Shown one piece after another: positions 1-64,000 of a stretch of DNA of 64,000 nucleotides (positions are counted from its first letter, which is position 1; the number at the start of each line of letters is the position of its first letter). A program made the position numbers and the translations under genes. The notes beneath the pieces were generated by a model. The model was not told where the DNA came from. It did not search any database and saw only the letters and a program-made list of their open reading frames with translations. The DNA is from Chelativorans sp. (GTDB lineage: Bacteria > Pseudomonadota > Alphaproteobacteria > Rhizobiales > Rhizobiaceae): assembly GCF_031180965.1 (NCBI RefSeq), contig NZ_JAPSLH010000009.1, forward strand, positions 62,001-126,000, written 5' to 3'.

Positions 1-290
1 TGCGCGTCCTCGGCGTCGAGGGTCGCGACGGCCCCGCCCCTGTTGACGAAGCGGAGATCGGGGCTGCGGTTCACACGCCCACCGCTCAAGGCGCGGACAT
101 AGTGATCGAGCAGGCGCACCCCGTGGCTGTCCACGCCCAGGCGCGAGCCATGCATCATGGCGCGCGTCGCCGCGTCCACCGTCTGCTCATCAGCGCCAGT
201 CGCCGCGAGCGCTGCCCGGCAGAAGCGGTCGAGCTCCTCCGCCATCATGCGGTGCACCGCAGGGCCAAGCGTGGTACCGCCGCCGCTCAT
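1..290 (-). CDS. Ldh2-family (malate/L-lactate/ureidoglycolate-type) dehydrogenase, N-terminal part only
   Basis: Only the first 96 or so residues are inside the window; the gene runs off the left edge. The N-terminus carries the family hallmark GVDSHGVR (Asp54, His56), preceded by an amphipathic helix typical of NAD(P)-dependent Ldh2 oxidoreductases, which oxidise 2-hydroxy acids or similar compounds in the cytoplasm. The ATG overlaps the stop of the upstream SDR gene (ATGA), so the two are translationally coupled and probably act in one pathway. The substrate cannot be told from this fragment. Confidence 0.8.
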   Translation of the reverse strand, partial: MSGGGTTLGPAVHRMMAEELDRFCRAALAATGADEQTVDAATRAMMHGSRLGVDSHGVRLLDHYVRALSGGRVNRSPDLRFVNRGGAVATLDAEDA

Positions 291-1030
291 AGCGTCTGGC
301 CTCCGTCCACCACCATCACCGTGCCGGTCGTGAATGCCGACTCGTCGCTCGCCAGATAGAGGGCAGCGGCAGCCATTTCCTCCACCTTGCCCAGCCGGCC
401 CATCGGCTGACGCTCGACAAAACTGCGCCGCATCGCCTCCGGATCCTCGGCGGCGGCGATGCGCGCTTCGAGCGAAGGCGAATGGGTGGTGCCGGGACAG
501 AGTGCATTCACACGCACTCCGGTTCGGATCACGTCGCGGGCGACCGCCTTGGTGAGCCCGATCACGGCAGCCTTGCTGGCGCCATAGGCGGCGCGGTTCC
601 GCACTCCGGTGATCGAGGACGCGACGGACGCGATATTGATGATGGAGCCGTTGCGCCGCTCTATCATGCCGGGCAGGACGGCACGAATAGTTCGGAAGCA
701 GGAAGTGACGTTCTGATCGAAGCTTCTTGCCCAATCCTCGTCGGAACAGTCGAGGACTGTGCCGTTGTGTACCCAGCCCGCACAGTTGACGAGAATGTCG
801 ATGCGGCCGGCCTCGGCAATCGCCCGCGCCACAGCCGGCCCATCCGTGACGTCCAACCCGATGGGCGCTATCGAGGAGAATTGCTCGGCCAGGTCTTGCA
901 TCTTTCCGAGCGAGCGGCTTGCGGCGAATACCTCCGCGCCTTCCGCGGCGAAGGCGAGCGCGATGGCGCGTCCGGTGCCCTGTCCCGCACCGGTGACGAA
1001 TGCTCGTTTTCCCGCGAGCCGTCCCGCCAT
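287..1030 (-). CDS. SDR-family oxidoreductase
   Basis: A classical short-chain dehydrogenase/reductase of 247 residues. The cofactor loop TGAGQGTG is at 13-20, NCAG at 82-85, the catalytic Ser134 and the Tyr147-xxx-Lys151 pair follow, and the C-terminus ends in the usual VVDGGQT. The frame is open further upstream, but the start MAGRLAGK at 1030 places the Rossmann fold at the normal distance from the N-terminus. It overlaps the Ldh2-type gene by 4 bp and is divergent from the GntR regulator, so a two-dehydrogenase catabolic operon controlled by that regulator is likely. Substrate unknown; sugar, sugar acid or hydroxy acid are the usual options. Confidence 0.88.
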   Translation of the reverse strand: MAGRLAGKRAFVTGAGQGTGRAIALAFAAEGAEVFAASRSLGKMQDLAEQFSSIAPIGLDVTDGPAVARAIAEAGRIDILVNCAGWVHNGTVLDCSDEDWARSFDQNVTSCFRTIRAVLPGMIERRNGSIINIASVASSITGVRNRAAYGASKAAVIGLTKAVARDVIRTGVRVNALCPGTTHSPSLEARIAAAEDPEAMRRSFVERQPMGRLGKVEEMAAAALYLASDESAFTTGTVMVVDGGQTL

Positions 1031-1079
1031 CAACACTCTCCCCAGCGGGGCGGCACCTCTGCCGCCCAGAACGTCCACT

Positions 1080-1087
1080 GTGTACAC
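1080..1087. promoter_or_regulatory. short palindrome GTGTACAC in divergent SDR/GntR promoter region
   Basis: A perfect 8-bp palindrome lies 50 bp upstream of the SDR start, in the 208-bp space shared with the divergent GntR-family regulator. Its position suits an operator. The short length means it could occur by chance. Confidence 0.25.
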
Positions 1088-1238
1088 TAGACAAAATTTC
1101 AGGGCAATCCGTATTGTGCGGCCGGATGATCTGCGCGTTGTGTGCCGACAGGCGGCACAAGTGCCAGCGAATTGCCGCGTCCTCCGGAAGCGGCTATTTT
1201 CGCCCTCCGCCAAACGGCGATAACAACGGAAGTCTCAC

Positions 1239-2240
1239 ATGGAATCCGGGCAAGCGACACAAGCAGCGTCCGGCATGGCGCCCCGGCTATACCATCGCGC
1301 CTATGAGATACTTGCCGCGCAGATCGGCGACGGCACGCTTGCACCGGGAATGCGGCTGACCGAATCGAGCGTGGCTGAGCAGTTCGGCATCAGCCGCGCT
1401 CCCGCCCGCCGCGCCTTGGCCGAACTGGAACGCAATGGGTTTGTGACAAAGTCGTCGGGCCGCGGCTATTCCGTACAGGGAGCCCCCTCTGCGAATAAAG
1501 CCGTACCCAAACCAGCGACGGACGAGGATATGAGGCTCGTTTCCCGGCCGAGCTGGGAGCGGATTTATGGCGAGGTGGAGGACGAGGTCATCGGCCGCAT
1601 TTCCTTTGCGAACTGGCGGGTGAACGAGGCTGAACTCGCGCGCTACTACGGCGTCAGCCGCACCGTGGCGCGCGATGTGATCGGCCGGCTGCAAAGCCGG
1701 GGGCTGCTGCGCAAGGACGAGCGCTCGCGCTGGTATGCGCCGGCGCTCACTCCCGAACATGTCGGCGAGCTTTACGAATTGCGCAGCATCCTGGAACCGA
1801 TCGCGCTCGCCAAGGCGGTGCCGCATGTACCGCCCTCGTTCCTATCCCAGATGCGGGCGCATCTGGAGGATGCGGTCGCCAATGCAGAAGCCATCGAGGG
1901 GCCGGTGCTCGATAGCCTCGAGGAGGAGATGCATGTGAAGCTGTTGGGCTTCTGCGGCAACCGAACGCTGATGCAGGCGATCACCCTGCCGCAGTCCCTG
2001 CTGATCGCGCACCGGTTTCTTTACCGGTGGACGCCGCGTCTCTTCAAGACCGAGCCTTTCCTGCCGGAGCATTTGGAGGTGGTGGCTCATCTGGACGCGG
2101 GAGATGCCGCGAAAGCCGCCGCCGCGCTGGAGCGGCACCTCAAAGTGTCAGGCGGCCGCGCATTGGCGCGCGTCGACGTAATCCGGCGCGACTTCCGCGC
2201 CGAAAGCTTGCCTTATCTGGAGCAGCTTGACGGCAGCTGA
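1239..2240 (+). CDS. GntR-family regulator with two winged-helix domains and an FCD-like C-terminus
   Basis: 333 residues. Residues about 17-76 form a GntR winged helix (LTESSVAEQFGISRAPARRAL). A second GntR-like winged helix follows at about 104-160 (VNEAELARYYGVSRTVARDVI). Residues about 172-300 are a helical segment with LYELRSILEPIAL, as in FCD effector domains. Most FCD regulators are about 230 residues with one DNA-binding domain, so the tandem arrangement is unusual. GGAAG precedes the ATG. Divergent from the SDR/Ldh2 genes, which it probably represses until an acidic metabolite binds (family knowledge; ligand unknown). Confidence 0.85.
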   Translation: MESGQATQAASGMAPRLYHRAYEILAAQIGDGTLAPGMRLTESSVAEQFGISRAPARRALAELERNGFVTKSSGRGYSVQGAPSANKAVPKPATDEDMRLVSRPSWERIYGEVEDEVIGRISFANWRVNEAELARYYGVSRTVARDVIGRLQSRGLLRKDERSRWYAPALTPEHVGELYELRSILEPIALAKAVPHVPPSFLSQMRAHLEDAVANAEAIEGPVLDSLEEEMHVKLLGFCGNRTLMQAITLPQSLLIAHRFLYRWTPRLFKTEPFLPEHLEVVAHLDAGDAAKAAAALERHLKVSGGRALARVDVIRRDFRAESLPYLEQLDGS

Positions 2241-2359
2241 GCTGGGCCAGACCCGGACCGCCTCTGTCGGGGACCCCGGCCGTCCGGATTGCGCGCCGGA
2301 GGTAGAAGGCTGCCAGCGATCCCGCCTTACCCCATGAGCGGATGTCCGCTCTTGCCTCC

Positions 2360-3376
2360 TCAGAGCTTCAGGCCAAGCAGGTTTACCGCATTGTCCTGGT
2401 AGAGCTTCCTGCGCGTCGTCTCCGGAACCTCGAGCGCATCAAGGATGCGGATGGTCTCGCGAATATACATCGGCCCGCCTTCGGGATCGAAGGGAGCGTC
2501 TGAGGCAAAGAGCACGTGATCCTCGCCAAAGAACTCGATCGCATGCTCGATCGCCTTGCGTGAGCCGAAGGAGGCGGTATCGGCGTAGAAATCCTTGAAA
2601 TACTCCAGATGCGGGCGCTTCAGCCCCTTCAGCACGGCGGAAAGGTCACGGTCGCTCGTGCGCTTGCCCATCTGGTCCCAGCCGGGCCCGACCCGCCCTT
2701 CGAAGAACGGCACCATGCCGCCGGCGTGATGGGTGATCACCTTCAGGCCCGGATATTTGTCGAACATGCCCGAGAAGACCAGGCGCGCCATCGCGGCCGA
2801 GCTCTCGTACGGCCAGCCGAAGGTCCACCAGATCTCGTATTCGGATCGCTTCTCCGTCAGATAGTCCGGGAAATTTTCGCCGCGCGCCGGGTGCAGCCAC
2901 ACCGGCTTTCCCGCCGATGCCATATATTCGAAGAACGGTTCGAACTCCGGCAGGTCGAGGGGTTTGCCGGACACATTGGTGAAGATCTGCATGCCCACGG
3001 CGCCGAGCTCCTCGATGGCGCGCTTCGACTCCGATACCAGCGCATCCGGGTTGTTCATCGGCGCCGTGCCGATGAAGGCGGGGAAGCGGTCGGGGTATTT
3101 CCGGCACAGCTCGGCCATCGAATCGGAGCCGATACGGGAGAGCTCCAGCGCTTTTTCGGGACCGGCGAGCTTCTCGAGCGGCGGCGAGGCGAGCGAGAGC
3201 ACCTGACGGTAGTCCTCGCCGAACATGTCCATCACCTCGAAACGGCGGTCGAGCTCGGTCATCATCGGAACGGCCCCGGACCGCATGGTGATGTCGGTCA
3301 TGGACCCAATATGGGCGATCAGCGCGTCGAAAAAGGGCTTTGGCCAAATATGATTGAAAATGTCGATCTTCTTCAT
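2360..3376 (-). CDS. amidohydrolase-superfamily protein, ACMSD/decarboxylase-like
   Basis: 338 residues with the Amidohydro_2 (ACMSD-like) layout: TIM-barrel metal site residues His162 (WLHPAR), His216-His217 (THHAGG) and Asp293 (SDAPFDP). In the common family the N-terminus reads IDxHxHxxP, but here it is IDIFNHIWP, so the first metal-binding His is Phe7 while His9 is kept. Relatives decarboxylate or hydrolyse aromatic and unsaturated acids. GAGGATCCC precedes the ATG. It lies 80 bp downstream of the IclR gene on the same strand and is probably the last gene of the TRAP operon, so its substrate may be the imported acid or a product of it. Confidence 0.82.
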   Translation of the reverse strand: MKKIDIFNHIWPKPFFDALIAHIGSMTDITMRSGAVPMMTELDRRFEVMDMFGEDYRQVLSLASPPLEKLAGPEKALELSRIGSDSMAELCRKYPDRFPAFIGTAPMNNPDALVSESKRAIEELGAVGMQIFTNVSGKPLDLPEFEPFFEYMASAGKPVWLHPARGENFPDYLTEKRSEYEIWWTFGWPYESSAAMARLVFSGMFDKYPGLKVITHHAGGMVPFFEGRVGPGWDQMGKRTSDRDLSAVLKGLKRPHLEYFKDFYADTASFGSRKAIEHAIEFFGEDHVLFASDAPFDPEGGPMYIRETIRILDALEVPETTRRKLYQDNAVNLLGLKL

Positions 3377-3456
3377 GGGATCCTCGCTCGCTATGCTGCA
3401 GCGGAGAATTGCGCGGCCAGCGCACCGAAGTCAACGATTTTTCTCACCTAATGAGA

Positions 3457-4239
3457 CTACTGAGCAGCCGTGCCTAGACGCTGCTCGGAAAGCGCGAGCG
3501 TTATTTCCCCCGCAGCCTTGCGCACTTCCCTACCGATCTCGTCGATGATAGTGCCATTGACGAGGTGGCCGGCAATGGTGACGCAGACGGCGGCGACGGG
3601 ACTCTGGCCGGCGTCGAAGACCGGCGCGGCAATGCCCACCACCCCAGGCGTCACCTCGCCGAATGCAACGGCAAAGCCCGCTTTCCTCACCCGCCTTAGG
3701 CTTTCCAGGACTTCGTCCACGCTGTTTCCCAGCCCGATCTCACGAAATTCCCCTATCGTCTGCTCGATAAGCGGGAGAAGGCGGCGGCGTGGGAGGAAGG
3801 CCATCATGGAGCGGGCAATGGCGCCGCGCCCCAAAGGCATGGGGCGGCCGCGTGGATAGCTGGTGCGGGGCTTCTGTGCGGACTGCTCGGAGGCGACGCA
3901 GAGAATACGGAAGCCATACCGGCGCACCAGGAGCGCCGTGCAGCTGTATCGGCTGGTGAGATTTTCCAGATGCTTCTGGCCGTTCAGGATCAGCGCGTCG
4001 GATTTCCGCAGGAGGAAATCCATTTCGACCACCTTCGGTCCGAGCGTGAAGCCGGCATTGGGAGAGGAACTCAGGAGCCCTGCTTCCTTGAGCGTCTTCA
4101 GATATCGGTAGAGCGTCGGACGGCTATAGCCGAGCCTTTCCATCAGCTCCTCCGGGGTCCATTCCAATTGCTCCTCGGAAAAGACCTGCAATATGGCAAG
4201 GCCCCTCTTCAGACTGTTTGCCGCCTGCTCGTCGCTCAA
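3457..4239 (-). CDS. IclR-family transcriptional regulator
   Basis: 260 residues with an N-terminal winged helix (about 8-70, LMERLGYSRPTLYRYLKTL) and the IclR effector-binding domain (about 85-250, ending ITLALSE). The frame is open far upstream through the permease gene, but that part is a shadow. The likely start is TTG at 4239, which overlaps the permease stop (TTGA) and has AGGAAGAAGG upstream. It sits inside the TRAP operon and probably regulates it; the inverted repeat at 7162-7182 is a candidate site. The start codon choice is the main uncertainty. Confidence 0.85.
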   Translation of the reverse strand: MSDEQAANSLKRGLAILQVFSEEQLEWTPEELMERLGYSRPTLYRYLKTLKEAGLLSSSPNAGFTLGPKVVEMDFLLRKSDALILNGQKHLENLTSRYSCTALLVRRYGFRILCVASEQSAQKPRTSYPRGRPMPLGRGAIARSMMAFLPRRRLLPLIEQTIGEFREIGLGNSVDEVLESLRRVRKAGFAVAFGEVTPGVVGIAAPVFDAGQSPVAAVCVTIAGHLVNGTIIDEIGREVRKAAGEITLALSEQRLGTAAQ

Positions 4240-6179
4240 CTTAGCGCCTTCTTCCTCTTTTCCCGCGTGCGGTAGGCTTCCAAAGCCAGGAGCGCAAGCC
4301 CGCCGATGACGCCGATAATATCCGTATAGATGGCGCCGGGGAACATGCCCGCGGGTATCAGCGCCATGAGGCCGAAGAACCCCAAAAGGCCGCGCATCGG
4401 CGTCGACAGCCTGGATAGCGCGTAGCCTGCCAGCGCCGCCGAGATAAGCCAGACACCGATGCTTGCCGTGGCAATCGCCAGCGCGATGTCCGACGGACTG
4501 CCGATGAGGAGCAGTGAGGGCGAATAGACGAAGAGGAATGGCACGATGAACGCCACCCAGCCGAACTTCATTGAAGCCCAGCCGGTCTTCATGGCCGGTG
4601 CCTGCGCGATGCTGGCCGCGGCGAAGGCAGCCATGGCGATGGGCGGCGTGATCATGGACATCATGCCGAAATAGAGCACGAAGAGATGCGCCGCCATCGG
4701 CTCGACCCCCACCTGTACCATGGCGGGGGCGACGAGCGCGGCGAGCAGGACGTAGACGCCGAGCGTCGGCAGGCCCATCCCGAGGACGATGCAGACCATT
4801 GCCGACAGCACGAGCAGGGCTGCGGCGCTGCCGCCGCCCACCTGCACCAATGCGTAGGTCAAGTTGAAGCTGAGGCCAGTCACGTTGAGCACGCCGATGA
4901 CGATGCCGGAGGCGGCCGAGATGATGATGATCTCCACCACCGACTTGCCGGTCTCCTCGAATGTGCGCAAGAGCGAGGAGAGCTTTGGCCGGACCTTCTG
5001 GTAGCCGAAGATGAAGGCGGTGATCACAACGGTGAGCGCTGCGGCGAGCGCCGCCCGTTCCGGCTGCCACATCAGCCAGAACAGCGCCCCTATGAGCAGA
5101 ACGAAGGCCAGGATGAAATGGAGGCCGGTGAGGACCAGCCTTTTGTCCGGGATGTCGGCCTTCGCGACGCGGGAAATTCCAAGCCGTGCAGCTTCCAGAT
5201 CGGCCTGAATGAAGAGGGCTACATAATAGAGGAGCGCCGGCACGAGCGCGGCGAGCGCCACTTCGGCATAGGAGATCTGCAGGAATTCGGCCATCAGGAA
5301 GGCAGCCGCGCCCATCACCGGCGGCATGAGCTGGCCGCCTGTGGAGGCAACGGCCTCGATCGCGCCGGCCTTGTGGGCCGGATAGCCGTCGCGCTTGATC
5401 ATGGGAATCGTGACGATACCGGTTGCTGTGACATTGGCCACCGCCGAGCCGGAGATGGAGCCGAACAGGCCTGAGGCGAGCACGGCAATCTTCATCGAAC
5501 CGCCACGGAAGCGGCCCATGGTCAGCAGCGAGGCGTCGGTGAAGAAGCGCGAGCCGCCCGTATGGCCGAGCACATTACCGAAAAGGATGAAGGCCACCAC
5601 GACAGTGGCGGCCACCGCCATAGGGGTGCCGAAGATGCCGTTGACGTCGAAGGCCATGTAGCCCGACAGCATCTGCCAGTCCTGCGGCCGGCCGGCGAGC
5701 CGTCCTGGGACATAGTTGCCGAACATCGCATAAAGCAGGAAGACGACGATGATGATGACGAGCGAGAGGCCGGTCGTGCGGCGCAGCGCTTCGAGCAGAA
5801 GCAGGATGATTGCCAGGCCCGGGACATAGGCGCTGGGAGGCCGTGAAAAGATGAGATTGACCACCTGGGGATAGCGGACCGTGACATAGCTCACGGCAAG
5901 GAAGGAGATCACGGCGAAGAGGATGTCGTACCAGGGCACGACCTCGCGCGGCGAGCCGCGGCGGGCCGGCAGCATCAGGAAGGCAAGCGGCAAGGACAGC
6001 GCAAGCACCGCCGCGAGGAATTGCTGCGGATAAAGCGCCAGCCCCACCATGCGCGGCAGGTTAATCGGCCAGGCGATCGCCAGCAGCGTCAGGCAGACGG
6101 CCAGGAGACTGGCGATCGGCCGCCAGACGGCGGGGGAAAGGCCGAAGCCGGCCTTCCCCACAGTCCCCTGCCCCGTCAT
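4236..6179 (-). CDS. TRAP transporter fused permease (DctQM type, TAXI system)
   Basis: 647 residues, almost entirely hydrophobic, with the small (DctQ-like, about 1-180) and large (DctM) subunits in one chain, as usual for TAXI-type TRAP systems. The DctM signature region with GSISGSAVANVTATG and PPVMGAAAFLM is present at about 235-300. It carries out sodium- or proton-driven uptake of organic acids across the inner membrane with the binding protein encoded just upstream (4-bp gap). The gene overlaps the IclR gene by 4 bp. Substrate not predictable from sequence. Confidence 0.93.
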   Translation of the reverse strand: MTGQGTVGKAGFGLSPAVWRPIASLLAVCLTLLAIAWPINLPRMVGLALYPQQFLAAVLALSLPLAFLMLPARRGSPREVVPWYDILFAVISFLAVSYVTVRYPQVVNLIFSRPPSAYVPGLAIILLLLEALRRTTGLSLVIIIVVFLLYAMFGNYVPGRLAGRPQDWQMLSGYMAFDVNGIFGTPMAVAATVVVAFILFGNVLGHTGGSRFFTDASLLTMGRFRGGSMKIAVLASGLFGSISGSAVANVTATGIVTIPMIKRDGYPAHKAGAIEAVASTGGQLMPPVMGAAAFLMAEFLQISYAEVALAALVPALLYYVALFIQADLEAARLGISRVAKADIPDKRLVLTGLHFILAFVLLIGALFWLMWQPERAALAAALTVVITAFIFGYQKVRPKLSSLLRTFEETGKSVVEIIIISAASGIVIGVLNVTGLSFNLTYALVQVGGGSAAALLVLSAMVCIVLGMGLPTLGVYVLLAALVAPAMVQVGVEPMAAHLFVLYFGMMSMITPPIAMAAFAAASIAQAPAMKTGWASMKFGWVAFIVPFLFVYSPSLLLIGSPSDIALAIATASIGVWLISAALAGYALSRLSTPMRGLLGFFGLMALIPAGMFPGAIYTDIIGVIGGLALLALEAYRTREKRKKALS

Positions 6180-6183
6180 AGAC

Positions 6184-7140
6184 CTACTCTTTCCAGAGAC
6201 CTACTTCCTTATAGAAGCGGATGGCCCCCGGGTGGTATTCGGAAGGCGCGGTCTCACCCACCATGTCCTGCGGATTGAAGGAATTGAAAGGCGGGAAGGT
6301 GGCGGCCATGGAGTCCTTATTCTCGTAGAGGGTCTTGGTCATCTGATAGACGAGATCCTCCGGCACGCCGGCGTGGGTAAAGACCACCTGCGGATAGGCG
6401 AAATAGGTCGCTTTCTTCTCCACGCCGGGCGTGTTCGGGCCCGGCTCCAGCTCGACAAAGAAGGCCACGGGCCAGTGCTGGCGCGCGAGTGCCAGGTTCT
6501 CCTCGGTCGGCTCGACCGGCAGCGCCCGCAGGCCGCCGACCGCCGCGTCCGCCTCGCGCACCTTGCCGGCGCCGTGCGCAAAGATGAATCCCACCGATTC
6601 GCCGGCGATGAAGGCGTCGGCTCCCGCCACGACGCTTGGCACCTGCACGGGCTGCATGTCGGCACGCGTCAGACCTGCGGTGGCGTAGATGGCATCGAGT
6701 TGCGGCAGAATGGTATTCTGGGCCGTGTACCCGTCGACCATCGGCTTGCCCTTAAGATCGGCAATGGTGTGAATGTCGGAATCGGCGCGCACGAAGATCG
6801 CTTCGACGAGCGGCATGACGAGACCCACGATCCTGAGATCCGGATTGACCGAGCCTTCGAACCACTCCTTGCCTTCGAGCGCGTAGTTCACCTCCTGCAG
6901 GTTTGCCACGCCGAACTCGATGCCGCCCGATGCGACGAAGGGTATGTACTGGTTCGGACTGGTGGCGGGCTGAATGGTGGCGTTGAGGCCGGCCCGGTTT
7001 GCCGCATTGGCCACGGCGGTGCCGATATTGTGGAAGATCGAGCCGGGATTCGAGGTTGCAATCCCGACAGTCTGCGCTGCCGCGGGACCGCTGAGGGCGA
7101 TGGCGGCCGCAAGCGCGGCCAGGGCAAGCTGGCGTTTCAT
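6184..7140 (-). CDS. TAXI-family TRAP transporter solute-binding protein
   Basis: 318 residues. A clear Sec signal peptide (MKRQLALAALAAAIALSG, cleavage after AAA) is followed by the TAXI fold, starting VGIATSNPGSIFHNIG and including DLKGKPMVDGYTAQ. The frame extends 15 codons upstream, but the ATG at 7140 has GGAGGAG before it and starts the signal peptide. First gene of the operon binding protein, permease, IclR regulator, amidohydrolase. Periplasmic receptor delivering a small organic anion to the fused permease; TAXI members bind dicarboxylates, glutamate or aromatic acids, and this one is unassigned. Confidence 0.93.
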   Translation of the reverse strand: MKRQLALAALAAAIALSGPAAAQTVGIATSNPGSIFHNIGTAVANAANRAGLNATIQPATSPNQYIPFVASGGIEFGVANLQEVNYALEGKEWFEGSVNPDLRIVGLVMPLVEAIFVRADSDIHTIADLKGKPMVDGYTAQNTILPQLDAIYATAGLTRADMQPVQVPSVVAGADAFIAGESVGFIFAHGAGKVREADAAVGGLRALPVEPTEENLALARQHWPVAFFVELEPGPNTPGVEKKATYFAYPQVVFTHAGVPEDLVYQMTKTLYENKDSMAATFPPFNSFNPQDMVGETAPSEYHPGAIRFYKEVGLWKE

Positions 7141-7161
7141 GCTTTTCTCCTCCGCTGTGCC

Positions 7162-7182
7162 GTACCGCCGCATGAGCGGTAC
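7162..7182. promoter_or_regulatory. inverted repeat GTACCGC-N7-GCGGTAC, candidate operator of the TRAP operon
   Basis: Perfect 7-bp arms separated by 7 bp, 22-42 bp upstream of the binding-protein ATG. The size and position suit an IclR dimer, and an IclR gene lies in the same operon. Binding is inferred only. Confidence 0.45.
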
Positions 7183-7369
7183 CAAAATCCCTGAAAATGA
7201 GATTATTGGGCTATCATGCGCTCACCAGAGCGGCTTTTTCAAGCGCATTTCTCGCCGGGGGCGGTAGGGGGCGCGCGCAACCGAGGCCGCTCACGTCAAT
7301 TGACCCGCGGAGGTGACGTCTTCATCGACGATCCGGATATCCGGCACCGCGCTGTTTCATCGGGCGCAG

Positions 7370-8290
7370 TCAGGTATTCGCAAAACCGGGATCGAAGCGG
7401 GCGAGCGCCGCGGCATCCGGCAGGCCGGCACGGCCGCCGGGCATCATGCATTTCAGCGCAGCGACAGCGTTGGAGAAGGCGATGCCCCTCTCCAGGGGCC
7501 AGGACCGGGCAAGCGCCAGCGCCAGCGCGCCATGGAATGCGTCTCCCGCACCGACGGTGTCCACCGCCGCAACCAAGGGCGGCCGCGCGTTGGCGATCCC
7601 GCCCTCCGCCAGCCAGTGAAGGCCTTCGGCCCCGTCCGTCACCCCGACCAGGCGGTGGCCAGGCCGGGCCGCCCACCGCAGGCCTTCTTCCATGTCTTCG
7701 CTTCCGGAGAATTGCATCAGACCCGGGCGAGAGAACACGACATGGTCGGCCGCTTCGACAAGAGCTGCAACCTGTTGGCGCGGGTGGCGCGAAATGTCGG
7801 CGTCGAGCACGCGGGGAATGCCGCGGCTGGTGGCCGACTGGAGGGTCTTCAGCGCTCCTTCAGGCCAGGACAGGTCGCAGAGGACCGCGCCGCCAAGGCT
7901 CTCAGGTTCGAGCCAAGCGGCGTCTCCAGGCAGGTTCGGATCGGCATAGGCGACGATCAGCCTTTCCCCATGGTCGTCGACCAAGATGACGGAGCCCGGT
8001 GAATGATGACCCGGAAAAAGCTTCAGCCATCGCGTATCCACGCCTTCCTGTGAGAGTTCCTCGCGCAGCGTCTGACCGACCGCGTCCTCGCCGAGGCGGC
8101 CAGCGAAGACCGCCTTGCCCCCCAGCCGTGCGATCGCCACGCTGGCAGTGGCTGCTGGGCCGCCGCCCACCTCCCGGCGCGACCTGGCATAGATCTTGAC
8201 CGGCTGTGACGGGATCTCCGCCACGCTCATGATGATGTCCTGGATGGCGAGGCCGACGCAGAAGACCTCGCCCTGCACGCTGTCAGACAA
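7370..8290 (-). CDS. PfkB-family carbohydrate kinase
   Basis: About 306 residues of the ribokinase/PfkB family. The N-terminal GGGPAATASVAIARLGG and the C-terminal DTVGAGDAFHGA (catalytic Asp in GAGD) are intact. It phosphorylates a sugar or related polyol with ATP in the cytoplasm. The gene overlaps the end of the ABC ATPase gene. A TTG at 8290 with GACAGG upstream, or a GTG at 8278, is the likely start; there is no good ATG. Co-transcription with the ATPase ties it to the sugar imported by the divergent ABC genes. Confidence 0.87.
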   Translation of the reverse strand: MSDSVQGEVFCVGLAIQDIIMSVAEIPSQPVKIYARSRREVGGGPAATASVAIARLGGKAVFAGRLGEDAVGQTLREELSQEGVDTRWLKLFPGHHSPGSVILVDDHGERLIVAYADPNLPGDAAWLEPESLGGAVLCDLSWPEGALKTLQSATSRGIPRVLDADISRHPRQQVAALVEAADHVVFSRPGLMQFSGSEDMEEGLRWAARPGHRLVGVTDGAEGLHWLAEGGIANARPPLVAAVDTVGAGDAFHGALALALARSWPLERGIAFSNAVAALKCMMPGGRAGLPDAAALARFDPGFANT

Positions 8291-9383
8291 GCGCCGCACC
8301 TGTCTCAAGATGGAAGAGATGGAGCCGCTCGGCATCGACCTCGAAGCGGCAGGCACGGTCTCCGACGCGGACCGAACCCGGTTCGACACGTGCCATGATG
8401 TCGCGCCCGCCAAGCGAAACGACAGCCATCGAATCGGCGCCATGGTCCTCGACGAGCACAACATCGGACGTGAAACTGGAGGGGCTGGTGCCGCCCTCGT
8501 CCGTGAAGAGCGAAACATGTTCCGGGCGAAGGCCGACTTCCAGCCTTTCGACGCCCGCCTTTCGCAATGCCTCTGCTCGCGCTGCGGGCAGTAGGACCTC
8601 CTGCTCGGGGCCGAAGGCAAGGCGCACCGCCTCCCCGTCTTGCCGCAAACTGGCGGGAAGGAGACTCATGGGCGGGGAGCCGATAAAGCTGCCGACGAAG
8701 CTGTTAGCCGGCTTTTCATAGATGTCCATCGGTGTGCCGATCTGCTGTACCTCGCCCTGCCGCAGGACCACGATGCGGTCGGCCATCGTCATCGCCTCGA
8801 TCTGGTCGTGCGTGACATAGACGCTCGTCGTGCGCAGCGCGATCTGCAGCTTGCGGATTTCCATGCGCATGCCGACGCGCAGCTTCGCGTCGAGATTCGA
8901 CAGGGGCTCGTCGAACAGGAAAAGTTCCGGATCGCGGATCAAGGCGCGGCCCAGCGCAACGCGCTGACGCTGCCCGCCGGAAAGGGCCTTGGGCTTGCGG
9001 TGAAGCAGCGTGTCCAACTCGAGAACGGCGGCCACGTCGGCAACGCGCCTGGCGATCTCGTCGGGCGGCATGTCGCGCATCTTGAGCGCGAAGCCCAGAT
9101 TTTCCGCCACTGTCATATGCGGATAGAGCGCGTAATCCTGGAAGACCATTGCCATATCGCGGTCGCGCGGCGCCACATTGTTGAGATTGCGTCCGTCGAG
9201 CAGGATTTGGCCCGAGGTGACCTCTTCGAGCCCGGCAATCATCCGCAGCAGCGTGCTCTTGCCGCAGCCGGACGGACCGACAAGCACGATGAACTCGCCG
9301 TCCGCGACTTCCAAGTCCACGGCCTTTACCGCCACCACCGTTCCGAACCGCTTTTCGACAGCGCGCAGCGTCAGCCCTGCCAC
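8283..9383 (-). CDS. sugar ABC transporter ATP-binding protein (MalK/UgpC type)
   Basis: About 366 residues. Walker A GPSGCGKST at 36-44, signature LSGGQRQR at 134-141, Walker B LFLFDEP at about 155-160, and a C-terminal TOBE-like regulatory domain with GLRPEHV. This is the ATPase for the binding protein and permeases encoded at 14.1-17.2 kb. The preferred start is GTG 9383 (MAGLTLRAVEKRFG, GAGGG upstream); ATGs at 9416 and 9428 are possible but lie close to the operator and lack a ribosome-binding site. The operator at 9432-9444 lies just upstream, so it is likely ROK-regulated. Confidence 0.93.
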   Translation of the reverse strand: MAGLTLRAVEKRFGTVVAVKAVDLEVADGEFIVLVGPSGCGKSTLLRMIAGLEEVTSGQILLDGRNLNNVAPRDRDMAMVFQDYALYPHMTVAENLGFALKMRDMPPDEIARRVADVAAVLELDTLLHRKPKALSGGQRQRVALGRALIRDPELFLFDEPLSNLDAKLRVGMRMEIRKLQIALRTTSVYVTHDQIEAMTMADRIVVLRQGEVQQIGTPMDIYEKPANSFVGSFIGSPPMSLLPASLRQDGEAVRLAFGPEQEVLLPAARAEALRKAGVERLEVGLRPEHVSLFTDEGGTSPSSFTSDVVLVEDHGADSMAVVSLGGRDIMARVEPGSVRVGDRACRFEVDAERLHLFHLETGAALV

Positions 9384-9431
9384 TTTTCCCTCGCTCCCAT
9401 ATTGACAGTGGCCCATGCTAAAGCACAATAA

Positions 9432-9444
9432 TTACACAGTGTAA
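9432..9444. promoter_or_regulatory. perfect palindrome TTACACAGTGTAA, candidate ROK operator
   Basis: A 13-bp perfect odd palindrome in the short space between the divergent ABC ATPase and ROK regulator genes. It is 17 bp before the ROK start. Location, symmetry and A+T-rich surroundings make it the best candidate operator of the window; it would control both arms of the sugar locus. Confidence 0.6.
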
Positions 9445-9460
9445 ATATAACGGGATCTCA

Positions 9461-10654
9461 ATGGCGGGACGGGCGGCACCCAGGAGCAGGCGTGAGACGC
9501 GTGCCGTCGTGCTTGAGAGCCTGCTGCGCAACGATGGCGCATTCCGCCCCCATATTGCCCGGGAGACGCAACTCACCGAGGCGAGCGTCTCGCGCATCCT
9601 CGCCGAATTACGCAATGAAGGAATCGTCCAGGAAATCCGGCAGCCGGCGCCTTATCTTGGCGGACCCACGGCTCTCGTTACACTGAGTAAGAATATTCCG
9701 ATCGCCGGGATCGAACTTTCCAACAACCGGCTTTCATTCGGGATCGGCGATCTCGGCGGCAACCTGGACTATGTCGAACGGGTGCCAGTCTCGCCGCAGC
9801 TCAAGCAGGCCGAGTTCGAACGGCTCTTCGTTGATTGCCTGGCGACGATGGACCAATGGACCTGCAGGCGCGGCATCGCTGTCCGGCAGGCGGCCTTTTC
9901 ACTGCCGGGCTACGGCAGCGCGGACACCAATGCAATCTTTCCATGGGACATGCAGCGCCTGCGGGGCTTCCTGGCCGAGGCGCTGGAGGGCGTGCCGCTC
10001 GCTGTAACCAATTCCGTCATCGCCCAGGCGGCGTTCCATCGCTACTCGGACCGGGACGCTTATCCGGCGGTGGGGGACCACCTCTTCCTCTTCGTCGGAC
10101 ATGGCGTTGCTGGCGTTATCGTCAACGAGAGCGCGCCGATCGAGGCCTTCTCGCCCTTCGAGCTCGGCCATATGGTGCTGGAGCGGGGCGGCGCGCTCTG
10201 CCGCTGCGGCCACCGGGGATGCCTCGAGGCCTATACCTCCCTGGCGGCCGTCTCCGAGATCATCGGTCTTCCGGAAACCGAGGTCCTGCAGCGGGGAGAT
10301 CGCTTCATAGACACGCTGAACTTCGACCAAGGCGCGCGCGAAAGGCTGCGCGAGCGCCTGTTCCTGCTTGGGCTCGGCACGGGAAATGCGCTTAACCTGC
10401 ATCCGCTCCCTTCCGTGGTCGTCAGCGGTTGGCCGTCGCTCCTTTCCCCCGATGACAGGGAGGCGATCATGGAGGGGATGGACCAGAGCCTGCTCGGCGG
10501 CTTCGACCCCGAACGTCTGGGGATCTCATTCATCGCGCCGTCGATCGGGAATGATCCGCGGGCGGCGCTTTACTATGCGGCCTATTGTTTCGTGCGCGCC
10601 GGCGGGCTGGACGCAAGGTCCGAGCAACGCCCGCTCGAAGAGGAGAATGCCTGA
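9461..10654 (+). CDS. ROK-family transcriptional regulator (NagC/XylR type)
   Basis: 397 residues. An N-terminal winged helix (about 12-65, LTEASVSRILAELRNEGIV) is followed by the ROK sugar-kinase-like fold with the zinc-binding motif CRCGHRGC (Cys247, Cys249, Cys254). ROK repressors respond to a sugar or phosphosugar. It is the first gene of the plus-strand sugar operon; its stop is directly followed by the ATG of the next gene. It is expected to repress this operon and the divergent ABC ATPase/PfkB genes through the palindrome at 9432-9444. Confidence 0.92.
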   Translation: MAGRAAPRSRRETRAVVLESLLRNDGAFRPHIARETQLTEASVSRILAELRNEGIVQEIRQPAPYLGGPTALVTLSKNIPIAGIELSNNRLSFGIGDLGGNLDYVERVPVSPQLKQAEFERLFVDCLATMDQWTCRRGIAVRQAAFSLPGYGSADTNAIFPWDMQRLRGFLAEALEGVPLAVTNSVIAQAAFHRYSDRDAYPAVGDHLFLFVGHGVAGVIVNESAPIEAFSPFELGHMVLERGGALCRCGHRGCLEAYTSLAAVSEIIGLPETEVLQRGDRFIDTLNFDQGARERLRERLFLLGLGTGNALNLHPLPSVVVSGWPSLLSPDDREAIMEGMDQSLLGGFDPERLGISFIAPSIGNDPRAALYYAAYCFVRAGGLDARSEQRPLEEENA

Positions 10655-12016
10655 ATGACGGTGCTGCACGATACCGAAGGCGGCGGCCGCGGAACCGACA
10701 GACATGTGGGCATCCTCTTCGTTGCCTCTCCCCTTTTCTCTGAAAGCGCGGCGAAAGATCTCGTCGGGCGGACCAAGGCACTGGCCGAAAGCGGCGCACT
10801 TCAGGGAAGCCTGCGCGTTGCAGGCACGCTTGCGCGCGACCGCGCGAGCTGCGCCGAAGCTCTGCGATCGCTCGATCTGGAAAGCCTGGATGGACTGATT
10901 GTGCAGCTCTCAACCTTTTGCACGGCCGAGCTTCTGCACGAGTTGCTCGCGCATATAGGCCACCGCAGCATCCCTCTCGCACTCTGGGCGCTGGAAGAAG
11001 ACAGCGAGATCGTGACCAATTCCCTTTGCGGGGCGCAGCTTTGGGGTTCCACCCTCTCCCGCTTCGGCCGCCGCTTTTCGCTTCTCGTCGGCAATCCCGA
11101 TGATCCGCGCATCGCCCGAGATCTGGCCGCTTTCGCGGCGGCCTCGCGGGCGCTGGCGAAGATCACAGGCGCGCGCGTGGCGCTGATCGGCGCCCATGCC
11201 GAGTGGTTCACGAATCTCGCCGTCGATCCTTGGGCGCTGAAACAGGCTCTCGGGGTAACCATCGAGCAGACGACGCTGCTCCGCTTCCTGGAGGGCTGCA
11301 AGGCGGAAGAAAGGGCGGAAAAAGCTGCGGCGATGCGCTGGGCCGGCGCGCGCTTTGACGGCGGCGACGAGGAGAACGGGCGCCATACTCTCGGCAGCAC
11401 CTATGCCAGGCTGGAAGCGGGGCTGGAGAGGATCGCGGCGGACGCGATCGCCATTCGCGACTGGCCCGAAATCCTCTACGCGCCGGAGTTCCGAGGCACG
11501 TGGGGCGCGTTGGGAGAACTTTCCGATCGGGCAGTGCCGATCGCGCCGGAGGGCGATGTCATGGGAGCCGTGACGGCGCTCGCCATCCGCGGCTTTGATG
11601 CCGCCTCCCTCCCCTTTCTCACCGATATTTCAGGGTTGGACCGCGCCAACAACCGCCTGGTTCTCTGGCACTACGGGGTGAGCCCCCGGCTTGCCGACGG
11701 CACCCGCTGGCTGGATTCCGTCCTCAAGCAGGAAAGCTTTTCGCTCAAGGCGGGACCGATGACGCTGCTGCGGCTTTCGCTGCGCAATGACGGCAAGCTG
11801 CGCATCTTCGTGGCCGAAGGCGAAATCGAAGCGGAGCATCCGAAGGCAAACCGGGCCGCAGGCTACTTCCGCCCGTCCGGCATGGAGGCAGAAGCCTTTG
11901 TCCGCCGCTTTATCGAGCAGGGCTACGAGCACCATGTGACTGCCGTCTATGGGCATTGGGCGGATGCGACGCTCCATCTAGGGCGCCAGCTCGGGGTCGA
12001 GGTCGACCATGCTTGA
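10655..12016 (+). CDS. L-fucose/L-arabinose isomerase-like protein
   Basis: 453 residues. The C-terminal half resembles the fucose-isomerase-like family: EGDVMGAVTALAIRG, then a FLTDISGLDRANNRLVLWHYG segment (usual form LWHCG) and a following substrate-domain beta region. The N-terminal part has a Rossmann-like GILFVASPLF start. Such proteins interconvert aldoses and ketoses, but many members have no proven activity. It is translationally coupled to the ROK gene (TGA directly followed by ATG) and overlaps the GH31 gene by 8 bp, so it very likely acts on the sugar released by that glycosidase. Exact substrate unknown. Confidence 0.65.
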   Translation: MTVLHDTEGGGRGTDRHVGILFVASPLFSESAAKDLVGRTKALAESGALQGSLRVAGTLARDRASCAEALRSLDLESLDGLIVQLSTFCTAELLHELLAHIGHRSIPLALWALEEDSEIVTNSLCGAQLWGSTLSRFGRRFSLLVGNPDDPRIARDLAAFAAASRALAKITGARVALIGAHAEWFTNLAVDPWALKQALGVTIEQTTLLRFLEGCKAEERAEKAAAMRWAGARFDGGDEENGRHTLGSTYARLEAGLERIAADAIAIRDWPEILYAPEFRGTWGALGELSDRAVPIAPEGDVMGAVTALAIRGFDAASLPFLTDISGLDRANNRLVLWHYGVSPRLADGTRWLDSVLKQESFSLKAGPMTLLRLSLRNDGKLRIFVAEGEIEAEHPKANRAAGYFRPSGMEAEAFVRRFIEQGYEHHVTAVYGHWADATLHLGRQLGVEVDHA

Positions 12017-14054
12017 AGGCGCGTGCTTTTCCGATCTACTGCCGAGCGGGGCACCGTACCGCCCGGTACTCATCGGCTGGCGCGCCGGATCCGGCTCGTG
12101 GACGGATATTCACTTCGACGGGAACACGGAACTCAACATCCAGGTGACGTCCGGCGACGAGGGGCGGAGCATTCGCGTAACCGCCGCCAGGCCCGGCGCC
12201 GCGGCCATGCAGATCGCCTTCCCTGTTCCGGCCAGTTTTCAGGCCTTCGGCGGCGGCGAGCGGTTCGACACGCTCGATCTGCGCGGCCAGACGGTCCGCT
12301 ACTACCTGGAGAATTTCGGCCTGGGCAACGGGACCTATCTCCCGAGCCCGTGGATCGCCACCACTCTGGGCTACGCGGTCTTCCTCGCGGATGAAGCGCC
12401 GGCGGTCCTCCACATCGCGCCGTCCTTCGATCCCAACCTGCTGCGCATCCAGGTCGAAGGCGACCGCCTCGACTTGGAAATTCATCTCGGCAACGTTCCC
12501 GAACTCTACGGGCTGCTCATCAAGAGGATCGGGCCGCCGCTGATGCCGGAGGACCACTTTTTCAGCCTGTGGAAGGCGGGCGACTGGCGCTTCGAGAATG
12601 CGAAAACGGTCGCGGACGATGTGAAGGGTTACGCCGAAATGGGCCTGCCGCTGGGCGTCAAGCTCATCGACGCCTATTGGGCGAGCGAGGTCCATTCCTT
12701 CTCCTTCGACACAGAAAAATACCCGGACGCCAGGAGCATGGTGGCCGATCTCAAGAATAAGGGCACCGATGTCTATCTCTGGCTCTGCCCATGGGTGGTC
12801 GTCGGCACCCGCTCCTTCGAGCATGCGAAGGCGAAGGGCTATGTGATCGCCGATGCGGAAGGGCGGCTTATCACCCGGCGTCCCGGCGCCAATCCCAATG
12901 TGGTCGCTGCGCTGATCGACTTTTCGAACCCGGAGGCGCGGGCCTGGTGGACAGACAGCCTGCGCCGTCTTCTTCGACAGGGCATCAAGGGGTTTAAGGC
13001 CGATTTCGGCGAGCAACTGCCCGAACATGCCGTCCTGAAGTCCGGCGAGACCGGCGGGCGTGCCCACAACGCGTTTGTGCGCTATTATCTTGAAGCGACG
13101 ATCGATGCCTTCGATGGACGCACCCCGGCGATCATCAGCCGCTCCGGCTCGCCGCGCGTGCGGGCTCCCATCTGGAGCGGCGACCAGACCTCCGACTTTT
13201 GTCCAAAGACCGGGCTGCCATCAGCCATCCGCGCGGTGCAGAGTGCCGCCCTCTCCGGCTGGTCTTTCATCGGCAGCGATCTCGGCGGCTATTTCGGCAC
13301 GCCGACGCCGCAGGTTTTCGCGCGCTGGACCCAATTTGCCTGCTTCACGCCGCTGATGATGCTGCACGGGCTCGGCTGCCGCGAGCCGTGGGACATGGAT
13401 GAGGGATCGGCCGCGATCTACAAGCGCTTTGCCCGCCTGCATCTGGCGCTGCTGCCGACGTTTCAGCACTATGGCAGGCTCGCGGCGCAGGGGGGACCGC
13501 CGCTCCTGCGCATGATGCCGCTCGCCTTCCCCGAAACGGACTGGCGCGGCGTCAACGACTGGGACCAGCAATTCATGCTGGGCGATGATCTGCTCGTCGC
13601 CCCCGCCGCCTTCTATGGCAACACGCGGGCGGTCTATCTGCCCGCGGGCGACTGGTACGACGTGCTTGCCGGCGAATGGGTGCGTGGCCCCGCCTGGCGC
13701 ATCCGCGACGTGCCCTTGCAGGATATCCCAATATTCGTGCGCGCCGGCGGCAGCATCGTCCTGGCGGCCGACGCCGCGAAGCGTGAGGCGCTGGCCGTGA
13801 GCTTCGTCCATCCGGAGCAGTATGGCGACACCACCATCGGACTTGGTGCCCTCCCCTCCTCGGCTGAAGATGGCTGGAACATCCGCTGGGTTGGCATCGC
13901 CGGCACGAAAGGGCGGGCGCGCATCCGCGGCGCGACCGCAACAGGCGGCTCGCGGCTGCAAGCCGAGGTCGAGGACTGGTTTGGGACGGATATCGCGTGG
14001 TCGGCAGTAATGGACGGCGGGGCGCTTGAAATCACGCTGACAGACGCGCCGTAG
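12009..14054 (+). CDS. GH31-family alpha-glycosidase
   Basis: 681 residues, no signal peptide, so probably cytoplasmic and acting on an imported glycoside. The catalytic nucleophile is Asp332 in KADFGEQLP and the acid/base is Asp392 in WSGDQ. The N-terminal galactose-mutarotase-like domain has AFGGGERFDTLD. The KADFGE and GDQ motifs recall both alpha-xylosidases and sulfoquinovosidases, but the tryptophan-rich loop I would expect in sulfoquinovosidases is not evident; the segment is VKLIDAYWASEVHSF. Specificity is therefore left open. Lies between the isomerase-like gene and the ABC binding protein. Confidence 0.88.
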   Translation: MLEGACFSDLLPSGAPYRPVLIGWRAGSGSWTDIHFDGNTELNIQVTSGDEGRSIRVTAARPGAAAMQIAFPVPASFQAFGGGERFDTLDLRGQTVRYYLENFGLGNGTYLPSPWIATTLGYAVFLADEAPAVLHIAPSFDPNLLRIQVEGDRLDLEIHLGNVPELYGLLIKRIGPPLMPEDHFFSLWKAGDWRFENAKTVADDVKGYAEMGLPLGVKLIDAYWASEVHSFSFDTEKYPDARSMVADLKNKGTDVYLWLCPWVVVGTRSFEHAKAKGYVIADAEGRLITRRPGANPNVVAALIDFSNPEARAWWTDSLRRLLRQGIKGFKADFGEQLPEHAVLKSGETGGRAHNAFVRYYLEATIDAFDGRTPAIISRSGSPRVRAPIWSGDQTSDFCPKTGLPSAIRAVQSAALSGWSFIGSDLGGYFGTPTPQVFARWTQFACFTPLMMLHGLGCREPWDMDEGSAAIYKRFARLHLALLPTFQHYGRLAAQGGPPLLRMMPLAFPETDWRGVNDWDQQFMLGDDLLVAPAAFYGNTRAVYLPAGDWYDVLAGEWVRGPAWRIRDVPLQDIPIFVRAGGSIVLAADAAKREALAVSFVHPEQYGDTTIGLGALPSSAEDGWNIRWVGIAGTKGRARIRGATATGGSRLQAEVEDWFGTDIAWSAVMDGGALEITLTDAP

Positions 14055-14096
14055 CGCGCCATCGACAATGAAGCTGAATAACGGAGGAGAACAGCG

Positions 14097-15335
14097 ATGA
14101 GCAAAAATGGAACGTGGAAGACGAGCGCGGCGGGTATAGCCCTCGCTGTGGGTATGGGCATGTCGCCCGCCATGGCCGACAATGTCGTCCTGTGGGTAAA
14201 TTCGCCGCTGGCATCCGCCCCGGACGCGCCGATCTATGAAGAACTCCAGGCCTTCGAGGCAGAGACCGGCCACGCGGTCGAAGTGCAGCCTGTTGCGCAT
14301 ATGGAGATGGAGCGCAACCTGTTCGTCGCGCTTTCCGGCGGCGCGGGTCCCGACGTCATGGCGCTGGACATCGCGTGGGTCGCCGGACTGGCAGATGCAG
14401 GTCTTCTCGCCGACCTGACCGAGAAGTCGGAGCCGCTCGCGGCGCAATTCCAGAAAGGCCCATTCGCCAGCGGCCGCTTCGAGCAGAAGCAGTACGCACT
14501 TCCGCTCTACACCAACAATGTCGCGCTCTTCGTCAACGACAAGATGCTGGCCGAAGCCGGAATCGAAAAGGCGCCAACGAATTGGGATGAGTTTCGCCAG
14601 GCGGCGATCGCCATGACCGACGAGGAGAAGGGCACCTATGGGCTAACATTCGGGGGCGGCCGCATGGGCGCCTTCCAGCTCTACAGCTATATCTGGCAGA
14701 ATGGCGGGGACATCATCGACACGGAAGGGAATGTGCGCGTCGGCGAGGCGGGCGCGGTGGGCGCGGTCGATTTCCTTGGCAAGCTCTACACCGAAGACAA
14801 GGCGATGCCGGAAGCGGTGCTTACGGCTGGCTCCTGGGACGAGGTGAACGCGCCCTTCATCCAGGAGCGCGCCGGCATGCTGGTCAGCGGCGATTGGGCT
14901 ATTTCCGCGCTGAAGAACGGCAATCCTGATCTCGACTGGTCTGTTCACCCGCTGCCCGCCGGCAAGGAAGCGGCGACCGTGATCGGCGGTTATGATCTCG
15001 CCATCAACGCCAATAGCTCGGTTCCCGATGCGAGCTGGCAACTGGTCGAATGGCTGACTGGCCCGCGTGGCGTAGAGCTGATGCGCAAGTATAACCGCCT
15101 CTCGGCGGCCGCCGGCGCGACCGCGCCCGAGGCGATCGCCTCCCTGCCGGAGGAGATGCGGCCCTTCATGGAGCAGGCAGACGCCGGCCGCGCCCGCCCC
15201 GTGGTTGCCCAGTGGAGCCAGATACACAACGAGATCATCGCCAATGCCTGGGATTCCGTACTGCGCGGTACCCCCGCCCAGGAGGCGATGGCCGAGGCGG
15301 ACAAGCAGATCAAGGCCCTTGTTGGACAGCAGTGA
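14097..15335 (+). CDS. sugar ABC transporter substrate-binding protein
   Basis: 412 residues. Signal peptide at the N-terminus (cleavage near PAMA-DNV) followed by a family-1 extracellular solute-binding fold (SGGAGPDVMALDIAWVAGLADAG; YTNNVALFVNDKMLAEAGI). Periplasmic receptor for a sugar or oligosaccharide, working with the two downstream permeases and the divergent ATPase. A strong ribosome-binding site GGAGGAG precedes the ATG, 42 bp after the GH31 stop. Confidence 0.93.
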   Translation: MSKNGTWKTSAAGIALAVGMGMSPAMADNVVLWVNSPLASAPDAPIYEELQAFEAETGHAVEVQPVAHMEMERNLFVALSGGAGPDVMALDIAWVAGLADAGLLADLTEKSEPLAAQFQKGPFASGRFEQKQYALPLYTNNVALFVNDKMLAEAGIEKAPTNWDEFRQAAIAMTDEEKGTYGLTFGGGRMGAFQLYSYIWQNGGDIIDTEGNVRVGEAGAVGAVDFLGKLYTEDKAMPEAVLTAGSWDEVNAPFIQERAGMLVSGDWAISALKNGNPDLDWSVHPLPAGKEAATVIGGYDLAINANSSVPDASWQLVEWLTGPRGVELMRKYNRLSAAAGATAPEAIASLPEEMRPFMEQADAGRARPVVAQWSQIHNEIIANAWDSVLRGTPAQEAMAEADKQIKALVGQQ

Positions 15336-15339
15336 CGGA

Positions 15340-16284
15340 ATGACACCGCGCACCCTTCCCGGACGCACGCTAAGGAATACTTGGTCCTCAGTCTTCGAGA
15401 CCGGGTGGGGTGCGCACGCCTATCCGTACCTGATGGTACTGCCGGCGGTGGTGGTTGTTATAGGGGTCGTGGTCTACCCGCTCGCCTCCGGCATCATCAC
15501 CGCCTTTTATGACGTGACGCTGAGGACATTGAACAGCGGTTCGGCCGAGTTTGTCGGCTTGCGGAATTTCGAACGCGTCCTTGCCGATCCTGCCTTTGTG
15601 CAGGCCTCGGTAAATACCGTCATCTGGGTGGTTCTCAACGTCGTCGTCCAGCTCGCGCTGGGATTGGCGCTCGCGCTGCTTTTGCACAGAGCCATGCCGG
15701 GCATCGGCTTCTTCCGCTCCGGGATCCTCGTGCCCTGGGTGGTGCCGAGCGTGGTGGCGGTGCTCACCTGGAGGTGGATGTACGACCCGAGCGTTGGCAT
15801 CGCCAATGAGCTTCTCGTGCGGCTGGGGCTGATCGACAACTATCACCCCTGGCTAGGGGACACCTCGACGGCGCTTTATGCGGTGACGGTGGAGAGTATC
15901 TGGAAAGGCACACCCTTCGTCATGCTCCTGCTTCTTGCCGCCCTGCAACTGGTGCCGCGCTCGATCCTGGAAGCCGCCTCCATGGACGGCGCGTCGGGCT
16001 GGCGCAAACTCTGGTACGTTATCCTCCCGCAGATCCGCGTCTCCTTTGCCATCGCGGCGGTGCTGACCTTCATCCTCACGGTCAACAACTTCAACGCCAT
16101 ATGGCTCATGACCGAAGGCGGGCCGCTGAACTCGTCGGAAATCCTGTTCACGCTCGCCTACAAATACGGCTTCAAGCGCTTCGACCTCGGCATGGCGTCA
16201 GCCGTAGCCACGATGCTGTTTGTCGGTCTCGTTATCGCCACCACCGTCTATCTGAAACTCATCCAGGCGCGCGAGGGCGACTGA
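15340..16284 (+). CDS. sugar ABC transporter permease (MalF type)
   Basis: About 314 residues with six predicted membrane segments and the EAA loop EAASMDGASGWRKLWYVILP that contacts the ATPase. The frame extends back into the binding-protein gene, but the ATG at 15340, 4 bp after the previous stop, starts the normal cytoplasmic N-terminus; a TTG slightly upstream is an alternative. Its stop overlaps the start of the second permease (TGATG). Confidence 0.92.
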   Translation: MTPRTLPGRTLRNTWSSVFETGWGAHAYPYLMVLPAVVVVIGVVVYPLASGIITAFYDVTLRTLNSGSAEFVGLRNFERVLADPAFVQASVNTVIWVVLNVVVQLALGLALALLLHRAMPGIGFFRSGILVPWVVPSVVAVLTWRWMYDPSVGIANELLVRLGLIDNYHPWLGDTSTALYAVTVESIWKGTPFVMLLLLAALQLVPRSILEAASMDGASGWRKLWYVILPQIRVSFAIAAVLTFILTVNNFNAIWLMTEGGPLNSSEILFTLAYKYGFKRFDLGMASAVATMLFVGLVIATTVYLKLIQAREGD

Positions 16285-17183
16285 TGGAGGCCGCAGCCAT
16301 TCATGAACGCGAGCAGGAGAAGCTTGCAGCGAGGCCGAAAAGCCGTGCGCTGCGCCTGCCCAGGCAGGTCCGCACAGGATTGCTCTACCTTTCCCTCTGG
16401 ATCGCCTTCATCTGGGCAGTCTTCCCCTTCTACTGGATGATAGCCACCTCGATCCGTGGCAAGGAAGAGATTTTCCAGCGTCCGCCGAGCCTCCTCCCGC
16501 ATACGGTGACGATCCAGAACTATGTCGATCTCCTGGTCGGCGCGCAGTTCTGGCGCTACGCCATGAACAGCCTGATCCTGACCTTGGGCGTCACGATCAT
16601 CAGCGTCCTCATCTCCGTGACTGCCGGCTATGCGATGGCCCGCCACCGCTTCAAGGGCTCGGTGATGCTGCCCCTCTTCATGCTCTATGGGCAGATGTTC
16701 CCGCCGGTGCTGCTGCTCATTCCCTTTTACGTCCAGCTCCGTTTCCTTGGCTGGCTGGACAGCCTGTACGGGCTTACCCCGGTTTATCTGAGCTATATGC
16801 TGCCGCTTTGCGTATGGCTTATGCGCGGCTTCTTCTCGCAGGTGCCCCTCTCGCTGGAGGACGCCGCCCGCATGGACGGCTGCACGCGCTGGCAGGCCTT
16901 CTGGAAGGTTATCCTGCCGATGGCGCGGCCCGGCATCGTCGCGGTCGCCACCTGGGTGATGATCCACACCTGGAATGAGTTCCTCTATGCCAGCACCTTC
17001 ATCCTCAGCGAGAAGAAAAGGACGCTGCCGCTGGGCCTTAGCGGCCTTATCGGCCAGTACACGACCGACTGGGGCGTGCTGATGGCGGGCGGCGTGATCA
17101 CAGCGGCCCCCATCCTGCTTGTCTTCTTCTTTCTGCAAAGACACCTGGTCTCCGGCGTCGGCGGGGGCGCGGTGAAGGGCTGA
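16284..17183 (+). CDS. sugar ABC transporter permease (MalG type)
   Basis: 299 residues, six membrane segments and the EAA-type loop EDAARMDGCTRWQAFWKVIL. The start ATG overlaps the stop of the first permease by one base, so the two are coupled. It completes the importer together with the binding protein (14.1 kb) and the divergent ATPase (8.3 kb). Confidence 0.93.
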   Translation: MEAAAIHEREQEKLAARPKSRALRLPRQVRTGLLYLSLWIAFIWAVFPFYWMIATSIRGKEEIFQRPPSLLPHTVTIQNYVDLLVGAQFWRYAMNSLILTLGVTIISVLISVTAGYAMARHRFKGSVMLPLFMLYGQMFPPVLLLIPFYVQLRFLGWLDSLYGLTPVYLSYMLPLCVWLMRGFFSQVPLSLEDAARMDGCTRWQAFWKVILPMARPGIVAVATWVMIHTWNEFLYASTFILSEKKRTLPLGLSGLIGQYTTDWGVLMAGGVITAAPILLVFFFLQRHLVSGVGGGAVKG

Positions 17184-17200
17184 GTTCGAGCGGAGCATTC

Positions 17201-18328
17201 ATGACCAAGATCAAGCGCATCCAGGCTTTCCCCCTCTCCTGCCCGACGCCGGGCGGAGCGGTCTTTGCCGTCGGACGCTCAGCCAAGCGCGACATGGTGC
17301 TCGTGCGCATCGAGACGGAAGTCGGCATCGTCGGCTATGGCGAGGCGCATCATGCGCAGACGCCGAGCACGATCGCCGCGTTCATCAACGACGCGCTCGG
17401 GCCCTCGCTCATGGGCATGGATGCGCATGAGACCGAGGCGATCTGGAAGAAGGCCTATCACCACTTCATCGCCACCCATGGACCCGGGGCGGCGGCGGTG
17501 ATCGGGCTCAGCGGCGTCGATCTTGCGCTCTGGGACATCAAGGGCAAGGATCTCGGCCAGCCGGTCTGGCGGCTCCTCGGCGGCAAGCGCCGACCGATCC
17601 CCGCCTATGCGGGCGGCATCAGCCTCGGCTTCCAGCCGCCCGACGAGCTGAAGCGCGAGGTGGAAGGCTTCATAAAGCGCGGCTACAGCTTCATGAAGCT
17701 CAGGGTCGGCGACACGCTGGAGAGGGATCTGGAGCGCGTGACCGCAGTTCGCAAAGCGTTCCCTGAACTCGCGCTGGCCGCCGATGCCGGTACGCGCTAC
17801 CGCACCGCGGACGTCGCGCGCATCGCGGAGATCTGCGAGGCGGGCCGCCTCGTCTGGCTGGAAGAGCCTTTCACGCCGGACAATCTGCCCGGGTACCGCC
17901 GCCTCAAGGAAGTGACCGCCACGCCGCTTGCGGCGGGCGAAAACCACTTCACGCGCCATGAGCTGCGCCAGCTCATTTGCGAGCAGGTGATCCAATTCGT
18001 GCAGGCCGATTGCTGCAAGACGGGCGGCATCACCGAAATCCTCAAGATCGCGTCGCTGGCCGACAGCTGGCATCTGCAATTCGCGCCGCACACCAGCGCC
18101 TCGGTGCTTTCCACGGCAGCTTCCGTGCACGTGCTCTCGGTGGCGCCGAATGCGTTCATCTATGAGGCGGACGTTTCCGCGATCAACGCCTTCCGCGACG
18201 ATCTCGGCACGCCGTTTGAGATCAAGGATGGGACAATCATCGCCCCGGAGGGACCGGGACTGGGCATCGAAATCGATGAAAGCTTCGTTGCGAAATATCC
18301 GTTCATCCCCGGCGCTTCCTATCAGTAG
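17201..18328 (+). CDS. enolase-superfamily (mandelate racemase/acid-sugar dehydratase-like) enzyme
   Basis: 375 residues. Capping domain, then a modified TIM barrel with metal ligands Asp195 (ADAG), Glu221/222 (EEPF) and Glu247 (AGENH) and the Asp270-His297 dyad (QADCC, APHTS) of the mandelate racemase group. The usual KxK base motif reads Lys166-Leu-Arg168, and the residue two after Asp195 is Gly instead of Asn. Family members mostly dehydrate sugar acids. It starts 17 bp after the permease stop, so it is the last gene of the sugar operon and may process an aldonate or uronate. The KxR change makes an untested specificity likely. Confidence 0.88.
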   Translation: MTKIKRIQAFPLSCPTPGGAVFAVGRSAKRDMVLVRIETEVGIVGYGEAHHAQTPSTIAAFINDALGPSLMGMDAHETEAIWKKAYHHFIATHGPGAAAVIGLSGVDLALWDIKGKDLGQPVWRLLGGKRRPIPAYAGGISLGFQPPDELKREVEGFIKRGYSFMKLRVGDTLERDLERVTAVRKAFPELALAADAGTRYRTADVARIAEICEAGRLVWLEEPFTPDNLPGYRRLKEVTATPLAAGENHFTRHELRQLICEQVIQFVQADCCKTGGITEILKIASLADSWHLQFAPHTSASVLSTAASVHVLSVAPNAFIYEADVSAINAFRDDLGTPFEIKDGTIIAPEGPGLGIEIDESFVAKYPFIPGASYQ

Positions 18329-18335
18329 GAGCTGG

Positions 18336-18725
18336 CTATGCGGGAGCAGCCGCGACGGCCTCGACCTCCACGACGAATTCGGGGCGGCTGAAGCCCGCCA
18401 CGATCATCAAGGTGGATGCGGGATATGGCGCGGCGAAAAGGCGGTTGCGGACCTCCATATAGGCTCCCATGTGCTCGCGGGCGGTGACGAAGGCATTGAT
18501 GCGCACAATGTTGGAGAGGTTCATCCCCTCCTGCCTGAGCACCGCCTCGATATTGGCAAAGCAGAGCTCAGCCTGGGCGGTGCACCCGTGGGGAACGCTG
18601 CCGTCGGGCGCGACGCCAAGCTGCCCGGAACAGAAGAGCAGCCGCGAATTGCCTGGAACGAGCACGCCGTGACTGTAAGCGGAAAACGGCGCGGCAATGT
18701 CGGGAGCGTTGATCGACTTCAGCAT
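18336..18725 (-). CDS. RidA-family (imine/enamine deaminase) protein
   Basis: 129 residues with the YjgF/YER057c/UK114 fold: FCSGQLGVAPDGSV, NIEAVLRQEGMNLSNIVR, and the C-terminal SRPEFVVEVEAVA with the arginine expected at the active site. RidA proteins hydrolyse reactive 2-imino or enamine intermediates in the cytoplasm as trimers. It converges on the enolase-superfamily gene (7-bp gap) and is divergent from the creatininase gene, sharing a 278-bp promoter region that holds a perfect palindrome. It therefore probably belongs with the nitrogen-compound genes to its right. Confidence 0.88.
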   Translation of the reverse strand: MLKSINAPDIAAPFSAYSHGVLVPGNSRLLFCSGQLGVAPDGSVPHGCTAQAELCFANIEAVLRQEGMNLSNIVRINAFVTAREHMGAYMEVRNRLFAAPYPASTLMIVAGFSRPEFVVEVEAVAAAPA

Positions 18726-18879
18726 TGTTCAAATCCTGTCCAGGGTTCCGGCGCGAGTGGCGGCGGTGGCCGCCGAGACGCGCTCCAGTTTTGCAAATTA
18801 TTGACCGGGCAAGAAAATTCGCCTAACCCTCGGCGACCCCATGGCACAGGGCTAACAAGGAACGAGCCGCAACTCAACT

Positions 18880-18896
18880 TGATCGTGGAACGATCA
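18880..18896. promoter_or_regulatory. 17-bp palindrome TGATCGT-N3-ACGATCA, candidate operator
   Basis: Perfect 7-bp arms around GGA, in the region between the divergent RidA and creatininase genes. No regulator gene is adjacent, so the factor may be encoded elsewhere. Length and symmetry make chance unlikely. Confidence 0.5.
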
Positions 18897-19003
18897 TAAG
18901 GAGGCGCGTCGTGCTCGTTCATTCGGACCGAAATCCTCTCTCCCGGGTCAGCCGCCGGCTCAGGACGAGCCGCCGCGACCTCTGCTTTCCGAAAGAAGTA
19001 GCC

Positions 19004-19831
19004 ATGACTAGCCGCAGCGCCCGGTGGGCCGATCTTACGCACCTGGATTTTGCCACTCTGGACCGGAACCGCGCGATCGCCGTGCTGCCGGTCGCCGCCA
19101 TTGAGCAGCACGGACCGCATCTTCCGGTCTCGGTGGATGCGGATATCGCCGATGCGGTGACCGAGCGCACGCTTCCCCTGCTCGATGCCGATCTGACAGT
19201 GCTCTTCCTTCCCAGTGTCGGCTACGGCAAAAGCAACGAGCATGCGGCCTTTCCCGGTACGCTGACGGTCTCGGCAGAGACCCTGATCCGCGTGCTGATG
19301 GAGATCGGTGAGAGTGTCGCCCGCGCCGGCATCAGGCGGCTCGTGCTCTTCAACACCCATGGCGGGAACAGCCCGGTGCTCGACATCGTCGCCCGCGATC
19401 TGAAGATCGCGCATGGGGTCCGGACGGCCGCGTGCCACTGGTACAATTTCAACGAGGCTGATGCCGCGACCGACCGGTCTGAGCAGGCCTTCGGCATTCA
19501 TGCCGGGCTGGTCGAGACCAGCGTGATGCTGGCGATCAAGCCTGATCGGGTGCGTATGGAGCGCGCGGCGGATTTCAGGAACGCGGCGGGTGACTGGCAG
19601 GGCCGCTATGCACGGATCGGGCTGACCCCGGGCCGCGCGCGGCCCGGCTGGGTCATCGAAGACCTCAACGAGGACGGGGCCTGCGGGAACGCGGCGGCGG
19701 CGACACGGGAGCTTGGCGAGCGGCTTCTCGAGACGGCGTCGCGCAATTTTGCGGCCTTTCTCGCTGAATTCGACCGCTTCTGCCGCGACATGGAGGAAGC
19801 GCGGCCAAGCAGCGGCGACGGGAGGAATTGA
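19004..19831 (+). CDS. creatininase-family amidohydrolase
   Basis: 275 residues. Metal-site residues of the family are present: Glu34 and His36 in IEQHGPHLP, Asp45 in VDADIAD, and NTHGGN with the next His at about residue 120. Members open cyclic amides such as creatinine or formamidopyrimidines, or act in cofactor biosynthesis. The frame runs upstream, but the ATG at 19004 with GAAAGAAG gives the normal N-terminus. Its stop overlaps the ATG of the FAD oxidase (TGATG), so the two are coupled. The function is likely hydrolysis of a cyclic amide within the local pathway. Confidence 0.87.
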
Positions 19832-21249
19832 TGTCCATCTCCGGCAAGACCACGATCGACTGGCAGGCCTTCAGGCAAGCGCTTGGCGACGTGGAAAGTG
19901 TCGATACGCCTTCCATCGTCAAAAAGCGCTCGCGCGACTTCTTCTGGTACAGCCCGATTCTCAACCGAGAGCTAGCCGGCCATTTCGGCGACCTGGTGGT
20001 CGTGCCGCGCGATATCGGCGAGCTCAAGACCTGCATCGCCACAGCCTTCGATTGGAACGTGCCGACGGTCGTGCGCGGCGGGGGGACCGGCAATTACGGA
20101 CAGGCGGTGCCGATGGATGGTGGCCTGATCATCGACATGACTAGCATCAACCGCATCCCCGAAATCAGCGGCGAAACAGTGCATGTGGAGGCGGGCTGCA
20201 AGATCGCTGCGATTAACAAGGCGCTGCACGAGCATGGCCGCGAGCTGCCGATCTTTCCTTCCACGGAGGCGATCGCGACGATCGGCGGCTTCATTGCCGG
20301 CGGCTCCGGCGGCATCGGCTCCATAACCCACGGAATGCTGCGTGACAGAAAGAATATCGAGTCGATCGCGGTGCTTTCGATGGAGAATCCGCCGCAGCGC
20401 CACCTCTTCGAAGGCGAGGAGATCGCCTCGATTCACCATGCCTGGGGTCTGAACGGGATCATCACGGATCTCGTGCTGCGGACCGTGCCGGCGCGGAACT
20501 GGATGAATGTCATTGCCTCCTTCAGCACCTACCGACAGGCTTTCGAAGCAGCCGTCGAAATCGGCTCAAGCCGGAACTTCGAGCTCAAGCTGCTGACGAC
20601 CATTGACGCTGGGATCGCCGCCTCGATCCACAGCCTCGGCGCGCTCGGCCAGGGCGGCCGCGCGCTTCTCCTTGCCATGGTGGACGATGCGGATGCGTTG
20701 CGGGACGTCGTGCGCGAGCGTGGCGGAGAGGTGGCTGTCGCCGCCGATGCGGCCGGACTTGCGGCGACTGGCCTGCCGCATCTGTCCGAATTCTCTTACA
20801 ACCACACCACCCTTCAGGTGCTCAAGAACGACCGCAGCGTCACCTATCTGCAGGTGACCGTCCCCCCGCCGCTCGATGGGCGGAAGATCGAGGCGCTGCA
20901 GGCCGTTTTCGGCGACGAAGTGATGATGCACCACGAGTTTGCGCTTCTGCGCGGGCAATTGGTGGCCTTCGACCTTCCGGTGGTGCGCTATTCCTCCGAC
21001 GAGCGGCTGTTCGAGCTGATGCGGATCTACGAGGCGCATGGCTGCCCAACCTCCAACCCGCACGTTCCCTATGTGGAGGGCGGCTCGATGAAACCGGACT
21101 ACCGCCACCTGGCATGGAAGAAGCGGCTCGATCCCAAGGGGCTGCTCAATTCGGCCAAGTCCCGGCGCTGGAACGAGGTGAAGCATCTCTCCGCCGACGA
21201 AATCGAACAGCTTCCGAGCAGGGTGCCGGCCGCGGAGACCGCGGCATGA
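19831..21249 (+). CDS. FAD-binding oxidase (PCMH/VAO-type)
   Basis: 472 residues. The PCMH-type FAD domain is evident: [14 protein letters not shown], the pyrophosphate loop [13 protein letters not shown], and [13 protein letters not shown]. There is no signal peptide, so it is cytoplasmic. Such enzymes oxidise alcohols, amines or hydroxy acids. GGAGG sits 5 bp upstream of the ATG, which overlaps the creatininase stop. With RidA next door, an oxidation that yields an imine is an attractive but unproven role. Confidence 0.87.
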
Positions 21250-21334
21250 GGCCCGGAACGGCACTGCGTAAGGGCGAACGCTCCCACAGAGTGGTTGCAC
21301 AATCTCGGCGGCGATGCGGGACCATCTGGGCGAG

Positions 21335-22588
21335 ATGACAGACGGCGTTTACGGAAATGTTCGGGTGCCGCGCTCGTTGGTTGCCGACGAGAGCCGCTTC
21401 GGCGGCCGCCTGGAGGGGGACTGCCTTATCGGTGACCTCGTCGTGAGGGACGGCAAAGTGGCGGGGATGGCTCGGGAGGGAAGCGCGCCGCTGGATCTTG
21501 AGGGCCGCATCCTCACCCCGACGCTTGTGGAAGCCCACTGCCACCTGGACAAGTGCTTCACGGCCTCACGGCTCGATTTTGCCGGCGGCACGCTTCTCGA
21601 CGCCATCGACGCGCAGGCGCGGGACAAGGCGCACTGGACGCGCGAGGACATACGCGCCCGGGCGCTGCGGGGTCTTGAGGAACTCTGGGCCTCCGGCTGC
21701 CGGTTTGCGCGAACGCATGTGGATTGGGCCGTCAATCCGACCGATCCGTCGCACGCCCCGCTTGCCTGGGAGGTGCTGGGCGAGATCGCTGAGGAATGGC
21801 GGGACAGGTTCACCCTCCAGAGGGCAGCCCTCCTGCCCATCGAGGCCTTTGCGGCGGAGGAGATCGCGACCCCGCTCGCCGCTCGGGTCGCGCAAGACGG
21901 CGGAGTCCTCGGCGCCTTCGTCTTCGGGCAGGACGGAGCGCGGGAGAGCGTTCGCAGGATGGTCCGCGTCGCCCGTGACCATGAAATCTCCCTTGACTTC
22001 CACGTCGACGAAGACCTGTCGCCCACGCTTAAAGGACTGGATTTCGTTGCGGAAGCCGTGGCATCGGAGCGCTTCGATGGGCCCGTCCTCTGCGGCCATG
22101 CGTGCAGTCTGAGCACGATCGAAGGAGACCAACTCCACCGGCGGATCGAGCGCATCGCCGAGGCTGGCCTGACGATCGTCTGCCTCCCCACCAGCAATCT
22201 CTATTTGCAGGACCGAGGAGCCGGCACGCCGACGCGCCGGGGCATCACCCGCGTGCAGGAGCTGATTAAGAGAGGCGTCCCCCTCGCCTTCGGGACGGAC
22301 AATGTGCGCGACGCCTTCTGCCCGATCGGCGCGCACAACCCCTTCCAGAGTCTCGCATTCGGCATCCTGGCCGCCCAGTTGGAGCCGCCCGCTGGCCGCT
22401 GGTTGCCCTGCATCACCCATGCGGCCGAACGAGCTCTCGGGTTTAAAGAGACGATGGTGGAGGGCTGCCCGGCCGACCGGCTGCTTCTGTGGCACGCCCG
22501 TGAGACGGCCGACCTCCTGGCGTCATCGCCTGCCCGCCCGCCGCAAGAACTCCCGGCGACATTGCGCCGCGCGCGGCGGCGTAGTTGA
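21335..22588 (+). CDS. cytosine-deaminase-like amidohydrolase
   Basis: About 417 residues of the CodA/N-isopropylammelide group. Metal-site motifs: EAHCHLDK (HxH), FHVDE, CGHA and GTDNVRD. These enzymes deaminate or hydrolyse N-heterocycles such as cytosine, creatinine or ammelide-like compounds. The start is uncertain: ATGs at 21314 and 21335 are in frame, neither with a good ribosome-binding site. It follows the FAD oxidase by 64-85 bp on the same strand and completes a creatininase, oxidase, deaminase set. Confidence 0.85.
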   Translation: MTDGVYGNVRVPRSLVADESRFGGRLEGDCLIGDLVVRDGKVAGMAREGSAPLDLEGRILTPTLVEAHCHLDKCFTASRLDFAGGTLLDAIDAQARDKAHWTREDIRARALRGLEELWASGCRFARTHVDWAVNPTDPSHAPLAWEVLGEIAEEWRDRFTLQRAALLPIEAFAAEEIATPLAARVAQDGGVLGAFVFGQDGARESVRRMVRVARDHEISLDFHVDEDLSPTLKGLDFVAEAVASERFDGPVLCGHACSLSTIEGDQLHRRIERIAEAGLTIVCLPTSNLYLQDRGAGTPTRRGITRVQELIKRGVPLAFGTDNVRDAFCPIGAHNPFQSLAFGILAAQLEPPAGRWLPCITHAAERALGFKETMVEGCPADRLLLWHARETADLLASSPARPPQELPATLRRARRRS

Positions 22589-22798
22589 ACGGCTTCGCCC
22601 ACATCCACCGACCGGATTACAGCTGCCAATCGTCATCGCCCAGAGAAGTGCGGGGCCAGCAAAGCCCTTGTCGCATACGCGCGCTGGCTTCACGGAACTC
22701 TTGCCGGCAACGTCGTTACGGCGGCGTGGTATTGTCAGTGTTTCACAGTCGTTTCAATTCGTGATCAAACTCGAACTAGTCCTCAGCGTTGCTGTTGT

Positions 22799-23050
22799 AT
22801 GAATAGCAACAGATGGAATTTACCTGTTCCTGTCAGAGATGGACAGGACATCGTGTTCGAGATCAGATCAGTGCGTCATGCTGCCGAATTTCTTATTCTG
22901 CACTGGCCTGACTCTGACAGAGGATCCTGGAAACACTTGGCAGCTCAAATTGCGTGCCTGGATGTACTTGAATCCGAGCGCGAGCCCGAACATGCCCGTC
23001 GGGCTTTTGTGGAAGCGGCAAAGGCCGCCGGCATACTGGCCGAGGGATGA
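22799..23050 (+). CDS. DUF982 protein, copy 1
   Basis: 83 residues. The DUF982 pattern is seen: PVPVRDG..., a central AAEFLILHWPD, and the C-terminal ARRAFVEAAKAAGIL. DUF982 proteins are small, largely restricted to rhizobia and relatives, and of unknown function. This is the first of three different DUF982 genes in tandem within about 1.1 kb. A GGAAC-N15-CGTT element at 22694-22717 is close to an EcfG promoter but one base short in spacing. Confidence 0.82.
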   Translation: MNSNRWNLPVPVRDGQDIVFEIRSVRHAAEFLILHWPDSDRGSWKHLAAQIACLDVLESEREPEHARRAFVEAAKAAGILAEG

Positions 23051-23095
23051 GCAGTGGCGACGGATCAAGAAATGTCACCGTCCGTGTGCCGGCCG

Positions 23096-23121
23096 TGAAC
23101 CTTTCCCGCCCTTAGACCGTT
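23096..23121 (+). promoter_or_regulatory. EcfG-like promoter (TGAAC-N17-CGTT) before DUF982 copy 2
   Basis: One mismatch in the -35 (TGAAC for GGAAC), correct -10 CGTT and spacing of 17, 26 bp upstream of the ATG. Supported mainly by the better match in front of the next DUF982 gene. Confidence 0.4.
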
Positions 23122-23146
23122 CTGAAGCGGCGAAAGGAACACTCCG

Positions 23147-23443
23147 ATGTATGCTGCGCAGTTTGCGCTCCCGGTCCGCATCGTTCTCTCGCCGGGAGAG
23201 CCGGTTACAGAGGTCTATAGTGCCGACGAGGCACTGGACTTGTTGATGGGCTGGCCCAAGCAGGAAAGCAGAATTTTTCAGAAAGCGGCAAGCGCTTGCC
23301 TCGCGGCCACTGCGGATCCGGCGCTTTCGGAAGAGGCGCGCAAGGCGTTCGTCACCTTCGCGAATGCTTCTGGAATTATCGCGAGAGATGTCCCGCTCGA
23401 CAGTCTCTACGAAAATGGCGAATTGAAGCCTCTCTATCGCTGA
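23147..23443 (+). CDS. DUF982 protein, copy 2
   Basis: 98 residues with the DUF982 layout (FALPVRIVLSPG, EALDLLMGWPKQ, ARKAFVTFANASGII), plus a C-terminal extension of about 15 residues. It is clearly diverged from copies 1 and 3. GAAAGGA lies before the ATG. A near-match EcfG-type promoter is 26 bp upstream. Function unknown. Confidence 0.82.
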   Translation: MYAAQFALPVRIVLSPGEPVTEVYSADEALDLLMGWPKQESRIFQKAASACLAATADPALSEEARKAFVTFANASGIIARDVPLDSLYENGELKPLYR

Positions 23444-23490
23444 ATGTGCTTCTCCGCATTACTGATGGCAAGATAAAGCCACATTCCGTT

Positions 23491-23515
23491 GGAACATAAT
23501 CTGCGGCTCGACGTT
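23491..23515 (+). promoter_or_regulatory. EcfG-type general stress promoter GGAAC-N16-CGTT
   Basis: Exact match to the alphaproteobacterial EcfG consensus: GGAAC at 23491-23495, CGTT at 23512-23515, 16-bp spacer. A start site just downstream would give a 5' leader of about 30 nt to the third DUF982 gene. This predicts control by the PhyR-NepR-EcfG general stress system. Confidence 0.7.
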
Positions 23516-23549
23516 TGTTCTCTCTCTTGGGCGGCAGTCGGAAGTCAAA

Positions 23550-23873
23550 ATGTCAGTTGGGGTAATCGATCCTGCAGGCCGCGGGGCCGCAACACAGGAC
23601 CGCGTGGCCAGGCCGGCACAGGCGCCGCGCCACCGCATGTTCCACAAGCCGGTGGTTATCGAAAGAAGACGCATCGATCGTGACCGCGTCGTCTTGAACA
23701 CGAAGGTGGCGCTCGACTCGCTGGTCCACGAATGGCCGGCAATGGACTGTCCGCACCGCGCCCGGGCCGTGAAGACGTGCCTGGCGGTCATACGCGGCGA
23801 GCAGCCGCCTTCGGCCGCGCGCCGCGCCTTCGTCGCAGCCGCGAAAGCTGCCCGGATCCTTCGCGAAGCCTAG
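23550..23873 (+). CDS. DUF982 protein, copy 3
   Basis: 107 residues. The core is PVVIERRRIDRDRVVLNTKVALDSLVHEWP followed by a C-terminal ARRAFVAAAKAARIL. The first 28 residues are basic and unlike DUF982; a second in-frame ATG (FHKPVV) may be the real start, but GGAAG before the first ATG supports 23550. It is preceded by a perfect EcfG-type promoter, suggesting general-stress induction. Function unknown. Confidence 0.8.
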   Translation: MSVGVIDPAGRGAATQDRVARPAQAPRHRMFHKPVVIERRRIDRDRVVLNTKVALDSLVHEWPAMDCPHRARAVKTCLAVIRGEQPPSAARRAFVAAAKAARILREA

Positions 23874-23892
23874 CCGCAAACGTCGCTTGCGA

Positions 23893-24777
23893 TCAGCCGC
23901 GCCCCGGCACCGAAACGGCCGGGCGGCTGTTGAGCAACAGCACGACGATCCCGCCGACAACATACGCAACAAGTCCATACAGGGCCGGCGGTATGGCCAT
24001 GTCCGGATTGTCGAGCATGTATTCGCTAAGTGCCATCGTGATAACCAAGGCGGCATTGTGGATGCCCGTCGCCATAGTGAGCGCGATGGCCTGCTGCCGT
24101 TCGACGCCTGCCAGCCGCGGAACGAAATAGCCCACCGAGAAGCTTATCACATTGAAGGCGACCGCTGTGGCGCCGAGAATCGGCCCCCAAACCAGCAGCA
24201 GCTCCCAATTTCCGATGAGGGCCGCCAGCACCACCGCCGCGATGAACAACGTTGCCAGCAGCTTGACGGGGCGCTCGAGCCGGCTTGCCAACGCCGGATA
24301 ACGGTTGTGGATGAAGATGCCGATCATTGCCGGCACGATCGCGATGGCGAAAATCTGCAGGACGTCCTTCAACTGGACCGTCACGATCTCCGCCTCGCCA
24401 TAGAACAGGCGCAGCGCCACACCCGCCATGATCGGCAGGTTGGCCAGGGCGACCAGCGAGGTGACGGCGGCAACGGTTATGCTGAGCGCCACGTCGCCGC
24501 GCGCAAGATGCGTATAGAGGGAAGCGGAGGTCGCGCTGGGGCTTGCGGCAAGCAGCATCATACCCGCCGCGATAGCCGGCGGCAGATCCGACCAATAGAC
24601 GAGGAGCAAGCAGACAAGCGGCAGCACCAGAGCCTGGCAGAGGACGCCGATGATCACCGGCTTTGGCCTCGAGAGTATCCGCGTGAAATTCTCCAGCCTC
24701 AGCGATAGGCCGAGGCCGAGCATTATGATGAACAAGGCCACTGGAAGGCCGACGCTTATTGCCACGCTGGACTGCAT
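23893..24777 (-). CDS. bile acid:sodium symporter (BASS) family transporter
   Basis: 294 residues, nine to ten predicted membrane segments. Family features: LLAASPSATSASLYTHLARGD and MATGIHNAALVITMALSE. BASS proteins move organic anions with sodium across the inner membrane; the substrate here is unknown. The start ATG at 24777 begins the first membrane segment, although the frame extends upstream. It is convergent with the third DUF982 gene (20-bp gap) and divergent from PBP1A, with about 250 bp between. Confidence 0.87.
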   Translation of the reverse strand: MQSSVAISVGLPVALFIIMLGLGLSLRLENFTRILSRPKPVIIGVLCQALVLPLVCLLLVYWSDLPPAIAAGMMLLAASPSATSASLYTHLARGDVALSITVAAVTSLVALANLPIMAGVALRLFYGEAEIVTVQLKDVLQIFAIAIVPAMIGIFIHNRYPALASRLERPVKLLATLFIAAVVLAALIGNWELLLVWGPILGATAVAFNVISFSVGYFVPRLAGVERQQAIALTMATGIHNAALVITMALSEYMLDNPDMAIPPALYGLVAYVVGGIVVLLLNSRPAVSVPGRG

Positions 24778-25028
24778 TATGCCCCCGAATCGCTCGGATA
24801 GAGGATCCGACCTCGTGTAGAAAAAACGCTCCTTGGGCTGAAAACAAGGTGGGCCACAAGCCGCCACCACCGGGTCGACATTTCGGCAACACTTTTAGCG
24901 AAATTGCCGTCTTCCGGCCCACCCGCACGCCCCGGCGGAAACCGATGTTGCGCAACTTCGTTGACGGTCTAGCGCAGCTGCCCCACGGCAGCTGTTCCGG
25001 CGGCACCTGGCGGCGACGGAGGGATTTG

Positions 25029-27518
25029 ATGGCGGAAGCGACCGGCACACCGAAAGGGCAAGGCGACGGACAGGAGCCCGGCGGCACTCCTGCCGAACCT
25101 GCCGGTACGGCGCCCCAATCCGGTTTCTCCGAAACGCGCGGCGCTCTGCGGCAGTTCGGATCCGCCCTGCGGCACGATATCGGCTCGGCCTGCCGCCGGC
25201 TCGCAGGGAAGTTCCGGTCGAGGCCGGCCTACCCCCTCACGGAGCGGACGGCGCCCCGGCGCAGGAGCGCGTTCTTGCGCGCAATGCGTGGAATGGCCGT
25301 CCTGCTGCTTCTGGGCGTTGCCGTCGGCATCGGCCTGCTGGCTTGGGCACTGCAGGATATTCCTTGGGAGGATATCGCCGACGGCTCGCTTAAGCCGGTG
25401 GTCGTGCTTGAGGACGCGGACGGCCAGCAGCTTGTCAGCCAAGGTCCTTACCAAGGCGCGTATGCAACGCGCGAGGCCTTCCCGCAGCACCTCGTCGACG
25501 CGGTGCTGGCAGCCGAGGATCGCCGCTTCTATGACCATTTCGGCCTTGATCTAAGGGGGATCAGCCGGGCGTTGGTGACCAATCTGCGGGCCGGCATGGT
25601 TGTGCAGGGCGGCAGCACGATCACGCAGCAGCTCGTCAAGATCATGTATCTCGAGCACGACCGCACCTTGAAGCGCAAAATCCAGGAGGCCGTCATCGCG
25701 ATCTGGCTGGAGCGCAAGCTCGGCAAGGAAGAAATCCTTACCCGCTATTTAAACAATATTTACCTCGGGGCAGGCGCGACCGGGATGCCTGCTGCGGCCC
25801 GCGTCTACTTCAACAAGGACGTCGGCGCCCTTGATCCGGTCGAATCGGCCATGCTGGCCGGCCTCATCCGCGCTCCCTCGCAGCTCAATCCTTTGGAGAA
25901 TTTCGAGGGGGCGCGGAAGCGTGCCGAAGTCGTGCTGGACACTATGGTGGCCGACGGCAAGCTCGACCAGGCAGCGGCTGACCGCGCCAGGCAGGATTTC
26001 GCGGAACTGCACCCGTCCCGTCCCGTAGCACGGTCCGGCAGCTGGTTCGCCGACTGGGTGAGCGACGACGCGCGGGAGATCGCCGGCCCCTATCGAGGGA
26101 CCATACGCGTTCAGACGACCCTCAACCCGCGCCTGCAGGTCATTGCCGAACGGGTCGTGGCCGAGACGCTGGAGCGCGACGGCGCAGCAGCGGGCGCCTC
26201 CCAGGCGGCACTGGTGGCGATGACACCTGAGGGCGGCGTGCTCGCGATGGTAGGCGGCCGCAGCTACGAGGACAGCGAGTTCAACCGCGCCGTCGCGGCC
26301 CGCCGCCAGCCGGGCTCGGCCTTCAAGCTCTTCACCTTTTACGCCGCGCTTAAAACCGGAATTTCACTCGACGACATCGTCGATGACGCGCCGATCAAGA
26401 TCGGTGATTGGGAACCGGAGAATTTCACCGGTGAGTATTTCGGGCCGGTCACGTTGGCGGAAGCCTTTGCACGCTCCCTCAATGCGGCGACCGTCGCGCT
26501 CGCCATGGAGGTGGGCATCGACAAGGTGATCGCCGCCGCGCGGGAGCTCGGCATCGATGCGGAGCTCGGCGAAACCCCGAGCGTTGCCCTCGGCAGCTAT
26601 GAAGTGAGCCTGCTTGATCTTACCGGTGCCTATGCGTCGGTGCGCGCAGGCAAGGCGCCGATCGAGCCGTGGGGAATCGCCTCTTTCCACGCGGATGGCC
26701 AGCCGCGGGCGTTCAGCGTCGGTGCTTCAAAAGAGGCGGAGATCGATCTTGCTCCCTATCAAGCCTCCCTCGTCCAGCTGCTCCAGCTGGTGGTGGAGCA
26801 AGGGACTGGCCAAGCCGCCGCGCTCGACGGGTTTGCCGCCGGCAAGACGGGCACCAGCCAGAATTTCCGCGACGCCTGGTTCGTGGGCTTCACCGAGCCT
26901 CTGGTCGTCGGCGTCTGGGTCGGCAATGACGACGAGACGCCGATGCAGGAAGTAACCGGCGGAAACCTGCCGGCGCAGATATGGCGCAATTTCATGACCG
27001 AGGCACTGCAGGAGCTTGGCGGGAGCGGCGGCGCGATCCTTCCACCCCCGCCGGCGGCCGAAACCCCGGCCGAGGCTCAGCCGGGCATCGTCTCCGTCGA
27101 AGAGGATGCCGGGCAGACCGGGAGCATTCTGGTCCAGCCCGAGTCCGGCACCGACCAGCCGAGCCAGACCGTCTCGGGGCAGATCATCCCTCCCGAACAG
27201 GCAGCCCCCGCCTGCAATATCGAGGCTTGTTCCAGGATGTACCGCTCGTTCCGGGCGTCGGACTGCACCTATCAGCCCTTCAGCGGGCCGCGCCGCATGT
27301 GCATGGAGGCGCCGATCGGGCGCAGCGTACCGGTGGGTACTGTTGAGCAAGCTGGCGGAGAGCACAGCGTGATCCCGGCGGGCGCCGCCTCCGCCGTCGG
27401 CGAGGGACAGCTCATGGCCTGCAACTACCGCGCCTGCGCGCGAGCCTACCGCTCGTTCCGGCCATCGGACTGCACCTACCAGCCCTACTCCGGACCGCGG
27501 CAGATCTGCGACAGGTGA
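25029..27518 (+). CDS. class A penicillin-binding protein (PBP1A-like) with two BA14K-like tail repeats
   Basis: 829 residues. A cytoplasmic Pro/Arg-rich N-terminus of about 85 residues leads to one membrane anchor (about 93-113). The transglycosylase domain follows (AAEDRRFYDHFG, GGSTITQQLVK), then the transpeptidase domain with SxxK (PGSAFKLF), SxN (SLNAA) and KTG (AGKTGTS). After a Pro/Gln-rich linker come two cysteine-rich units at about 729-757 and 798-828, both ending RSFR-SDCTYQP-SGPR, as in BA14K proteins. It polymerises and crosslinks peptidoglycan in the periplasm. GGAGGG precedes the ATG at 25029; upstream in-frame ATGs lack one. Confidence 0.93.
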   Translation: MAEATGTPKGQGDGQEPGGTPAEPAGTAPQSGFSETRGALRQFGSALRHDIGSACRRLAGKFRSRPAYPLTERTAPRRRSAFLRAMRGMAVLLLLGVAVGIGLLAWALQDIPWEDIADGSLKPVVVLEDADGQQLVSQGPYQGAYATREAFPQHLVDAVLAAEDRRFYDHFGLDLRGISRALVTNLRAGMVVQGGSTITQQLVKIMYLEHDRTLKRKIQEAVIAIWLERKLGKEEILTRYLNNIYLGAGATGMPAAARVYFNKDVGALDPVESAMLAGLIRAPSQLNPLENFEGARKRAEVVLDTMVADGKLDQAAADRARQDFAELHPSRPVARSGSWFADWVSDDAREIAGPYRGTIRVQTTLNPRLQVIAERVVAETLERDGAAAGASQAALVAMTPEGGVLAMVGGRSYEDSEFNRAVAARRQPGSAFKLFTFYAALKTGISLDDIVDDAPIKIGDWEPENFTGEYFGPVTLAEAFARSLNAATVALAMEVGIDKVIAAARELGIDAELGETPSVALGSYEVSLLDLTGAYASVRAGKAPIEPWGIASFHADGQPRAFSVGASKEAEIDLAPYQASLVQLLQLVVEQGTGQAAALDGFAAGKTGTSQNFRDAWFVGFTEPLVVGVWVGNDDETPMQEVTGGNLPAQIWRNFMTEALQELGGSGGAILPPPPAAETPAEAQPGIVSVEEDAGQTGSILVQPESGTDQPSQTVSGQIIPPEQAAPACNIEACSRMYRSFRASDCTYQPFSGPRRMCMEAPIGRSVPVGTVEQAGGEHSVIPAGAASAVGEGQLMACNYRACARAYRSFRPSDCTYQPYSGPRQICDR

Positions 27519-28066
27519 TCGCCGTCGGGTGCTACCCCACCGCGGCGCCACAATGTCTGACTTTGCTGAAGCGGCGGCACACTCACGATGGGGTGCCCCG
27601 CGTTGGAGGGTGAGGTGCCCCCCGGAAAATCGATGCTGTTCGCGGCAGCCGATCTAGTCCGGGGGGCTCGTTCGCCCGAAGGAGTGACGTTCGGGCGGAC
27701 AGGAATATTTTGATAAAACCGTAGTTTTAAGAAATTCCAAGGGACAAACGTATTCCACTAAAATATGAGGCGAGATAACCAGAAAAGCCACCAGTATACC
27801 TCAACATAGTTCGTCACATCCTGGAATCATGTCTCTTTGATAGATCCTTCTCTATCCTGAGCGGTTCGCACGCGCAACCCGATATGCAGTTCAAGATTAA
27901 TAACAACCCTGAACTGCTCTTAGAGAGTTCGTAGATTTGTCAAGAACTCTGCCGCTCTGCTTCAGCGCTCCAACAGCACCACTCGGCCAGTGCGATTGGC
28001 CGGTGCCCCTGCTGCAGCGGTATTGTAGAGCCGGTAAATTCGCGGCTTGCGGGTGAAGCAGCGCCG
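27519..28066. other. 548-bp intergenic region, A+T-richer in the middle, no credible ORF
   Basis: Between the convergent PBP1A and Dabb genes. Bases about 27700-27960 are visibly richer in A+T than the rest of the window (for example TTTTGATAAAACC) and full of stops in all frames. One stem-loop is seen at 27673-27697. No gene, tRNA or repeat was recognised; a small RNA or remnant of transferred DNA is possible. Confidence 0.5.
27673..27697. other. stem-loop CGCCCGAA-N9-TTCGGGCG
   Basis: Perfect 8-bp arms with a 9-nt loop, 155 bp downstream of the PBP1A stop. A T-rich stretch (ATATTTTG) follows about 8 bp later, so it may be a weak terminator or part of a small RNA. Confidence 0.4.
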
Positions 28067-28363
28067 CTAGACGGACGCTTTGGAGACAAAATCCGCCGCT
28101 ATGCGCATCTCGCGCAGGGGGCGGACTTTTGCGACCATCTCGTGGTAGATCGGGTGGGCCTTATAGGCGGAAAGCGCCGCCTCGTCGCGGAATTCCGCAT
28201 AGACGATGACGTCGACCTCGCTCGAGAACTGGTCGACCTGCCGGTTCAGGCCCACCTCGAAGAAATCGCTGTGCGGAATTTGCCCGAGGCCCTTCAATTC
28301 CTCCGCAATGCGCTCGATGTCCTCGCGCCTCTTCGCGCTGAAAAAGACGATATGTCGAATCAC
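28067..28363 (-). CDS. Dabb (stress-responsive A/B barrel) domain protein
   Basis: 98 residues from a GTG start (IRHIVFFSAKR) with GGAG just upstream; an in-frame ATG five codons earlier (28378) is an alternative. The sequence shows the Dabb pattern IRHIVFF..., HSDFFEVGLNR, VDVIVYAEFRDEAALSAYKAHPIYHEMV. These small dimeric alpha/beta barrels are found in stress proteins and in enzymes of polyketide or plant pathways; the function in bacteria is mostly unknown. Stands alone between convergent PBP1A and the phosphodiesterase gene on the same strand, 92 bp downstream of its stop. Confidence 0.85.
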   Translation of the reverse strand: MIRHIVFFSAKRREDIERIAEELKGLGQIPHSDFFEVGLNRQVDQFSSEVDVIVYAEFRDEAALSAYKAHPIYHEMVAKVRPLREMRIAADFVSKASV

Positions 28364-28455
28364 GACTCCGCGCTCCATTATCGGCGGCAAACTCGCGCCA
28401 TCGTAGCAAATGTCAACGCTGCAAGACGGTCGCCTCGGAGACCCGGCCCTGCCGG

Positions 28456-30429
28456 TCACAGCGTGATGCGATAGCGAGCAAAGCCCTCCTGACCCTCGCC
28501 GGCCGGCTCGATCTTAACGCCCTTCACTTCCGCCGCGAAAGCCGCCCCCTTCGGTCCGGTCTCAAAAAGGACGGTCGTGCCTTCGAGCGGCTTGAAAGAC
28601 CAGTTGCCGTCGGCGGACGGGTTGATCGTGCCCTGTTCCACAATATATCGCACGATCACATCGCGGTTCGTATCGGGAGCCTCGAAGACAAGCTTGTCCG
28701 GCCCGATACCCGGGAAGTTGCCGCCGCCACCGGCGCGGTAGTTGTTCGATGCGACGACGAATTTCTGCCCCGGGTCCACCGGCTTGCCGTCGAACATCAG
28801 ATCGACGATCCGGTGGGCGTCCGGATTGACGAGTTCGCCTTCTGAAGAATAGCGCGGCGGCTGGCTGAGATCGATCTTGTAGGTGACTCCGTCGATCACA
28901 TCAAAGTTGTAGGAGGGAAAGGAGGAGTTGATCAGCGGCTGATCGGGTTTGCCAGGCTCGATCTGGTTGAAGATGCCTGCCGACATCTCCAGCCACTCCT
29001 TCACGTCGGCGCCGGTGATCAATACAGCCTGCACAGTGTTCGGGTAGAGATAGAGATCGGCCACATTTTTGATCGCCACATCGCCCGGAGCCACATCCGT
29101 GTAGTAGTCCGGGCCGCCGCGACCGCCGGCTTTGAAAGGGGCAGCAGCCGAGAGCACAGGAAGGTCCTTGTGCTCCGTGTCTTTCAGCATGTCCTTGATG
29201 TACCAGATCTGCGCCTGCGCAACGATTTGAACCGACGGATCGTCGGCCACGAGCGCAAAATAGGAATGCAGAGGCGCCGAGGTCTTGCCCACCGGCGTGC
29301 GAACATAGGCAAGCGTTGCCTCGTGCTCGGCGCGCACTGCCGCCTCCACCCCTGCCCGGCTCTCCACGGTAGGCTTGATGTCCCGTCCCTCGCGTGTGAA
29401 GATCGGCCGCGCCTCGCTATTTGAGCTCACCACGCGCCAGCTGTTGCCGTCGCGTTCCAGAAGCAGGTCGATGAGGCCCAGATGCGAGCCCCAGAAGCCG
29501 GCCATGACGCCGGGCTTGCCGCCGATCAGGCCTTCGGCATTGTCGACGCCTTCCACGCCCTCGAATTTGGGGCCAGGAAAATCGAGATGGCTATGGCCCG
29601 TCATGATCGCGTCGATGCCGTCAACTCCGGCAAGCAGGATGGAGGCGTTCTCCAGATTCTCCTCGTATTTCATCGGCCCGACTCCCGAGTGGGAAAGCGC
29701 GACAATGAGTTCGGCGCCTTCTTCCTTCATCTGCGGCACCCAGGCCTCTGCCGCTTTCACAATGTCGCGCGTCATTGCCTTGCCCGTGAGATGCCGCGAA
29801 TCCCAGGTCATGATCTGCGGCGGCACGAAGCCGATCAGCCCGACGCGGATCGGATGCTCCTGCCCTGCCCCGTCCTTCAGCTTCTTGTCGAGAATGACAT
29901 AGGGTTTCAGAAAGAGTTCATCCTTGCGCGGATCGGCGGCAAGCGAGCCCTTGGTGAGGTTGGCGCAGACAAAGGGGAAGTTGGCGCCGGCAAGCACCTT
30001 GAACATGAAATCGAGACCATAATTGAACTCGTGATTGCCGAGCGTGGAGCAGTCGTAGCCCAGCGTGTTCATGGCCTTGATGATCGGGTGGACGTCGCCT
30101 TCCCTCATGCCCCTCTCATAGGCGACGTAATCGCCCATGGGATTGCCCTGCAGGAAGTCGCCATTGTCGAGCAGCATGGAGTTTGTGGCCTCGGCGCGAA
30201 TCTGGTCGATGATGGTGGCCGTCCGGGCAAGGCCCATCGTGTCGTTCGGCTTGTCGGCGTAGTAGTCGTAGGGGAAGACGTGCACATGCAGGTCCGTTGT
30301 TTCCATGATACGCAGATGCGCCTGATTGGCTGCCGCTCGCGCGGAGAAGGGATGCAGCGCAATCAGCGCACCGGTGGCGGCGGCACGGGTCAGGAAGGAG
30401 CGGCGGGAGATCGGATGGAGCGCGTTCAC
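28456..30429 (-). CDS. cpdB: 2',3'-cyclic-nucleotide 2'-phosphodiesterase/3'-nucleotidase-like protein, Tat-exported
   Basis: 657 residues of the 5'-nucleotidase/CpdB family. The N-terminal metallophosphatase domain has [34 protein letters not shown] and GHSHLDFPG; the C-terminal nucleotide-specificity domain contains [15 protein letters not shown] and [14 protein letters not shown]. The signal has a twin-arginine motif SRRSFLT (Arg9-Arg10), so export is folded, through Tat. The start is GTG 30429 with AGGAGAAG upstream; the frame continues further but without signal. It would salvage phosphate and nucleosides from extracellular nucleotides. Confidence 0.9.
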
Positions 30430-30547
30430 GGGTCTTCTCCTCTGGACGGGTGTTCTCGTTAGGGCTTTGCCCGAATGCGACAGTGTCGCGCTGGAAGGCG
30501 CCTCAAACAAGCAGAATCCGGCGACAGGTGGATGACTCGAGCGGCTC

Positions 30548-31021
30548 TCACGCCATCTCCGGCCTGATGCCGATCGCCGTCCTGTCGACCACCTCGCGCA
30601 GCGCAAAGGAGGAGTTGATCTTGATCACGTGCGGCATCCCTGTCAGCCATTCCTTGTGGATGCGCTCGTAATCCTCCAGGTCCCGGGCCGCGATCCTCAG
30701 GATGTAGTCGTACTCGCCCGACATCAGGTGGCAGGAAAGCACATTGGGGCAACGCTTCACCGCAGCCTCGAATTCGCTCAGCGTCTTCTCGAACTGGCCG
30801 GAGAGCGAGATATGCACGATTGCCGTCATCCTGTGGCCGAGCGCGGCGTTGGAAATCTCCGCGTGATATCCCTTGATCACCCCCGACTTTTCCAGATTGT
30901 CGAGCCGGCGCGAACAGGCCGACTGGGAAAGCCCCACTTTCTCCGCAAGGGCCGCATTTGGCATGCGCCCGTCCTGCTGCAGAGCCTCCAAAATGGCAAT
31001 ATCGATCCTGTCGAGGCGCAT
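30548..31021 (-). CDS. aldR: Lrp/AsnC-family regulator, probably AldR
   Basis: 157 residues: N-terminal AsnC winged helix (about 4-60, [26 protein letters not shown]) and RAM/ligand domain ([29 protein letters not shown]). It is divergent from alanine dehydrogenase with 148 bp between, the classic arrangement of AldR, which activates ald in response to alanine. The intergenic region holds A/T-rich half-sites and the near-palindrome AAAACGTTTG, suited to Lrp-type octamers. Confidence 0.88.
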
Positions 31022-31169
31022 TGTTCGAGATTCCTCCCCAAATCATCCAGCCAAACGCAAGGATTAGCGAAAACGTTTGTCCCGAGCAAATGCATTCGCA
31101 AGGACGTTCGAAGGCTTTTGTGTTCTCTTGGTTCAAACAGCCCAAATTTCAGCCTGGAGAGCGGCGAAT

Positions 31170-32285
31170 ATGCGTGTCGGATGTTCGAAAGAGATCAAGA
31201 ACCATGAGTACCGCGTCGGGCTGACGCCTGGCGCGGTGCGCGAGTATGTGGCCCATGGGCACGAGGTTCTGGTGGAAACCGGCGCTGGCGCCGGGATCGG
31301 CGCCGACGACAACGCGTATCGCGCCGCCGGTGCCGTCATCGCCAAGACCGCCGAAGAGATCTTTGCCCGCTCCGATATGATCGTGAAGGTGAAGGAGCCG
31401 CAGCCGAGCGAGTGGGTGCAGCTGCGCGAAGGGCAGATCCTCTACACCTATCTGCATCTTGCGCCCGATCCGGAGCAGACGAAGGGCCTGATCGAGAGCG
31501 GCGTCACGGCCATAGCCTACGAGACGGTCACCGACGATCGCGGCGGTCTCCCGCTGCTTGCGCCGATGTCCGAAGTTGCAGGGCGCCTCGCGATCCAGGC
31601 CGGCGCCACCGCGCTGCAGAAGGCCAATGGCGGACGCGGCGTGCTGCTCGGCGGCGTGCCTGGCGTCCTGCCGGGAAAGGTCGCCGTCATCGGCGGGGGT
31701 GTGGTCGGGCTCAATGCCGCGAAGATGGCGGTCGGGCTCGGCGCCGACGTTACCATCGTCGATCGCTCGATCCCGCGGCTGCGCCAGCTCGACGACATTT
31801 TCGGCGGTCGGGTCCATACCCGCTACTCCACCGTCGAATCGATCGAAGAGGAATGTTTCTCGGCCGATGTGATCGTCGGCGCGGTGCTGATCCCCGGCGC
31901 GGCCGCGCCGAAGCTCGTCAGCCGCGAGATGCTCTCGGGCATGAAGAAGGGTGCCGTGCTGGTGGATGTTGCCATCGACCAGGGCGGCTGTTTCGAGACT
32001 TCGCATCCCACCACCCATTCAGAGCCCACCTACGAGGTGGATGGTATCATCCATTATTGCGTGGCGAATATGCCGGGCGCGGTGCCCGTAACCTCCGCCC
32101 ACGCCCTGAACAATGCGACGCTGCATTACGGACTGCAGCTCGCCGACAAGGGCCTGAAGGCGCTGACCGACGATCCGAATCTGCGCAATGGCCTCAATGT
32201 GCACAAGGGCCGCGTCACCAACCGCGCGGTGGCCGAGTCGCTGGGCTACGAAATGGCCGAGCCAAGGGCGGTGCTTGCCGCCTAA
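31170..32285 (+). CDS. ald: alanine dehydrogenase
   Basis: 371 residues, the usual size. It has the N-terminal [30 protein letters not shown], and the NAD-binding fold [20 protein letters not shown]. It catalyses reversible oxidative deamination of L-alanine to pyruvate and ammonium. The frame is open 31 codons upstream, but the ATG at 31170 with GGAGAG gives the conserved start. Divergent from the AldR-like regulator and followed by a clear intrinsic terminator. Confidence 0.96.
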
Positions 32286-32308
32286 CCATCGTCAAACACT
32301 CTTCCGCC

Positions 32309-32335
32309 GCCCGTGCTGCCGGGCGCGGGCTTTTT
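32309..32335 (+). terminator. intrinsic terminator after ald
   Basis: An 8-bp stem GCCCGTGC/GCGCGGGC (one G-U pair) with a 6-nt loop is followed directly by five T. It begins 24 bp after the ald stop. Confidence 0.85.
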
Positions 32336-32389
32336 GATGATGCACGGCCAACTCCTTCGCGTCCCGCATTGCTGCCAACCCGATGCAAA

Positions 32390-32419
32390 TTGACATGAGC
32401 AGTCAACGATGCACATATT
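32390..32419 (+). promoter_or_regulatory. sigma70-like promoter of the toxin-antitoxin pair
   Basis: A consensus -35 TTGACA (32390-32395), an 18-bp spacer and a -10-like CATATT (32414-32419) lie 33 bp upstream of the antitoxin ATG. Several TGCA steps around the -10 could form the antitoxin operator. Confidence 0.5.
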
Positions 32420-32451
32420 GCATGCAGTGAAGGCGCGACGTTGGAGGCGCA

Positions 32452-32697
32452 ATGCCAATGGCTCAGCTGACCGTTCGGAACGTGAAGGAAGAGATCGTGC
32501 GCGCCCTCAAACAGCGGGCTGCGGCTCGCGGCCGCTCCGCTGAAGCGGAACACCGCGAGATTCTCCGCACGGCGCTTCTTGACGGGAAGGTGGAAGACTT
32601 CGCCATCCGTGCCGAAGCGCTTCGCATGCGCCTGCACTCCACTGTGGACAGCAGCGAGATTATCCGGGCCGACCGCGACCGCGATAACCTCGCGTGA
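32452..32697 (+). CDS. FitA/VapB-like ribbon-helix-helix antitoxin
   Basis: 81 residues. The N-terminal MAQLTVRNVKEEIVRALKQRAAARGRSAEAEHREIL is the Arc/MetJ-like ribbon-helix-helix of FitA antitoxins, with the typical RSAEAEHREIL helix. The C-terminal part would wrap the toxin. It binds DNA as a dimer and represses its own operon. A second ATG two codons later is equally plausible. It overlaps the toxin gene by 4 bp (GTGA). Confidence 0.9.
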   Translation: MPMAQLTVRNVKEEIVRALKQRAAARGRSAEAEHREILRTALLDGKVEDFAIRAEALRMRLHSTVDSSEIIRADRDRDNLA

Positions 32698-33125
32698 GGG
32701 GATTTGTCGTTGATGCTAGCGTGGCGGTGAAATGGCTCGTCGCCGAGCCCTTTTCCGAACAGGCCGCAACGCTTCTGAAGCCCGATCTGACACTCATCGC
32801 ACCGGAGCTTATCTTCGCCGAGTCCGCCAACGCGCTTTGGGCGATGCACCGGCGCGGCGATCTTTCCAAGGCCGACCTCGCGGAGGCGGTCGACGTGCTC
32901 AAGGCTGCACCGATCGCAGTCCCGTTCACCGTGCGGCAACTTGCGGCATCCGCGAGCCGCCTTGCGGTGGAACTGGAACACCCCGTCTATGATTGTTTCT
33001 ATCTCGCTTTGGCCGTGCAGGAACAATATCCGGTGGTGACCTCGGACAGGCGATTTCATGACATTGTGCGCTCCCATCCCTATCTGGCGGATCGAATGGT
33101 GCATGTCCGTGATGTGCGCATATAG
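32694..33125 (+). CDS. PIN-domain toxin (VapC/FitB type)
   Basis: 143 residues with the PIN-domain acidic residues: VDASVAVKW near the N-terminus, ELIFAESANALW, and DCFYLALAV with a further Asp in TSDRRFHD. This is a magnesium-dependent ribonuclease, toxic without its antitoxin. The start is GTG overlapping the antitoxin stop (GTGA), a usual coupling in such pairs. Confidence 0.92.
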   Translation: MRGFVVDASVAVKWLVAEPFSEQAATLLKPDLTLIAPELIFAESANALWAMHRRGDLSKADLAEAVDVLKAAPIAVPFTVRQLAASASRLAVELEHPVYDCFYLALAVQEQYPVVTSDRRFHDIVRSHPYLADRMVHVRDVRI

Positions 33126-33152
33126 CCGAGCCTCCTCATCAAGGGCCCGCTC

Positions 33153-33722
33153 CTAGCGGATGAAATCATCGATGCGGCGCAGCGTGACCCGGCGGTTCTC
33201 CCAGCTCTCATTGGGCGTCGGCACGAGCAGGAACTCCTCCCCATAGCCTACAGTCTCCAGCGCATAGGACGGCAGGCCGAAGTAGCGCACCAGCACCGAC
33301 TTCAGAGAACGAGCGCGCATTTCGGAAAGCCGGAGGTTGTAGGCGAAGGAGCCGACAGCGTCCGTGTGTCCCTCCAGGAGGAAGCGCGCATCCGGGCGGC
33401 GGCGAAGGATACGTTCGAGCGCAAAGGCGATCCGCTCCACCTTAGGAAACTGCGATCGCCCGATCTCGGCCGAGTTGAACTCGAAATTGATGGCCTGAAT
33501 GTCGATCGAGGGCGCTTGCCGGCGAAGCTCGGGACGGCGCTTGAACTGATCGACCGTCACCCGATTTTCCGGCCGCATTCGGCGCTGCGGCGCCGCTTCA
33601 AGGCTGCGCTGGATCGCCTCCGCCGATGGCATCTCGGCCTGCGCCAAAGCCGAGTCGGGAATGGCAGAGATCGCAAGCGGGGCGACGGCTGCAGCAAGTA
33701 GAATCTGGCGGCGGTTGAGCAT
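33153..33722 (-). CDS. OmpA-family (C-terminal domain) envelope protein
   Basis: 189 residues. Signal peptide MLNRRQILLAAAVAPLAIS, a short linker, then an OmpA-like peptidoglycan-binding domain: INFEFNSAEIG, LLEGHTDAVGSFAYNLRLSEMRARSLKSVL, GYGEE. There is no beta-barrel domain, so it is a periplasmic peptidoglycan-associated protein. The NRRQ start also resembles a weak Tat signal. It lies downstream of the histidine kinase gene on the same strand (99-bp gap) with its own palindrome at 33750-33764. Confidence 0.88.
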   Translation of the reverse strand: MLNRRQILLAAAVAPLAISAIPDSALAQAEMPSAEAIQRSLEAAPQRRMRPENRVTVDQFKRRPELRRQAPSIDIQAINFEFNSAEIGRSQFPKVERIAFALERILRRRPDARFLLEGHTDAVGSFAYNLRLSEMRARSLKSVLVRYFGLPSYALETVGYGEEFLLVPTPNESWENRRVTLRRIDDFIR

Positions 33723-33749
33723 GGACCGTTCTCCTCAAGCGGCTGATGG

Positions 33750-33764
33750 TGCGCATCATGCGCA
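33750..33764. promoter_or_regulatory. 15-bp palindrome TGCGCAT-C-ATGCGCA upstream of the OmpA-like gene
   Basis: Perfect 7-bp arms around one base, 28 bp upstream of the OmpA-like start. It may be an operator or a short hairpin in the leader. Confidence 0.4.
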
Positions 33765-33821
33765 GCGCGCCTGAAAGGAGGATGAACAGTTCCCCCTATG
33801 CGGCTTGGGAGCTTCCGGCAC

Positions 33822-35711
33822 CTATTCGGCACCGGCGCGTCGGATGAGCGACGCGGTATCTGGCTGCCGCACCAAATCCTCCAGACAGGAGATGACCTCC
33901 TCGGTGCGGAACGGCTTGGCGACCAGAGGTGCCTGCTGGAAGGATGCAGGCAGTCCCTCGCGCCCATACCCGCTGACGAAGGCGAAGCGGATGCCCGCCC
34001 GAGTGAGCGCAGCGGCAACGTCGCCGGCTGGCTCGCCTTGGAGGTTGGCGTCCACCAGCGCCGCGTCGATGGCTTCCCCGCCGATTAGCCGCAACGCCTC
34101 GCTGACCGTCCCGGCTGGGCCCACGACGATGCAGCCCTTCTCGCGAAGCGAGCTTTCGAGGTCGAGCGCGACAAGAGGCTCGTCCTCGACCAGAAGCACA
34201 CGTTTCCCATCCAGCGGCCGCCCTTGCGAAAAGAGGTAGTCCACATCCGCGCCAGGAGTAAGGCCCTGCCCGGCGATCCTGTCGACCAAGGAAGGGTGCC
34301 CTTGGGGGAGCGGCATGTGGATCGAGCACTCGAGCCCGCTCTCGTTGTAGCTTGTAGTGACTTCCGCGCCGTAGGTGCGCATGCTTCTCTCGATCAGGGC
34401 GGTGCCGAAGCCGACCGAGCTGGGGGCCGAAACGGGCGGGCCGCCCTCCTCGCGCCAATTGAGGTTCAGGACCTGCTCGCCGTTCCGCCGCACGTTCCAG
34501 TCGATGACCACGCGCCCCTCGGGCACGGAAAGCGATCCGTATTTGCGCGCGTTGGTGCCCAGTTCATAGAGCACCAGCGCCAGATGCAGCGCCGACGAGG
34601 CCTCCAGATGGACCGGCGGGCCGGAGCAGGAGATTCTTCCAACGCCGCCCGTGTCGAGCAGCACCTGATCGGTGACCAAATCCATCAGATCGACGCCGCT
34701 CGTTCCCTGGAGGAGGAAGTTGTGCGCGCGGGCGAATGCCTGGATGCGACCGCTGAGGCTCGCCACGAACTCTGCCGGACTGCGCGAGCGGCGCAGGGTC
34801 TGGCTGGCAATGGCCTGCACCATTGCGAGCGTGTTCTTCACACGGTGATTGAGTTCGTTGATCAATAGGCGCTGGTTGTTTTCCGCCCGTTTCCGGTCGC
34901 TGATGTCGATCAGCATATTCACGGCGCCGGTCAGCACGCCGTGATCATCGAAAAGCGGCGTCGGAAAGACAAGGCAGGGGAAGCGGGCGCCATCGGGATG
35001 CTCCACCACGATCTCGGCGCCGCTGATCGGCCGCTGCTCGCGCAGCGCCACCGCCATCGGGCACTGATCATGCGGCAGAAAGGCACCCTCCGTCGTATAG
35101 ATGCGCCACGAGATGCACCATTGGTCAACACCGATCTCAGGGCGACGCCCGGCAAGCACCACCGCCGCCTCGTTGTAGAAGGTCACCTTCCCCGCGGCGT
35201 CGGTGCGGTAGACGGCAGCCGGCAGCGCGCTCAAGGTCGCCTCCAGCTCGCGCTCCTTCTGCTTGGCGTGAGCATGGGCGCGTTCCGCCTCGGTGACGCT
35301 CTGGAAGCAGTTCACCGCACCGCGGAACTCGCCCGCCTCGTCAAAGACCGGATCGATATTGACAAGGGTGGCAACCCTGCTCCCGTCCGGCCGCTCGACC
35401 ATGACGGAGATGTTGCGGTATGGCTCCCTGCTGCGCAGCGCCGCCGCCATCGGGCATTCCTCCGGCGGCATATACCGGCCATCGGGCCAGTAGAGCCGGT
35501 AGGAACCGCAAAAGCGGTCTGCGGCATCGCCGATCGCGGGGGAGCGGCCCCAGATTTCCTCGGCACGACGGTTGTGGTGCAGAATTGTGCCGTCCGGCGC
35601 ACAGACATAAAGCCCGACCGGCAGCGCTTCCAGCAGTGAGCCGGTAGGGATGCCGTCCAAAAGGGCGCCGCGCGATTGCTCGCGGCCATTCTTGTTCAGA
35701 TTTTCGTCCAT
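33822..35711 (-). CDS. HWE-family hybrid sensor histidine kinase with two PAS domains and C-terminal receiver
   Basis: 629 residues, no membrane segment. Two PAS domains (about 20-140 and 150-275) lead to the HWE kinase core: H-box INELNHRVKNTLAMVQAIA, N-box LALVLYELGTNARKYGSL, and NWREEGGPPV with GFGTALIERSM. A receiver domain follows (LLVEDEPLVALDLESSL, phosphoacceptor region ALVDANLQGE, then SGYGREGL and KPFR). HWE kinases occur mainly in Rhizobiales and often feed the PhyR general stress pathway. The start at 35711 has GGACGGA. An EcfG-like promoter is upstream. Confidence 0.9.
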   Translation of the reverse strand: MDENLNKNGREQSRGALLDGIPTGSLLEALPVGLYVCAPDGTILHHNRRAEEIWGRSPAIGDAADRFCGSYRLYWPDGRYMPPEECPMAAALRSREPYRNISVMVERPDGSRVATLVNIDPVFDEAGEFRGAVNCFQSVTEAERAHAHAKQKERELEATLSALPAAVYRTDAAGKVTFYNEAAVVLAGRRPEIGVDQWCISWRIYTTEGAFLPHDQCPMAVALREQRPISGAEIVVEHPDGARFPCLVFPTPLFDDHGVLTGAVNMLIDISDRKRAENNQRLLINELNHRVKNTLAMVQAIASQTLRRSRSPAEFVASLSGRIQAFARAHNFLLQGTSGVDLMDLVTDQVLLDTGGVGRISCSGPPVHLEASSALHLALVLYELGTNARKYGSLSVPEGRVVIDWNVRRNGEQVLNLNWREEGGPPVSAPSSVGFGTALIERSMRTYGAEVTTSYNESGLECSIHMPLPQGHPSLVDRIAGQGLTPGADVDYLFSQGRPLDGKRVLLVEDEPLVALDLESSLREKGCIVVGPAGTVSEALRLIGGEAIDAALVDANLQGEPAGDVAAALTRAGIRFAFVSGYGREGLPASFQQAPLVAKPFRTEEVISCLEDLVRQPDTASLIRRAGAE

Positions 35712-35767
35712 TCCGTCCCGGCCGCCACGCTTATTCGTACGCAAAAACTCCCACTCGAACCCTGAGA

Positions 35768-35792
35768 AATGATCAGGATCATTGAAAGTTCC
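35768..35792 (-). promoter_or_regulatory. EcfG-like promoter (GGAAC-N16-CATT) overlapping palindrome AATGATC-AG-GATCATT
   Basis: On the minus strand GGAAC (35792-35788) and CATT (35771-35768) are separated by 16 bp, one mismatch to the EcfG consensus. The perfect 7-2-7 palindrome at 35768-35783 covers the -10. It is about 60 bp upstream of the HWE kinase start. Confidence 0.4.
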
Positions 35793-35808
35793 GTGAACGA
35801 GTCATTTT

Positions 35809-36381
35809 TTAGGCCCGCAAAAGGATTTCGGCGCGTGCGTCGAAAGGAAGCTCTTGTACGGTCTCCTCTTTGCGCCAGACCGGGGTGAAGCCCAACTTCT
35901 GGTACAGGGGGAGCGCGGCCGGATGGTCGAGCGTGCATGTCTCGACCGAAACCAGGCGCGGGTTGTGCTCCCAGGCGGCGCGGATCGCGGTCCCGAGAAA
36001 CCAGCGGCCGAGACCGCGGCCGATGGCATGGGCCATCAACCCGAAGTGAACGAGCCGGCACTCTCCGCCCAAGATGAGCCGCAGCTCGAAAAAGCCGGCG
36101 GGAGCTCCGTCCAGATAAAGCACGCGCAGATCCGTGCGCGGGCTCGATAGCCTCTCGGCAAGATCAGCGTCGGAAAGTGAAAGGGCGGCCGTCCAGTGCC
36201 ACTCTCGCCCGACGCGGTCATAGAGATAACGATAGAAATGCAATGGGATGGAGCGGCATCTCAGCAGCGCCAGCTGCGACCCAGCCGGCGTGGGCGGATA
36301 GTGCAGCGGCGGGCTTTCCATCTGCAGATGGGTGACGATCGCCGTCAGCATGCGCCGCGGAGGCGTTGCCTTTTCTCCCAT
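35809..36381 (-). CDS. GNAT-family N-acetyltransferase
   Basis: 190 residues. The acetyl-CoA loop is at GRGLGRWFLGTAIRAAWE and the late GNAT motif B is LPLYQKLGFTPV. Substrate unknown. The start directly abuts the stop of the sulfurtransferase gene on the same strand, so the two are co-transcribed. Confidence 0.85.
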   Translation of the reverse strand: MGEKATPPRRMLTAIVTHLQMESPPLHYPPTPAGSQLALLRCRSIPLHFYRYLYDRVGREWHWTAALSLSDADLAERLSSPRTDLRVLYLDGAPAGFFELRLILGGECRLVHFGLMAHAIGRGLGRWFLGTAIRAAWEHNPRLVSVETCTLDHPAALPLYQKLGFTPVWRKEETVQELPFDARAEILLRA

Positions 36382-37221
36382 TCACCCGCGCTCCACCGGC
36401 GTGTCGTCATACCGGCCCCACTCGCTCCACGAACCGTCATAGAGGCGATTGTCCTTGTGCCCGAGGGACTCCAGCGCCAGCGTGATGACCGCCGCCGTAA
36501 CGCCCGAGCCGCAGGAGGTGACAACGGGCTTGCCGAGGTCGAGCCCGGCAGACTCCAGCCTTTCGCGCAGGCGGTCGAGCGGCAGAAGGCTCCCATTTTC
36601 GGAAAGGGTGGGGGCCGGCACATTGACGGCTCCCGGCATATGGCCCGAGCGCAGGCCCGGGCGCGGTTCGGGCTCGGTGCCGACGAAGCGGCCCGGCGAG
36701 CGTGCATCGGCGATCTGTGCCGCTCCGCTTTGCGCGATCTCCCGCATATCCGCGAGGGAGGCGACACGGCTTGCATCGAACTCGGCAATGAAGGCGGCGG
36801 GCGCAATCTTGGTCAGCTCGTTCGTCACCGGCCGGCCCTGCGCCCGCCAGTGATCGAAGCCGCCGTCGAGCACGAAGACCTTTTCAGCCCCCATCACCCG
36901 GAACATCCACCAGGCCCGCGGGGCGGAGTGGAATCCGGGCCCGTCATAGACGATGATCGTGTCATCCCGCGAGATCCCCATGGCGCTCGCATATCGGCCG
37001 AAGGTCAGCTGGTCGGGCAAAGCATGCGGGAGATCGGACCCTGGGTCGACCACGAGCTCGTGGTCGAAGAACACCGCCCCCGGAATATGCGCAGCCTCAT
37101 ATTCGGCCCGCGCGTCGCGACCCGGAAAATACCAGGAAGCATCGACGATCGACAGGCCGGGCGCCGTGAGCCGCTCCTCGAGCCAGTCGGCGGAAACCAC
37201 GAAGGGACTCTTTTCACTCAT
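36382..37221 (-). CDS. sseA: 3-mercaptopyruvate/thiosulfate sulfurtransferase (rhodanese tandem)
   Basis: 279 residues, two rhodanese domains. The active-site cysteine is Cys237 in TSCGSGVTA; CGSGVTA is the form seen in 3-mercaptopyruvate sulfurtransferases. The first domain is inactive (VYDGPGF). Transfers sulfur to cyanide or thiols in the cytoplasm. The frame is open upstream but the conserved start SEKSPFVVSADWL is at 37221. Probably in one unit with the GNAT gene, which begins at its stop codon. Confidence 0.92.
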   Translation of the reverse strand: MSEKSPFVVSADWLEERLTAPGLSIVDASWYFPGRDARAEYEAAHIPGAVFFDHELVVDPGSDLPHALPDQLTFGRYASAMGISRDDTIIVYDGPGFHSAPRAWWMFRVMGAEKVFVLDGGFDHWRAQGRPVTNELTKIAPAAFIAEFDASRVASLADMREIAQSGAAQIADARSPGRFVGTEPEPRPGLRSGHMPGAVNVPAPTLSENGSLLPLDRLRERLESAGLDLGKPVVTSCGSGVTAAVITLALESLGHKDNRLYDGSWSEWGRYDDTPVERG

Positions 37222-37317
37222 GCCGCACCTGGAGTCATGCCCGCGCCGATCGTTCGCCGTTCGTGGAAGATGGGCGCTCTTCAATAAATAGGAGAGGCCG
37301 CGCCGCCGCAAGATCAT

Positions 37318-38061
37318 TCAAGCCGCGGGCAGAGGGCCGAAACGGATCCGGAAGCGGCGGTTCTCGCGCCCCTTCTTCTCGATCTTGCCGATATGGATCT
37401 CGCCCACCTCGCCCGTGCGGGCCACATGCGTGCCGCCGCAAGGCTGGCTGTCGACGGAGGAGTTCTCGCCTATGCAGACCAGCCGTATGCGCCCTGCCCC
37501 CGCCGGCGGTCGCACATTCTTCGACTTCACCAGCGCCGGATTGGCGGCAAGCTCCTCCTCGCTGATCCAGCGGGTGAAGACCGGATGGTCCGCTTGGACC
37601 AGTTCCATGAGCTTCCGCGTGACCTCCTCCTTTGTCCAGCCCGAGTCCGGCACGTCAAAATCGACACGCGAATCCTGCTCGTCCACCGACGCGCCGGTGA
37701 TTGGGAAAGGGCAGATGACGCTGAGGAGATGGCAGGCCGTGTGCATGCGCATCAGCCGGTAGCGCCGCTCCCAGTCAATCGCGAGCCCCACCGCTTCGCC
37801 CGCTTGCGGCATCGCCTCACCGGCGGCCGGCAGATGGATGATGTCGTCCTTGGACTCGCCCGTGACCGTAGCGGCGATGGCGGTCCTTGAGCCGTCGGCG
37901 CGGAGGAGATGCCCCGTATCGCCGGGCTGTCCCCCGGATGTGGCATAAAAGATCGTGCGGTCGAGGATAATGCCGCCACGATCATTGACGCCGACAACGG
38001 TGGCTTCAGTAGTCGAGAGATAAGGCTGCTCGCGGAAAAGCGCCTCGGTGCGCATTTGCAT
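37318..38061 (-). CDS. alanyl-tRNA editing protein AlaX-type
   Basis: 247 residues, homologous to the editing domain of AlaRS, without a catalytic synthetase domain. Zinc ligands: His107 and His111 in HTACH, Cys207 and His211 in CGGTH. It hydrolyses Ser-tRNA(Ala) or Gly-tRNA(Ala). N-terminal barrel motif FYATSGGQPGDTG is present, as in AlaX-M/L. Upstream of the sulfurtransferase on the same strand with about 96 bp between. Divergent from the lipase gene. Confidence 0.92.
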   Translation of the reverse strand: MQMRTEALFREQPYLSTTEATVVGVNDRGGIILDRTIFYATSGGQPGDTGHLLRADGSRTAIAATVTGESKDDIIHLPAAGEAMPQAGEAVGLAIDWERRYRLMRMHTACHLLSVICPFPITGASVDEQDSRVDFDVPDSGWTKEEVTRKLMELVQADHPVFTRWISEEELAANPALVKSKNVRPPAGAGRIRLVCIGENSSVDSQPCGGTHVARTGEVGEIHIGKIEKKGRENRRFRIRFGPLPAA

Positions 38062-38207
38062 TTCTCCAAGTCTGGGTGGACGGGCTGCCGAAAATTGGCC
38101 TGAAATCGTCAGCGGGCAGTGATATCCTCGTCTGTGCCCTATTGGAACCGATGTGTTTGCCCGTTCGGGTAAGGACGTCTTTCGTGATCCCTTCCGGGAG
38201 GGAACCT

Positions 38208-39428
38208 ATGCCAAGTCGGAAGCAAATGATAACGCGGAGCCTGGGGGCTATCCTGTTCATGGTGGCCGGCACGACGCTCGCGGCCGCCTGGTCCATCGAG
38301 CCGTCTGATCCCGGCCCCTTCTACGCCATGGACCGGCAGGAGATTTCGGCCACGCCCGGCGATATTCTGCGCATCGAGGATTTTCCCTCTGCGCCGCAGG
38401 GCGCGCGGGCCTGGCGGGTCCTCTATGCCTCCACGGGGCTGAAGGACGAGCCGATCGCCGTTTCCGGCGTCATCGTCGCGCCTGAAGGGGCGGCTCCCGC
38501 GGGCGGGCGGCCTGTCGTGGCCTGGGCGCACGGAACGACCGGGGTCACCAGCCGCTGCGCGCCGTCGTTGCGTTCGGACTTCTTCAAGCATGTCCCGGCG
38601 GTGCAGCAGTTTCTGGAGCGCGGTTATGTCGTCGCTGCAAGCGACTATCCGGGTCTCGGCACGCCCTCTCCCCACCCCTACCTGGTCGGTGTCAGCGAGG
38701 CGCGCGCGGTGCTTGATTCCGTGCGCGCCGCGGCGCATGTCGAGGGAGTCGGAGCTTCCAGCGAGTTCGCGGTCTGGGGGCATTCGCAGGGCGGTCATGC
38801 GGCGCTCTTCACCGGCCAGCTTGCCGCTTCCTATGCTCCCGACCTGAAACTTGTGGGCGTGGCCGCGGCTGCGCCGGCAAGCGATCTTGCAGCCCTCCTG
38901 CATGACGATCTTTCCAGCAGGGCAGGCAAGATATTCACCGGTCTTGCCATATGGTCATGGAACAAGGTCTTCGAAGCCCCCCTCGCCCCCCTGCTCGATC
39001 CGCCGGCAATCGCTGCGCTCGATCGGATCGCGGCCGATTGCATGGAGGGGTCCATCCAGGGCCTGGTGCTGCTGGAGCGGGAAACGAGCATCGAAGATGA
39101 TTTTCTCAAGCAGGACCTTACCGAGGTCGAGCCTTGGAAGACGATTCTGGTTGAGAACATGCCCGACAGCGGCAATCTGGGTGGGCCGCTCTTCATTGCG
39201 CAGGGAACGGCCGATCCAATCGTCTTGCCGCGGGTGACGCGCGCATTCGCCGAAGCCGCCTGCCGCAGCGGGACCCCGGTGCGCCTCCATCCCGGCCCGG
39301 GGCTGGATCATATGGGCATTCTCAACGAGAGCGGAGCTGCCGTCGACTGGATTGTCGACCGCTTCGCAGGCCTCCCGCCGCCCAGCGATTGCGGCGACCT
39401 GCCGTCGCTTACAGCTTCACCGGGATGA
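38208..39428 (+). CDS. secretory lipase-like alpha/beta hydrolase
   Basis: 406 residues. An N-terminal hydrophobic signal segment (ITRSLGAILFMVAGTTLAAAW) is followed by an alpha/beta hydrolase fold with WAHGTTG, the nucleophile GHSQGGH, AQGTADPIV (acid) and LDHMGIL (His). This matches the secreted lipase (LIP) family, better known from fungi and actinobacteria. Likely periplasmic or extracellular esterase. GGGAGG precedes the ATG at 38208; the frame starts earlier but without signal. Converges on cysK with a 6-bp gap. Confidence 0.85.
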   Translation: MPSRKQMITRSLGAILFMVAGTTLAAAWSIEPSDPGPFYAMDRQEISATPGDILRIEDFPSAPQGARAWRVLYASTGLKDEPIAVSGVIVAPEGAAPAGGRPVVAWAHGTTGVTSRCAPSLRSDFFKHVPAVQQFLERGYVVAASDYPGLGTPSPHPYLVGVSEARAVLDSVRAAAHVEGVGASSEFAVWGHSQGGHAALFTGQLAASYAPDLKLVGVAAAAPASDLAALLHDDLSSRAGKIFTGLAIWSWNKVFEAPLAPLLDPPAIAALDRIAADCMEGSIQGLVLLERETSIEDDFLKQDLTEVEPWKTILVENMPDSGNLGGPLFIAQGTADPIVLPRVTRAFAEAACRSGTPVRLHPGPGLDHMGILNESGAAVDWIVDRFAGLPPPSDCGDLPSLTASPG

Positions 39429-39434
39429 CCGACC

Positions 39435-40475
39435 TCAGCTTGCGAGCACCGGCTCGAAGGGGACGGAGATGCTCGGCGTCGCCTCCATCCATGCCGGCAC
39501 GGGCAAGTTCTTTTCGCGCAGGAAGGCGGGATTGAAGAGCTTTGACTGGTAGCGGGTACCGTAGTCGGCAAGGATCGTCACGATCGTGTGCCCGGGCCCC
39601 ATCTCCCTGGCCATGCGGATCGCGCCGGCGATGTTGATGCCCGTAGAGCCGCCGAGGCAGAGCCCCTCCTCCTCTACGAGGGCGAAGATGAGCGGCAGCG
39701 CCTCTTCGTCTGGAATCTGGTAGGAGAAGTCCGGCCGGAAACCTTCGAGATTGGCGGTCACCCGCCCCTGCCCAATGCCCTCGGTGATCGAGCTTCCCTC
39801 CGCCTTCAGCTCGCCGCCCGTATAGTAGCTGAAGAGCGCCGCGCCGAGCGGATCGGCAAGGGCGACCTTCACACCCGCATTCTTCGCGCGCAGTCCCTCG
39901 GCAACGCCCGCAAGCGTGCCGCCGGTACCGACGGCCGAGACAAAGCCGTCCACTTTGCCTTCGGTCTGGCGCCAGATCTCTTCCGCCGTCGTGCGGATAT
40001 GCCCTTCGCGGTTTGCCACATTGTCGAACTGGTTTGCCCAGATCGCGCCATTCGGCTCCGTGCGTGCAAGCTGTTCGGCGAGCCGGCCCGACACTTTCAC
40101 ATAGTTGTTCGGGTTCTTGTATGGCACCGCGGGCACCTCGATCAGCTCGGCCCCGAGCAGACGCAGCGCGTCCTTCTTCTCCTGACTCTGCGTCTCCGGA
40201 ATGACGATAACGGTACGGTAGCCCAGCGCCTTGGCAACGAGGGTAAGCCCGATCCCGGTATTGCCCGCCGTTCCCTCCACGATCACGCCCCCGGGCCGCA
40301 GGAGGCCCTTCTTCTCGGCGTCGCGGATGATGAAAAGCCCCGCCCTGTCCTTCACCGACTGGCCGGGATTCATGAATTCGGCCTTGCCGTAGATCTCGCA
40401 GCCGGTCTCCTCGGAGGCGCGCCTCAGGCGTATGAGCGGCGTATTGCCGATGGTTTCGATGACGGATTGATGCAT
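39435..40475 (-). CDS. cysK: cysteine synthase A
   Basis: 346 residues, PLP-dependent fold type II. PLP lysine Lys42 in PGQSVKDRAG; phosphate loop VGTGGTLAG; GGSTGINIAGA near the C-terminus. The usual substrate loop TSGNTG reads TAGNTG, a known variant in proteobacterial and fungal relatives. Makes cysteine from O-acetylserine and sulfide. The open frame continues upstream through the MFS gene, but the real start HQSVIETIGNTPLI is at 40475. Confidence 0.9.
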   Translation of the reverse strand: MHQSVIETIGNTPLIRLRRASEETGCEIYGKAEFMNPGQSVKDRAGLFIIRDAEKKGLLRPGGVIVEGTAGNTGIGLTLVAKALGYRTVIVIPETQSQEKKDALRLLGAELIEVPAVPYKNPNNYVKVSGRLAEQLARTEPNGAIWANQFDNVANREGHIRTTAEEIWRQTEGKVDGFVSAVGTGGTLAGVAEGLRAKNAGVKVALADPLGAALFSYYTGGELKAEGSSITEGIGQGRVTANLEGFRPDFSYQIPDEEALPLIFALVEEEGLCLGGSTGINIAGAIRMAREMGPGHTIVTILADYGTRYQSKLFNPAFLREKNLPVPAWMEATPSISVPFEPVLAS

Positions 40476-40615
40476 TGCGGATCCTCGCTTCTGGCCGAAA
40501 CTAGAAATCGGAGCCAGTGTGCGCAAGGCGGGATTTTCCGGCGCCTTGCCTAGTGCTGGTATAGGATTCAGCTGAAGCCCCGAAATGAAGATGCGTTTCC
40601 TTTCCGCCGGAAGGA

Positions 40616-41863
40616 TCAGCGGCGGGCGATCTCGGCCAGAGGCCCCCGTTCGGGGCGCGCATCGCGGGACCAGAGATAGACCGCAAGCGCCAGTGCCAGC
40701 GCGGACGCATAGAAGATGAAGAGCGCGCGATATGCGGCTGCGGGCTCGCCCGGCACATTCGCCGCCACCACGATCCAACCGGCCGCGAACTGCATCAGCC
40801 CAACGCCGCCGATCGCGAAAAAGTTGAGCAAGGTCACCCCCCGCCCCGTCAGATGCGGCGGCAGGAAGGCACGTCCATGAGCGATCATCAGGCCGAAGCC
40901 GCCGCCGAAAATGCCGACAAGGACGAGCGCGATCGTGATGTTGCCGATGCCGGCAAGCGGAAAGGCCGCCAGCCAGGCAAGGGCGCAAAGACTGAGGAAA
41001 TTGCCCGCCAACGCCACCCATTTGCGCGTCCCGAAAAGCGTGTCGAGCGGACCGTAGATGAAGGACCCGGCCGCCATGGCAAGGGCCATGAACAGCGTGA
41101 CCTGCCCGATCACGAGCGCGTCCGCGCCATGGACCTCGGCGAGATATGGCCCGGCCCAAAGGCCGCGAATCCCGGCGGCGGCTGCATAGGTCAATGCGGT
41201 CAGCGGGAGGATCGGCCAAAGGAGGGGAATCTTCAGAAGCTCCAGATAGCCGGACAGCCCCGAATTTCCGGCTGTGCCCTCTTCCGTCGCGGGGTCGCGC
41301 ACGAAAAAGAAGATGGCCGCCGCGACCGCCAGCGTCACCAGACCCAGGCCCAGCATCACGCCGCGCCACCCGAAGGCCTCCGCGGCGGCGGCGAGTGGCG
41401 AAGCGCCTATCACATTGCCCATGGTGCCGATCCCGATGAGGGTGGAGCTCAGCGTGGCAAACCGGGCGGGCGAGAAGGATTTCGCGAAGATGAAGAGCGA
41501 GGCCATTAGCACCGGCGAGCAGCCGATGCCGATCAGGGCCATGGCGGCAATGATCATGCCGGGAGAAAACGCCAACGCGAAAAGGAGCGAGCCGCCCCCC
41601 GCGCCGAAGGCAAGAAGCAGCGAAGCCGTGCGCTTTGGTCCATAGCGGTCGAGCGATACGCCCACGGCGAACTGCATGAGTGCGAAGACAATGAACCAGG
41701 TGCCGGAGGCGACCGAAAGGTCGGCCTTGGTGGCGCCGAGCTCATCGGTCAGCACCGGCGTCAGCACGGCGAGGAAGGAGCGATAGAATTGCGAAAGGAT
41801 ATAGGCGGCCGCCAAAGCGGCAATGCCGGCTGTCAATGCTTCCCCTCCCGACCTGGCACGCAC
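40616..41863 (-). CDS. MFS transporter
   Basis: 415 residues with about twelve membrane segments. Motif-A-like loop GVSLDRYGPKRT after segment 2 and LTGRGVTLLNFFAIGG in the second half. A proton-driven transporter of the inner membrane; substrate unknown. Upstream of cysK by 140 bp on the same strand. Confidence 0.88.
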   Translation of the reverse strand: MRARSGGEALTAGIAALAAAYILSQFYRSFLAVLTPVLTDELGATKADLSVASGTWFIVFALMQFAVGVSLDRYGPKRTASLLLAFGAGGGSLLFALAFSPGMIIAAMALIGIGCSPVLMASLFIFAKSFSPARFATLSSTLIGIGTMGNVIGASPLAAAAEAFGWRGVMLGLGLVTLAVAAAIFFFVRDPATEEGTAGNSGLSGYLELLKIPLLWPILPLTALTYAAAAGIRGLWAGPYLAEVHGADALVIGQVTLFMALAMAAGSFIYGPLDTLFGTRKWVALAGNFLSLCALAWLAAFPLAGIGNITIALVLVGIFGGGFGLMIAHGRAFLPPHLTGRGVTLLNFFAIGGVGLMQFAAGWIVVAANVPGEPAAAYRALFIFYASALALALAVYLWSRDARPERGPLAEIARR

Positions 41864-41953
41864 CTTGGCTCGTGCGTAACGCAGACGAGAAGCGGAGGCA
41901 ATCGTCAGGGCGTGAGCCAGCCGTCCAGCACGGGAACGGCGGCGTAGAAGAGT

Positions 41954-41978
41954 CGGCGCCCGCTTTTGGCGAGCGCCG
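41954..41978 (-). terminator. stem-loop downstream of the RhlE gene
   Basis: On the minus strand CGGCGCTCGC-CAAAA-GCGGGCGCCG, a 10-bp stem with one G-U pair, beginning 10 bp after the RhlE stop. No T-run follows, so it is either a weak terminator or a 3'-end stabiliser. Confidence 0.45.
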
Positions 41979-41988
41979 GGATTTCCGA

Positions 41989-43347
41989 CTAGGCCGCGCG
42001 CGAGCGGAAGGAGCCGGTCTTCGGCCCGCCCCGCCTGTTGCGCTTGCGGCGCGGCGGCTTGAAGCCGGTCCGCTCATGCTCGGCATTCCTGCCGCCATTG
42101 TCGCGCGGTCTGTCCGGACGTTCCGCGCGGAGCTGACGCTCGCCGCGGTCGTTTGCCGGCAAGGGCGTGACATTGCGGTGCACCGGGTCTGCCTCGCGCG
42201 TGACGTCGCGTGCAATCGGCAGGCGCGCACGGATCACGCGCTCCACCTGCCGCAGCTTGCTTGCCTCGCTCGGGTCGCAGAGCGTGATGGCCTCGCCATC
42301 GGCGCCGTTGCGGCCCGTGCGGCCGATACGGTGGACATAGCTCTCCGCCTCGTCCGGCAGATCGAAGTTCACCACATGGCTGATGCCCGGCACGTCGATG
42401 CCGCGGGCGGCGATGTCGGTTGCAACCAAAATGCGCACGGCGCCTTCGCGGAAGTCGTTCAGAGCACGCTGGCGCGCATTCTGCGATTTGTTGCCATGGA
42501 TGACGGCGGCCTCGAAGCCGTCGCGGGCGAGGTCCTTGGTTACGCGGTCCGCGCCATGTTTGGTGCGGGCGAAGACGATGACCTGGCGCATCTTCTCGTC
42601 GGCCAGCATTTCTGCCAGCACGGTGCGCTTCTGCTTGGTACGGGCCATTACGACGCTCTGCCGGATTTCCGCCGCAGTGGTGCCCTGCGGGGCCACCTCG
42701 ACGCGGACGGGATCGCGCATCAGGGTTGCCGCCAGTTGCTCGATCTCCTTCGGCATGGTGGCCGAGAAGAGCGCTGTCTGGCGCGCCGGATGCGTCGCCT
42801 TGGCGATGCGGCGGACATCGTTGATGAAGCCCATGTCGAGCATGCGGTCCGCCTCGTCGAGCACGAGCCAGGTCGTTTCCGAAAGGACCACGTCCCCTTC
42901 GCGCACCAGGTCGGTCAGCCGCCCAGGCGTGGCGATCAGCACATCGACGCCGGGCGCCATGCGCTTGACCTGGCTGTGGCGCGAGACGCCGCCAAGCACC
43001 AGCGCCGTCGAGATATGCGCGCCCTTGGCAAGGTCGCGCACCACCTTCTCGATCTGCACCGCCAGCTCGCGGGTCGGCACCAGGACCAGCGCCCGCGCCG
43101 TGCGCGGACGGCGCTTGTTGCCGAGACCGGTGATCTTCGACAGGATCGGCAGCGCAAAGGCGGCCGTCTTGCCGGAGCCGGTCTGGGCTACGCCCAGGAT
43201 ATCGCGGCCGGCGAGGAAGGGCGGAATTGCGTGTTGCTGGATCGGTTTGGGTTCCGACATGCCAGCGGCAAGAGCCGCCGTCAAAAGCGTGCCGGTGATT
43301 CCGAGGTGGGCGAAGCCTTCCGGCTTCGCAATATTGTCATTGGTCAA
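41989..43347 (-). CDS. rhlE: DEAD-box ATP-dependent RNA helicase, RhlE-like
   Basis: 452 residues. Motifs in order: AQTGSGKT (Lys60), PTRELAVQ, TPGRL, DEAD (163-166), SAT, IVFARTKHG, TDIAARGID and HRIGRTGR, then a basic Arg/Gly-rich tail (NGGRNAEHE, RRKRNRRGG). It remodels RNA in ribosome assembly or decay. The start is probably TTG 43347 with GGAGAGAG upstream; an in-frame ATG at about 43371 is the alternative. The leader has a 7-bp hairpin at 43391-43410. Confidence 0.92.
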   Translation of the reverse strand: MTNDNIAKPEGFAHLGITGTLLTAALAAGMSEPKPIQQHAIPPFLAGRDILGVAQTGSGKTAAFALPILSKITGLGNKRRPRTARALVLVPTRELAVQIEKVVRDLAKGAHISTALVLGGVSRHSQVKRMAPGVDVLIATPGRLTDLVREGDVVLSETTWLVLDEADRMLDMGFINDVRRIAKATHPARQTALFSATMPKEIEQLAATLMRDPVRVEVAPQGTTAAEIRQSVVMARTKQKRTVLAEMLADEKMRQVIVFARTKHGADRVTKDLARDGFEAAVIHGNKSQNARQRALNDFREGAVRILVATDIAARGIDVPGISHVVNFDLPDEAESYVHRIGRTGRNGADGEAITLCDPSEASKLRQVERVIRARLPIARDVTREADPVHRNVTPLPANDRGERQLRAERPDRPRDNGGRNAEHERTGFKPPRRKRNRRGGPKTGSFRSRAA

Positions 43348-43650
43348 TCTTTTTCTCTCTCCGCTGCCCATCGGCAGCGCAAATTTGATACGGCGGGGCG
43401 CAACCCGCCGGACTATGTTTTTGATGAACGACAAGGCGGCGGAGCTTGTCCGCGCGGCTGCGCTGTCGCGCCCGAAGATTTCGCCCCGGGGCTTTCCCGC
43501 CAACGGTCCTTGGAGAACAGGAGGAGGAGCAGACGCAACCAGTCTCATGGAGAAAGCCGGATACCCGGCCCATGCGCCTATGGGCCTCATATGGGCCATC
43601 AGAGGCCAAAGCGCAACTGAAATCTGTGTGCGCTGCGAAATGAACCGGCT
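43348..43650. other. 303-bp leader/intergenic region upstream of RhlE
   Basis: No credible ORF. It contains the hairpin CGGCGGG-N6-CCCGCCG at 43391-43410, about 45 bp upstream of the RhlE start, which might act in translation or cold-dependent control as known for some DEAD-box genes. No promoter could be assigned. Confidence 0.4.
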
Positions 43651-44199
43651 TCAGCCGATCGGGATCGCGTCGGCCATATCCCGGAGCGCCAGCATCGTGC
43701 GCCAGTTGCGCGCCGTCATGGCTACCTTCAGCGTCGGCTCGATCTTCGGCGCGAAGAGGGAACGGCCCATGCCGTCGGGCGTGTGCAGGTAAAGCGTCCT
43801 GCCCTTGACGGTGAAGCGCTCCGTGCTCCTCGCCTTCGCATCGAGGGCAGCGATGAGGTCCGGCTCGGGCGCGCGCTCGAGGGTGAAGACATGCAGTTTC
43901 GTCGGCTCGTCCACCACCTCGGGATAGGGATTCTCCGCGATCATCTCCGCCCACTCGGCCCGGCTGCGCACGAGCACGCTCTTGCCGAAATCCATCTTCT
44001 CCTTCACCGCCGCCGCCACGCCGCGGGCGACCTCGTCGGCCGAAAGCGAGGAGGACAGCACGGCATTGCCGCTGTTGATATACGTCGAGACATTGTTGAA
44101 CCCCGCCTCGGCCAGAACCTCGCGCAAGCGCTTGACCGGGAGCTGCGTGGCGCCCCCAACGCCGCGGAAGAGCACGATATAGGCCGTTTCCCTACTCAT
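43651..44199 (-). CDS. DUF1697 protein
   Basis: 182 residues. DUF1697 pattern: AYIVLFRGVGGATQLPVKRLREVLAEAGFNNVSTYINSGNAVL, then a central FTLERAPEP and the C-terminal AMTARNWRTMLAL. Function unknown. The ATG overlaps the stop of ilvA (ATGA), so it is co-translated with threonine dehydratase. Confidence 0.9.
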   Translation of the reverse strand: MSRETAYIVLFRGVGGATQLPVKRLREVLAEAGFNNVSTYINSGNAVLSSSLSADEVARGVAAAVKEKMDFGKSVLVRSRAEWAEMIAENPYPEVVDEPTKLHVFTLERAPEPDLIAALDAKARSTERFTVKGRTLYLHTPDGMGRSLFAPKIEPTLKVAMTARNWRTMLALRDMADAIPIG

Positions 44200-45452
44200 A
44201 TCAGAAGGTTCGCGATGGTTTCGTCGTCGGTGATGTCCTGATAGGCCCAGCCGGCCTGGTCGAAGCGCCGCTTCAGGAATGTGAAGTTGCGCGGATCCTT
44301 CGTCTCGAGCCCGATCAGCACCGAGCCGAAATTGCGCGCCGACTTTTTCAGATACTCGAAACGGGTGATGTCGTCTTCGGGTCCGAGAAGTTCAAGGAAA
44401 TCGCGCAGCGCTCCGGGCCGCTGCGGAAAGCGAAAGATGAAATACTTTTTCAGCCCCTCGAAACGCAAGGCGCGCTCCTTTACATCCGGCAGCCGCTCGA
44501 AGTCGAAATTGCCGCCTGAGACGATGGCGACCACAGTGCGGCCCCTGATCTCCCGGCGCGGGAAGTCCTTGAGCGCGTCAATCGCGAGCGCGCCCGCCGG
44601 CTCAAGCACGACGCCTTCCACATTGAGCATCTCGATCATTGTGGCGCAAAGCCTGTTTTCCGGAACGAGACGAACGTCTTGCGGTGAAAAGCTCTTCAGT
44701 CTCTTGAAGGGCTCTCGGCCGATTTCGGCCACCGCTGCGCCATCCACGAAATTGTCGACCTGCGGCAGCTTCACCCTCTTGCCCGCGGCGAGGCTGCGTT
44801 GGAGGCTCGGCGCGCCGGCGGGTTCCGCGAAGGCGAAATGCGCATTGATGCCTTTCTCCTGCAGGAACCAGGTAATGCCGGCGGAGAGCCCGCCGCCGCC
44901 GACCGGCAGGATAACGAGCGCGTCCTCCAGTTCCTCGCCGATTTGCGTGGAGAGTTCCTGGGCCACCGTCGCCTGCCCCTCGATGATGTCGGCGTGATCG
45001 AAGGGCGAGACCATCAGCGCCCCGCTTCTTTCGGCAAATTCCGCGGCGGCAGCGTAGCAGTCATCGAAAAAGTCTCCGATGAGTCTCACCTCGACCCATT
45101 CGCCGCCGAAGAGCCTCGTCTTGTCGATCTTCTGCTGCGGCGTGGTGACGGGCATGAAGACCACGCCCTTGCGCGAAAAATGGCGGCAGACGAAGGCGAA
45201 GCCCTGCGCATGATTGCCGGCCGAGGCGCATACGAATGCCTCCAGACCCGGCTCCGCCGCGATGGCCTTGCGCATGAAATTGAAGGCGCCGCGCAGCTTG
45301 TAGGAGCGCACGGGCGTCAGATCCTCGCGCTTCAGGAAAATCCGTGCGCCGGTCTTCTTGGAAAGGTAGTCGTTATGCTGCAGCGGCGTCTCGGGAAAGA
45401 GGGCGCGCAAGGCCTCGGCCGCCTGCCCGACCCGCTCGACGAACGCGCTCAT
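44196..45452 (-). CDS. ilvA: threonine ammonia-lyase (threonine dehydratase)
   Basis: 418 residues. PLP lysine Lys52 in VRSYKLRGAFN; SAGNHAQGFA; glycine loop PVGGGGLSAGI; one C-terminal ACT-like domain (YFIFRFPQRPGALRDFL). The short form with a single regulatory domain, common in alphaproteobacteria. It converts threonine to 2-oxobutanoate for isoleucine. The ATG at 45452 is preceded by GAAAGGAGAAGG. Operon with DUF1697; divergent from trkH. Confidence 0.93.
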   Translation of the reverse strand: MSAFVERVGQAAEALRALFPETPLQHNDYLSKKTGARIFLKREDLTPVRSYKLRGAFNFMRKAIAAEPGLEAFVCASAGNHAQGFAFVCRHFSRKGVVFMPVTTPQQKIDKTRLFGGEWVEVRLIGDFFDDCYAAAAEFAERSGALMVSPFDHADIIEGQATVAQELSTQIGEELEDALVILPVGGGGLSAGITWFLQEKGINAHFAFAEPAGAPSLQRSLAAGKRVKLPQVDNFVDGAAVAEIGREPFKRLKSFSPQDVRLVPENRLCATMIEMLNVEGVVLEPAGALAIDALKDFPRREIRGRTVVAIVSGGNFDFERLPDVKERALRFEGLKKYFIFRFPQRPGALRDFLELLGPEDDITRFEYLKKSARNFGSVLIGLETKDPRNFTFLKRRFDQAGWAYQDITDDETIANLLI

Positions 45453-45579
45453 ATCCTTCTCCTTTCGCCAGGCAAGCTGCCTCCCATCCGCGTGGCGTTC
45501 CGGTGCTATTGCATATTGCCTCCTCGGAAGCCACTGTCGGCCACTTTTGCACGCCGCGCGAGAGGAGGAGATTCGACCG

Positions 45580-47037
45580 GTGCAATATCTTGCGGTCCGC
45601 GCGGCCATTCACATCGCAGCCGTCCTGGCGATCCAACTCTCGGCGGCAATGCTCATTCCGGCGGCAGTTGATCTTTACTACGGACATGACGACTGGCCGG
45701 TCTTCGCCATCTCAGCCTTCTTCACGGGCGGGCTGGCGCTGGCGGTCGCGATGGCGACCCAAGGTCGCGCGCCCGCGATATCATCCCGCTTCGGCTTCCT
45801 CGTCGTGAACCTGTTGTGGGTCACCGCGTGGATGGTCGGCGCGGTGCCGCTGCTGGCGTCCTCGCTGCGCCTGGACCTTGCCGAGATCGCCTTCGAGGCA
45901 GCCTCGGCCATCACCGCCACCGGGGGTACGGTCATCGTCGGGCTCGACGATCTGGCGCCCGGCGTGCTGCTGTGGCGCTCGATCCTGCAATGGATCGGAG
46001 GACTCGGCGTGATCGCAATGGGACTCTTCATTCTGCCTTTCCTCAATATCGGCGGCTTCTCCTACTTGCGGCTGGAATCCACGGACATTTCGGAAAGGCC
46101 CTTCGACCGCTTCTCCACCTTCAGCATCGGCCTGTTCAGCATCTACGGGGCACTCACGCTTGCCTGCTGCATCGCCTATATGCTCGCCGGCATGCCGCCT
46201 TTCGACGCGCTCAATCACGCGCTGACGACCATCTCCACCGCCGGCTTCTCCACCCACGATGCGTCAATGGGATTTTACGCCGATAACCCCGCCGTCCTTT
46301 GGGTGGGTACGGTCTTCATGTTCATCGGCGCCCTGCCCTTTTCGATTCTCATCCTCTTCGTAGTGCGCGGGCGGCTCGACGCCATCCGCGATCCGCAGAT
46401 CCGGGTCTTCGCCGGCTATGTTCTTGTCTTCGTGTTGGCGGTGGCGATCTATCTGCGCATCGTGCAAGGCTGGCCATTCCTCGACGCGCTCACGCACGCC
46501 GCCTTCAATTTTGTCTCGATCATCACCACCACCGGCTATGTGAGCGACGACTACGGCCTCTGGGGACCGTTCGTGGTCGCCGCCGCCTTCATCGCCACCT
46601 TTCTCGGCGGCTGTTCGGGTTCGACGACCGGCGGTATCAAGGCATACCGCTTTCTGATCCTGTTCGAACTGATGGCGAACGGCCTGAGGCGGCTCGTCTA
46701 TCCCAGTATGGTCCTGCCGGTCCGCTACGGCGATCGGCCGGTTGAGGACGACCTGCAGCGCGCGGTCGTGCTTTATATTTCCTCGCTGGTCGTGATCTGG
46801 GCCATCGTCACCATGCTCCTCGCAGCAAGCGGCCTTGACCTGGTGACGGCGGCAAGCGGCTCTGCGGCCTCGCTCACCAATGTGGGCCCGGGGCTTGGAC
46901 CGATCGTCGGGCCGGCCGGTACTTTCGCGCCCCTGCCCGATTTCGCCAAGTGGGTGCTGGCACTTGCCATGCTCCTCGGCCGGCTGGAAATCCTCACCGT
47001 ATTGGTGATCTTCACGCCACTCTTCTGGCGCCGGTAG
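45580..47037 (+). CDS. trkH: Trk potassium uptake protein TrkH
   Basis: 485 residues, about ten membrane segments with four pore loops: ITATGGTVIVG, TISTAGFST, ITTTGYVS and LTNVGPGLG, plus the GGCSGSTTGGIK region. Imports K+ across the inner membrane with TrkA. Start GTG 45580 (QYLAVRAAIHI) with AGGAGGAG upstream; a TTG eleven codons earlier is a less likely alternative. Convergent with adenine deaminase (15-bp gap). Confidence 0.92.
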   Translation: MQYLAVRAAIHIAAVLAIQLSAAMLIPAAVDLYYGHDDWPVFAISAFFTGGLALAVAMATQGRAPAISSRFGFLVVNLLWVTAWMVGAVPLLASSLRLDLAEIAFEAASAITATGGTVIVGLDDLAPGVLLWRSILQWIGGLGVIAMGLFILPFLNIGGFSYLRLESTDISERPFDRFSTFSIGLFSIYGALTLACCIAYMLAGMPPFDALNHALTTISTAGFSTHDASMGFYADNPAVLWVGTVFMFIGALPFSILILFVVRGRLDAIRDPQIRVFAGYVLVFVLAVAIYLRIVQGWPFLDALTHAAFNFVSIITTTGYVSDDYGLWGPFVVAAAFIATFLGGCSGSTTGGIKAYRFLILFELMANGLRRLVYPSMVLPVRYGDRPVEDDLQRAVVLYISSLVVIWAIVTMLLAASGLDLVTAASGSAASLTNVGPGLGPIVGPAGTFAPLPDFAKWVLALAMLLGRLEILTVLVIFTPLFWRR

Positions 47038-47052
47038 GAATCCGGAGGCGGC

Positions 47053-48873
47053 TTAGGGGAGGAAGAGGTCAACCTTCCTGAACGAGGTCACGTCGATGAT
47101 TCCCATGTCGGAAATCCGAAGTTCGGGAATGACGACGAGGGCCAGCAGCGAGTGCTGCATATAGGCATTGTTCAGCGTGCAGCCCATCTCACGCATGGCG
47201 GCTGCGAGCTTCGCTGCCTTTTCGGCCACGACCTCCGCACGCTCCTCCGACATCAGCCCAGCGATCGGGAGTTCCACCAGGGCCAGTTCGCGTCCCTTCG
47301 AGATCATCACCACGCCGCCGCCCACCTCACCTAAGCGGTTGGCGGCTCTCGCCATGTCCTCCTTGTTGGTGCCGACGACGATCATGTGATGCGAGTCGTG
47401 CGCGACTGTGGAGGCAAGCGCACAGTCCTGCGTATAGCCGAAACCGGACACAAAGCCATTGGTCACGCTACCCGTGCCGCGATGACGTTCCACCAGCGCG
47501 ATCTGGCAGACGTCGTTTCTCCGGTCCATCGCGACAAGACCGTTCTCGACCGGAAGCTCGGCGGCGAGCGCGCGCGTCGGCGCCTGGTTCTCGATCACGC
47601 CGATCACGCGCGCCCTGACCATATTGGCCCCCTCCGGCGCCCGGATGTGAAAGTCGGCCGCAGTGAGGCGCCTCCCCAGCCGCACGGTCTTCTTCGCCCG
47701 TGCGGGATAGGCGTAGGCCGGAATCTCCGTCTCGAGCCTGCCATTGCGGGCAAGCCTCACCCCACGCGCGTAAACCTCGTCGATCACAAGGGCCGCAAGG
47801 TCCGATACGATGAGAAAATCGGCCAGCCGTCCGGGCGTGATCGAGCCCAGCTCCCGCTCCAGCCTGAAATGCTGGGCGGTGTTGATGGTCGCCATCTGGA
47901 TCGCCGTCACGGGCTTGAGGCCCTGGGCGATCGCATGGCGCACGACCCGGTCCATATGGCCCTCCTGGACCAGCGTGCCCGAATGGCTGTCGTCCGTGCA
48001 CAGGATGAAATTGCGCGGATCGAGCCCCTGCTCGGTCACCGCCTTGATCTGGCTCGCCACGTCGTACCATGCCGATCCGAGGCGCAGCATCGCGCGCATG
48101 CCCTGGCGCACGCGGGCGATCGCGTCCTCCATGCGCGTGCCTTCGTGGTCGTCCTCTGGCCCGCCGGCGATATAGCCGTGGAAGGCGCGGCCAAGGTCGG
48201 GCGAGGCATAGTGGCCGCCCACCGTCTTTCCGGCGCGCATGGTGGCGGCGATCTCGTCGGCCATGGCGGCGTCATTGGTGGCCACGCCCGGAAAGTTCAT
48301 CACCTCTCCAAGGCCGATGACATTCGGCCACGCCATCGCCTCGGCTACCTCGCGCGCGCCAAGTTCGGCACCGGCATTCTCCAGGCCCGGCGCCGAGGGA
48401 ACGCAGGATGGCATCTGCACAAAGACGTTCACCGGCTGCGCCGCCGCCTCATCATGCATCAGCCGCACGCCGTCGAGGCCAAGCACATTGGCGATCTCAT
48501 GCGGGTCGATGAACATGGTGGTCGTGCCGTGCGGAATGACGGCGCGGCAGAATTCCGTCACCATGACCATGCCGCTTTCCACATGCATATGCGCATCACA
48601 GAGGCCGGGCACGAGATACCGGCCGCGCGCGTCCACCACCTTGGTCCGCTCGCCGATGGCGTGGCTCGCATCCTGCCCGCAATAGGCGAAGCGGCCCGCC
48701 ACTATCGCAATGTCGGTGCCCGGAATGACCTCGCCGGAATGCACATTGACCCAGCGCCCGTTGCGGACCACCAGATCGGCCGGCTTTCGCCCCATGGCAA
48801 CGTCGACCAGGAGCGGGGCCACGGCGCTCCAGGGCTTCGGTTTGACGAAGGCGCTTGCGGCGGGTGCTGGCAT
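47053..48873 (-). CDS. ade: adenine deaminase
   Basis: 606 residues. Metal-site motifs: CDAHMHVESG, FIDPHEIANV, GLGEVMNFPG, CTDDSHSG; C-terminal part with TVAHDSHHMIVVG and MGCTLNNAYMQ as in Ade. Converts adenine to hypoxanthine. The open frame extends upstream antisense to the acetyltransferase gene, but the ATG at 48873 with GGGAG is the real start. Divergent from the N-acetyltransferase gene. Confidence 0.94.
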   Translation of the reverse strand: MPAPAASAFVKPKPWSAVAPLLVDVAMGRKPADLVVRNGRWVNVHSGEVIPGTDIAIVAGRFAYCGQDASHAIGERTKVVDARGRYLVPGLCDAHMHVESGMVMVTEFCRAVIPHGTTTMFIDPHEIANVLGLDGVRLMHDEAAAQPVNVFVQMPSCVPSAPGLENAGAELGAREVAEAMAWPNVIGLGEVMNFPGVATNDAAMADEIAATMRAGKTVGGHYASPDLGRAFHGYIAGGPEDDHEGTRMEDAIARVRQGMRAMLRLGSAWYDVASQIKAVTEQGLDPRNFILCTDDSHSGTLVQEGHMDRVVRHAIAQGLKPVTAIQMATINTAQHFRLERELGSITPGRLADFLIVSDLAALVIDEVYARGVRLARNGRLETEIPAYAYPARAKKTVRLGRRLTAADFHIRAPEGANMVRARVIGVIENQAPTRALAAELPVENGLVAMDRRNDVCQIALVERHRGTGSVTNGFVSGFGYTQDCALASTVAHDSHHMIVVGTNKEDMARAANRLGEVGGGVVMISKGRELALVELPIAGLMSEERAEVVAEKAAKLAAAMREMGCTLNNAYMQHSLLALVVIPELRISDMGIIDVTSFRKVDLFLP

Positions 48874-49008
48874 GACTGTGTCTCCCTCCCGGGCAGTTTG
48901 GCAAAGCTTTGCCCCCCGCGCCAGACAAATCCGGACAACGGGAACGCGCATGCCTTGCGCCGGCTGGACCTCTTTCGCATTTATAGGCGGCGAGCAGGGA
49001 GGACCCAA

Positions 49009-49839
49009 ATGGCGGGGGAAGAAACCACGATCGATCTTGAAGCCTATTTCAGGCGCATCGGCTATGAAGGTCCGCGCGAGCCGACCCTGGAGACGCTTTC
49101 CGCATTGCATCTTCTTCATCCGCTCGCCATCGCCTTCGAGAATCTCGATCCGCTCCTGCAGCAGCCCGTAAATCTCGATCTGCCCTCCCTGCAGCGGAAA
49201 CTCGTCCATTCGGGCCGCGGCGGCTATTGCTATGAGCAGAATACCCTCTTCGACGCCGTTCTTCGCGCGCTGGGCTTCCGGGTGTCCGGCCTTGCCGCAC
49301 GCGTCCTGTGGGGCCGCGAGGACCTGCCCGTCACGCCGCGCACCCACATGCTGCTGCGCATCGAGCTTTCCGAGGGCACATATGTCGCCGATGTGGGCTT
49401 CGGCCGCATCACGCTGACCGCGCCGCTCCGGCTGGAATCCGGCATCGAGCAGCCGACGCCGCACGAGATCTCCCGCCTCGATCCGGAGGGCTCGATGTGG
49501 GTGATGAAGGCGAAGATCGGCGAGGAGTGGCGGGCGCTATACCGTTTCGACCTCGAGGAGCAATTCCCTGCGGACTACGAGATCTTCAACTATTTCGTCT
49601 CGACGAATCCGGGCTCGCTGTTCGTGCATTCGCTCATGGCGGCGCGGCCCACGCCGGATGGTGGCCGCTACGCGCTCTTCAACGGGCGCCTTAGCATCCA
49701 TGGCGTCCGGGGGATCAATGGCCCCCGCGAGCTTGATTCAGCGGAGGAGATCGAGACGGTGCTGCGGGAGATTTTCGGCATCGACATACCCGACAGCACC
49801 GCTCTTGCGGAAGCGTTGCGGCGGGAAACGATCGTCTGA
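49009..49839 (+). CDS. nat: arylamine N-acetyltransferase
   Basis: 276 residues. Catalytic triad Cys74 (RGGYCYEQN), His113 (PRTHMLL) and Asp128 (VADVGFG). It transfers acetyl from acetyl-CoA to arylamines or hydrazines through the cysteine. GGGAGGAC before the ATG at 49009 gives the conserved start; the much longer upstream frame is antisense to ade. Length is normal for the family. Confidence 0.95.
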   Translation: MAGEETTIDLEAYFRRIGYEGPREPTLETLSALHLLHPLAIAFENLDPLLQQPVNLDLPSLQRKLVHSGRGGYCYEQNTLFDAVLRALGFRVSGLAARVLWGREDLPVTPRTHMLLRIELSEGTYVADVGFGRITLTAPLRLESGIEQPTPHEISRLDPEGSMWVMKAKIGEEWRALYRFDLEEQFPADYEIFNYFVSTNPGSLFVHSLMAARPTPDGGRYALFNGRLSIHGVRGINGPRELDSAEEIETVLREIFGIDIPDSTALAEALRRETIV

Positions 49840-49855
49840 GCCGGACGGGCCCGGA

Positions 49856-49999
49856 TCAGCCGCGTGGCTTGACCATAAGCGCAAAGGCGGTGCCGATCGC
49901 TCCGCCCATGATCATGCCGACAGGGATGCTGTCGAAGAGCGCTTCCCCCAAAACGGCGCCAATGGCTATTCCGGCAGCCATGCTGAGACCGATCATCAT
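49856..49999 (-). CDS. small hydrophobic glycine-rich membrane peptide
   Basis: 47 residues, composed of two hydrophobic, glycine-rich segments (MAAGIAIGAVLGEAL and VGMIMGGAIGTAFALM) with GxxxG spacing and a basic end KPRG. Likely two short membrane helices. No ribosome-binding site was seen and the start may be further upstream. It is convergent with nat and downstream of the zinc-ribbon protein on the same strand (55-bp gap). Could be spurious. Confidence 0.4.
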   Translation of the reverse strand: MMIGLSMAAGIAIGAVLGEALFDSIPVGMIMGGAIGTAFALMVKPRG

Positions 50000-50054
50000 G
50001 GTGGAAACCAGCCGAAGGTGGGAGTTGGGGATACAGGCTTGCGGTCGGCTGCAA

Positions 50055-50264
50055 CTAGACGGCGACCGGGCGCGGCCATGAGCGCGGATCGGCCCATTTC
50101 AGCAGACGCACCTGGCAGGTGGGGCAGAGTTCGAAATCGCTCGCCAGCAGTGCGGAATCCTTGCGTGGGGTGATGCTGACGCGCACCCATCTCCACTCGT
50201 CGATCTTCCTTATGTTGCTCTCGGCGCCGCATCCATCACAGCGCCAATGGGACTCGCGAGCCAA
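50055..50264 (-). CDS. small zinc-ribbon protein
   Basis: 69 residues from a TTG with GGGAGGGCAGG upstream. Two CxxC knuckles, Cys9-Cys12 (CDGCGAES) and Cys47-Cys50 (CPTCQV), separated by a Trp-rich segment DEWRWVRVSITPRKDS. The frame is open for 1.7 kb further upstream, but that part is antisense to other genes. Possibly a nucleic-acid or protein-binding module; function unknown. Confidence 0.6.
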   Translation of the reverse strand: MARESHWRCDGCGAESNIRKIDEWRWVRVSITPRKDSALLASDFELCPTCQVRLLKWADPRSWPRPVAV

Positions 50265-50379
50265 CCTGCCCTCCCGACGGTTGTAGGCCGTCAAGTTTCT
50301 ATCATGGCGCGCATCGGAATGGAAGCGTGGTTGCAAGCTTTGAGCAATCTGCAGTTGTCTTGCGGAGCGACCGGTAAAC

Positions 50380-50406
50380 AAAAAGGCCGGGCAACCGCCC
50401 GGCCTT
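50380..50406 (-). terminator. intrinsic terminator of dksA
   Basis: On the minus strand AAGGCCGGGC-GGTT-GCCCGGCCTT, a perfect 10-bp stem with a 4-nt loop that runs into TTTTT, 26 bp after the dksA stop. The strongest terminator in the window. Confidence 0.92.
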
Positions 50407-50431
50407 CGAAACTCGTGTCGCAGACGGAGGC

Positions 50432-50848
50432 TCAGTCGTCGCGATAGACCCGCTCGCGCCGCTCGTGGCGCTCCTGTGCCTCGATGGAAAGAGTGGCGAT
50501 CGGGCGGGCGTCGAGGCGCTTCAGCGAAATCGGCTCGCCGGTCTCCTCGCAATACCCGTAGGTGCCGTCCTCCAGGCGCTGCAGCGCGGCATCGATCTTG
50601 GCGATGAGCTTGCGCTGGCGGTCGCGCGCGCGCAGCTCGATGGCCCGATCCGTCTCCGAGGAAGCCCGGTCGGCCAGGTCCGGATGATTCGCGTTCTCCT
50701 GTTGCAGCGCTTCCAGCGTCTCGCGCGCTTCCTTCAGGATGTCGTTCTTCCACCTGACCAGCTTGGCACGGAAATAGGCCCGCTGGCGCTCGTTCATGAA
50801 GGGCTCGTCCTCGGAAGGCAGATATTCGGCATCGACGAGATCGGACAT
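50432..50848 (-). CDS. dksA: RNA polymerase-binding transcription factor DksA
   Basis: 138 residues. Coiled-coil with the acidic tip Asp57-Asp60-Ala62 (DLADRA) that enters the polymerase channel, then the zinc-finger region. Only one cysteine remains (Cys100 in YGYCEETGEPI) instead of the four that bind zinc; the loop is conserved as in other alphaproteobacterial DksA. It acts with ppGpp on rRNA and stress promoters. Monocistronic, ended by the terminator at 50380-50406. Confidence 0.93.
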   Translation of the reverse strand: MSDLVDAEYLPSEDEPFMNERQRAYFRAKLVRWKNDILKEARETLEALQQENANHPDLADRASSETDRAIELRARDRQRKLIAKIDAALQRLEDGTYGYCEETGEPISLKRLDARPIATLSIEAQERHERRERVYRDD

Positions 50849-50983
50849 TTGTGCACCCCACAGCTTGCCCAGCGGCGCCTATATATTCGGGCGCGCAGGC
50901 GGCGACAAGCAGAAATGGCTGCCGGGTAACGCAATCGTCAACGGTGCCGCTTTCCTGAAAGGCGCGCCTCAAGCGGCTGGAAC

Positions 50984-51014
50984 ACAAAGCTTTTCTTAGG
51001 CGGCTCAGCTTTGT
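50984..51014. promoter_or_regulatory. inverted repeat ACAAAGC-N17-GCTTTGT between dksA and sixA
   Basis: Perfect 7-bp arms 17 bp apart in the 264-bp space between the divergent dksA and sixA genes. Possibly an operator; the long spacer lowers confidence. Confidence 0.3.
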
Positions 51015-51112
51015 TCCGAAAAGCCGCAGATCGATTTTGCGCGCGCCCTCGCAACCTCGTAAGATCGCTGACACAGTGCCGGAGCACCGGCGGAACGCCA
51101 TGGGAGAGGCGC

Positions 51113-51619
51113 TTGTACCGGCTTTACCTGCTGCGCCATGCCGAAGCTTTGCACATAAGGCCCGGCGGCTCCGACTTCGACCGGCCGCTGACGGAGCGCG
51201 GGCGGCAAGACGCCGCGGCGCTTGGGCTGCGCATGCGGGCGGCGGGCTATCTGCCGTCCTTCGTGCTGTGCTCCAGCGCGGCAAGAGCGCAGCAGACCTG
51301 GCAGGAGGTGGCGCGCAAGCTTCCGCACCCTCCCCCAGAAACCCTCTACGCGACCGAGCTTTACCGCGGCGACGCTGCCGACTACCGGATCCTCGTCGCC
51401 ACCTCGCCGGCGGAGGAATCGCTGCTCGTCGTCGGCCACAACCCCATGGTCCAGGAACTGGCGCTGAGTCTTGCTCGGGCCGGTGATTCGGCCGCGCTTT
51501 CTGCGGTCTCGGCCGGCTTCCCCGCCGGCGGGCTAGCCGTCCTCGACCTGGAGGAGCCGCTGTGGCGGATCGCGCCGAGGACCGGCATGCTCGCAGCCTT
51601 CCTCTCGCCGCGCGGATGA
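51113..51619 (+). CDS. sixA: phosphohistidine phosphatase SixA-like (histidine phosphatase family)
   Basis: 168 residues. The catalytic RHAE (Arg8-His9-Ala-Glu11) and the second histidine in VVGHNPM are intact; CSSAARAQQTW is the usual third motif. It removes phosphate from phosphohistidine proteins such as Hpt domains. The start is TTG 51113 with GGGAGAGG upstream. The first residues YRLYLLRH are normal; the open frame upstream lacks family similarity. Confidence 0.87.
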   Translation: MYRLYLLRHAEALHIRPGGSDFDRPLTERGRQDAAALGLRMRAAGYLPSFVLCSSAARAQQTWQEVARKLPHPPPETLYATELYRGDAADYRILVATSPAEESLLVVGHNPMVQELALSLARAGDSAALSAVSAGFPAGGLAVLDLEEPLWRIAPRTGMLAAFLSPRG

Positions 51620-51665
51620 GAGCCCCTGGCGGCGAATCATTCCTTCGCCACGCTCCGTCACCTAT

Positions 51666-53165
51666 ATGCGGATGCCGCAACAGGATAAGGATCGGCCCTT
51701 GCCATCGCTGACCACGATCGCCGACGAAGCCCGGATCGCCATCGACACGGTCGCCGACCGCGCGGCCGGTCTCTGGTCGCCCTCGGTCCGCCTCGGCGTC
51801 ACCGGCCTTTCTCGCGCCGGAAAGACAGTGTTCATCTCCGCACTCGTGCACAATCTGGTGCATGGCGGCCGATTGCCGCTGTTCGAGGCCCAATCCTCCG
51901 GCCGTATCGCCGACGCTTATCTGGAGCACCAGCCGGACGATGCGGTGCCCCGCTTCCAATACGAGGATCATATCGCAGACTTGGTGGACCGCCGCGTCTG
52001 GCCGGCCTCCACCCGCGCCATCTCGGAACTGAGGCTCACGATCGATTACGAATCGGCTTCCGCCTGGGGCCGGCTCTTCTCGCGCGGAAGGATTTCCCTC
52101 GACATCGTCGACTATCCCGGCGAATGGCTGCTCGACCTCCCGCTCCTAAGCAAGGATTTCGGCACGTTCAGCCGTGAGGCGATCGAGCTTTCCGAGCTGC
52201 CCGGCCGTGAGGACGTGGCGCGCGAATGGCGCGCGCTCGCCGCCAGCATTGATCCGGAGGCGGATGCCGACGAGATGCTGGCGCGCAGGCTGTTCGAGAG
52301 TTTCGCGGCCTATCTCAGGGCATGCAAGGAAGAAAGCCGGGCGCTCTCGACGCTCCCGCCTGGCCGTTTTCTGATGCCGGGCGACCTGGAAGGCTCGCCC
52401 GCCCTCACCTTCGCCCCCCTCGCCAATCTGAGTGACCGCCGCGCGCGCTCGGGTTCCATGCAGGCGATGATGGAGCGTCGTTACGAGGCATATAAGAGCC
52501 ACGTCATAAAACCCTTCTTCCGCGAGCATATCGCCCGCCTGGACCGGCAGATCGTGCTCGTGGACGCCATGCAGGCCATCAACGCCGGCGTGCCGGCGGT
52601 CAATGACCTCGAACGCGCGCTGACGGAGATCCTCGCCTGCTTCAGGCCGGGCCGCGGCAGCTTGCTCACGGGGCTCGTCTCCCGGCGCATCGACCGCATC
52701 CTGATCGCCGCCACCAAGGCGGATCACATCCACCACGAAAGCCACGACAGGCTGCAGGCCATTGTCAGGCGGCTGGCCGAGCGCGCCATCGCGCGGGCGG
52801 ATTTTTCCGGCGCAGCCGTGGACGTCGTCGCCATGGCCGCGGTGCGGGCCACGCGCGAGGGCACGGTCACGCGAGGCCGCCAGACGCTTCCGGTCATCAT
52901 CGGCACGCCGCTGGCCGGGGAAACCATCGGCGACGAGGTGTTCGACGGCGAGACGGAGACGGCGATCTTTCCCGGCGACCTGCCCGAGAGTCCCGTCGCC
53001 TTCTTCCGCAAGGATGCTCCGCCACCCTCCGGCGATCCGGCGATCCGTTTCGTGCGCTTCCGCCCGCCGAAGCTCGAGCGCACAATCGAGGGCGTGACCC
53101 TGTCGCTGCCGCATATCCGCCTCGACCGCGCCCTGCAGTTCCTTCTCGGAGACAAGCTTGCATGA
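51666..53165 (+). CDS. YcjX-like ATP/GTPase
   Basis: 499 residues of the YcjX (DUF463) family. Walker A GLSRAGKT at about 47-54, then DYPGEWLLDLPLL, and ILIAATKADHIH as the TKAD nucleotide-base motif. Stress-linked, function poorly known; usually encoded next to YcjF, as here (4-bp overlap ATGA). Confidence 0.92.
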   Translation: MRMPQQDKDRPLPSLTTIADEARIAIDTVADRAAGLWSPSVRLGVTGLSRAGKTVFISALVHNLVHGGRLPLFEAQSSGRIADAYLEHQPDDAVPRFQYEDHIADLVDRRVWPASTRAISELRLTIDYESASAWGRLFSRGRISLDIVDYPGEWLLDLPLLSKDFGTFSREAIELSELPGREDVAREWRALAASIDPEADADEMLARRLFESFAAYLRACKEESRALSTLPPGRFLMPGDLEGSPALTFAPLANLSDRRARSGSMQAMMERRYEAYKSHVIKPFFREHIARLDRQIVLVDAMQAINAGVPAVNDLERALTEILACFRPGRGSLLTGLVSRRIDRILIAATKADHIHHESHDRLQAIVRRLAERAIARADFSGAAVDVVAMAAVRATREGTVTRGRQTLPVIIGTPLAGETIGDEVFDGETETAIFPGDLPESPVAFFRKDAPPPSGDPAIRFVRFRPPKLERTIEGVTLSLPHIRLDRALQFLLGDKLA

Positions 53166-54235
53166 GCGAACCGCGCCGCCCCGCCGCCTTCCGCATCGAA
53201 CAGCCTTCCGCCAGGAAGGAGGCGTCTCGGGACGAGCTTCGCCCGCCGCGCGCCATCAGGCTGGACGAATCGACGGTCATCACGCCGGCCGACATCGACG
53301 TGTTCGAGGCGCTTGAACCGGCAGCCGCTCCGCCTCCGCCTGCGGTCGCGCCGAGACGGCGCTCCCGCCTCGGCACGATCTTTTTCGCCGCCTTCGGCCT
53401 GCTTGTCTCCCTCGCAGCTGGCCTTTGGGCGGACCAGCTCATCCGCAACCTCTTCTCGCGCGCCGATTGGCTCGGCTGGACGGGTGCGGTGCTGTTGGCG
53501 GTCGCCGCCTTCGCCCTGTTCGGCATCATCGCGCGCGAGATCTTCGCCGTCTCCCGCCTCGCCTCCGTGGAGAAGATGCGCCGGCGTGCCGACGAGGCCT
53601 ATGAGCGGGATGATGCGGCCGGAGCTCGGGCGGTCGTCAGCGATCTCACTCACCTGCTTGCCGGGCATGCGGAGACGGCGGCGGGCCGGCGCAGGCTGGA
53701 GGAGCTGGAGCACGACGTCATCGACGGCCGGGACCTTCTGCGAATCGCCGAAAAGGAGATCCTGGCTCCCATCGATCTACGGGCGCAGAAACTCGTGCTC
53801 GATGCCGCCAAGCGCGTCTCGGTGGTGACGGCGGTAAGCCCGCGGGCGCTGATGGACGTGGTATATGTGATTTTCGAGGCGGTCCGCCTCCTGCGCCGGC
53901 TTTCCGAGCTTTACTGCGGCCGGCCGGGCTTTCTCGGCTTCCTGCGCCTGTCGCGCAATGTCCTGGCCCATCTTGCGGTGACCGGCTCCATGGCCATGGG
54001 CGAAACGCTGGTGCAGCAGCTGATCGGGCACGGGATCGCCGCGAGGCTTTCCGCCCGCCTCGGCGAGGGCATCGTCAACGGCATGATGACGGCGCGCATC
54101 GGCCTTGCCGCCATATCGGCGATCCGCCCCCTCGCCTTCCGTGCCGTCGAGCGGCCGGGCATGGGCGATTTCCTAAAAGCCCTGACCCAGTTCGCCGCCA
54201 AGTCGGAAAGTGCTGGGCAGGATAAGCGTGGCTGA
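53162..54235 (+). CDS. YcjF-like (DUF697/TIGR01620) membrane protein
   Basis: 357 residues. A Pro/Arg-rich cytoplasmic N-terminus, two membrane segments (about 74-93 and 100-125) and a C-terminal DUF697 region (AVSPRALMDVVYVIFEAVRLLRRLSELYCGRPG). The start overlaps the YcjX stop. The two are thought to act together at the membrane; role unknown. Followed by an 80-120 bp gap with no clear terminator. Confidence 0.92.
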   Translation: MSEPRRPAAFRIEQPSARKEASRDELRPPRAIRLDESTVITPADIDVFEALEPAAAPPPPAVAPRRRSRLGTIFFAAFGLLVSLAAGLWADQLIRNLFSRADWLGWTGAVLLAVAAFALFGIIAREIFAVSRLASVEKMRRRADEAYERDDAAGARAVVSDLTHLLAGHAETAAGRRRLEELEHDVIDGRDLLRIAEKEILAPIDLRAQKLVLDAAKRVSVVTAVSPRALMDVVYVIFEAVRLLRRLSELYCGRPGFLGFLRLSRNVLAHLAVTGSMAMGETLVQQLIGHGIAARLSARLGEGIVNGMMTARIGLAAISAIRPLAFRAVERPGMGDFLKALTQFAAKSESAGQDKRG

Positions 54236-54351
54236 TTCCCGCACGCGCAATTCTATCTATTCAGTCGCCTCGTGGCCGCGATGGTGATAAAGCCTTAACC
54301 AGAATTCTTCATTGTTTGGAAATCGTCGTCGCCAGCCAACCGTCGGTTCTC

Positions 54352-54891
54352 ATGTCTCCGCGCAACCTCGCTCTTTTCTCCCTCGCCGCCGCGCTCGCCT
54401 TTGGCGGAGCTTCTCCCGCCGCCGCATCCGACCGGGAGCGGCTATTCTTCAAACAGATCGAAGGGGCGTGGTCCGGTCCGGGCGAGATCGTCGCGGGAAA
54501 GTACAAGGGCACCAAATTCGTCTGCAATTTCGCCGGCTCCACGCCGGAGCAGAAGATCGGCATGGCGCTCGATGGCGGATGCCGGGTCGGCGTCTTTAAC
54601 CAGGAGATGTCGGCCAAGGTCGAGCGCCACCGCGCCGGCTTCCGCGGCACGTTCCTCGATGGCGCGGGCGGCAAGGGCATGGATGTGGTGGGCGGTACCG
54701 TGAAGGGCGAATACGCCGTCTTTGCGATACACCGCAATTCCCTGACCGGCGCCATGCGGGCGCAGCTTTCCGGCAAGGACACGATGAATGTGACCATCTC
54801 GGTCCATGTGGACGAGGAACTCGTTCCTGTGATCGGCATGACGCTGAAGCGCGTCGACCCGAAGACCGTCAGCGCGATCACGGCGAACTAG
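54352..54891 (+). CDS. secreted protein of unknown function
   Basis: 179 residues. A signal peptide SPRNLALFSLAAALAFGG (cleavage near AAAS) is followed by a soluble domain: IEGAWSGPGEIVAGKYKGTKFVCNF and the C-terminal VDEELVPVIGMTLKRVD. The beta-rich pattern suggests a lipocalin-like barrel. A TTG 12 codons earlier is also in frame. Its last 14 bp overlap the convergent folK gene. I do not recognise a named family. Confidence 0.75.
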   Translation: MSPRNLALFSLAAALAFGGASPAAASDRERLFFKQIEGAWSGPGEIVAGKYKGTKFVCNFAGSTPEQKIGMALDGGCRVGVFNQEMSAKVERHRAGFRGTFLDGAGGKGMDVVGGTVKGEYAVFAIHRNSLTGAMRAQLSGKDTMNVTISVHVDEELVPVIGMTLKRVDPKTVSAITAN

Positions 54892-55408
54892 CCGGTACTC
54901 TCCACCATTCGCGATCGTCGCTGATCTGCTCGATGCCGGAAGCATCGAGCCGGTCGAGATGATCCTTGACCGGGCTCCCGTGGATGACGAGGTCCGGCGC
55001 AAGCTCGGCCAGGGGCACGAGAACGAAGGCGCGCTCCAGCATCCGCGGATGGGGGACCTCCAGGTCTTTCTCGGAGACTCGTTCCTGCCCATAGGTCAGG
55101 ATGTCGATGTCGATGACGCGCGGCCCCCAGCGCTCGTGCCGCTCGCGTTTGAGGACGCGCTCAGTCTCGAGGCAAAGTTCGAGCAGGCCGCGCGGCGGCA
55201 GTCCGGTCTCGATCTCCGCGACGGCGTTCAGGAAATCCGGCTGGTCGGTTCTGCCCCAGGGCGGCGTCCTGTAGAGGGCAGAAACCTGCACAAGACGGAC
55301 ATTGTCCTGCTCGTCGAGTTGGCGCAGCGCGGCGGCCATGGTCCGCGCCGGCTCGCCCAGATTGCCGCCGAGACAAAGGAAGGCGCGGCTCCTATTGCGG
55401 CCACTCAA
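54878..55408 (-). CDS. folK: 2-amino-4-hydroxy-6-hydroxymethyldihydropteridine pyrophosphokinase
   Basis: 176 residues. N-terminal CLGGNLGEPARTMAAAL, YRTPPWG, QPDFLNAV, and the HPPK signature RWGPRVIDIDIL, then PHPRMLERAFVLVPL. Attaches pyrophosphate to the pterin in folate synthesis. Last gene of folP-folB-folK, overlapping folB by 17 bp. Confidence 0.95.
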   Translation of the reverse strand: MSGRNRSRAFLCLGGNLGEPARTMAAALRQLDEQDNVRLVQVSALYRTPPWGRTDQPDFLNAVAEIETGLPPRGLLELCLETERVLKRERHERWGPRVIDIDILTYGQERVSEKDLEVPHPRMLERAFVLVPLAELAPDLVIHGSPVKDHLDRLDASGIEQISDDREWWRVPASSP

Positions 55409-55751
55409 CGGTCACCTCGACATGATCCAGCACGCCGCGCACGGGGGCGCTCGGCTTCCTTACCGTGATGGCCGCACGCGTGATCTGCGGGAAACGCTCG
55501 CAGAGGCCCTGGGCGATCGCCAGCGCCAGCGTCTCTATGAGGAAGTGCCGGCGGCCGGTCACGATTTCCTCTATCACCGAGAAGGCGACACCATAGTCGA
55601 CGGTGTCTGCGATGGAATCGTCGGCAAGCGCGGTGCCCGGCTCTACCGCAAGCTCGGCATCCACATAAAAGCGCTGGCCGAGCCGCTCTTCCTCGTCGAG
55701 CACCCCGTGTCTCGCGAAGAAGGCGCAGTTCTTCAGCCGGATCACATACAT
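55392..55751 (-). CDS. folB: dihydroneopterin aldolase
   Basis: 119 residues. YVIRLKNCAFFARHGVLDEEERLGQRFYVDAEL and TVDYGVAFSVIEEIV match the FolB fold and its conserved HGVxxEE and DTVDYG motifs; RKPSAPVRGVLDHVEVTVE is the C-terminal signature. It cleaves dihydroneopterin to the pterin substrate of FolK. Starts 13 bp after folP. Confidence 0.95.
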   Translation of the reverse strand: MYVIRLKNCAFFARHGVLDEEERLGQRFYVDAELAVEPGTALADDSIADTVDYGVAFSVIEEIVTGRRHFLIETLALAIAQGLCERFPQITRAAITVRKPSAPVRGVLDHVEVTVEWPQ

Positions 55752-55764
55752 TGCCTCGTCCCTG

Positions 55765-56598
55765 TCAGGTCTCGGCGGCCAGCATAGCATCGGCTACGCG
55801 GAGCGCATCCCTGTTCGCCGCCACATCGTGGACGCGGAAGATGGATGCCCCCTTCACGCGCAGAAGCGCGCTGGTGGCCGCCGTGGCGGCGTCCCGTTCG
55901 CCGACCTCACGGCCGGTGAAATGGCCCAAGAAGCGCTTGCGCGAGGTGCCCACCGCCACCGGAAAACCGAGGCCGAGGAGCTCGGAAAACCGGGCCATGA
56001 TCGCGATATTCTCTCCGGGGTCCTTGGCGAAGCCAAAGCCCGGATCCAGCACGATCTGCTCGTCCTTCACCCCAGCCTGGTGGACGATCTCCAACGAGCG
56101 GCGCAGGAAGAAGAACTGGTCGGCGATGACGTCGGGCAGCTTCTGCCGCTCCCGCCCGGTATGCATCAGCACCAGCCCTGCCCCGGTTTGCGCCGCCACG
56201 CGGGCGATGGCGGGGTCCTTCTGCGCCCCCCAGACATCATTGACAATATGGGCTCCGGCCTCCACCGCCAGGCGGGCCGTTTCGGCGCGGTAGGTATCGA
56301 TGGAGAGGAGGATGTCTTCGGCCGCGAGGGCCTCGATCACCGGCAGGACACGGTCCTGCTCCTCGGCGGCATCGAGCGGTTCGGCTCCCGGCCGCGTCGA
56401 CTCGCCGCCAACATCGATGATGGCCGCGCCCTCCGCCGCCAACCTCAGCGCGGCCTCTACCGCGGTTGCGGCCGAGCCGTAGCGGCCGCCATCGGAGAAA
56501 CTGTCCGGAGTGACATTGAGCACGCCCATGATCAGCGCCTCGGCCCCCAGATCGAGCGTGCGTCCGTGAGCAAGTTTCCACTGTCGTGGCGGCGTCAT
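55765..56598 (-). CDS. folP: dihydropteroate synthase
   Basis: 277 residues. Both signatures are present: GVLNVTPDSFSDGG with Asn28, and AAIIDVGGESTRPGA; the phosphate/pABA region includes the late RGASIFRVHDV-like segment VKGASIFRVHDV. Joins pterin pyrophosphate and p-aminobenzoate; target of sulfonamides. First gene of the fol cluster. An in-frame ATG 22 codons upstream is possible, but 56598 matches relatives. Confidence 0.95.
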   Translation of the reverse strand: MTPPRQWKLAHGRTLDLGAEALIMGVLNVTPDSFSDGGRYGSAATAVEAALRLAAEGAAIIDVGGESTRPGAEPLDAAEEQDRVLPVIEALAAEDILLSIDTYRAETARLAVEAGAHIVNDVWGAQKDPAIARVAAQTGAGLVLMHTGRERQKLPDVIADQFFFLRRSLEIVHQAGVKDEQIVLDPGFGFAKDPGENIAIMARFSELLGLGFPVAVGTSRKRFLGHFTGREVGERDAATAATSALLRVKGASIFRVHDVAANRDALRVADAMLAAET

Positions 56599-56782
56599 TC
56601 CCGGTTCGTCCGTTCCAGCTGCGCGTTCCGTTGTGCGGCGCCTCTCGGGTAAAATCAATTGCATTCAGAACCACGTGTAGGTTCCAATTTACCTGCGCCG
56701 CGCCGCCCGCTTATCGCAAAGCGCTTTTTCGTTGCGCGCGCCGCTTCCTTGGCGCAATCTCCCTCCGAGGCAGGAGAGCAAT

Positions 56783-57403
56783 ATGCGGCGCATTCTGGTA
56801 TTTTTCCTTTGTCTAGCTGCGGCCCCTGCCACGGCCGCCACCATCTCCAAGACCTACAGCTACTTCCCGATTGGCGGAATGACGCTTCCCGAGATTGAGC
56901 GCCAGTTGGAAACGCGCGGGCCGAAGCTCGACAGCACCGGCCGCAGACATCCCGGCGCCACCAATATGGAGTTCACGTCACGCATAGATTACGGCCAGTC
57001 CGGCAGCCAGTGCCGGGTCGTCGATGCGCGCGTTTCGGTAAAGGCGAAGGTCATCCTGCCGCGGTGGCGCGACCGCCGCCGGGCGGAGACGGAGGTGCGC
57101 CTGATCTGGGACACGCTGGCCGGCGACATCAAGCGCCACGAGGAAAGCCATCTGAGCATCGCCAAGAACCATGCGCGTCTGCTCGAGGACTCGCTCAAGG
57201 CACTGCCGCGGCGGCAGAACTGCCGCATCCTTGCGCAGGAGGCAGAGAAGACAACAGCACGCATCCTTGCCACGCATGATGCGGCGCAGGACGCCTTTGA
57301 TCGCATCGAAAGCATCAATTTCGAGAGCCGGATGATGCGTCTCCTGCGCTACCGGCTGGAGCGGGCAGAGGCGGCGCAACGCCGGGAGCAAGGAGCCCGT
57401 TAA
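56783..57403 (+). CDS. DUF922 secreted putative zinc protease
   Basis: 206 residues with signal peptide RRILVFFLCLAAAPATAA. The DUF922 domain shows SYFPIGGMTLPEIERQL, MEFTSRIDY and the zinc-binding helix IKRHEESHLSIAKNHA (HEExH, His about 116). Periplasmic or secreted, function unknown. GGAGAG precedes the ATG. Stands alone between folP (divergent) and the convergent ferredoxin gene. Confidence 0.9.
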   Translation: MRRILVFFLCLAAAPATAATISKTYSYFPIGGMTLPEIERQLETRGPKLDSTGRRHPGATNMEFTSRIDYGQSGSQCRVVDARVSVKAKVILPRWRDRRRAETEVRLIWDTLAGDIKRHEESHLSIAKNHARLLEDSLKALPRRQNCRILAQEAEKTTARILATHDAAQDAFDRIESINFESRMMRLLRYRLERAEAAQRREQGAR

Positions 57404-57424
57404 CGGTCGCAGGCGGCTTGCGCG

Positions 57425-57745
57425 CTATCCCTGCCGTTCCGGCACCCGCACGACAAGGCCGTCGAGTTCGTCGCGCACGCGGATCTGGCAGGAGAGGCGC
57501 GAGTTGGGGCGCACCTCATAGGCAAAATCCAGCATGTCCTCCTCCATGGCCTCGGGCGGGCCGACCACATCCGTCCACGCTTCGTCCACATAGACATGGC
57601 AGGTCGCGCAGGCGCAGGCCCCGCCGCACTCGGCCTCGATCCCAGGCACGCCGTTGCGCACGGCGTTCTCCATGACAGTGGAACCGTTCTCGGCGTCCAC
57701 CTCGAACTCCGTGCCATCGAAGGCGATATAGGTGAGCTTGGTCAT
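57425..57745 (-). CDS. [2Fe-2S] ferredoxin, adrenodoxin/Isc type
   Basis: 106 residues. Cluster ligands Cys40, Cys46, Cys49 ([11 protein letters not shown]) and Cys86 (RLSCQI), in the C-x5-C-x2-C...C spacing of the adrenodoxin/FdxB class. Electron carrier for P450s or Fe-S assembly. No oxidoreductase partner is adjacent. Confidence 0.95.
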
Positions 57746-57830
57746 TAACTGTCCGGGGATAGCACAGGGCGGGAGGAAAATGATTGCCGGAGATAGCGAC
57801 TATGGCCGACGTGTCAACCGTCGGAGCCGC

Positions 57831-58172
57831 TCAGCCCATCTCGCGGGTGAGGAAGACCTGCACCTCTTCGACGAGGCGCGGAAGGCGGTCCGCCGCCGCC
57901 GAATATGGCGACGCCTCTAGCTCGGCCGCGCAGGCGGCGAGAGGAAAGGCGCCGACGGCCCGGGCGGAACCCACCAGCTGGTGGGCGAGGCTGCGGCGGG
58001 CTTCCCCGTCCAGCATATGAAGTTCGTCGCGGGCGGCGGTCGCCTGCACGAGGAACAGGTGCAGCACCTCGCGCTTCAGCCCCTCGTCGCCCAGGGTCTG
58101 CCGCGCAAGGTGGCTGAGATCGATCGGCGATACCTCTGGAAAACCGTCTTCTTGCCGCTCAAGCATGCCCAT
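57831..58172 (-). CDS. orphan Hpt (histidine phosphotransfer) protein
   Basis: 113 residues, single Hpt domain. Phosphorylatable His64 in AHQLVGSARAVGA, with helices on both sides. It shuttles phosphate between receiver domains. Divergent from the giant coiled-coil gene with 261 bp between, where CtrA-like boxes are seen; a SixA-type phosphatase is encoded 7 kb away. Confidence 0.88.
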   Translation of the reverse strand: MGMLERQEDGFPEVSPIDLSHLARQTLGDEGLKREVLHLFLVQATAARDELHMLDGEARRSLAHQLVGSARAVGAFPLAACAAELEASPYSAAADRLPRLVEEVQVFLTREMG

Positions 58173-58210
58173 CCCTGCTATAGTGCCGCATTCTCACCAC
58201 CTGGAGGCGG

Positions 58211-58226
58211 TTTAAGCGCAATTAAC
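58211..58226. promoter_or_regulatory. CtrA-like box TTTA-N7-TTAAC
   Basis: One mismatch to the CtrA consensus TTAA-N7-TTAA, in the divergent region between the Hpt and giant coiled-coil genes. A second imperfect box is 60 bp away. Confidence 0.35.
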
Positions 58227-58285
58227 CCGTGTGGACAAGCCGTTAATCGCGGGGCCGAAAAGTTCGCGTTTCGCCGAGCGTAGCG

Positions 58286-58300
58286 TTAACCTTATGTTTA
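58286..58300. promoter_or_regulatory. CtrA-like box TTAA-N7-TTTA
   Basis: Second near-match to TTAA-N7-TTAA, overlapping the palindrome GTTTAAAC (58296-58303), about 134 bp upstream of the giant-gene ATG. Confidence 0.35.
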
Positions 58301-58433
58301 AACTTCTAGGCATCGGCGATAAAACGTATTTTAATCACCAGAGTGTGCCACTACGATACGGGTGGCGGGGTATGGGCGTAAACGGGTCACAGGGATCCCA
58401 TTCCGGGATGCCAAAGTTCAAGAGTAAGGCGGC

Positions 58434-61400
58434 ATGGCGCGCAACGTAACGACCAAGAAAACGTCTGCGGACGATTTTGCGAGGGAATTGGAGGAAGCGC
58501 TCGAGATCGAGACGGCCTCCTTCGCGGTCGAGGGGAGCGACCTCGACATCGCCGCCTCCATGGAGGAGCTGGAGGCCCAGATCACCCTCGCAGCCGAGGA
58601 GCTCGCCCGGGAAAGCCGGGGCGATGAGTCCGCTTCGGAGGAGCCGGTTGAAGAGGCGCGGGATGACCTCGAGCCGGCCGAGAATCTCGAAATTTCCGAG
58701 CCGCCGCATGAAGCTGCAGCGGCCGAACTTGAAGCGGACGCTGAGCCGGAGCTCGAGCAGCCGTCGGCCGAGGCGCCCGTGGCGGGCGAGCTGCGCCGGC
58801 GCGCCGAGCCGCAGCCTGCCTCTTCCACTCCCCTACTCCTGCCCGCCAATGACGACAAGCAAAGCGAATACCAGCGCTTTGCGCACAAATTCGATCAGCG
58901 CGCGCCGCGCACCGCCTATTGGATCGCGGCTGCCCTGTCTGTCGCCTGGCTGGCTCTTGGCGCCCTCTTCGCCCATCTCCTGTATGGCCCCCAGATCTGG
59001 CAGATCCGCTCGCTGGACGGCCTCGTCGCGGCGCCCTACGCCATTGCCCTTGCCGTCGCCGTGATCATGCCGATCGTGCTCCTTTGGGGCTTTGCGGTGA
59101 TGATCCGCCGTGCCCAGGAGATGCGGCTTGCCGCCCGGCAGATGGCGGAGATCGCCTTCCGCCTCTCGGAGCCGGAGAACATCGCCCAGGAGCGCGTGAT
59201 GATGGTGGGTCAGGCCATCCGCCGCGAAGTCCAGGCCATGGGCGACGGCATCGAGCGCACGCTTGCGCGGGCGGTCGAGCTAGAGGCGCTGGTCCATACG
59301 GAAGTGAACGAGCTGGAACGCGCCTATTCGGAGAACGAAGCGCGCATCCGCCTGCTGGTCGACAGCCTGGGGAGCGAACGCGAAGGAATCGTCAGCCATG
59401 CGGAGCGCGTCCGGGCTTCCATTTCCGGCGCCCATGAAATCCTCCGCGAGGAGCTGAACTCGGCCGGCGAGCAGATCCGCCTGGGCGTCGACGGAGCCGC
59501 GCAGAGACTGGTGACGATCCTCGGCCAGTCCGGCGAGGTGTTCACCCAGCGTCTGAACACGGCGGGTGAGACGATTACACGCGCCCTCGACGAGCGGACG
59601 GAGAACCTGTCGCACCGCCTCGCCAACTCCAGCGAGACCCTCGCCGGTTTGCTTGACTCCAGGATCACTGCGCTCGGCAATTCGAGCGAGGCTTTCATCG
59701 AACGCATCAGCGCCTCGAGCGAGTCAGTGAGGCACCTGCTCGACGAGCGGTCCGACATGCTCTCCCGCCAGATCACCACCTCGGGCAGCGGCATCGCCGA
59801 GCTCCTCGACACGCGCATCGCCACCCTCACCGAGCGCACCGAGCAGGCCACACGCGACATCCAGGAGGTGTTCGACGGCCGCGCGGCCAACTTTATCTCC
59901 TCGGTCGGCAGCGCCTCCGATCAGCTGAACACGCTGTTCGCCAACCGCTTGAGCGAGATCGAACACACGCTGTCGGAACGCGGCCAGACGCTCCTGTCGG
60001 AGTTCTCTACCCGGGCGCAGGCGCTCGATACCGGCATCGAGCGCCTGGAATCGGCCCTGGAGGCCCGTGCGCGCCACATCAACGAGGCCCTGGTGGAACG
60101 CACCCGCGACATCGCGGAAACCTTCGCGCGCGGCAAGCAGGACGTCTTTTCCGCGATCGAGACCGGCAGGGGCGCGATCGAAGGGGAGCTTTCGGACCTC
60201 GTCGCCTCCACTTCCGTCATGCTCGAGGGCAAGGCCGAAGAATTTGCAGCTCGGCTGCGGGATGGCCAGGTCGCCCTCAATGCTCGGCTCGATAGCGGCC
60301 TTGGCCAGTTCGAGTCCGTGCAGGCGCGCATGGATGACGCGGTGCAACGGCAGATCGGCGTTTTCACGGAAAATCAGGACCGCCTGGCCGCCCTGCTGCA
60401 GAATGACATCAGCAAGCTCAACGAGATCCATGCCAGCTTCGAGGACCGCATCGAAGGCCAGATCGAGAAGCTGCTGGAGACCCGCGCAAGCTTCTCGGCG
60501 GCCATCGAGGACGACATTGCCAGGATCGTCGAGCGCCGTGACGACCTGACGGCCGCCATCCGCGGCGACATCGACCACGTGAACAACATGTTCGCCGCTC
60601 ATACGAATATCATCGAGGAACGTACGCGGACCATGGAGAAAGCGCTCTCCATCGGCGTGGACAATGTGCGCCACACTCTGGAGAACAGCGCCATTGTCGT
60701 TGCCGGCGCGCTGCGCGACAAGGTGACGGAAGCCACCTCCTCGCTGAGCAGCGAGACGGCGAGGATGCTTGACGGCATTGATCAGCGTATCGCGGCTCGT
60801 GTCGAAAGCACCGCCCGCACCTTCGGCGAGCATGTGGACCAGATCGACCGCACCTTCGACGGCGCAGCGGAACGAATCTCCCTTCGTGGCGAACTCGTCG
60901 CCCGCACGCTGGGCGAACAGGTCGAGCAGATCGACGGCATCTTCGACGGCGCCGCCGAGCGTGCTGCCGGGCGCGTCGACACCGTCGCCCAAAACCTTGC
61001 CCGCACCCTCGATGGTGCGGCCGAGCGTGCCGCCGGACGCGTCGATGTGGTCGCCCGCACGTTGGGTGAGCAGCTCGAGCAGATCGACGGCATCTTCGAC
61101 GGCGCCGCCGAGCGTGCTGCCGGGCGCGTCGACACCGTCGCCCAAAACCTTGCCCGCACCCTTGATGGCGCGGCGGAGCGTGCCGCCGGACGCGTCGATG
61201 TGGTTGCCCAAACCCTGGGTGAGCAGATCGAGCAGATCAACGGCATCTTCGACGGCGCAGCGCAACGGGTCGCCGGGCGCGTCGATATGGTCGCCCGCAC
61301 CCTCGGCGAAAAAGTCGAGCAGATCGACGGCATCCTGGACGGCGCCGTCGAGCGCGCCGCCGGGAGGATCGAGACCGTATCGCAGGGCCTCGCCCGTCAG

Positions 61401-64000
61401 GTGGATCGGATCGATTTCACCCTTGATGGCGCGGCGGAGCGCGCCGCGGGACGCATCGAGAACGTTGCCCGGACGCTGGGTGAGCATGTTGAACAGATCG
61501 ACGGCATCTTCGACGGGGCCGCGGAACGCGCCGCAGGCCGTGTCGAGCTGGTCGCACAGAACCTTGTCGAGCAAGTCAGCCAGATCGACCGCACGCTGGA
61601 TGGCGCCGCCGACCGCGTAGCGGGACGTGTCGAGATCGTTGCCCACAGGCTCGGCGAGCGCATGGAGCAGATCGACGGCATCTTCGACGGGGCGGCCGAC
61701 CGCGCCGCCGGACGCGTCGAGCTCGTCGCCCGCAATCTGGCCGAGCAGGTGGACCAGATCGACAGGACGTTCGACGGCGCAGCAGATCGCATCACCGGGC
61801 GCGTCGAAAGCACGGCGCATCTTTTGAGCGGGCATGTGGAAAATATCGACCGCGCGTTTGAAGGTGCAGCGCAGCGCATCCTTGAGCGGACCGACGGGTT
61901 CCAGCGCGGCTTCGAGGAGATCGACCAGCGCATGGTCACGCGCATCTCCGAGGTCTCGGCAGTGCTTTCCCACCGGGCCGAGTCCGTTGCCCGCGCCTTC
62001 GAGAATGTGGACGAGCGGATCGTTGCCCGTACCGACCAGACCGCGGCGGAGCTGAATGCCCGTGCGGCGGCGATTGCCGAACGGCTGGGCGAGATCGAGA
62101 ACCGGCTGAAATCCACCGCCGGCTCCAGCGCCTCGGCCATCATCGGCGGCATGATCGAGGTGGAGAGGCGGCTCGGCGAAAGCGTGAACCGCACCCGCGA
62201 AACGCTTCAGGAAGGCATCGGCGGGGCCGAGGAGCAGCTGAGGACCACCGCCGAGCAGGCAGCGCAGCATGTGAGCCAGCAGCTCGCACGCACGCAGGCC
62301 GACCTGGTCTCGACGGCTGACACGATTGGCCAGACCTTCGCGACCATCAACGAGCACATCTCGCGCCGCACCGGCGAGACTGTGCGCACCCTCGACGAGC
62401 GGACGCGCGAATTCAATACGGTCCTTGCGAACCGGACCTCCGAGATCGCGCGCATCCTGGACGAGACCGCCCGGCCGCTCGTCGAGCGCTTCGAGGCGAG
62501 CGGGGGCGAGCTGCAGCAGGAGATCGAGGCCATCGCGCGCCAGACCGCCGAGCGGCTGCGGCAAGAGAACGCCGCCCTCGTCAACGCGCTCGCGAACCGC
62601 ACCGCCGAAACGCTCGGCGCCATGGAGCGGGCCCGCGGCAGCCTTGTCGGCGAGGTGGGCGAACTGCTCGGCCAGCTGGATTCCTCCGGCGACCGGCTGG
62701 GGCAGCTGGTTCACACGGCTGCGGAGAACCTGTCGCAGCTCGACCAGAGGCTCACCACGACCACCGAGGAATTCGCCCGCAACACGGAAAAAGCGGCCGA
62801 GACCTTCGCCAATTCGGCGAATCTCATCAACGCCAATTCCGGGCGCCTCGCCGACTTCTCCGAACGCACACTGCGCGAGATCTCGGCCATCACCAGTCGC
62901 TTCGAGGATCACAGCCGCCTGCTCGAAAACGCCTCGCAGCTCCTGGAGCGCGCGCAGGCGAGCCTCGGCGCAACGATGGAAGGACGCCAGCAGGCCCTCA
63001 GCGAACTCGCCAACGGCCTCGTGGAAAAGTCCGAGCGCGTCGAAGAGATCATGCGGTCCCTGGAGCACCTGGTCGAAGGAGCGCTGGAAGCGGCCGAGGG
63101 ACGGACCCGCAAATCTGTCGATGCGATCCGCGGCTCTATCAACGAGGTCGTCGACGCGGCGACGAACCGCTTCGCCGGCGCGACGGAGGAACTCCGCCGC
63201 ACCGCAAACGAGATCCGCGCGGAGATCGAGGCGACGCGCGCGGATATGAAGCGCGGTATCGTGGAGCTGCCCGAGGAAGCCAAGCAGTCCACCTCCGCCA
63301 TGCGGAGGGCCATAACGGAACAGATTAACGCCCTGAAGGAACTCTCTGACATTGTTGCGAAATCCGGTCGTCTGCATGACGTGGGCACCAGCATCCGTCC
63401 CGCCGAACCGGCACCGGCTCCCGAACGGCCGCGGCCAGCCGCTCCGCCCCTCGCGCCAGTGACTTCCGCGCCGCCCGCGCCGGTCCTGTCGCGCGTCATC
63501 GAGAAGGCGCATGTCGAACCGGCACCGCAGCCCGCCCGGCCGGCGGCGCCCCAGCGGCCCGCCCCCGCGCGCGAAGCGTTGCAACCTGCCGCGCCGGCGA
63601 ACGGCGGCAATACGGGCGGCTGGATCCGAGACCTCCTGCGCAGCGCCTCGCGCGCCGAGGAGCAGGCGGAGACGCCTCCCACCGGCGGCGATCGGTCGGC
63701 GCTCCATATGGTGGAATCGCTGAACTCGCTCTCGGTCGACATCGCCCGCGCCATCGACCACGAGGCTTCGGTCGAGCTTTGGGAGCGGTATCGCCGCGGC
63801 GAGCGCAATGTCTTCACCCGCAGGCTCTATACCCTGAAGGGCCAGCAGACCTTCGACGAGATCCAGCGCAAGTACCGGTCCGACGCCGAGTTCCGCAGGG
63901 CCGTGGACCAGTATTGCCGCGATTTCGAGAAGCTGCTCGCCGATGTTGCGCAGTCCGACCGCGACAACATCATGAGCCAGACCTACCTCACTTCCGATAC
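58434..64000 (+). CDS. giant membrane-anchored coiled-coil protein with tandem 29-residue repeats, partial
   Basis: Plus-strand frame open from ATG 58434 to the window edge, at least 1,855 residues, no stop seen. Acidic N-terminus (about 1-150), two membrane segments (about 162-186 and 200-226), then over 1,400 residues of mostly helical coiled coil with many LDERT-type units. Residues about 797-1159 hold thirteen tandem units of a repeat like LGEQVEQIDGIFDGAAERA. Near the C-terminus a Pro-rich linker (about 1655-1720) precedes a conserved ending with ELWERYRRGERNVFTRRLY and a Tyr-Cys-Arg-Asp-rich helix. Rhizobial genomes carry similar very large proteins annotated as kinesin-like or apolipoprotein-like; function unknown, perhaps envelope or cell-pole organisation. 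Confidence 0.88.
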   Translation, partial: MARNVTTKKTSADDFARELEEALEIETASFAVEGSDLDIAASMEELEAQITLAAEELARESRGDESASEEPVEEARDDLEPAENLEISEPPHEAAAAELEADAEPELEQPSAEAPVAGELRRRAEPQPASSTPLLLPANDDKQSEYQRFAHKFDQRAPRTAYWIAAALSVAWLALGALFAHLLYGPQIWQIRSLDGLVAAPYAIALAVAVIMPIVLLWGFAVMIRRAQEMRLAARQMAEIAFRLSEPENIAQERVMMVGQAIRREVQAMGDGIERTLARAVELEALVHTEVNELERAYSENEARIRLLVDSLGSEREGIVSHAERVRASISGAHEILREELNSAGEQIRLGVDGAAQRLVTILGQSGEVFTQRLNTAGETITRALDERTENLSHRLANSSETLAGLLDSRITALGNSSEAFIERISASSESVRHLLDERSDMLSRQITTSGSGIAELLDTRIATLTERTEQATRDIQEVFDGRAANFISSVGSASDQLNTLFANRLSEIEHTLSERGQTLLSEFSTRAQALDTGIERLESALEARARHINEALVERTRDIAETFARGKQDVFSAIETGRGAIEGELSDLVASTSVMLEGKAEEFAARLRDGQVALNARLDSGLGQFESVQARMDDAVQRQIGVFTENQDRLAALLQNDISKLNEIHASFEDRIEGQIEKLLETRASFSAAIEDDIARIVERRDDLTAAIRGDIDHVNNMFAAHTNIIEERTRTMEKALSIGVDNVRHTLENSAIVVAGALRDKVTEATSSLSSETARMLDGIDQRIAARVESTARTFGEHVDQIDRTFDGAAERISLRGELVARTLGEQVEQIDGIFDGAAERAAGRVDTVAQNLARTLDGAAERAAGRVDVVARTLGEQLEQIDGIFDGAAERAAGRVDTVAQNLARTLDGAAERAAGRVDVVAQTLGEQIEQINGIFDGAAQRVAGRVDMVARTLGEKVEQIDGILDGAVERAAGRIETVSQGLARQVDRIDFTLDGAAERAAGRIENVARTLGEHVEQIDGIFDGAAERAAGRVELVAQNLVEQVSQIDRTLDGAADRVAGRVEIVAHRLGERMEQIDGIFDGAADRAAGRVELVARNLAEQVDQIDRTFDGAADRITGRVESTAHLLSGHVENIDRAFEGAAQRILERTDGFQRGFEEIDQRMVTRISEVSAVLSHRAESVARAFENVDERIVARTDQTAAELNARAAAIAERLGEIENRLKSTAGSSASAIIGGMIEVERRLGESVNRTRETLQEGIGGAEEQLRTTAEQAAQHVSQQLARTQADLVSTADTIGQTFATINEHISRRTGETVRTLDERTREFNTVLANRTSEIARILDETARPLVERFEASGGELQQEIEAIARQTAERLRQENAALVNALANRTAETLGAMERARGSLVGEVGELLGQLDSSGDRLGQLVHTAAENLSQLDQRLTTTTEEFARNTEKAAETFANSANLINANSGRLADFSERTLREISAITSRFEDHSRLLENASQLLERAQASLGATMEGRQQALSELANGLVEKSERVEEIMRSLEHLVEGALEAAEGRTRKSVDAIRGSINEVVDAATNRFAGATEELRRTANEIRAEIEATRADMKRGIVELPEEAKQSTSAMRRAITEQINALKELSDIVAKSGRLHDVGTSIRPAEPAPAPERPRPAAPPLAPVTSAPPAPVLSRVIEKAHVEPAPQPARPAAPQRPAPAREALQPAAPANGGNTGGWIRDLLRSASRAEEQAETPPTGGDRSALHMVESLNSLSVDIARAIDHEASVELWERYRRGERNVFTRRLYTLKGQQTFDEIQRKYRSDAEFRRAVDQYCRDFEKLLADVAQSDRDNIMSQTYLTSD
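60822..61910 (+). repeat. thirteen tandem 87-bp-type coding repeats (11 of 29 residues, 2 of 22)
   Basis: Units begin at 60822, 60909, 60996, 61062, 61149, 61215 and then every 87 bp. Consensus start LGEQVEQID, middle DGAAERAAGRV, end VAxx. The third and fifth units lack exactly seven residues (the EQVxQID part). The 153-bp pair 60909-61061 and 61062-61214 is nearly identical, with about 88 bp (60922-61009 and 61075-61162) the same, pointing to recent duplication. Confidence 0.9.

Follow-up and report, generated by a model that had tools for sequence, protein, structure and literature searches.

Genes and proteins of the locus

The window, the whole stretch of Chelativorans sp. DNA that was analysed (64,000 nucleotides), carries a minus-strand gene for a RidA-family (L-PSP) protein, a putative imine/enamine deaminase (18336 to 18725), that is divergent from three plus-strand genes. 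These encode a creatininase-family amidohydrolase, a putative ring-amide or formamide hydrolase (19004 to 19831, with an alternative in-frame start possible at 18911), an FAD_binding_4 oxidase/oxygenase (19831 to 21249) whose ATG at 19831 overlaps the creatininase stop codon (TGATG) and, after a 64-bp gap, a CodA-like amidohydrolase, a putative pterin deaminase (21314 to 22588). All four genes of the original prediction are present and oriented as it described, but the extent that it proposed (18336 to 22588) is too narrow since the adjoining sugar operon, which ends at 18328, is part of the conserved locus. The prediction was silent on that operon and on a conserved leader at 18836 to 18904.

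The sugar genes on the minus strand encode a PfkB sugar kinase (ORF at 7370 to 8620, with the domain beginning near residue 117; PF00294, 155 bits; closest PDB entry the sulfofructose kinase 7ag6) and the ATPase of a sugar ABC transporter (8283 to 9428), assigned by reading the sequence and with a homologue at the equivalent place in other sugar loci. On the plus strand are genes for a ROK-family regulator (9461 to 10654; PF00480, 43 bits), an SftI/fucose-isomerase-like sugar isomerase (10655 to 12016; PF02952, 51 bits; NF048012, 117 bits with a cut-off of 700), a GH31 alpha-glycosidase (12009 to 14054; PF01055, 178 bits), a sugar ABC substrate-binding protein (14097 to 15335; PF01547, 148 bits), two ABC permeases and an MR_MLE (enolase superfamily) enzyme that resembles sugar-acid dehydratases (17201 to 18328; PF13378, 196 bits; closest PDB entry 3bjs). 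The permease ORFs (15205 to 16284 and 16101 to 17183), whose true starts are probably further in, were also assigned by reading the sequence; both have homologues in the sugar loci, those of the first at the equivalent place.

The creatininase-family protein belongs to superfamily PF02633 (242 bits; gathering score 31) and misses the NCBIfam creatininase equivalog TIGR04448 (100.4 bits; cut-off 235). RidA belongs to PF01042 (77 bits; gathering score 27) and misses the NCBIfam model TIGR00004 for Rid family detoxifying hydrolases (61.5 versus 106 bits). When the window protein and 11 relatives are aligned with E. coli CodA, the catalytic set of HxH, His, Glu, His and Asp is kept. Two positions that we take to bind cytosine in CodA, the FPQEG Gln and the Asp that follows the metal Asp, are replaced in each of these 12 CodA-like proteins, and the window protein misses every listed NCBIfam cytosine-deaminase model (best PRK07583, 307 bits; cut-off 403). 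A creatinine-like or hydantoin-like substrate, as first proposed, draws on the family names and on the PF02633 and CodA-like folds; given the missed creatininase and cytosine deaminase cut-offs and the replaced specificity residues it was rejected as very improbable, and neither a hydantoinase nor a creatinase is among the genes identified in the locus.

The best Foldseek match of the FAD protein is 6v42 (E 1.5e-38, TM 0.87, from a predicted model with pLDDT 85.9), and homology extends over the full length (phmmer 2e-90). The two share a fold with 38% identity over 449 columns, and the motifs GTGNYGQ and NHTTL are common to the FAD protein and 6v42/6v43. The window protein lies on a different branch from 6v42/6v43 and shares about 40% identity with the proteins of folate-type loci; that of one folate-type (group B) cluster matches 6v42 with 680 bits over residues 8 to 445 of 467. 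The PDB title of 6v42, "flavin oxygenase ... involved in folate catabolism", is the sole functional evidence for that protein, as a literature search found no paper on it. A second creatininase/FAD group in the window's own genome (C43, L196) was considered as a copy and rejected, being a different cluster of sugar-oxidoreductase type.

The CodA-like protein is 38 to 40% identical to three Variovorax CodA-like proteins, a comparison made among genomic relatives, with the characterised Arad3529 and F1 sequences standing outside it. This is as close as the F1 pterin deaminase is to Arad3529 (37.0% identity), according to the available part of PMC9513972. The same text places an 'endoribonuclease' gene beside the Variovorax pterin deaminase genes, and the order matches that in V. 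boronicumulans (L160), the one of the three Variovorax loci examined for it, where a RidA-family gene lies directly downstream of the CodA-like gene (38% identical to the window protein).

Conservation of the neighbourhood and its linkage to sugar genes

Loci were chosen by the FAD protein alone, and 80 were kept among at least 586 confirmed. Partner genes were sought by tblastn with references drawn from such loci; matches below 55 bits were dropped (below 50 in the sugar-locus and second-cluster tally, below 60 in one search) and the best of overlapping matches was retained. CodA-like genes, a few of the matches being weak (31%), are present in 68 of the 80 loci, creatininase genes in 56 and RidA genes in 43. 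All three partners occur in 33 loci, at least two in 59 and none in 5. The RidA count is low because only 55 of the 80 loci exceed 21,000 bases (CodA-like in 49 of these, creatininase in 41, RidA in 33) and because the divergent RidA gene of L160, detected by Pfam, was overlooked by tblastn. The window's own genome (4.37 Mb) has 3 creatininase, 11 RidA-family and 2 CodA-like matches, from which about 0.013, 0.047 and 0.009 matches, respectively, are expected per locus of mean length. The grouping of the four genes is not due to chance, and the conservation in relatives on which the original prediction depended was found in many Alphaproteobacteria and some Betaproteobacteria. Where sugar genes would stand, group A loci of Rhodobacterales have a TauD-like dioxygenase and a peptide-type binding protein; different branches may thus act on different ring substrates.

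The sugar isomerase is rare. Orthologues occur in 8 of 394 genomes of the family, 1 of 385 of the class (the window's own) and 3 of 146 of one genus, two of them counted before, and tblastn matches to isomerase and GH31 are present in 4 of 33 group A loci and 0 of 48 group B loci. The distinct sugar loci number 10, one of them from a MAG (L083); in this tally L081, L082 and L084 were merged with L060, L061 and L176, whose contigs they duplicate by length. The creatininase and FAD genes are the next same-strand genes after the isomerase/GH31/ABC operon in all 10, RidA adjoins the creatininase/FAD/CodA-like genes in 5, where it sits divergently between the two parts, and the MR_MLE gene is present in 9. 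At the thresholds used, all genomes with the isomerase show this arrangement. The join of the rare sugar operon to the ring module is new.

The sugar genes could serve a separate sugar, merely sharing locus and regulator with a pathway of folate or pterin ring catabolism. Most of the 80 FAD loci have the ring module but no sugar genes, and a leader and RidA mark a transcription start of the creatininase gene's own in 6 of the 10 sugar loci. The invariable order of operon, creatininase and FAD genes argues against such a division, as do the other 4 loci, where the gap is short and a leader is absent, and the joined arrangement of every genome found with the isomerase. A separate sugar is judged unlikely. 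That the locus degrades a sulfoquinovose conjugate was suggested by the isomerase's match to the SftI model (117 bits), by the kinase's likeness to 7ag6 and by GH31, which keeps the Tyr508 position of YihQ. GH31 also has both catalytic Asp residues. The YihQ positions Gln262, Gln288, Arg301 and Trp304, presumably substrate positions of sulfoquinovosidase, are missing from all four GH31 proteins aligned, with a 13-residue gap in that region. With only one of five substrate positions kept and the isomerase far under the SftI cut-off of 700 bits, sulfoquinovose was rejected and is highly doubtful as the sugar.

A pattern of exchange with a second cluster connects the sugar loci to folate-type ones. 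Among nine genomes with a sugar locus (L083 was left out), five show no CodA-like and RidA genes at the sugar locus. All five of these, and none of the four with both genes at the sugar locus, have a second, folate-type FAD copy (38 to 39%; Fisher 0.0079 one-sided, from few genomes, three of the five sharing a genus). The second cluster (four of the five genomes fetched) holds CodA-like, creatininase, RidA and NMT1-type ABC genes. Such FAD copies, folate-type or similar, are frequent in any case, with a match at E <= 1e-60 in 77 of 199 family genomes. In G834 the contig ends about 1.3 kb after the FAD gene and the CodA-like absence is read at the locus only, and in G729 a distant CodA-like gene (35%) is present at another place in the genome.

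The same enzyme types could act on a glycosylated purine, pyrimidine or flavin-like compound. The folate-type relatives carry the NMT1-type transporter and a RutR-like TetR regulator (the one scanned scored 148 bits against a cut-off of 368), six loci have an extra amidohydrolase, of which the one scanned (L155) passes the 8-oxoguanine deaminase model, and the CodA-like family takes in an amidohydrolase beside the atz genes on pADP-1. Against these observations, the FAD and CodA-like relatives that have reported roles act in folate breakdown (PDB title of 6v42; PMC9513972), and a ring other than a pterin is judged unlikely.

The leader RNA

Ahead of the creatininase gene in 6 of the 10 sugar loci is a conserved leader. 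Its core (18836 to 18872, plus strand), a candidate cis-regulatory RNA, has 31 of 37 columns invariant across the six loci versus a background of 13 to 16% of third codon positions. It is followed by a hairpin, TGATCGT-GGA-ACGATCA (18880 to 18896), for which a 6-pair helix was counted with 2 of the 6 pairs changed on both sides and 97.2% of cells paired, and by a Shine-Dalgarno sequence, AAGGAGG (18898 to 18904), that is partly paired with the core in the consensus fold of the alignment. A GTG-started leader reading frame (18911 to 19003) is in frame with the creatininase gene here; the other five loci have a separate uORF of 32 to 35 codons whose stop overlaps the creatininase ATG.

The leader has no Rfam match at gathering, and permissive scans of three copies (E up to 10) stayed far below gathering scores. 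A covariance model run on 81 of 237 sources (1.54 Mb) gave scores of at least 91 bits to the six known copies, followed by 13.8 bits (E 2) for the next match. A mismatch-tolerant pattern search over all loci gave no further true copy besides duplicates, the exact pattern was found in 0 viral contigs and plasmids gave no match. The covariation score of the hairpin was reached by 21 of 500 shuffles (11 of 500 for another fold), and the core is uninformative on covariation because it is invariant. Single-sequence folding was no better than shuffles for all four copies tested, an argument against a highly stable RNA. A reading of the palindrome at 18880 to 18896 as the operator of a regulator, recurring along the window, was also considered and rejected, as the palindrome is found at one place only.

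The leader may be a regulatory RNA, possibly a new switch. The THF-II riboswitch, from Mesorhizobium, has its Shine-Dalgarno sequence within the RNA fold and binds the pterin part of its ligand, as given in the available part of PMC9881143. The leader resembles it in the involvement of the Shine-Dalgarno sequence in the fold and differs in its own conserved 37-nt 5' core and in having no match in Rfam, whose models may not include THF-II.

A proposed pathway and its relation to known systems

Pterins, which form the ring system of the vitamin folate, are the likely substrate class rather than creatinine or hydantoins. That 7370 to 22588 is one catabolic locus whose substrate is a pterin linked to a sugar, or a fused N-heterocycle much like it, has, in our estimate, about an even chance of being correct. 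We infer every substrate, the order of steps and the glycoside nature of the substrate; cyanobacteria make pterin glycosides at high levels, and these would be an example. The ABC transporter would import the conjugate, GH31 would cleave its alpha-glycosidic bond, and the isomerase, PfkB kinase and MR_MLE enzyme would pass the freed sugar into metabolism. The CodA-like enzyme would take off the 2-amino group (pterin to lumazine), the flavoenzyme would oxidise the ring, the creatininase-family enzyme would hydrolyse the ring amide or formamide so formed, and RidA would clear a reactive imine or enamine. A literature search of open-licence papers found no described breakdown route for glycosylated pterins. 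The most specific form of the proposal, in which the sugar operon and folate-ring module are governed by a new riboswitch class (37-nt core, possible UGGC/GCCG H-type pseudoknot, Shine-Dalgarno release) that senses a pterin or breakdown product, is tentative and improbable as a whole.

The idea of an undescribed four-gene route acting on an N-heterocycle stands in part: the genes form a conserved unit, and deamination, oxidation, amide hydrolysis and imine/enamine clearance fit one pathway. The type of pathway is not wholly undescribed since proteins related to the FAD and CodA-like ones are assigned to folate and pterin breakdown (PDB title of 6v42; PMC9513972). In the available part of PMC9513972 the account of pterin breakdown ends at the deaminated product, and our search of open-licence papers found no full breakdown route for the pterin or folate ring. 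Little is settled about how the pterin ring of folate and related pigments is dismantled in nature, and the neighbourhood names the FAD oxygenase, creatininase and RidA as candidates for ring opening after deamination, each of which can be tested through its own gene. Where sugar genes are attached, the suggested nutrient is a pterin glycoside, and the short leader offers a candidate regulatory element that is open to experiment.

Several known systems resemble parts of the locus. BrbF at first carried a creatininase annotation but removes the formyl group of a formamidopyrimidine, its substrate being a pyrimidine formamide and not creatinine (available part of PMC9478397). The likeness is one of description, and BrbF is biosynthetic (riboflavin) whereas the pathway of the window would be catabolic. 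The Rut pyrimidine pathway has a RidA-family member in common with the locus and the folate-type relatives have a RutR-like regulator, but no other Rut protein is among the genes identified in the loci. Folate catabolism in Variovorax sp. F1, an aerobic soil bacterium, and by Agrobacterium Arad3529 involves a CodA-like deaminase with a RidA-family neighbour, as here, and the related FAD oxygenase 6v42 is titled for folate catabolism. In its available part, that work (PMC9513972) covers carboxypeptidase G and the deaminase and describes no sugar genes or creatininase step, whereas the window locus has a sugar module and an RNA leader attached. Judged from its genes, the locus is more likely a version of this little-known pterin-breakdown pathway, with sugar genes joined to it and a conserved leader ahead. 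The kind of pathway is already known; the sugar-joined form is new, and the leader RNA is possibly so.

A conserved ring module attached to a rare sugar operon

The four genes named in the original prediction are present as described: a RidA gene (18336-18725, minus strand) is divergent from plus-strand genes encoding a creatininase-family protein (19004-19831), an FAD oxidase (19831-21249) and a CodA-like protein (21314-22588). The creatininase stop codon overlaps the FAD oxidase start codon, the CodA-like gene begins 64 bp downstream of the FAD oxidase gene, and 278 bp separate the RidA start from the creatininase ATG. Upstream, on the same strand as the creatininase gene and ending at 18328, is a sugar operon encoding a ROK regulator, an SftI/fucose-isomerase-like protein, a GH31 glycosidase, a binding protein, two permeases and an MR_MLE enzyme. 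Genes for an ABC ATPase and a PfkB kinase are divergent from this operon; the ATPase and both permeases were assigned by reading the sequence rather than by family scan.

The ring module is conserved across loci. Loci were retrieved with an alignment of the FAD protein alone (A2, 17 sequences), and the best 80 of at least 586 confirmed relatives were kept. Among these 80, tblastn places a CodA-like gene in 68, a creatininase gene in 56 and a RidA gene in 43; all three partners occur in 33 loci, at least two in 59 and none in 5. The own genome holds 3 members of the creatininase group, 11 of the RidA group and 2 of the CodA-like group, so that far fewer than one member is expected per locus. 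The FAD family (E <= 1e-60) is found in 77 of 199 genomes sampled from the window's family and in 19 of 385 sampled from its class.

The sugar isomerase (10655-12016) is rare, being present in 8 of 394 family genomes, in a single class genome (1/385, the own genome) and in 3 of the 146 genomes from one genus, a figure that includes two from the family count. The loci from the isomerase searches, with an Aquamicrobium MAG locus (L083) found by the FAD search, make 10 distinct sugar loci. The ring module is constantly attached to this operon: the creatininase and FAD genes come next after it on the same strand in 10/10 loci. MR_MLE is present in nine, a divergent RidA gene lies between the operon and the creatininase gene in five, and the CodA-like gene occurs in the same five.

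Elsewhere in the own genome (L196, C43), another creatininase-family gene has as neighbours genes for a sugar ABC transporter, an oxidoreductase and a glycolate-oxidase-like FAD protein; this cluster is a distinct one built from similar parts. A separate cluster in the window (287-7185) encodes an SDR, a GntR regulator, an Amidohydro_2 protein (2360-3376), an IclR regulator and a transporter with an NMT1_3-type binding protein (6184-7185). It looks like an aromatic or carboxylate pathway, judging from family scans of the Amidohydro_2 and binding proteins alone.

Ring enzymes and the likely substrate

The predicted structure of the FAD protein (pLDDT 85.9) matches 6v42, a PDB entry entitled 'flavin oxygenase with cofactor bound involved in folate catabolism' (E 1.5e-38, TM 0.87; runner-up 8.3e-20). 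An FAD protein of the folate-type arrangement (group B) from Agrobacterium albertimagni (L142) gives a 680-bit match to 6v42 that spans residues 8-445 of 467, and 6v42 is therefore a group-B-like enzyme. A literature search for the paper behind 6v42 found none.

Aligned with E. coli CodA, the window's CodA-like protein and 11 relatives retain its metal and catalytic residues; the residues taken to be the cytosine-binding Gln and the Asp adjoining the metal Asp are replaced in all 12. You et al. 2022 (PMC9513972) cloned a Variovorax sp. F1 pterin deaminase that shares 37.0% identity with Arad3529, an Agrobacterium pterin deaminase, and placed a primer on conserved 'endoribonuclease' genes downstream of predicted V. 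paradoxus deaminase genes. In V. boronicumulans (L160), an L-PSP endoribonuclease (RidA) family gene is directly 3' of the CodA-like gene, and three Variovorax CodA-like proteins have 38-40% identity to the window protein. Because of this identity and gene order, the window protein is taken as a putative pterin-deaminase relative, by way of comparison with these Variovorax proteins. Another relative (39%) is an amidohydrolase on pADP-1 (L161, 7974-9305), which lies beside the atz genes of Pseudomonas sp. ADP and behind a BMP-type ABC transporter.

The creatininase-family protein falls below the creatininase equivalog cut-off. BrbF, originally annotated as a creatininase, functions as a formamidase with a formamidopyrimidine as its substrate (PMC9478397). 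Such chemistry would be the sort of reaction needed once a lumazine ring has been opened. The RidA protein scores above the PF01042 threshold and below that of TIGR00004. The RidA family clears imines and enamines, a role putatively assigned to this member. The ring module is homologous to folate-catabolism proteins. The original prediction was right that the genes form a unit and correctly guessed the type of chemistry, but it missed the class of substrate, how far the locus extends and the link to folate breakdown.

In an alignment with the sulfoquinovosidase YihQ, the two catalytic Asp residues and Tyr508 are conserved in the GH31 protein, and four other substrate positions are missing from it. 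A sulfoquinovoside is therefore unlikely as its substrate, though the isomerase and kinase resemble sulfosugar enzymes. Some pterin glycosides are alpha-linked, as GH31 would need, and a pterin glycoside is the leading guess for the predicted substrate.

Two arrangements and a second cluster

The best 80 of at least 586 loci, with L080 added, divide into 33 of group A and 48 of group B. Group A is mostly from Rhodobacterales, has an FAD protein 47-77% identical to the window's, and includes a TauD-like dioxygenase and a peptide-type binding protein, each in 21/33 loci; this arrangement can be seen in annotated form on the Ruegeria TM1040 megaplasmid. A glutamine amidotransferase-like gene (L080, 12232-12927) lies within the Rhodobacterales version and is found in 12/33 group A loci. 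In group B the best FAD copy is about 37-43% identical to the window's, and the genes adjoin an NMT1-type ABC transporter (permease 40/48, ATPase 37/48, binding protein 36/48). A TetR regulator resembling that of locus L065, which is RutR-like but under the RutR cut-off, is present in 16/48. An NAD(P)H-oxidoreductase-like gene occurs in 24 loci, all outside group A, and the single member scanned scores 78 bits against a cut-off of 162. Beside one folate-type cluster, a protein (L155, 3474-5006) scores 657 bits with the 8-oxoguanine deaminase model, above the cut-off of 532; similar proteins occur in five further loci, the L155 member alone having been scanned. A ferredoxin-reductase-like flavoprotein gene adjoins the FAD gene in three sugar loci (L062, L174 and L175; 49-53% to that of L065) and is also present in 11/48 group B loci; it might supply the flavin oxygenase with electrons.

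A swap pattern is observed between the sugar locus and a second, folate-type cluster. A second folate-type FAD copy was searched for in 9 of the 10 sugar-locus genomes. It is present (38-39%) in all five genomes whose sugar locus shows neither CodA-like nor RidA genes (G176, G156, G764, G735 and G834, the contig of the last stopping about 1.3 kb beyond FAD), and was found in none of the four with both genes locally (own, G070, G669 and G729). Fisher's exact test gives a one-sided value of 0.0079, or 0.014 leaving out G834, with three of the five swap genomes in one genus, so that the events are not independent; folate-type or similar FAD copies are also common in the family regardless of the swap. 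In whole-genome searches, G176, G156, G764 and G735 show no close CodA-like copy; each has one at 34-37% identity, and the second cluster of each contains CodA-like, creatininase, RidA and NMT1-type ABC genes. G729 carries a distant CodA-like gene elsewhere in its genome. On a simple reading, the deaminase and RidA can be shared by the two loci, which would therefore both work on one type of ring, and the sugar locus would have a creatininase and an FAD protein dedicated to it.

A conserved leader before the creatininase gene

A strongly conserved leader (18836-18904 in the window), of which six copies are known, precedes the creatininase gene in 6 of the 10 sugar loci (the window, L061, L062, L083, L174 and L175). 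It is absent in L060, L176, L177 and L229, where a short gap separates the creatininase gene from the gene before it. The conserved stretch reads ACCCCATGGCACAGGGCT, five variable bases, G, one almost fixed base and AACGAGCCGCAA; next come a hairpin, a Shine-Dalgarno sequence and a start codon. Across the six loci, its 37-nt core has 31 invariant columns (longest run 18), against 35/270 invariant third codon positions in the creatininase gene (run 11) and 73/471 in the FAD gene (run 8); in its flanks, 0/11 alignment columns are invariant before the core and 15/44 after it. TTGAC(A/C) boxes were seen by eye 35 bases ahead of the core in the four copies inspected (the window, L061, L062 and L175), and the core would therefore begin near the transcription start; a promoter scan called no promoter at these boxes.

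The core is too invariant for covariation analysis. In the hairpin, both partners change in two of the six pairs, and its covariation score is equalled or exceeded in 21 of 500 shuffles; the folding energies of four leader copies are no better than those of shuffles. In the consensus fold, a portion of the core is base-paired to the Shine-Dalgarno region. Those core bases could alternatively pair with the UGGC loop, and the leader may switch between the two pairings. In five loci, a reading frame of 32-35 codons opens at the leader's start codon, with a stop codon that overlaps the creatininase ATG; the frame in the window continues in phase into the creatininase gene. No Rfam family matches the leader, which is a candidate new cis-regulatory RNA with a possible pseudoknot and Shine-Dalgarno sequestration. 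Among known systems, THF-II (PMC9881143) offers a lead on the type of mechanism and nothing further.
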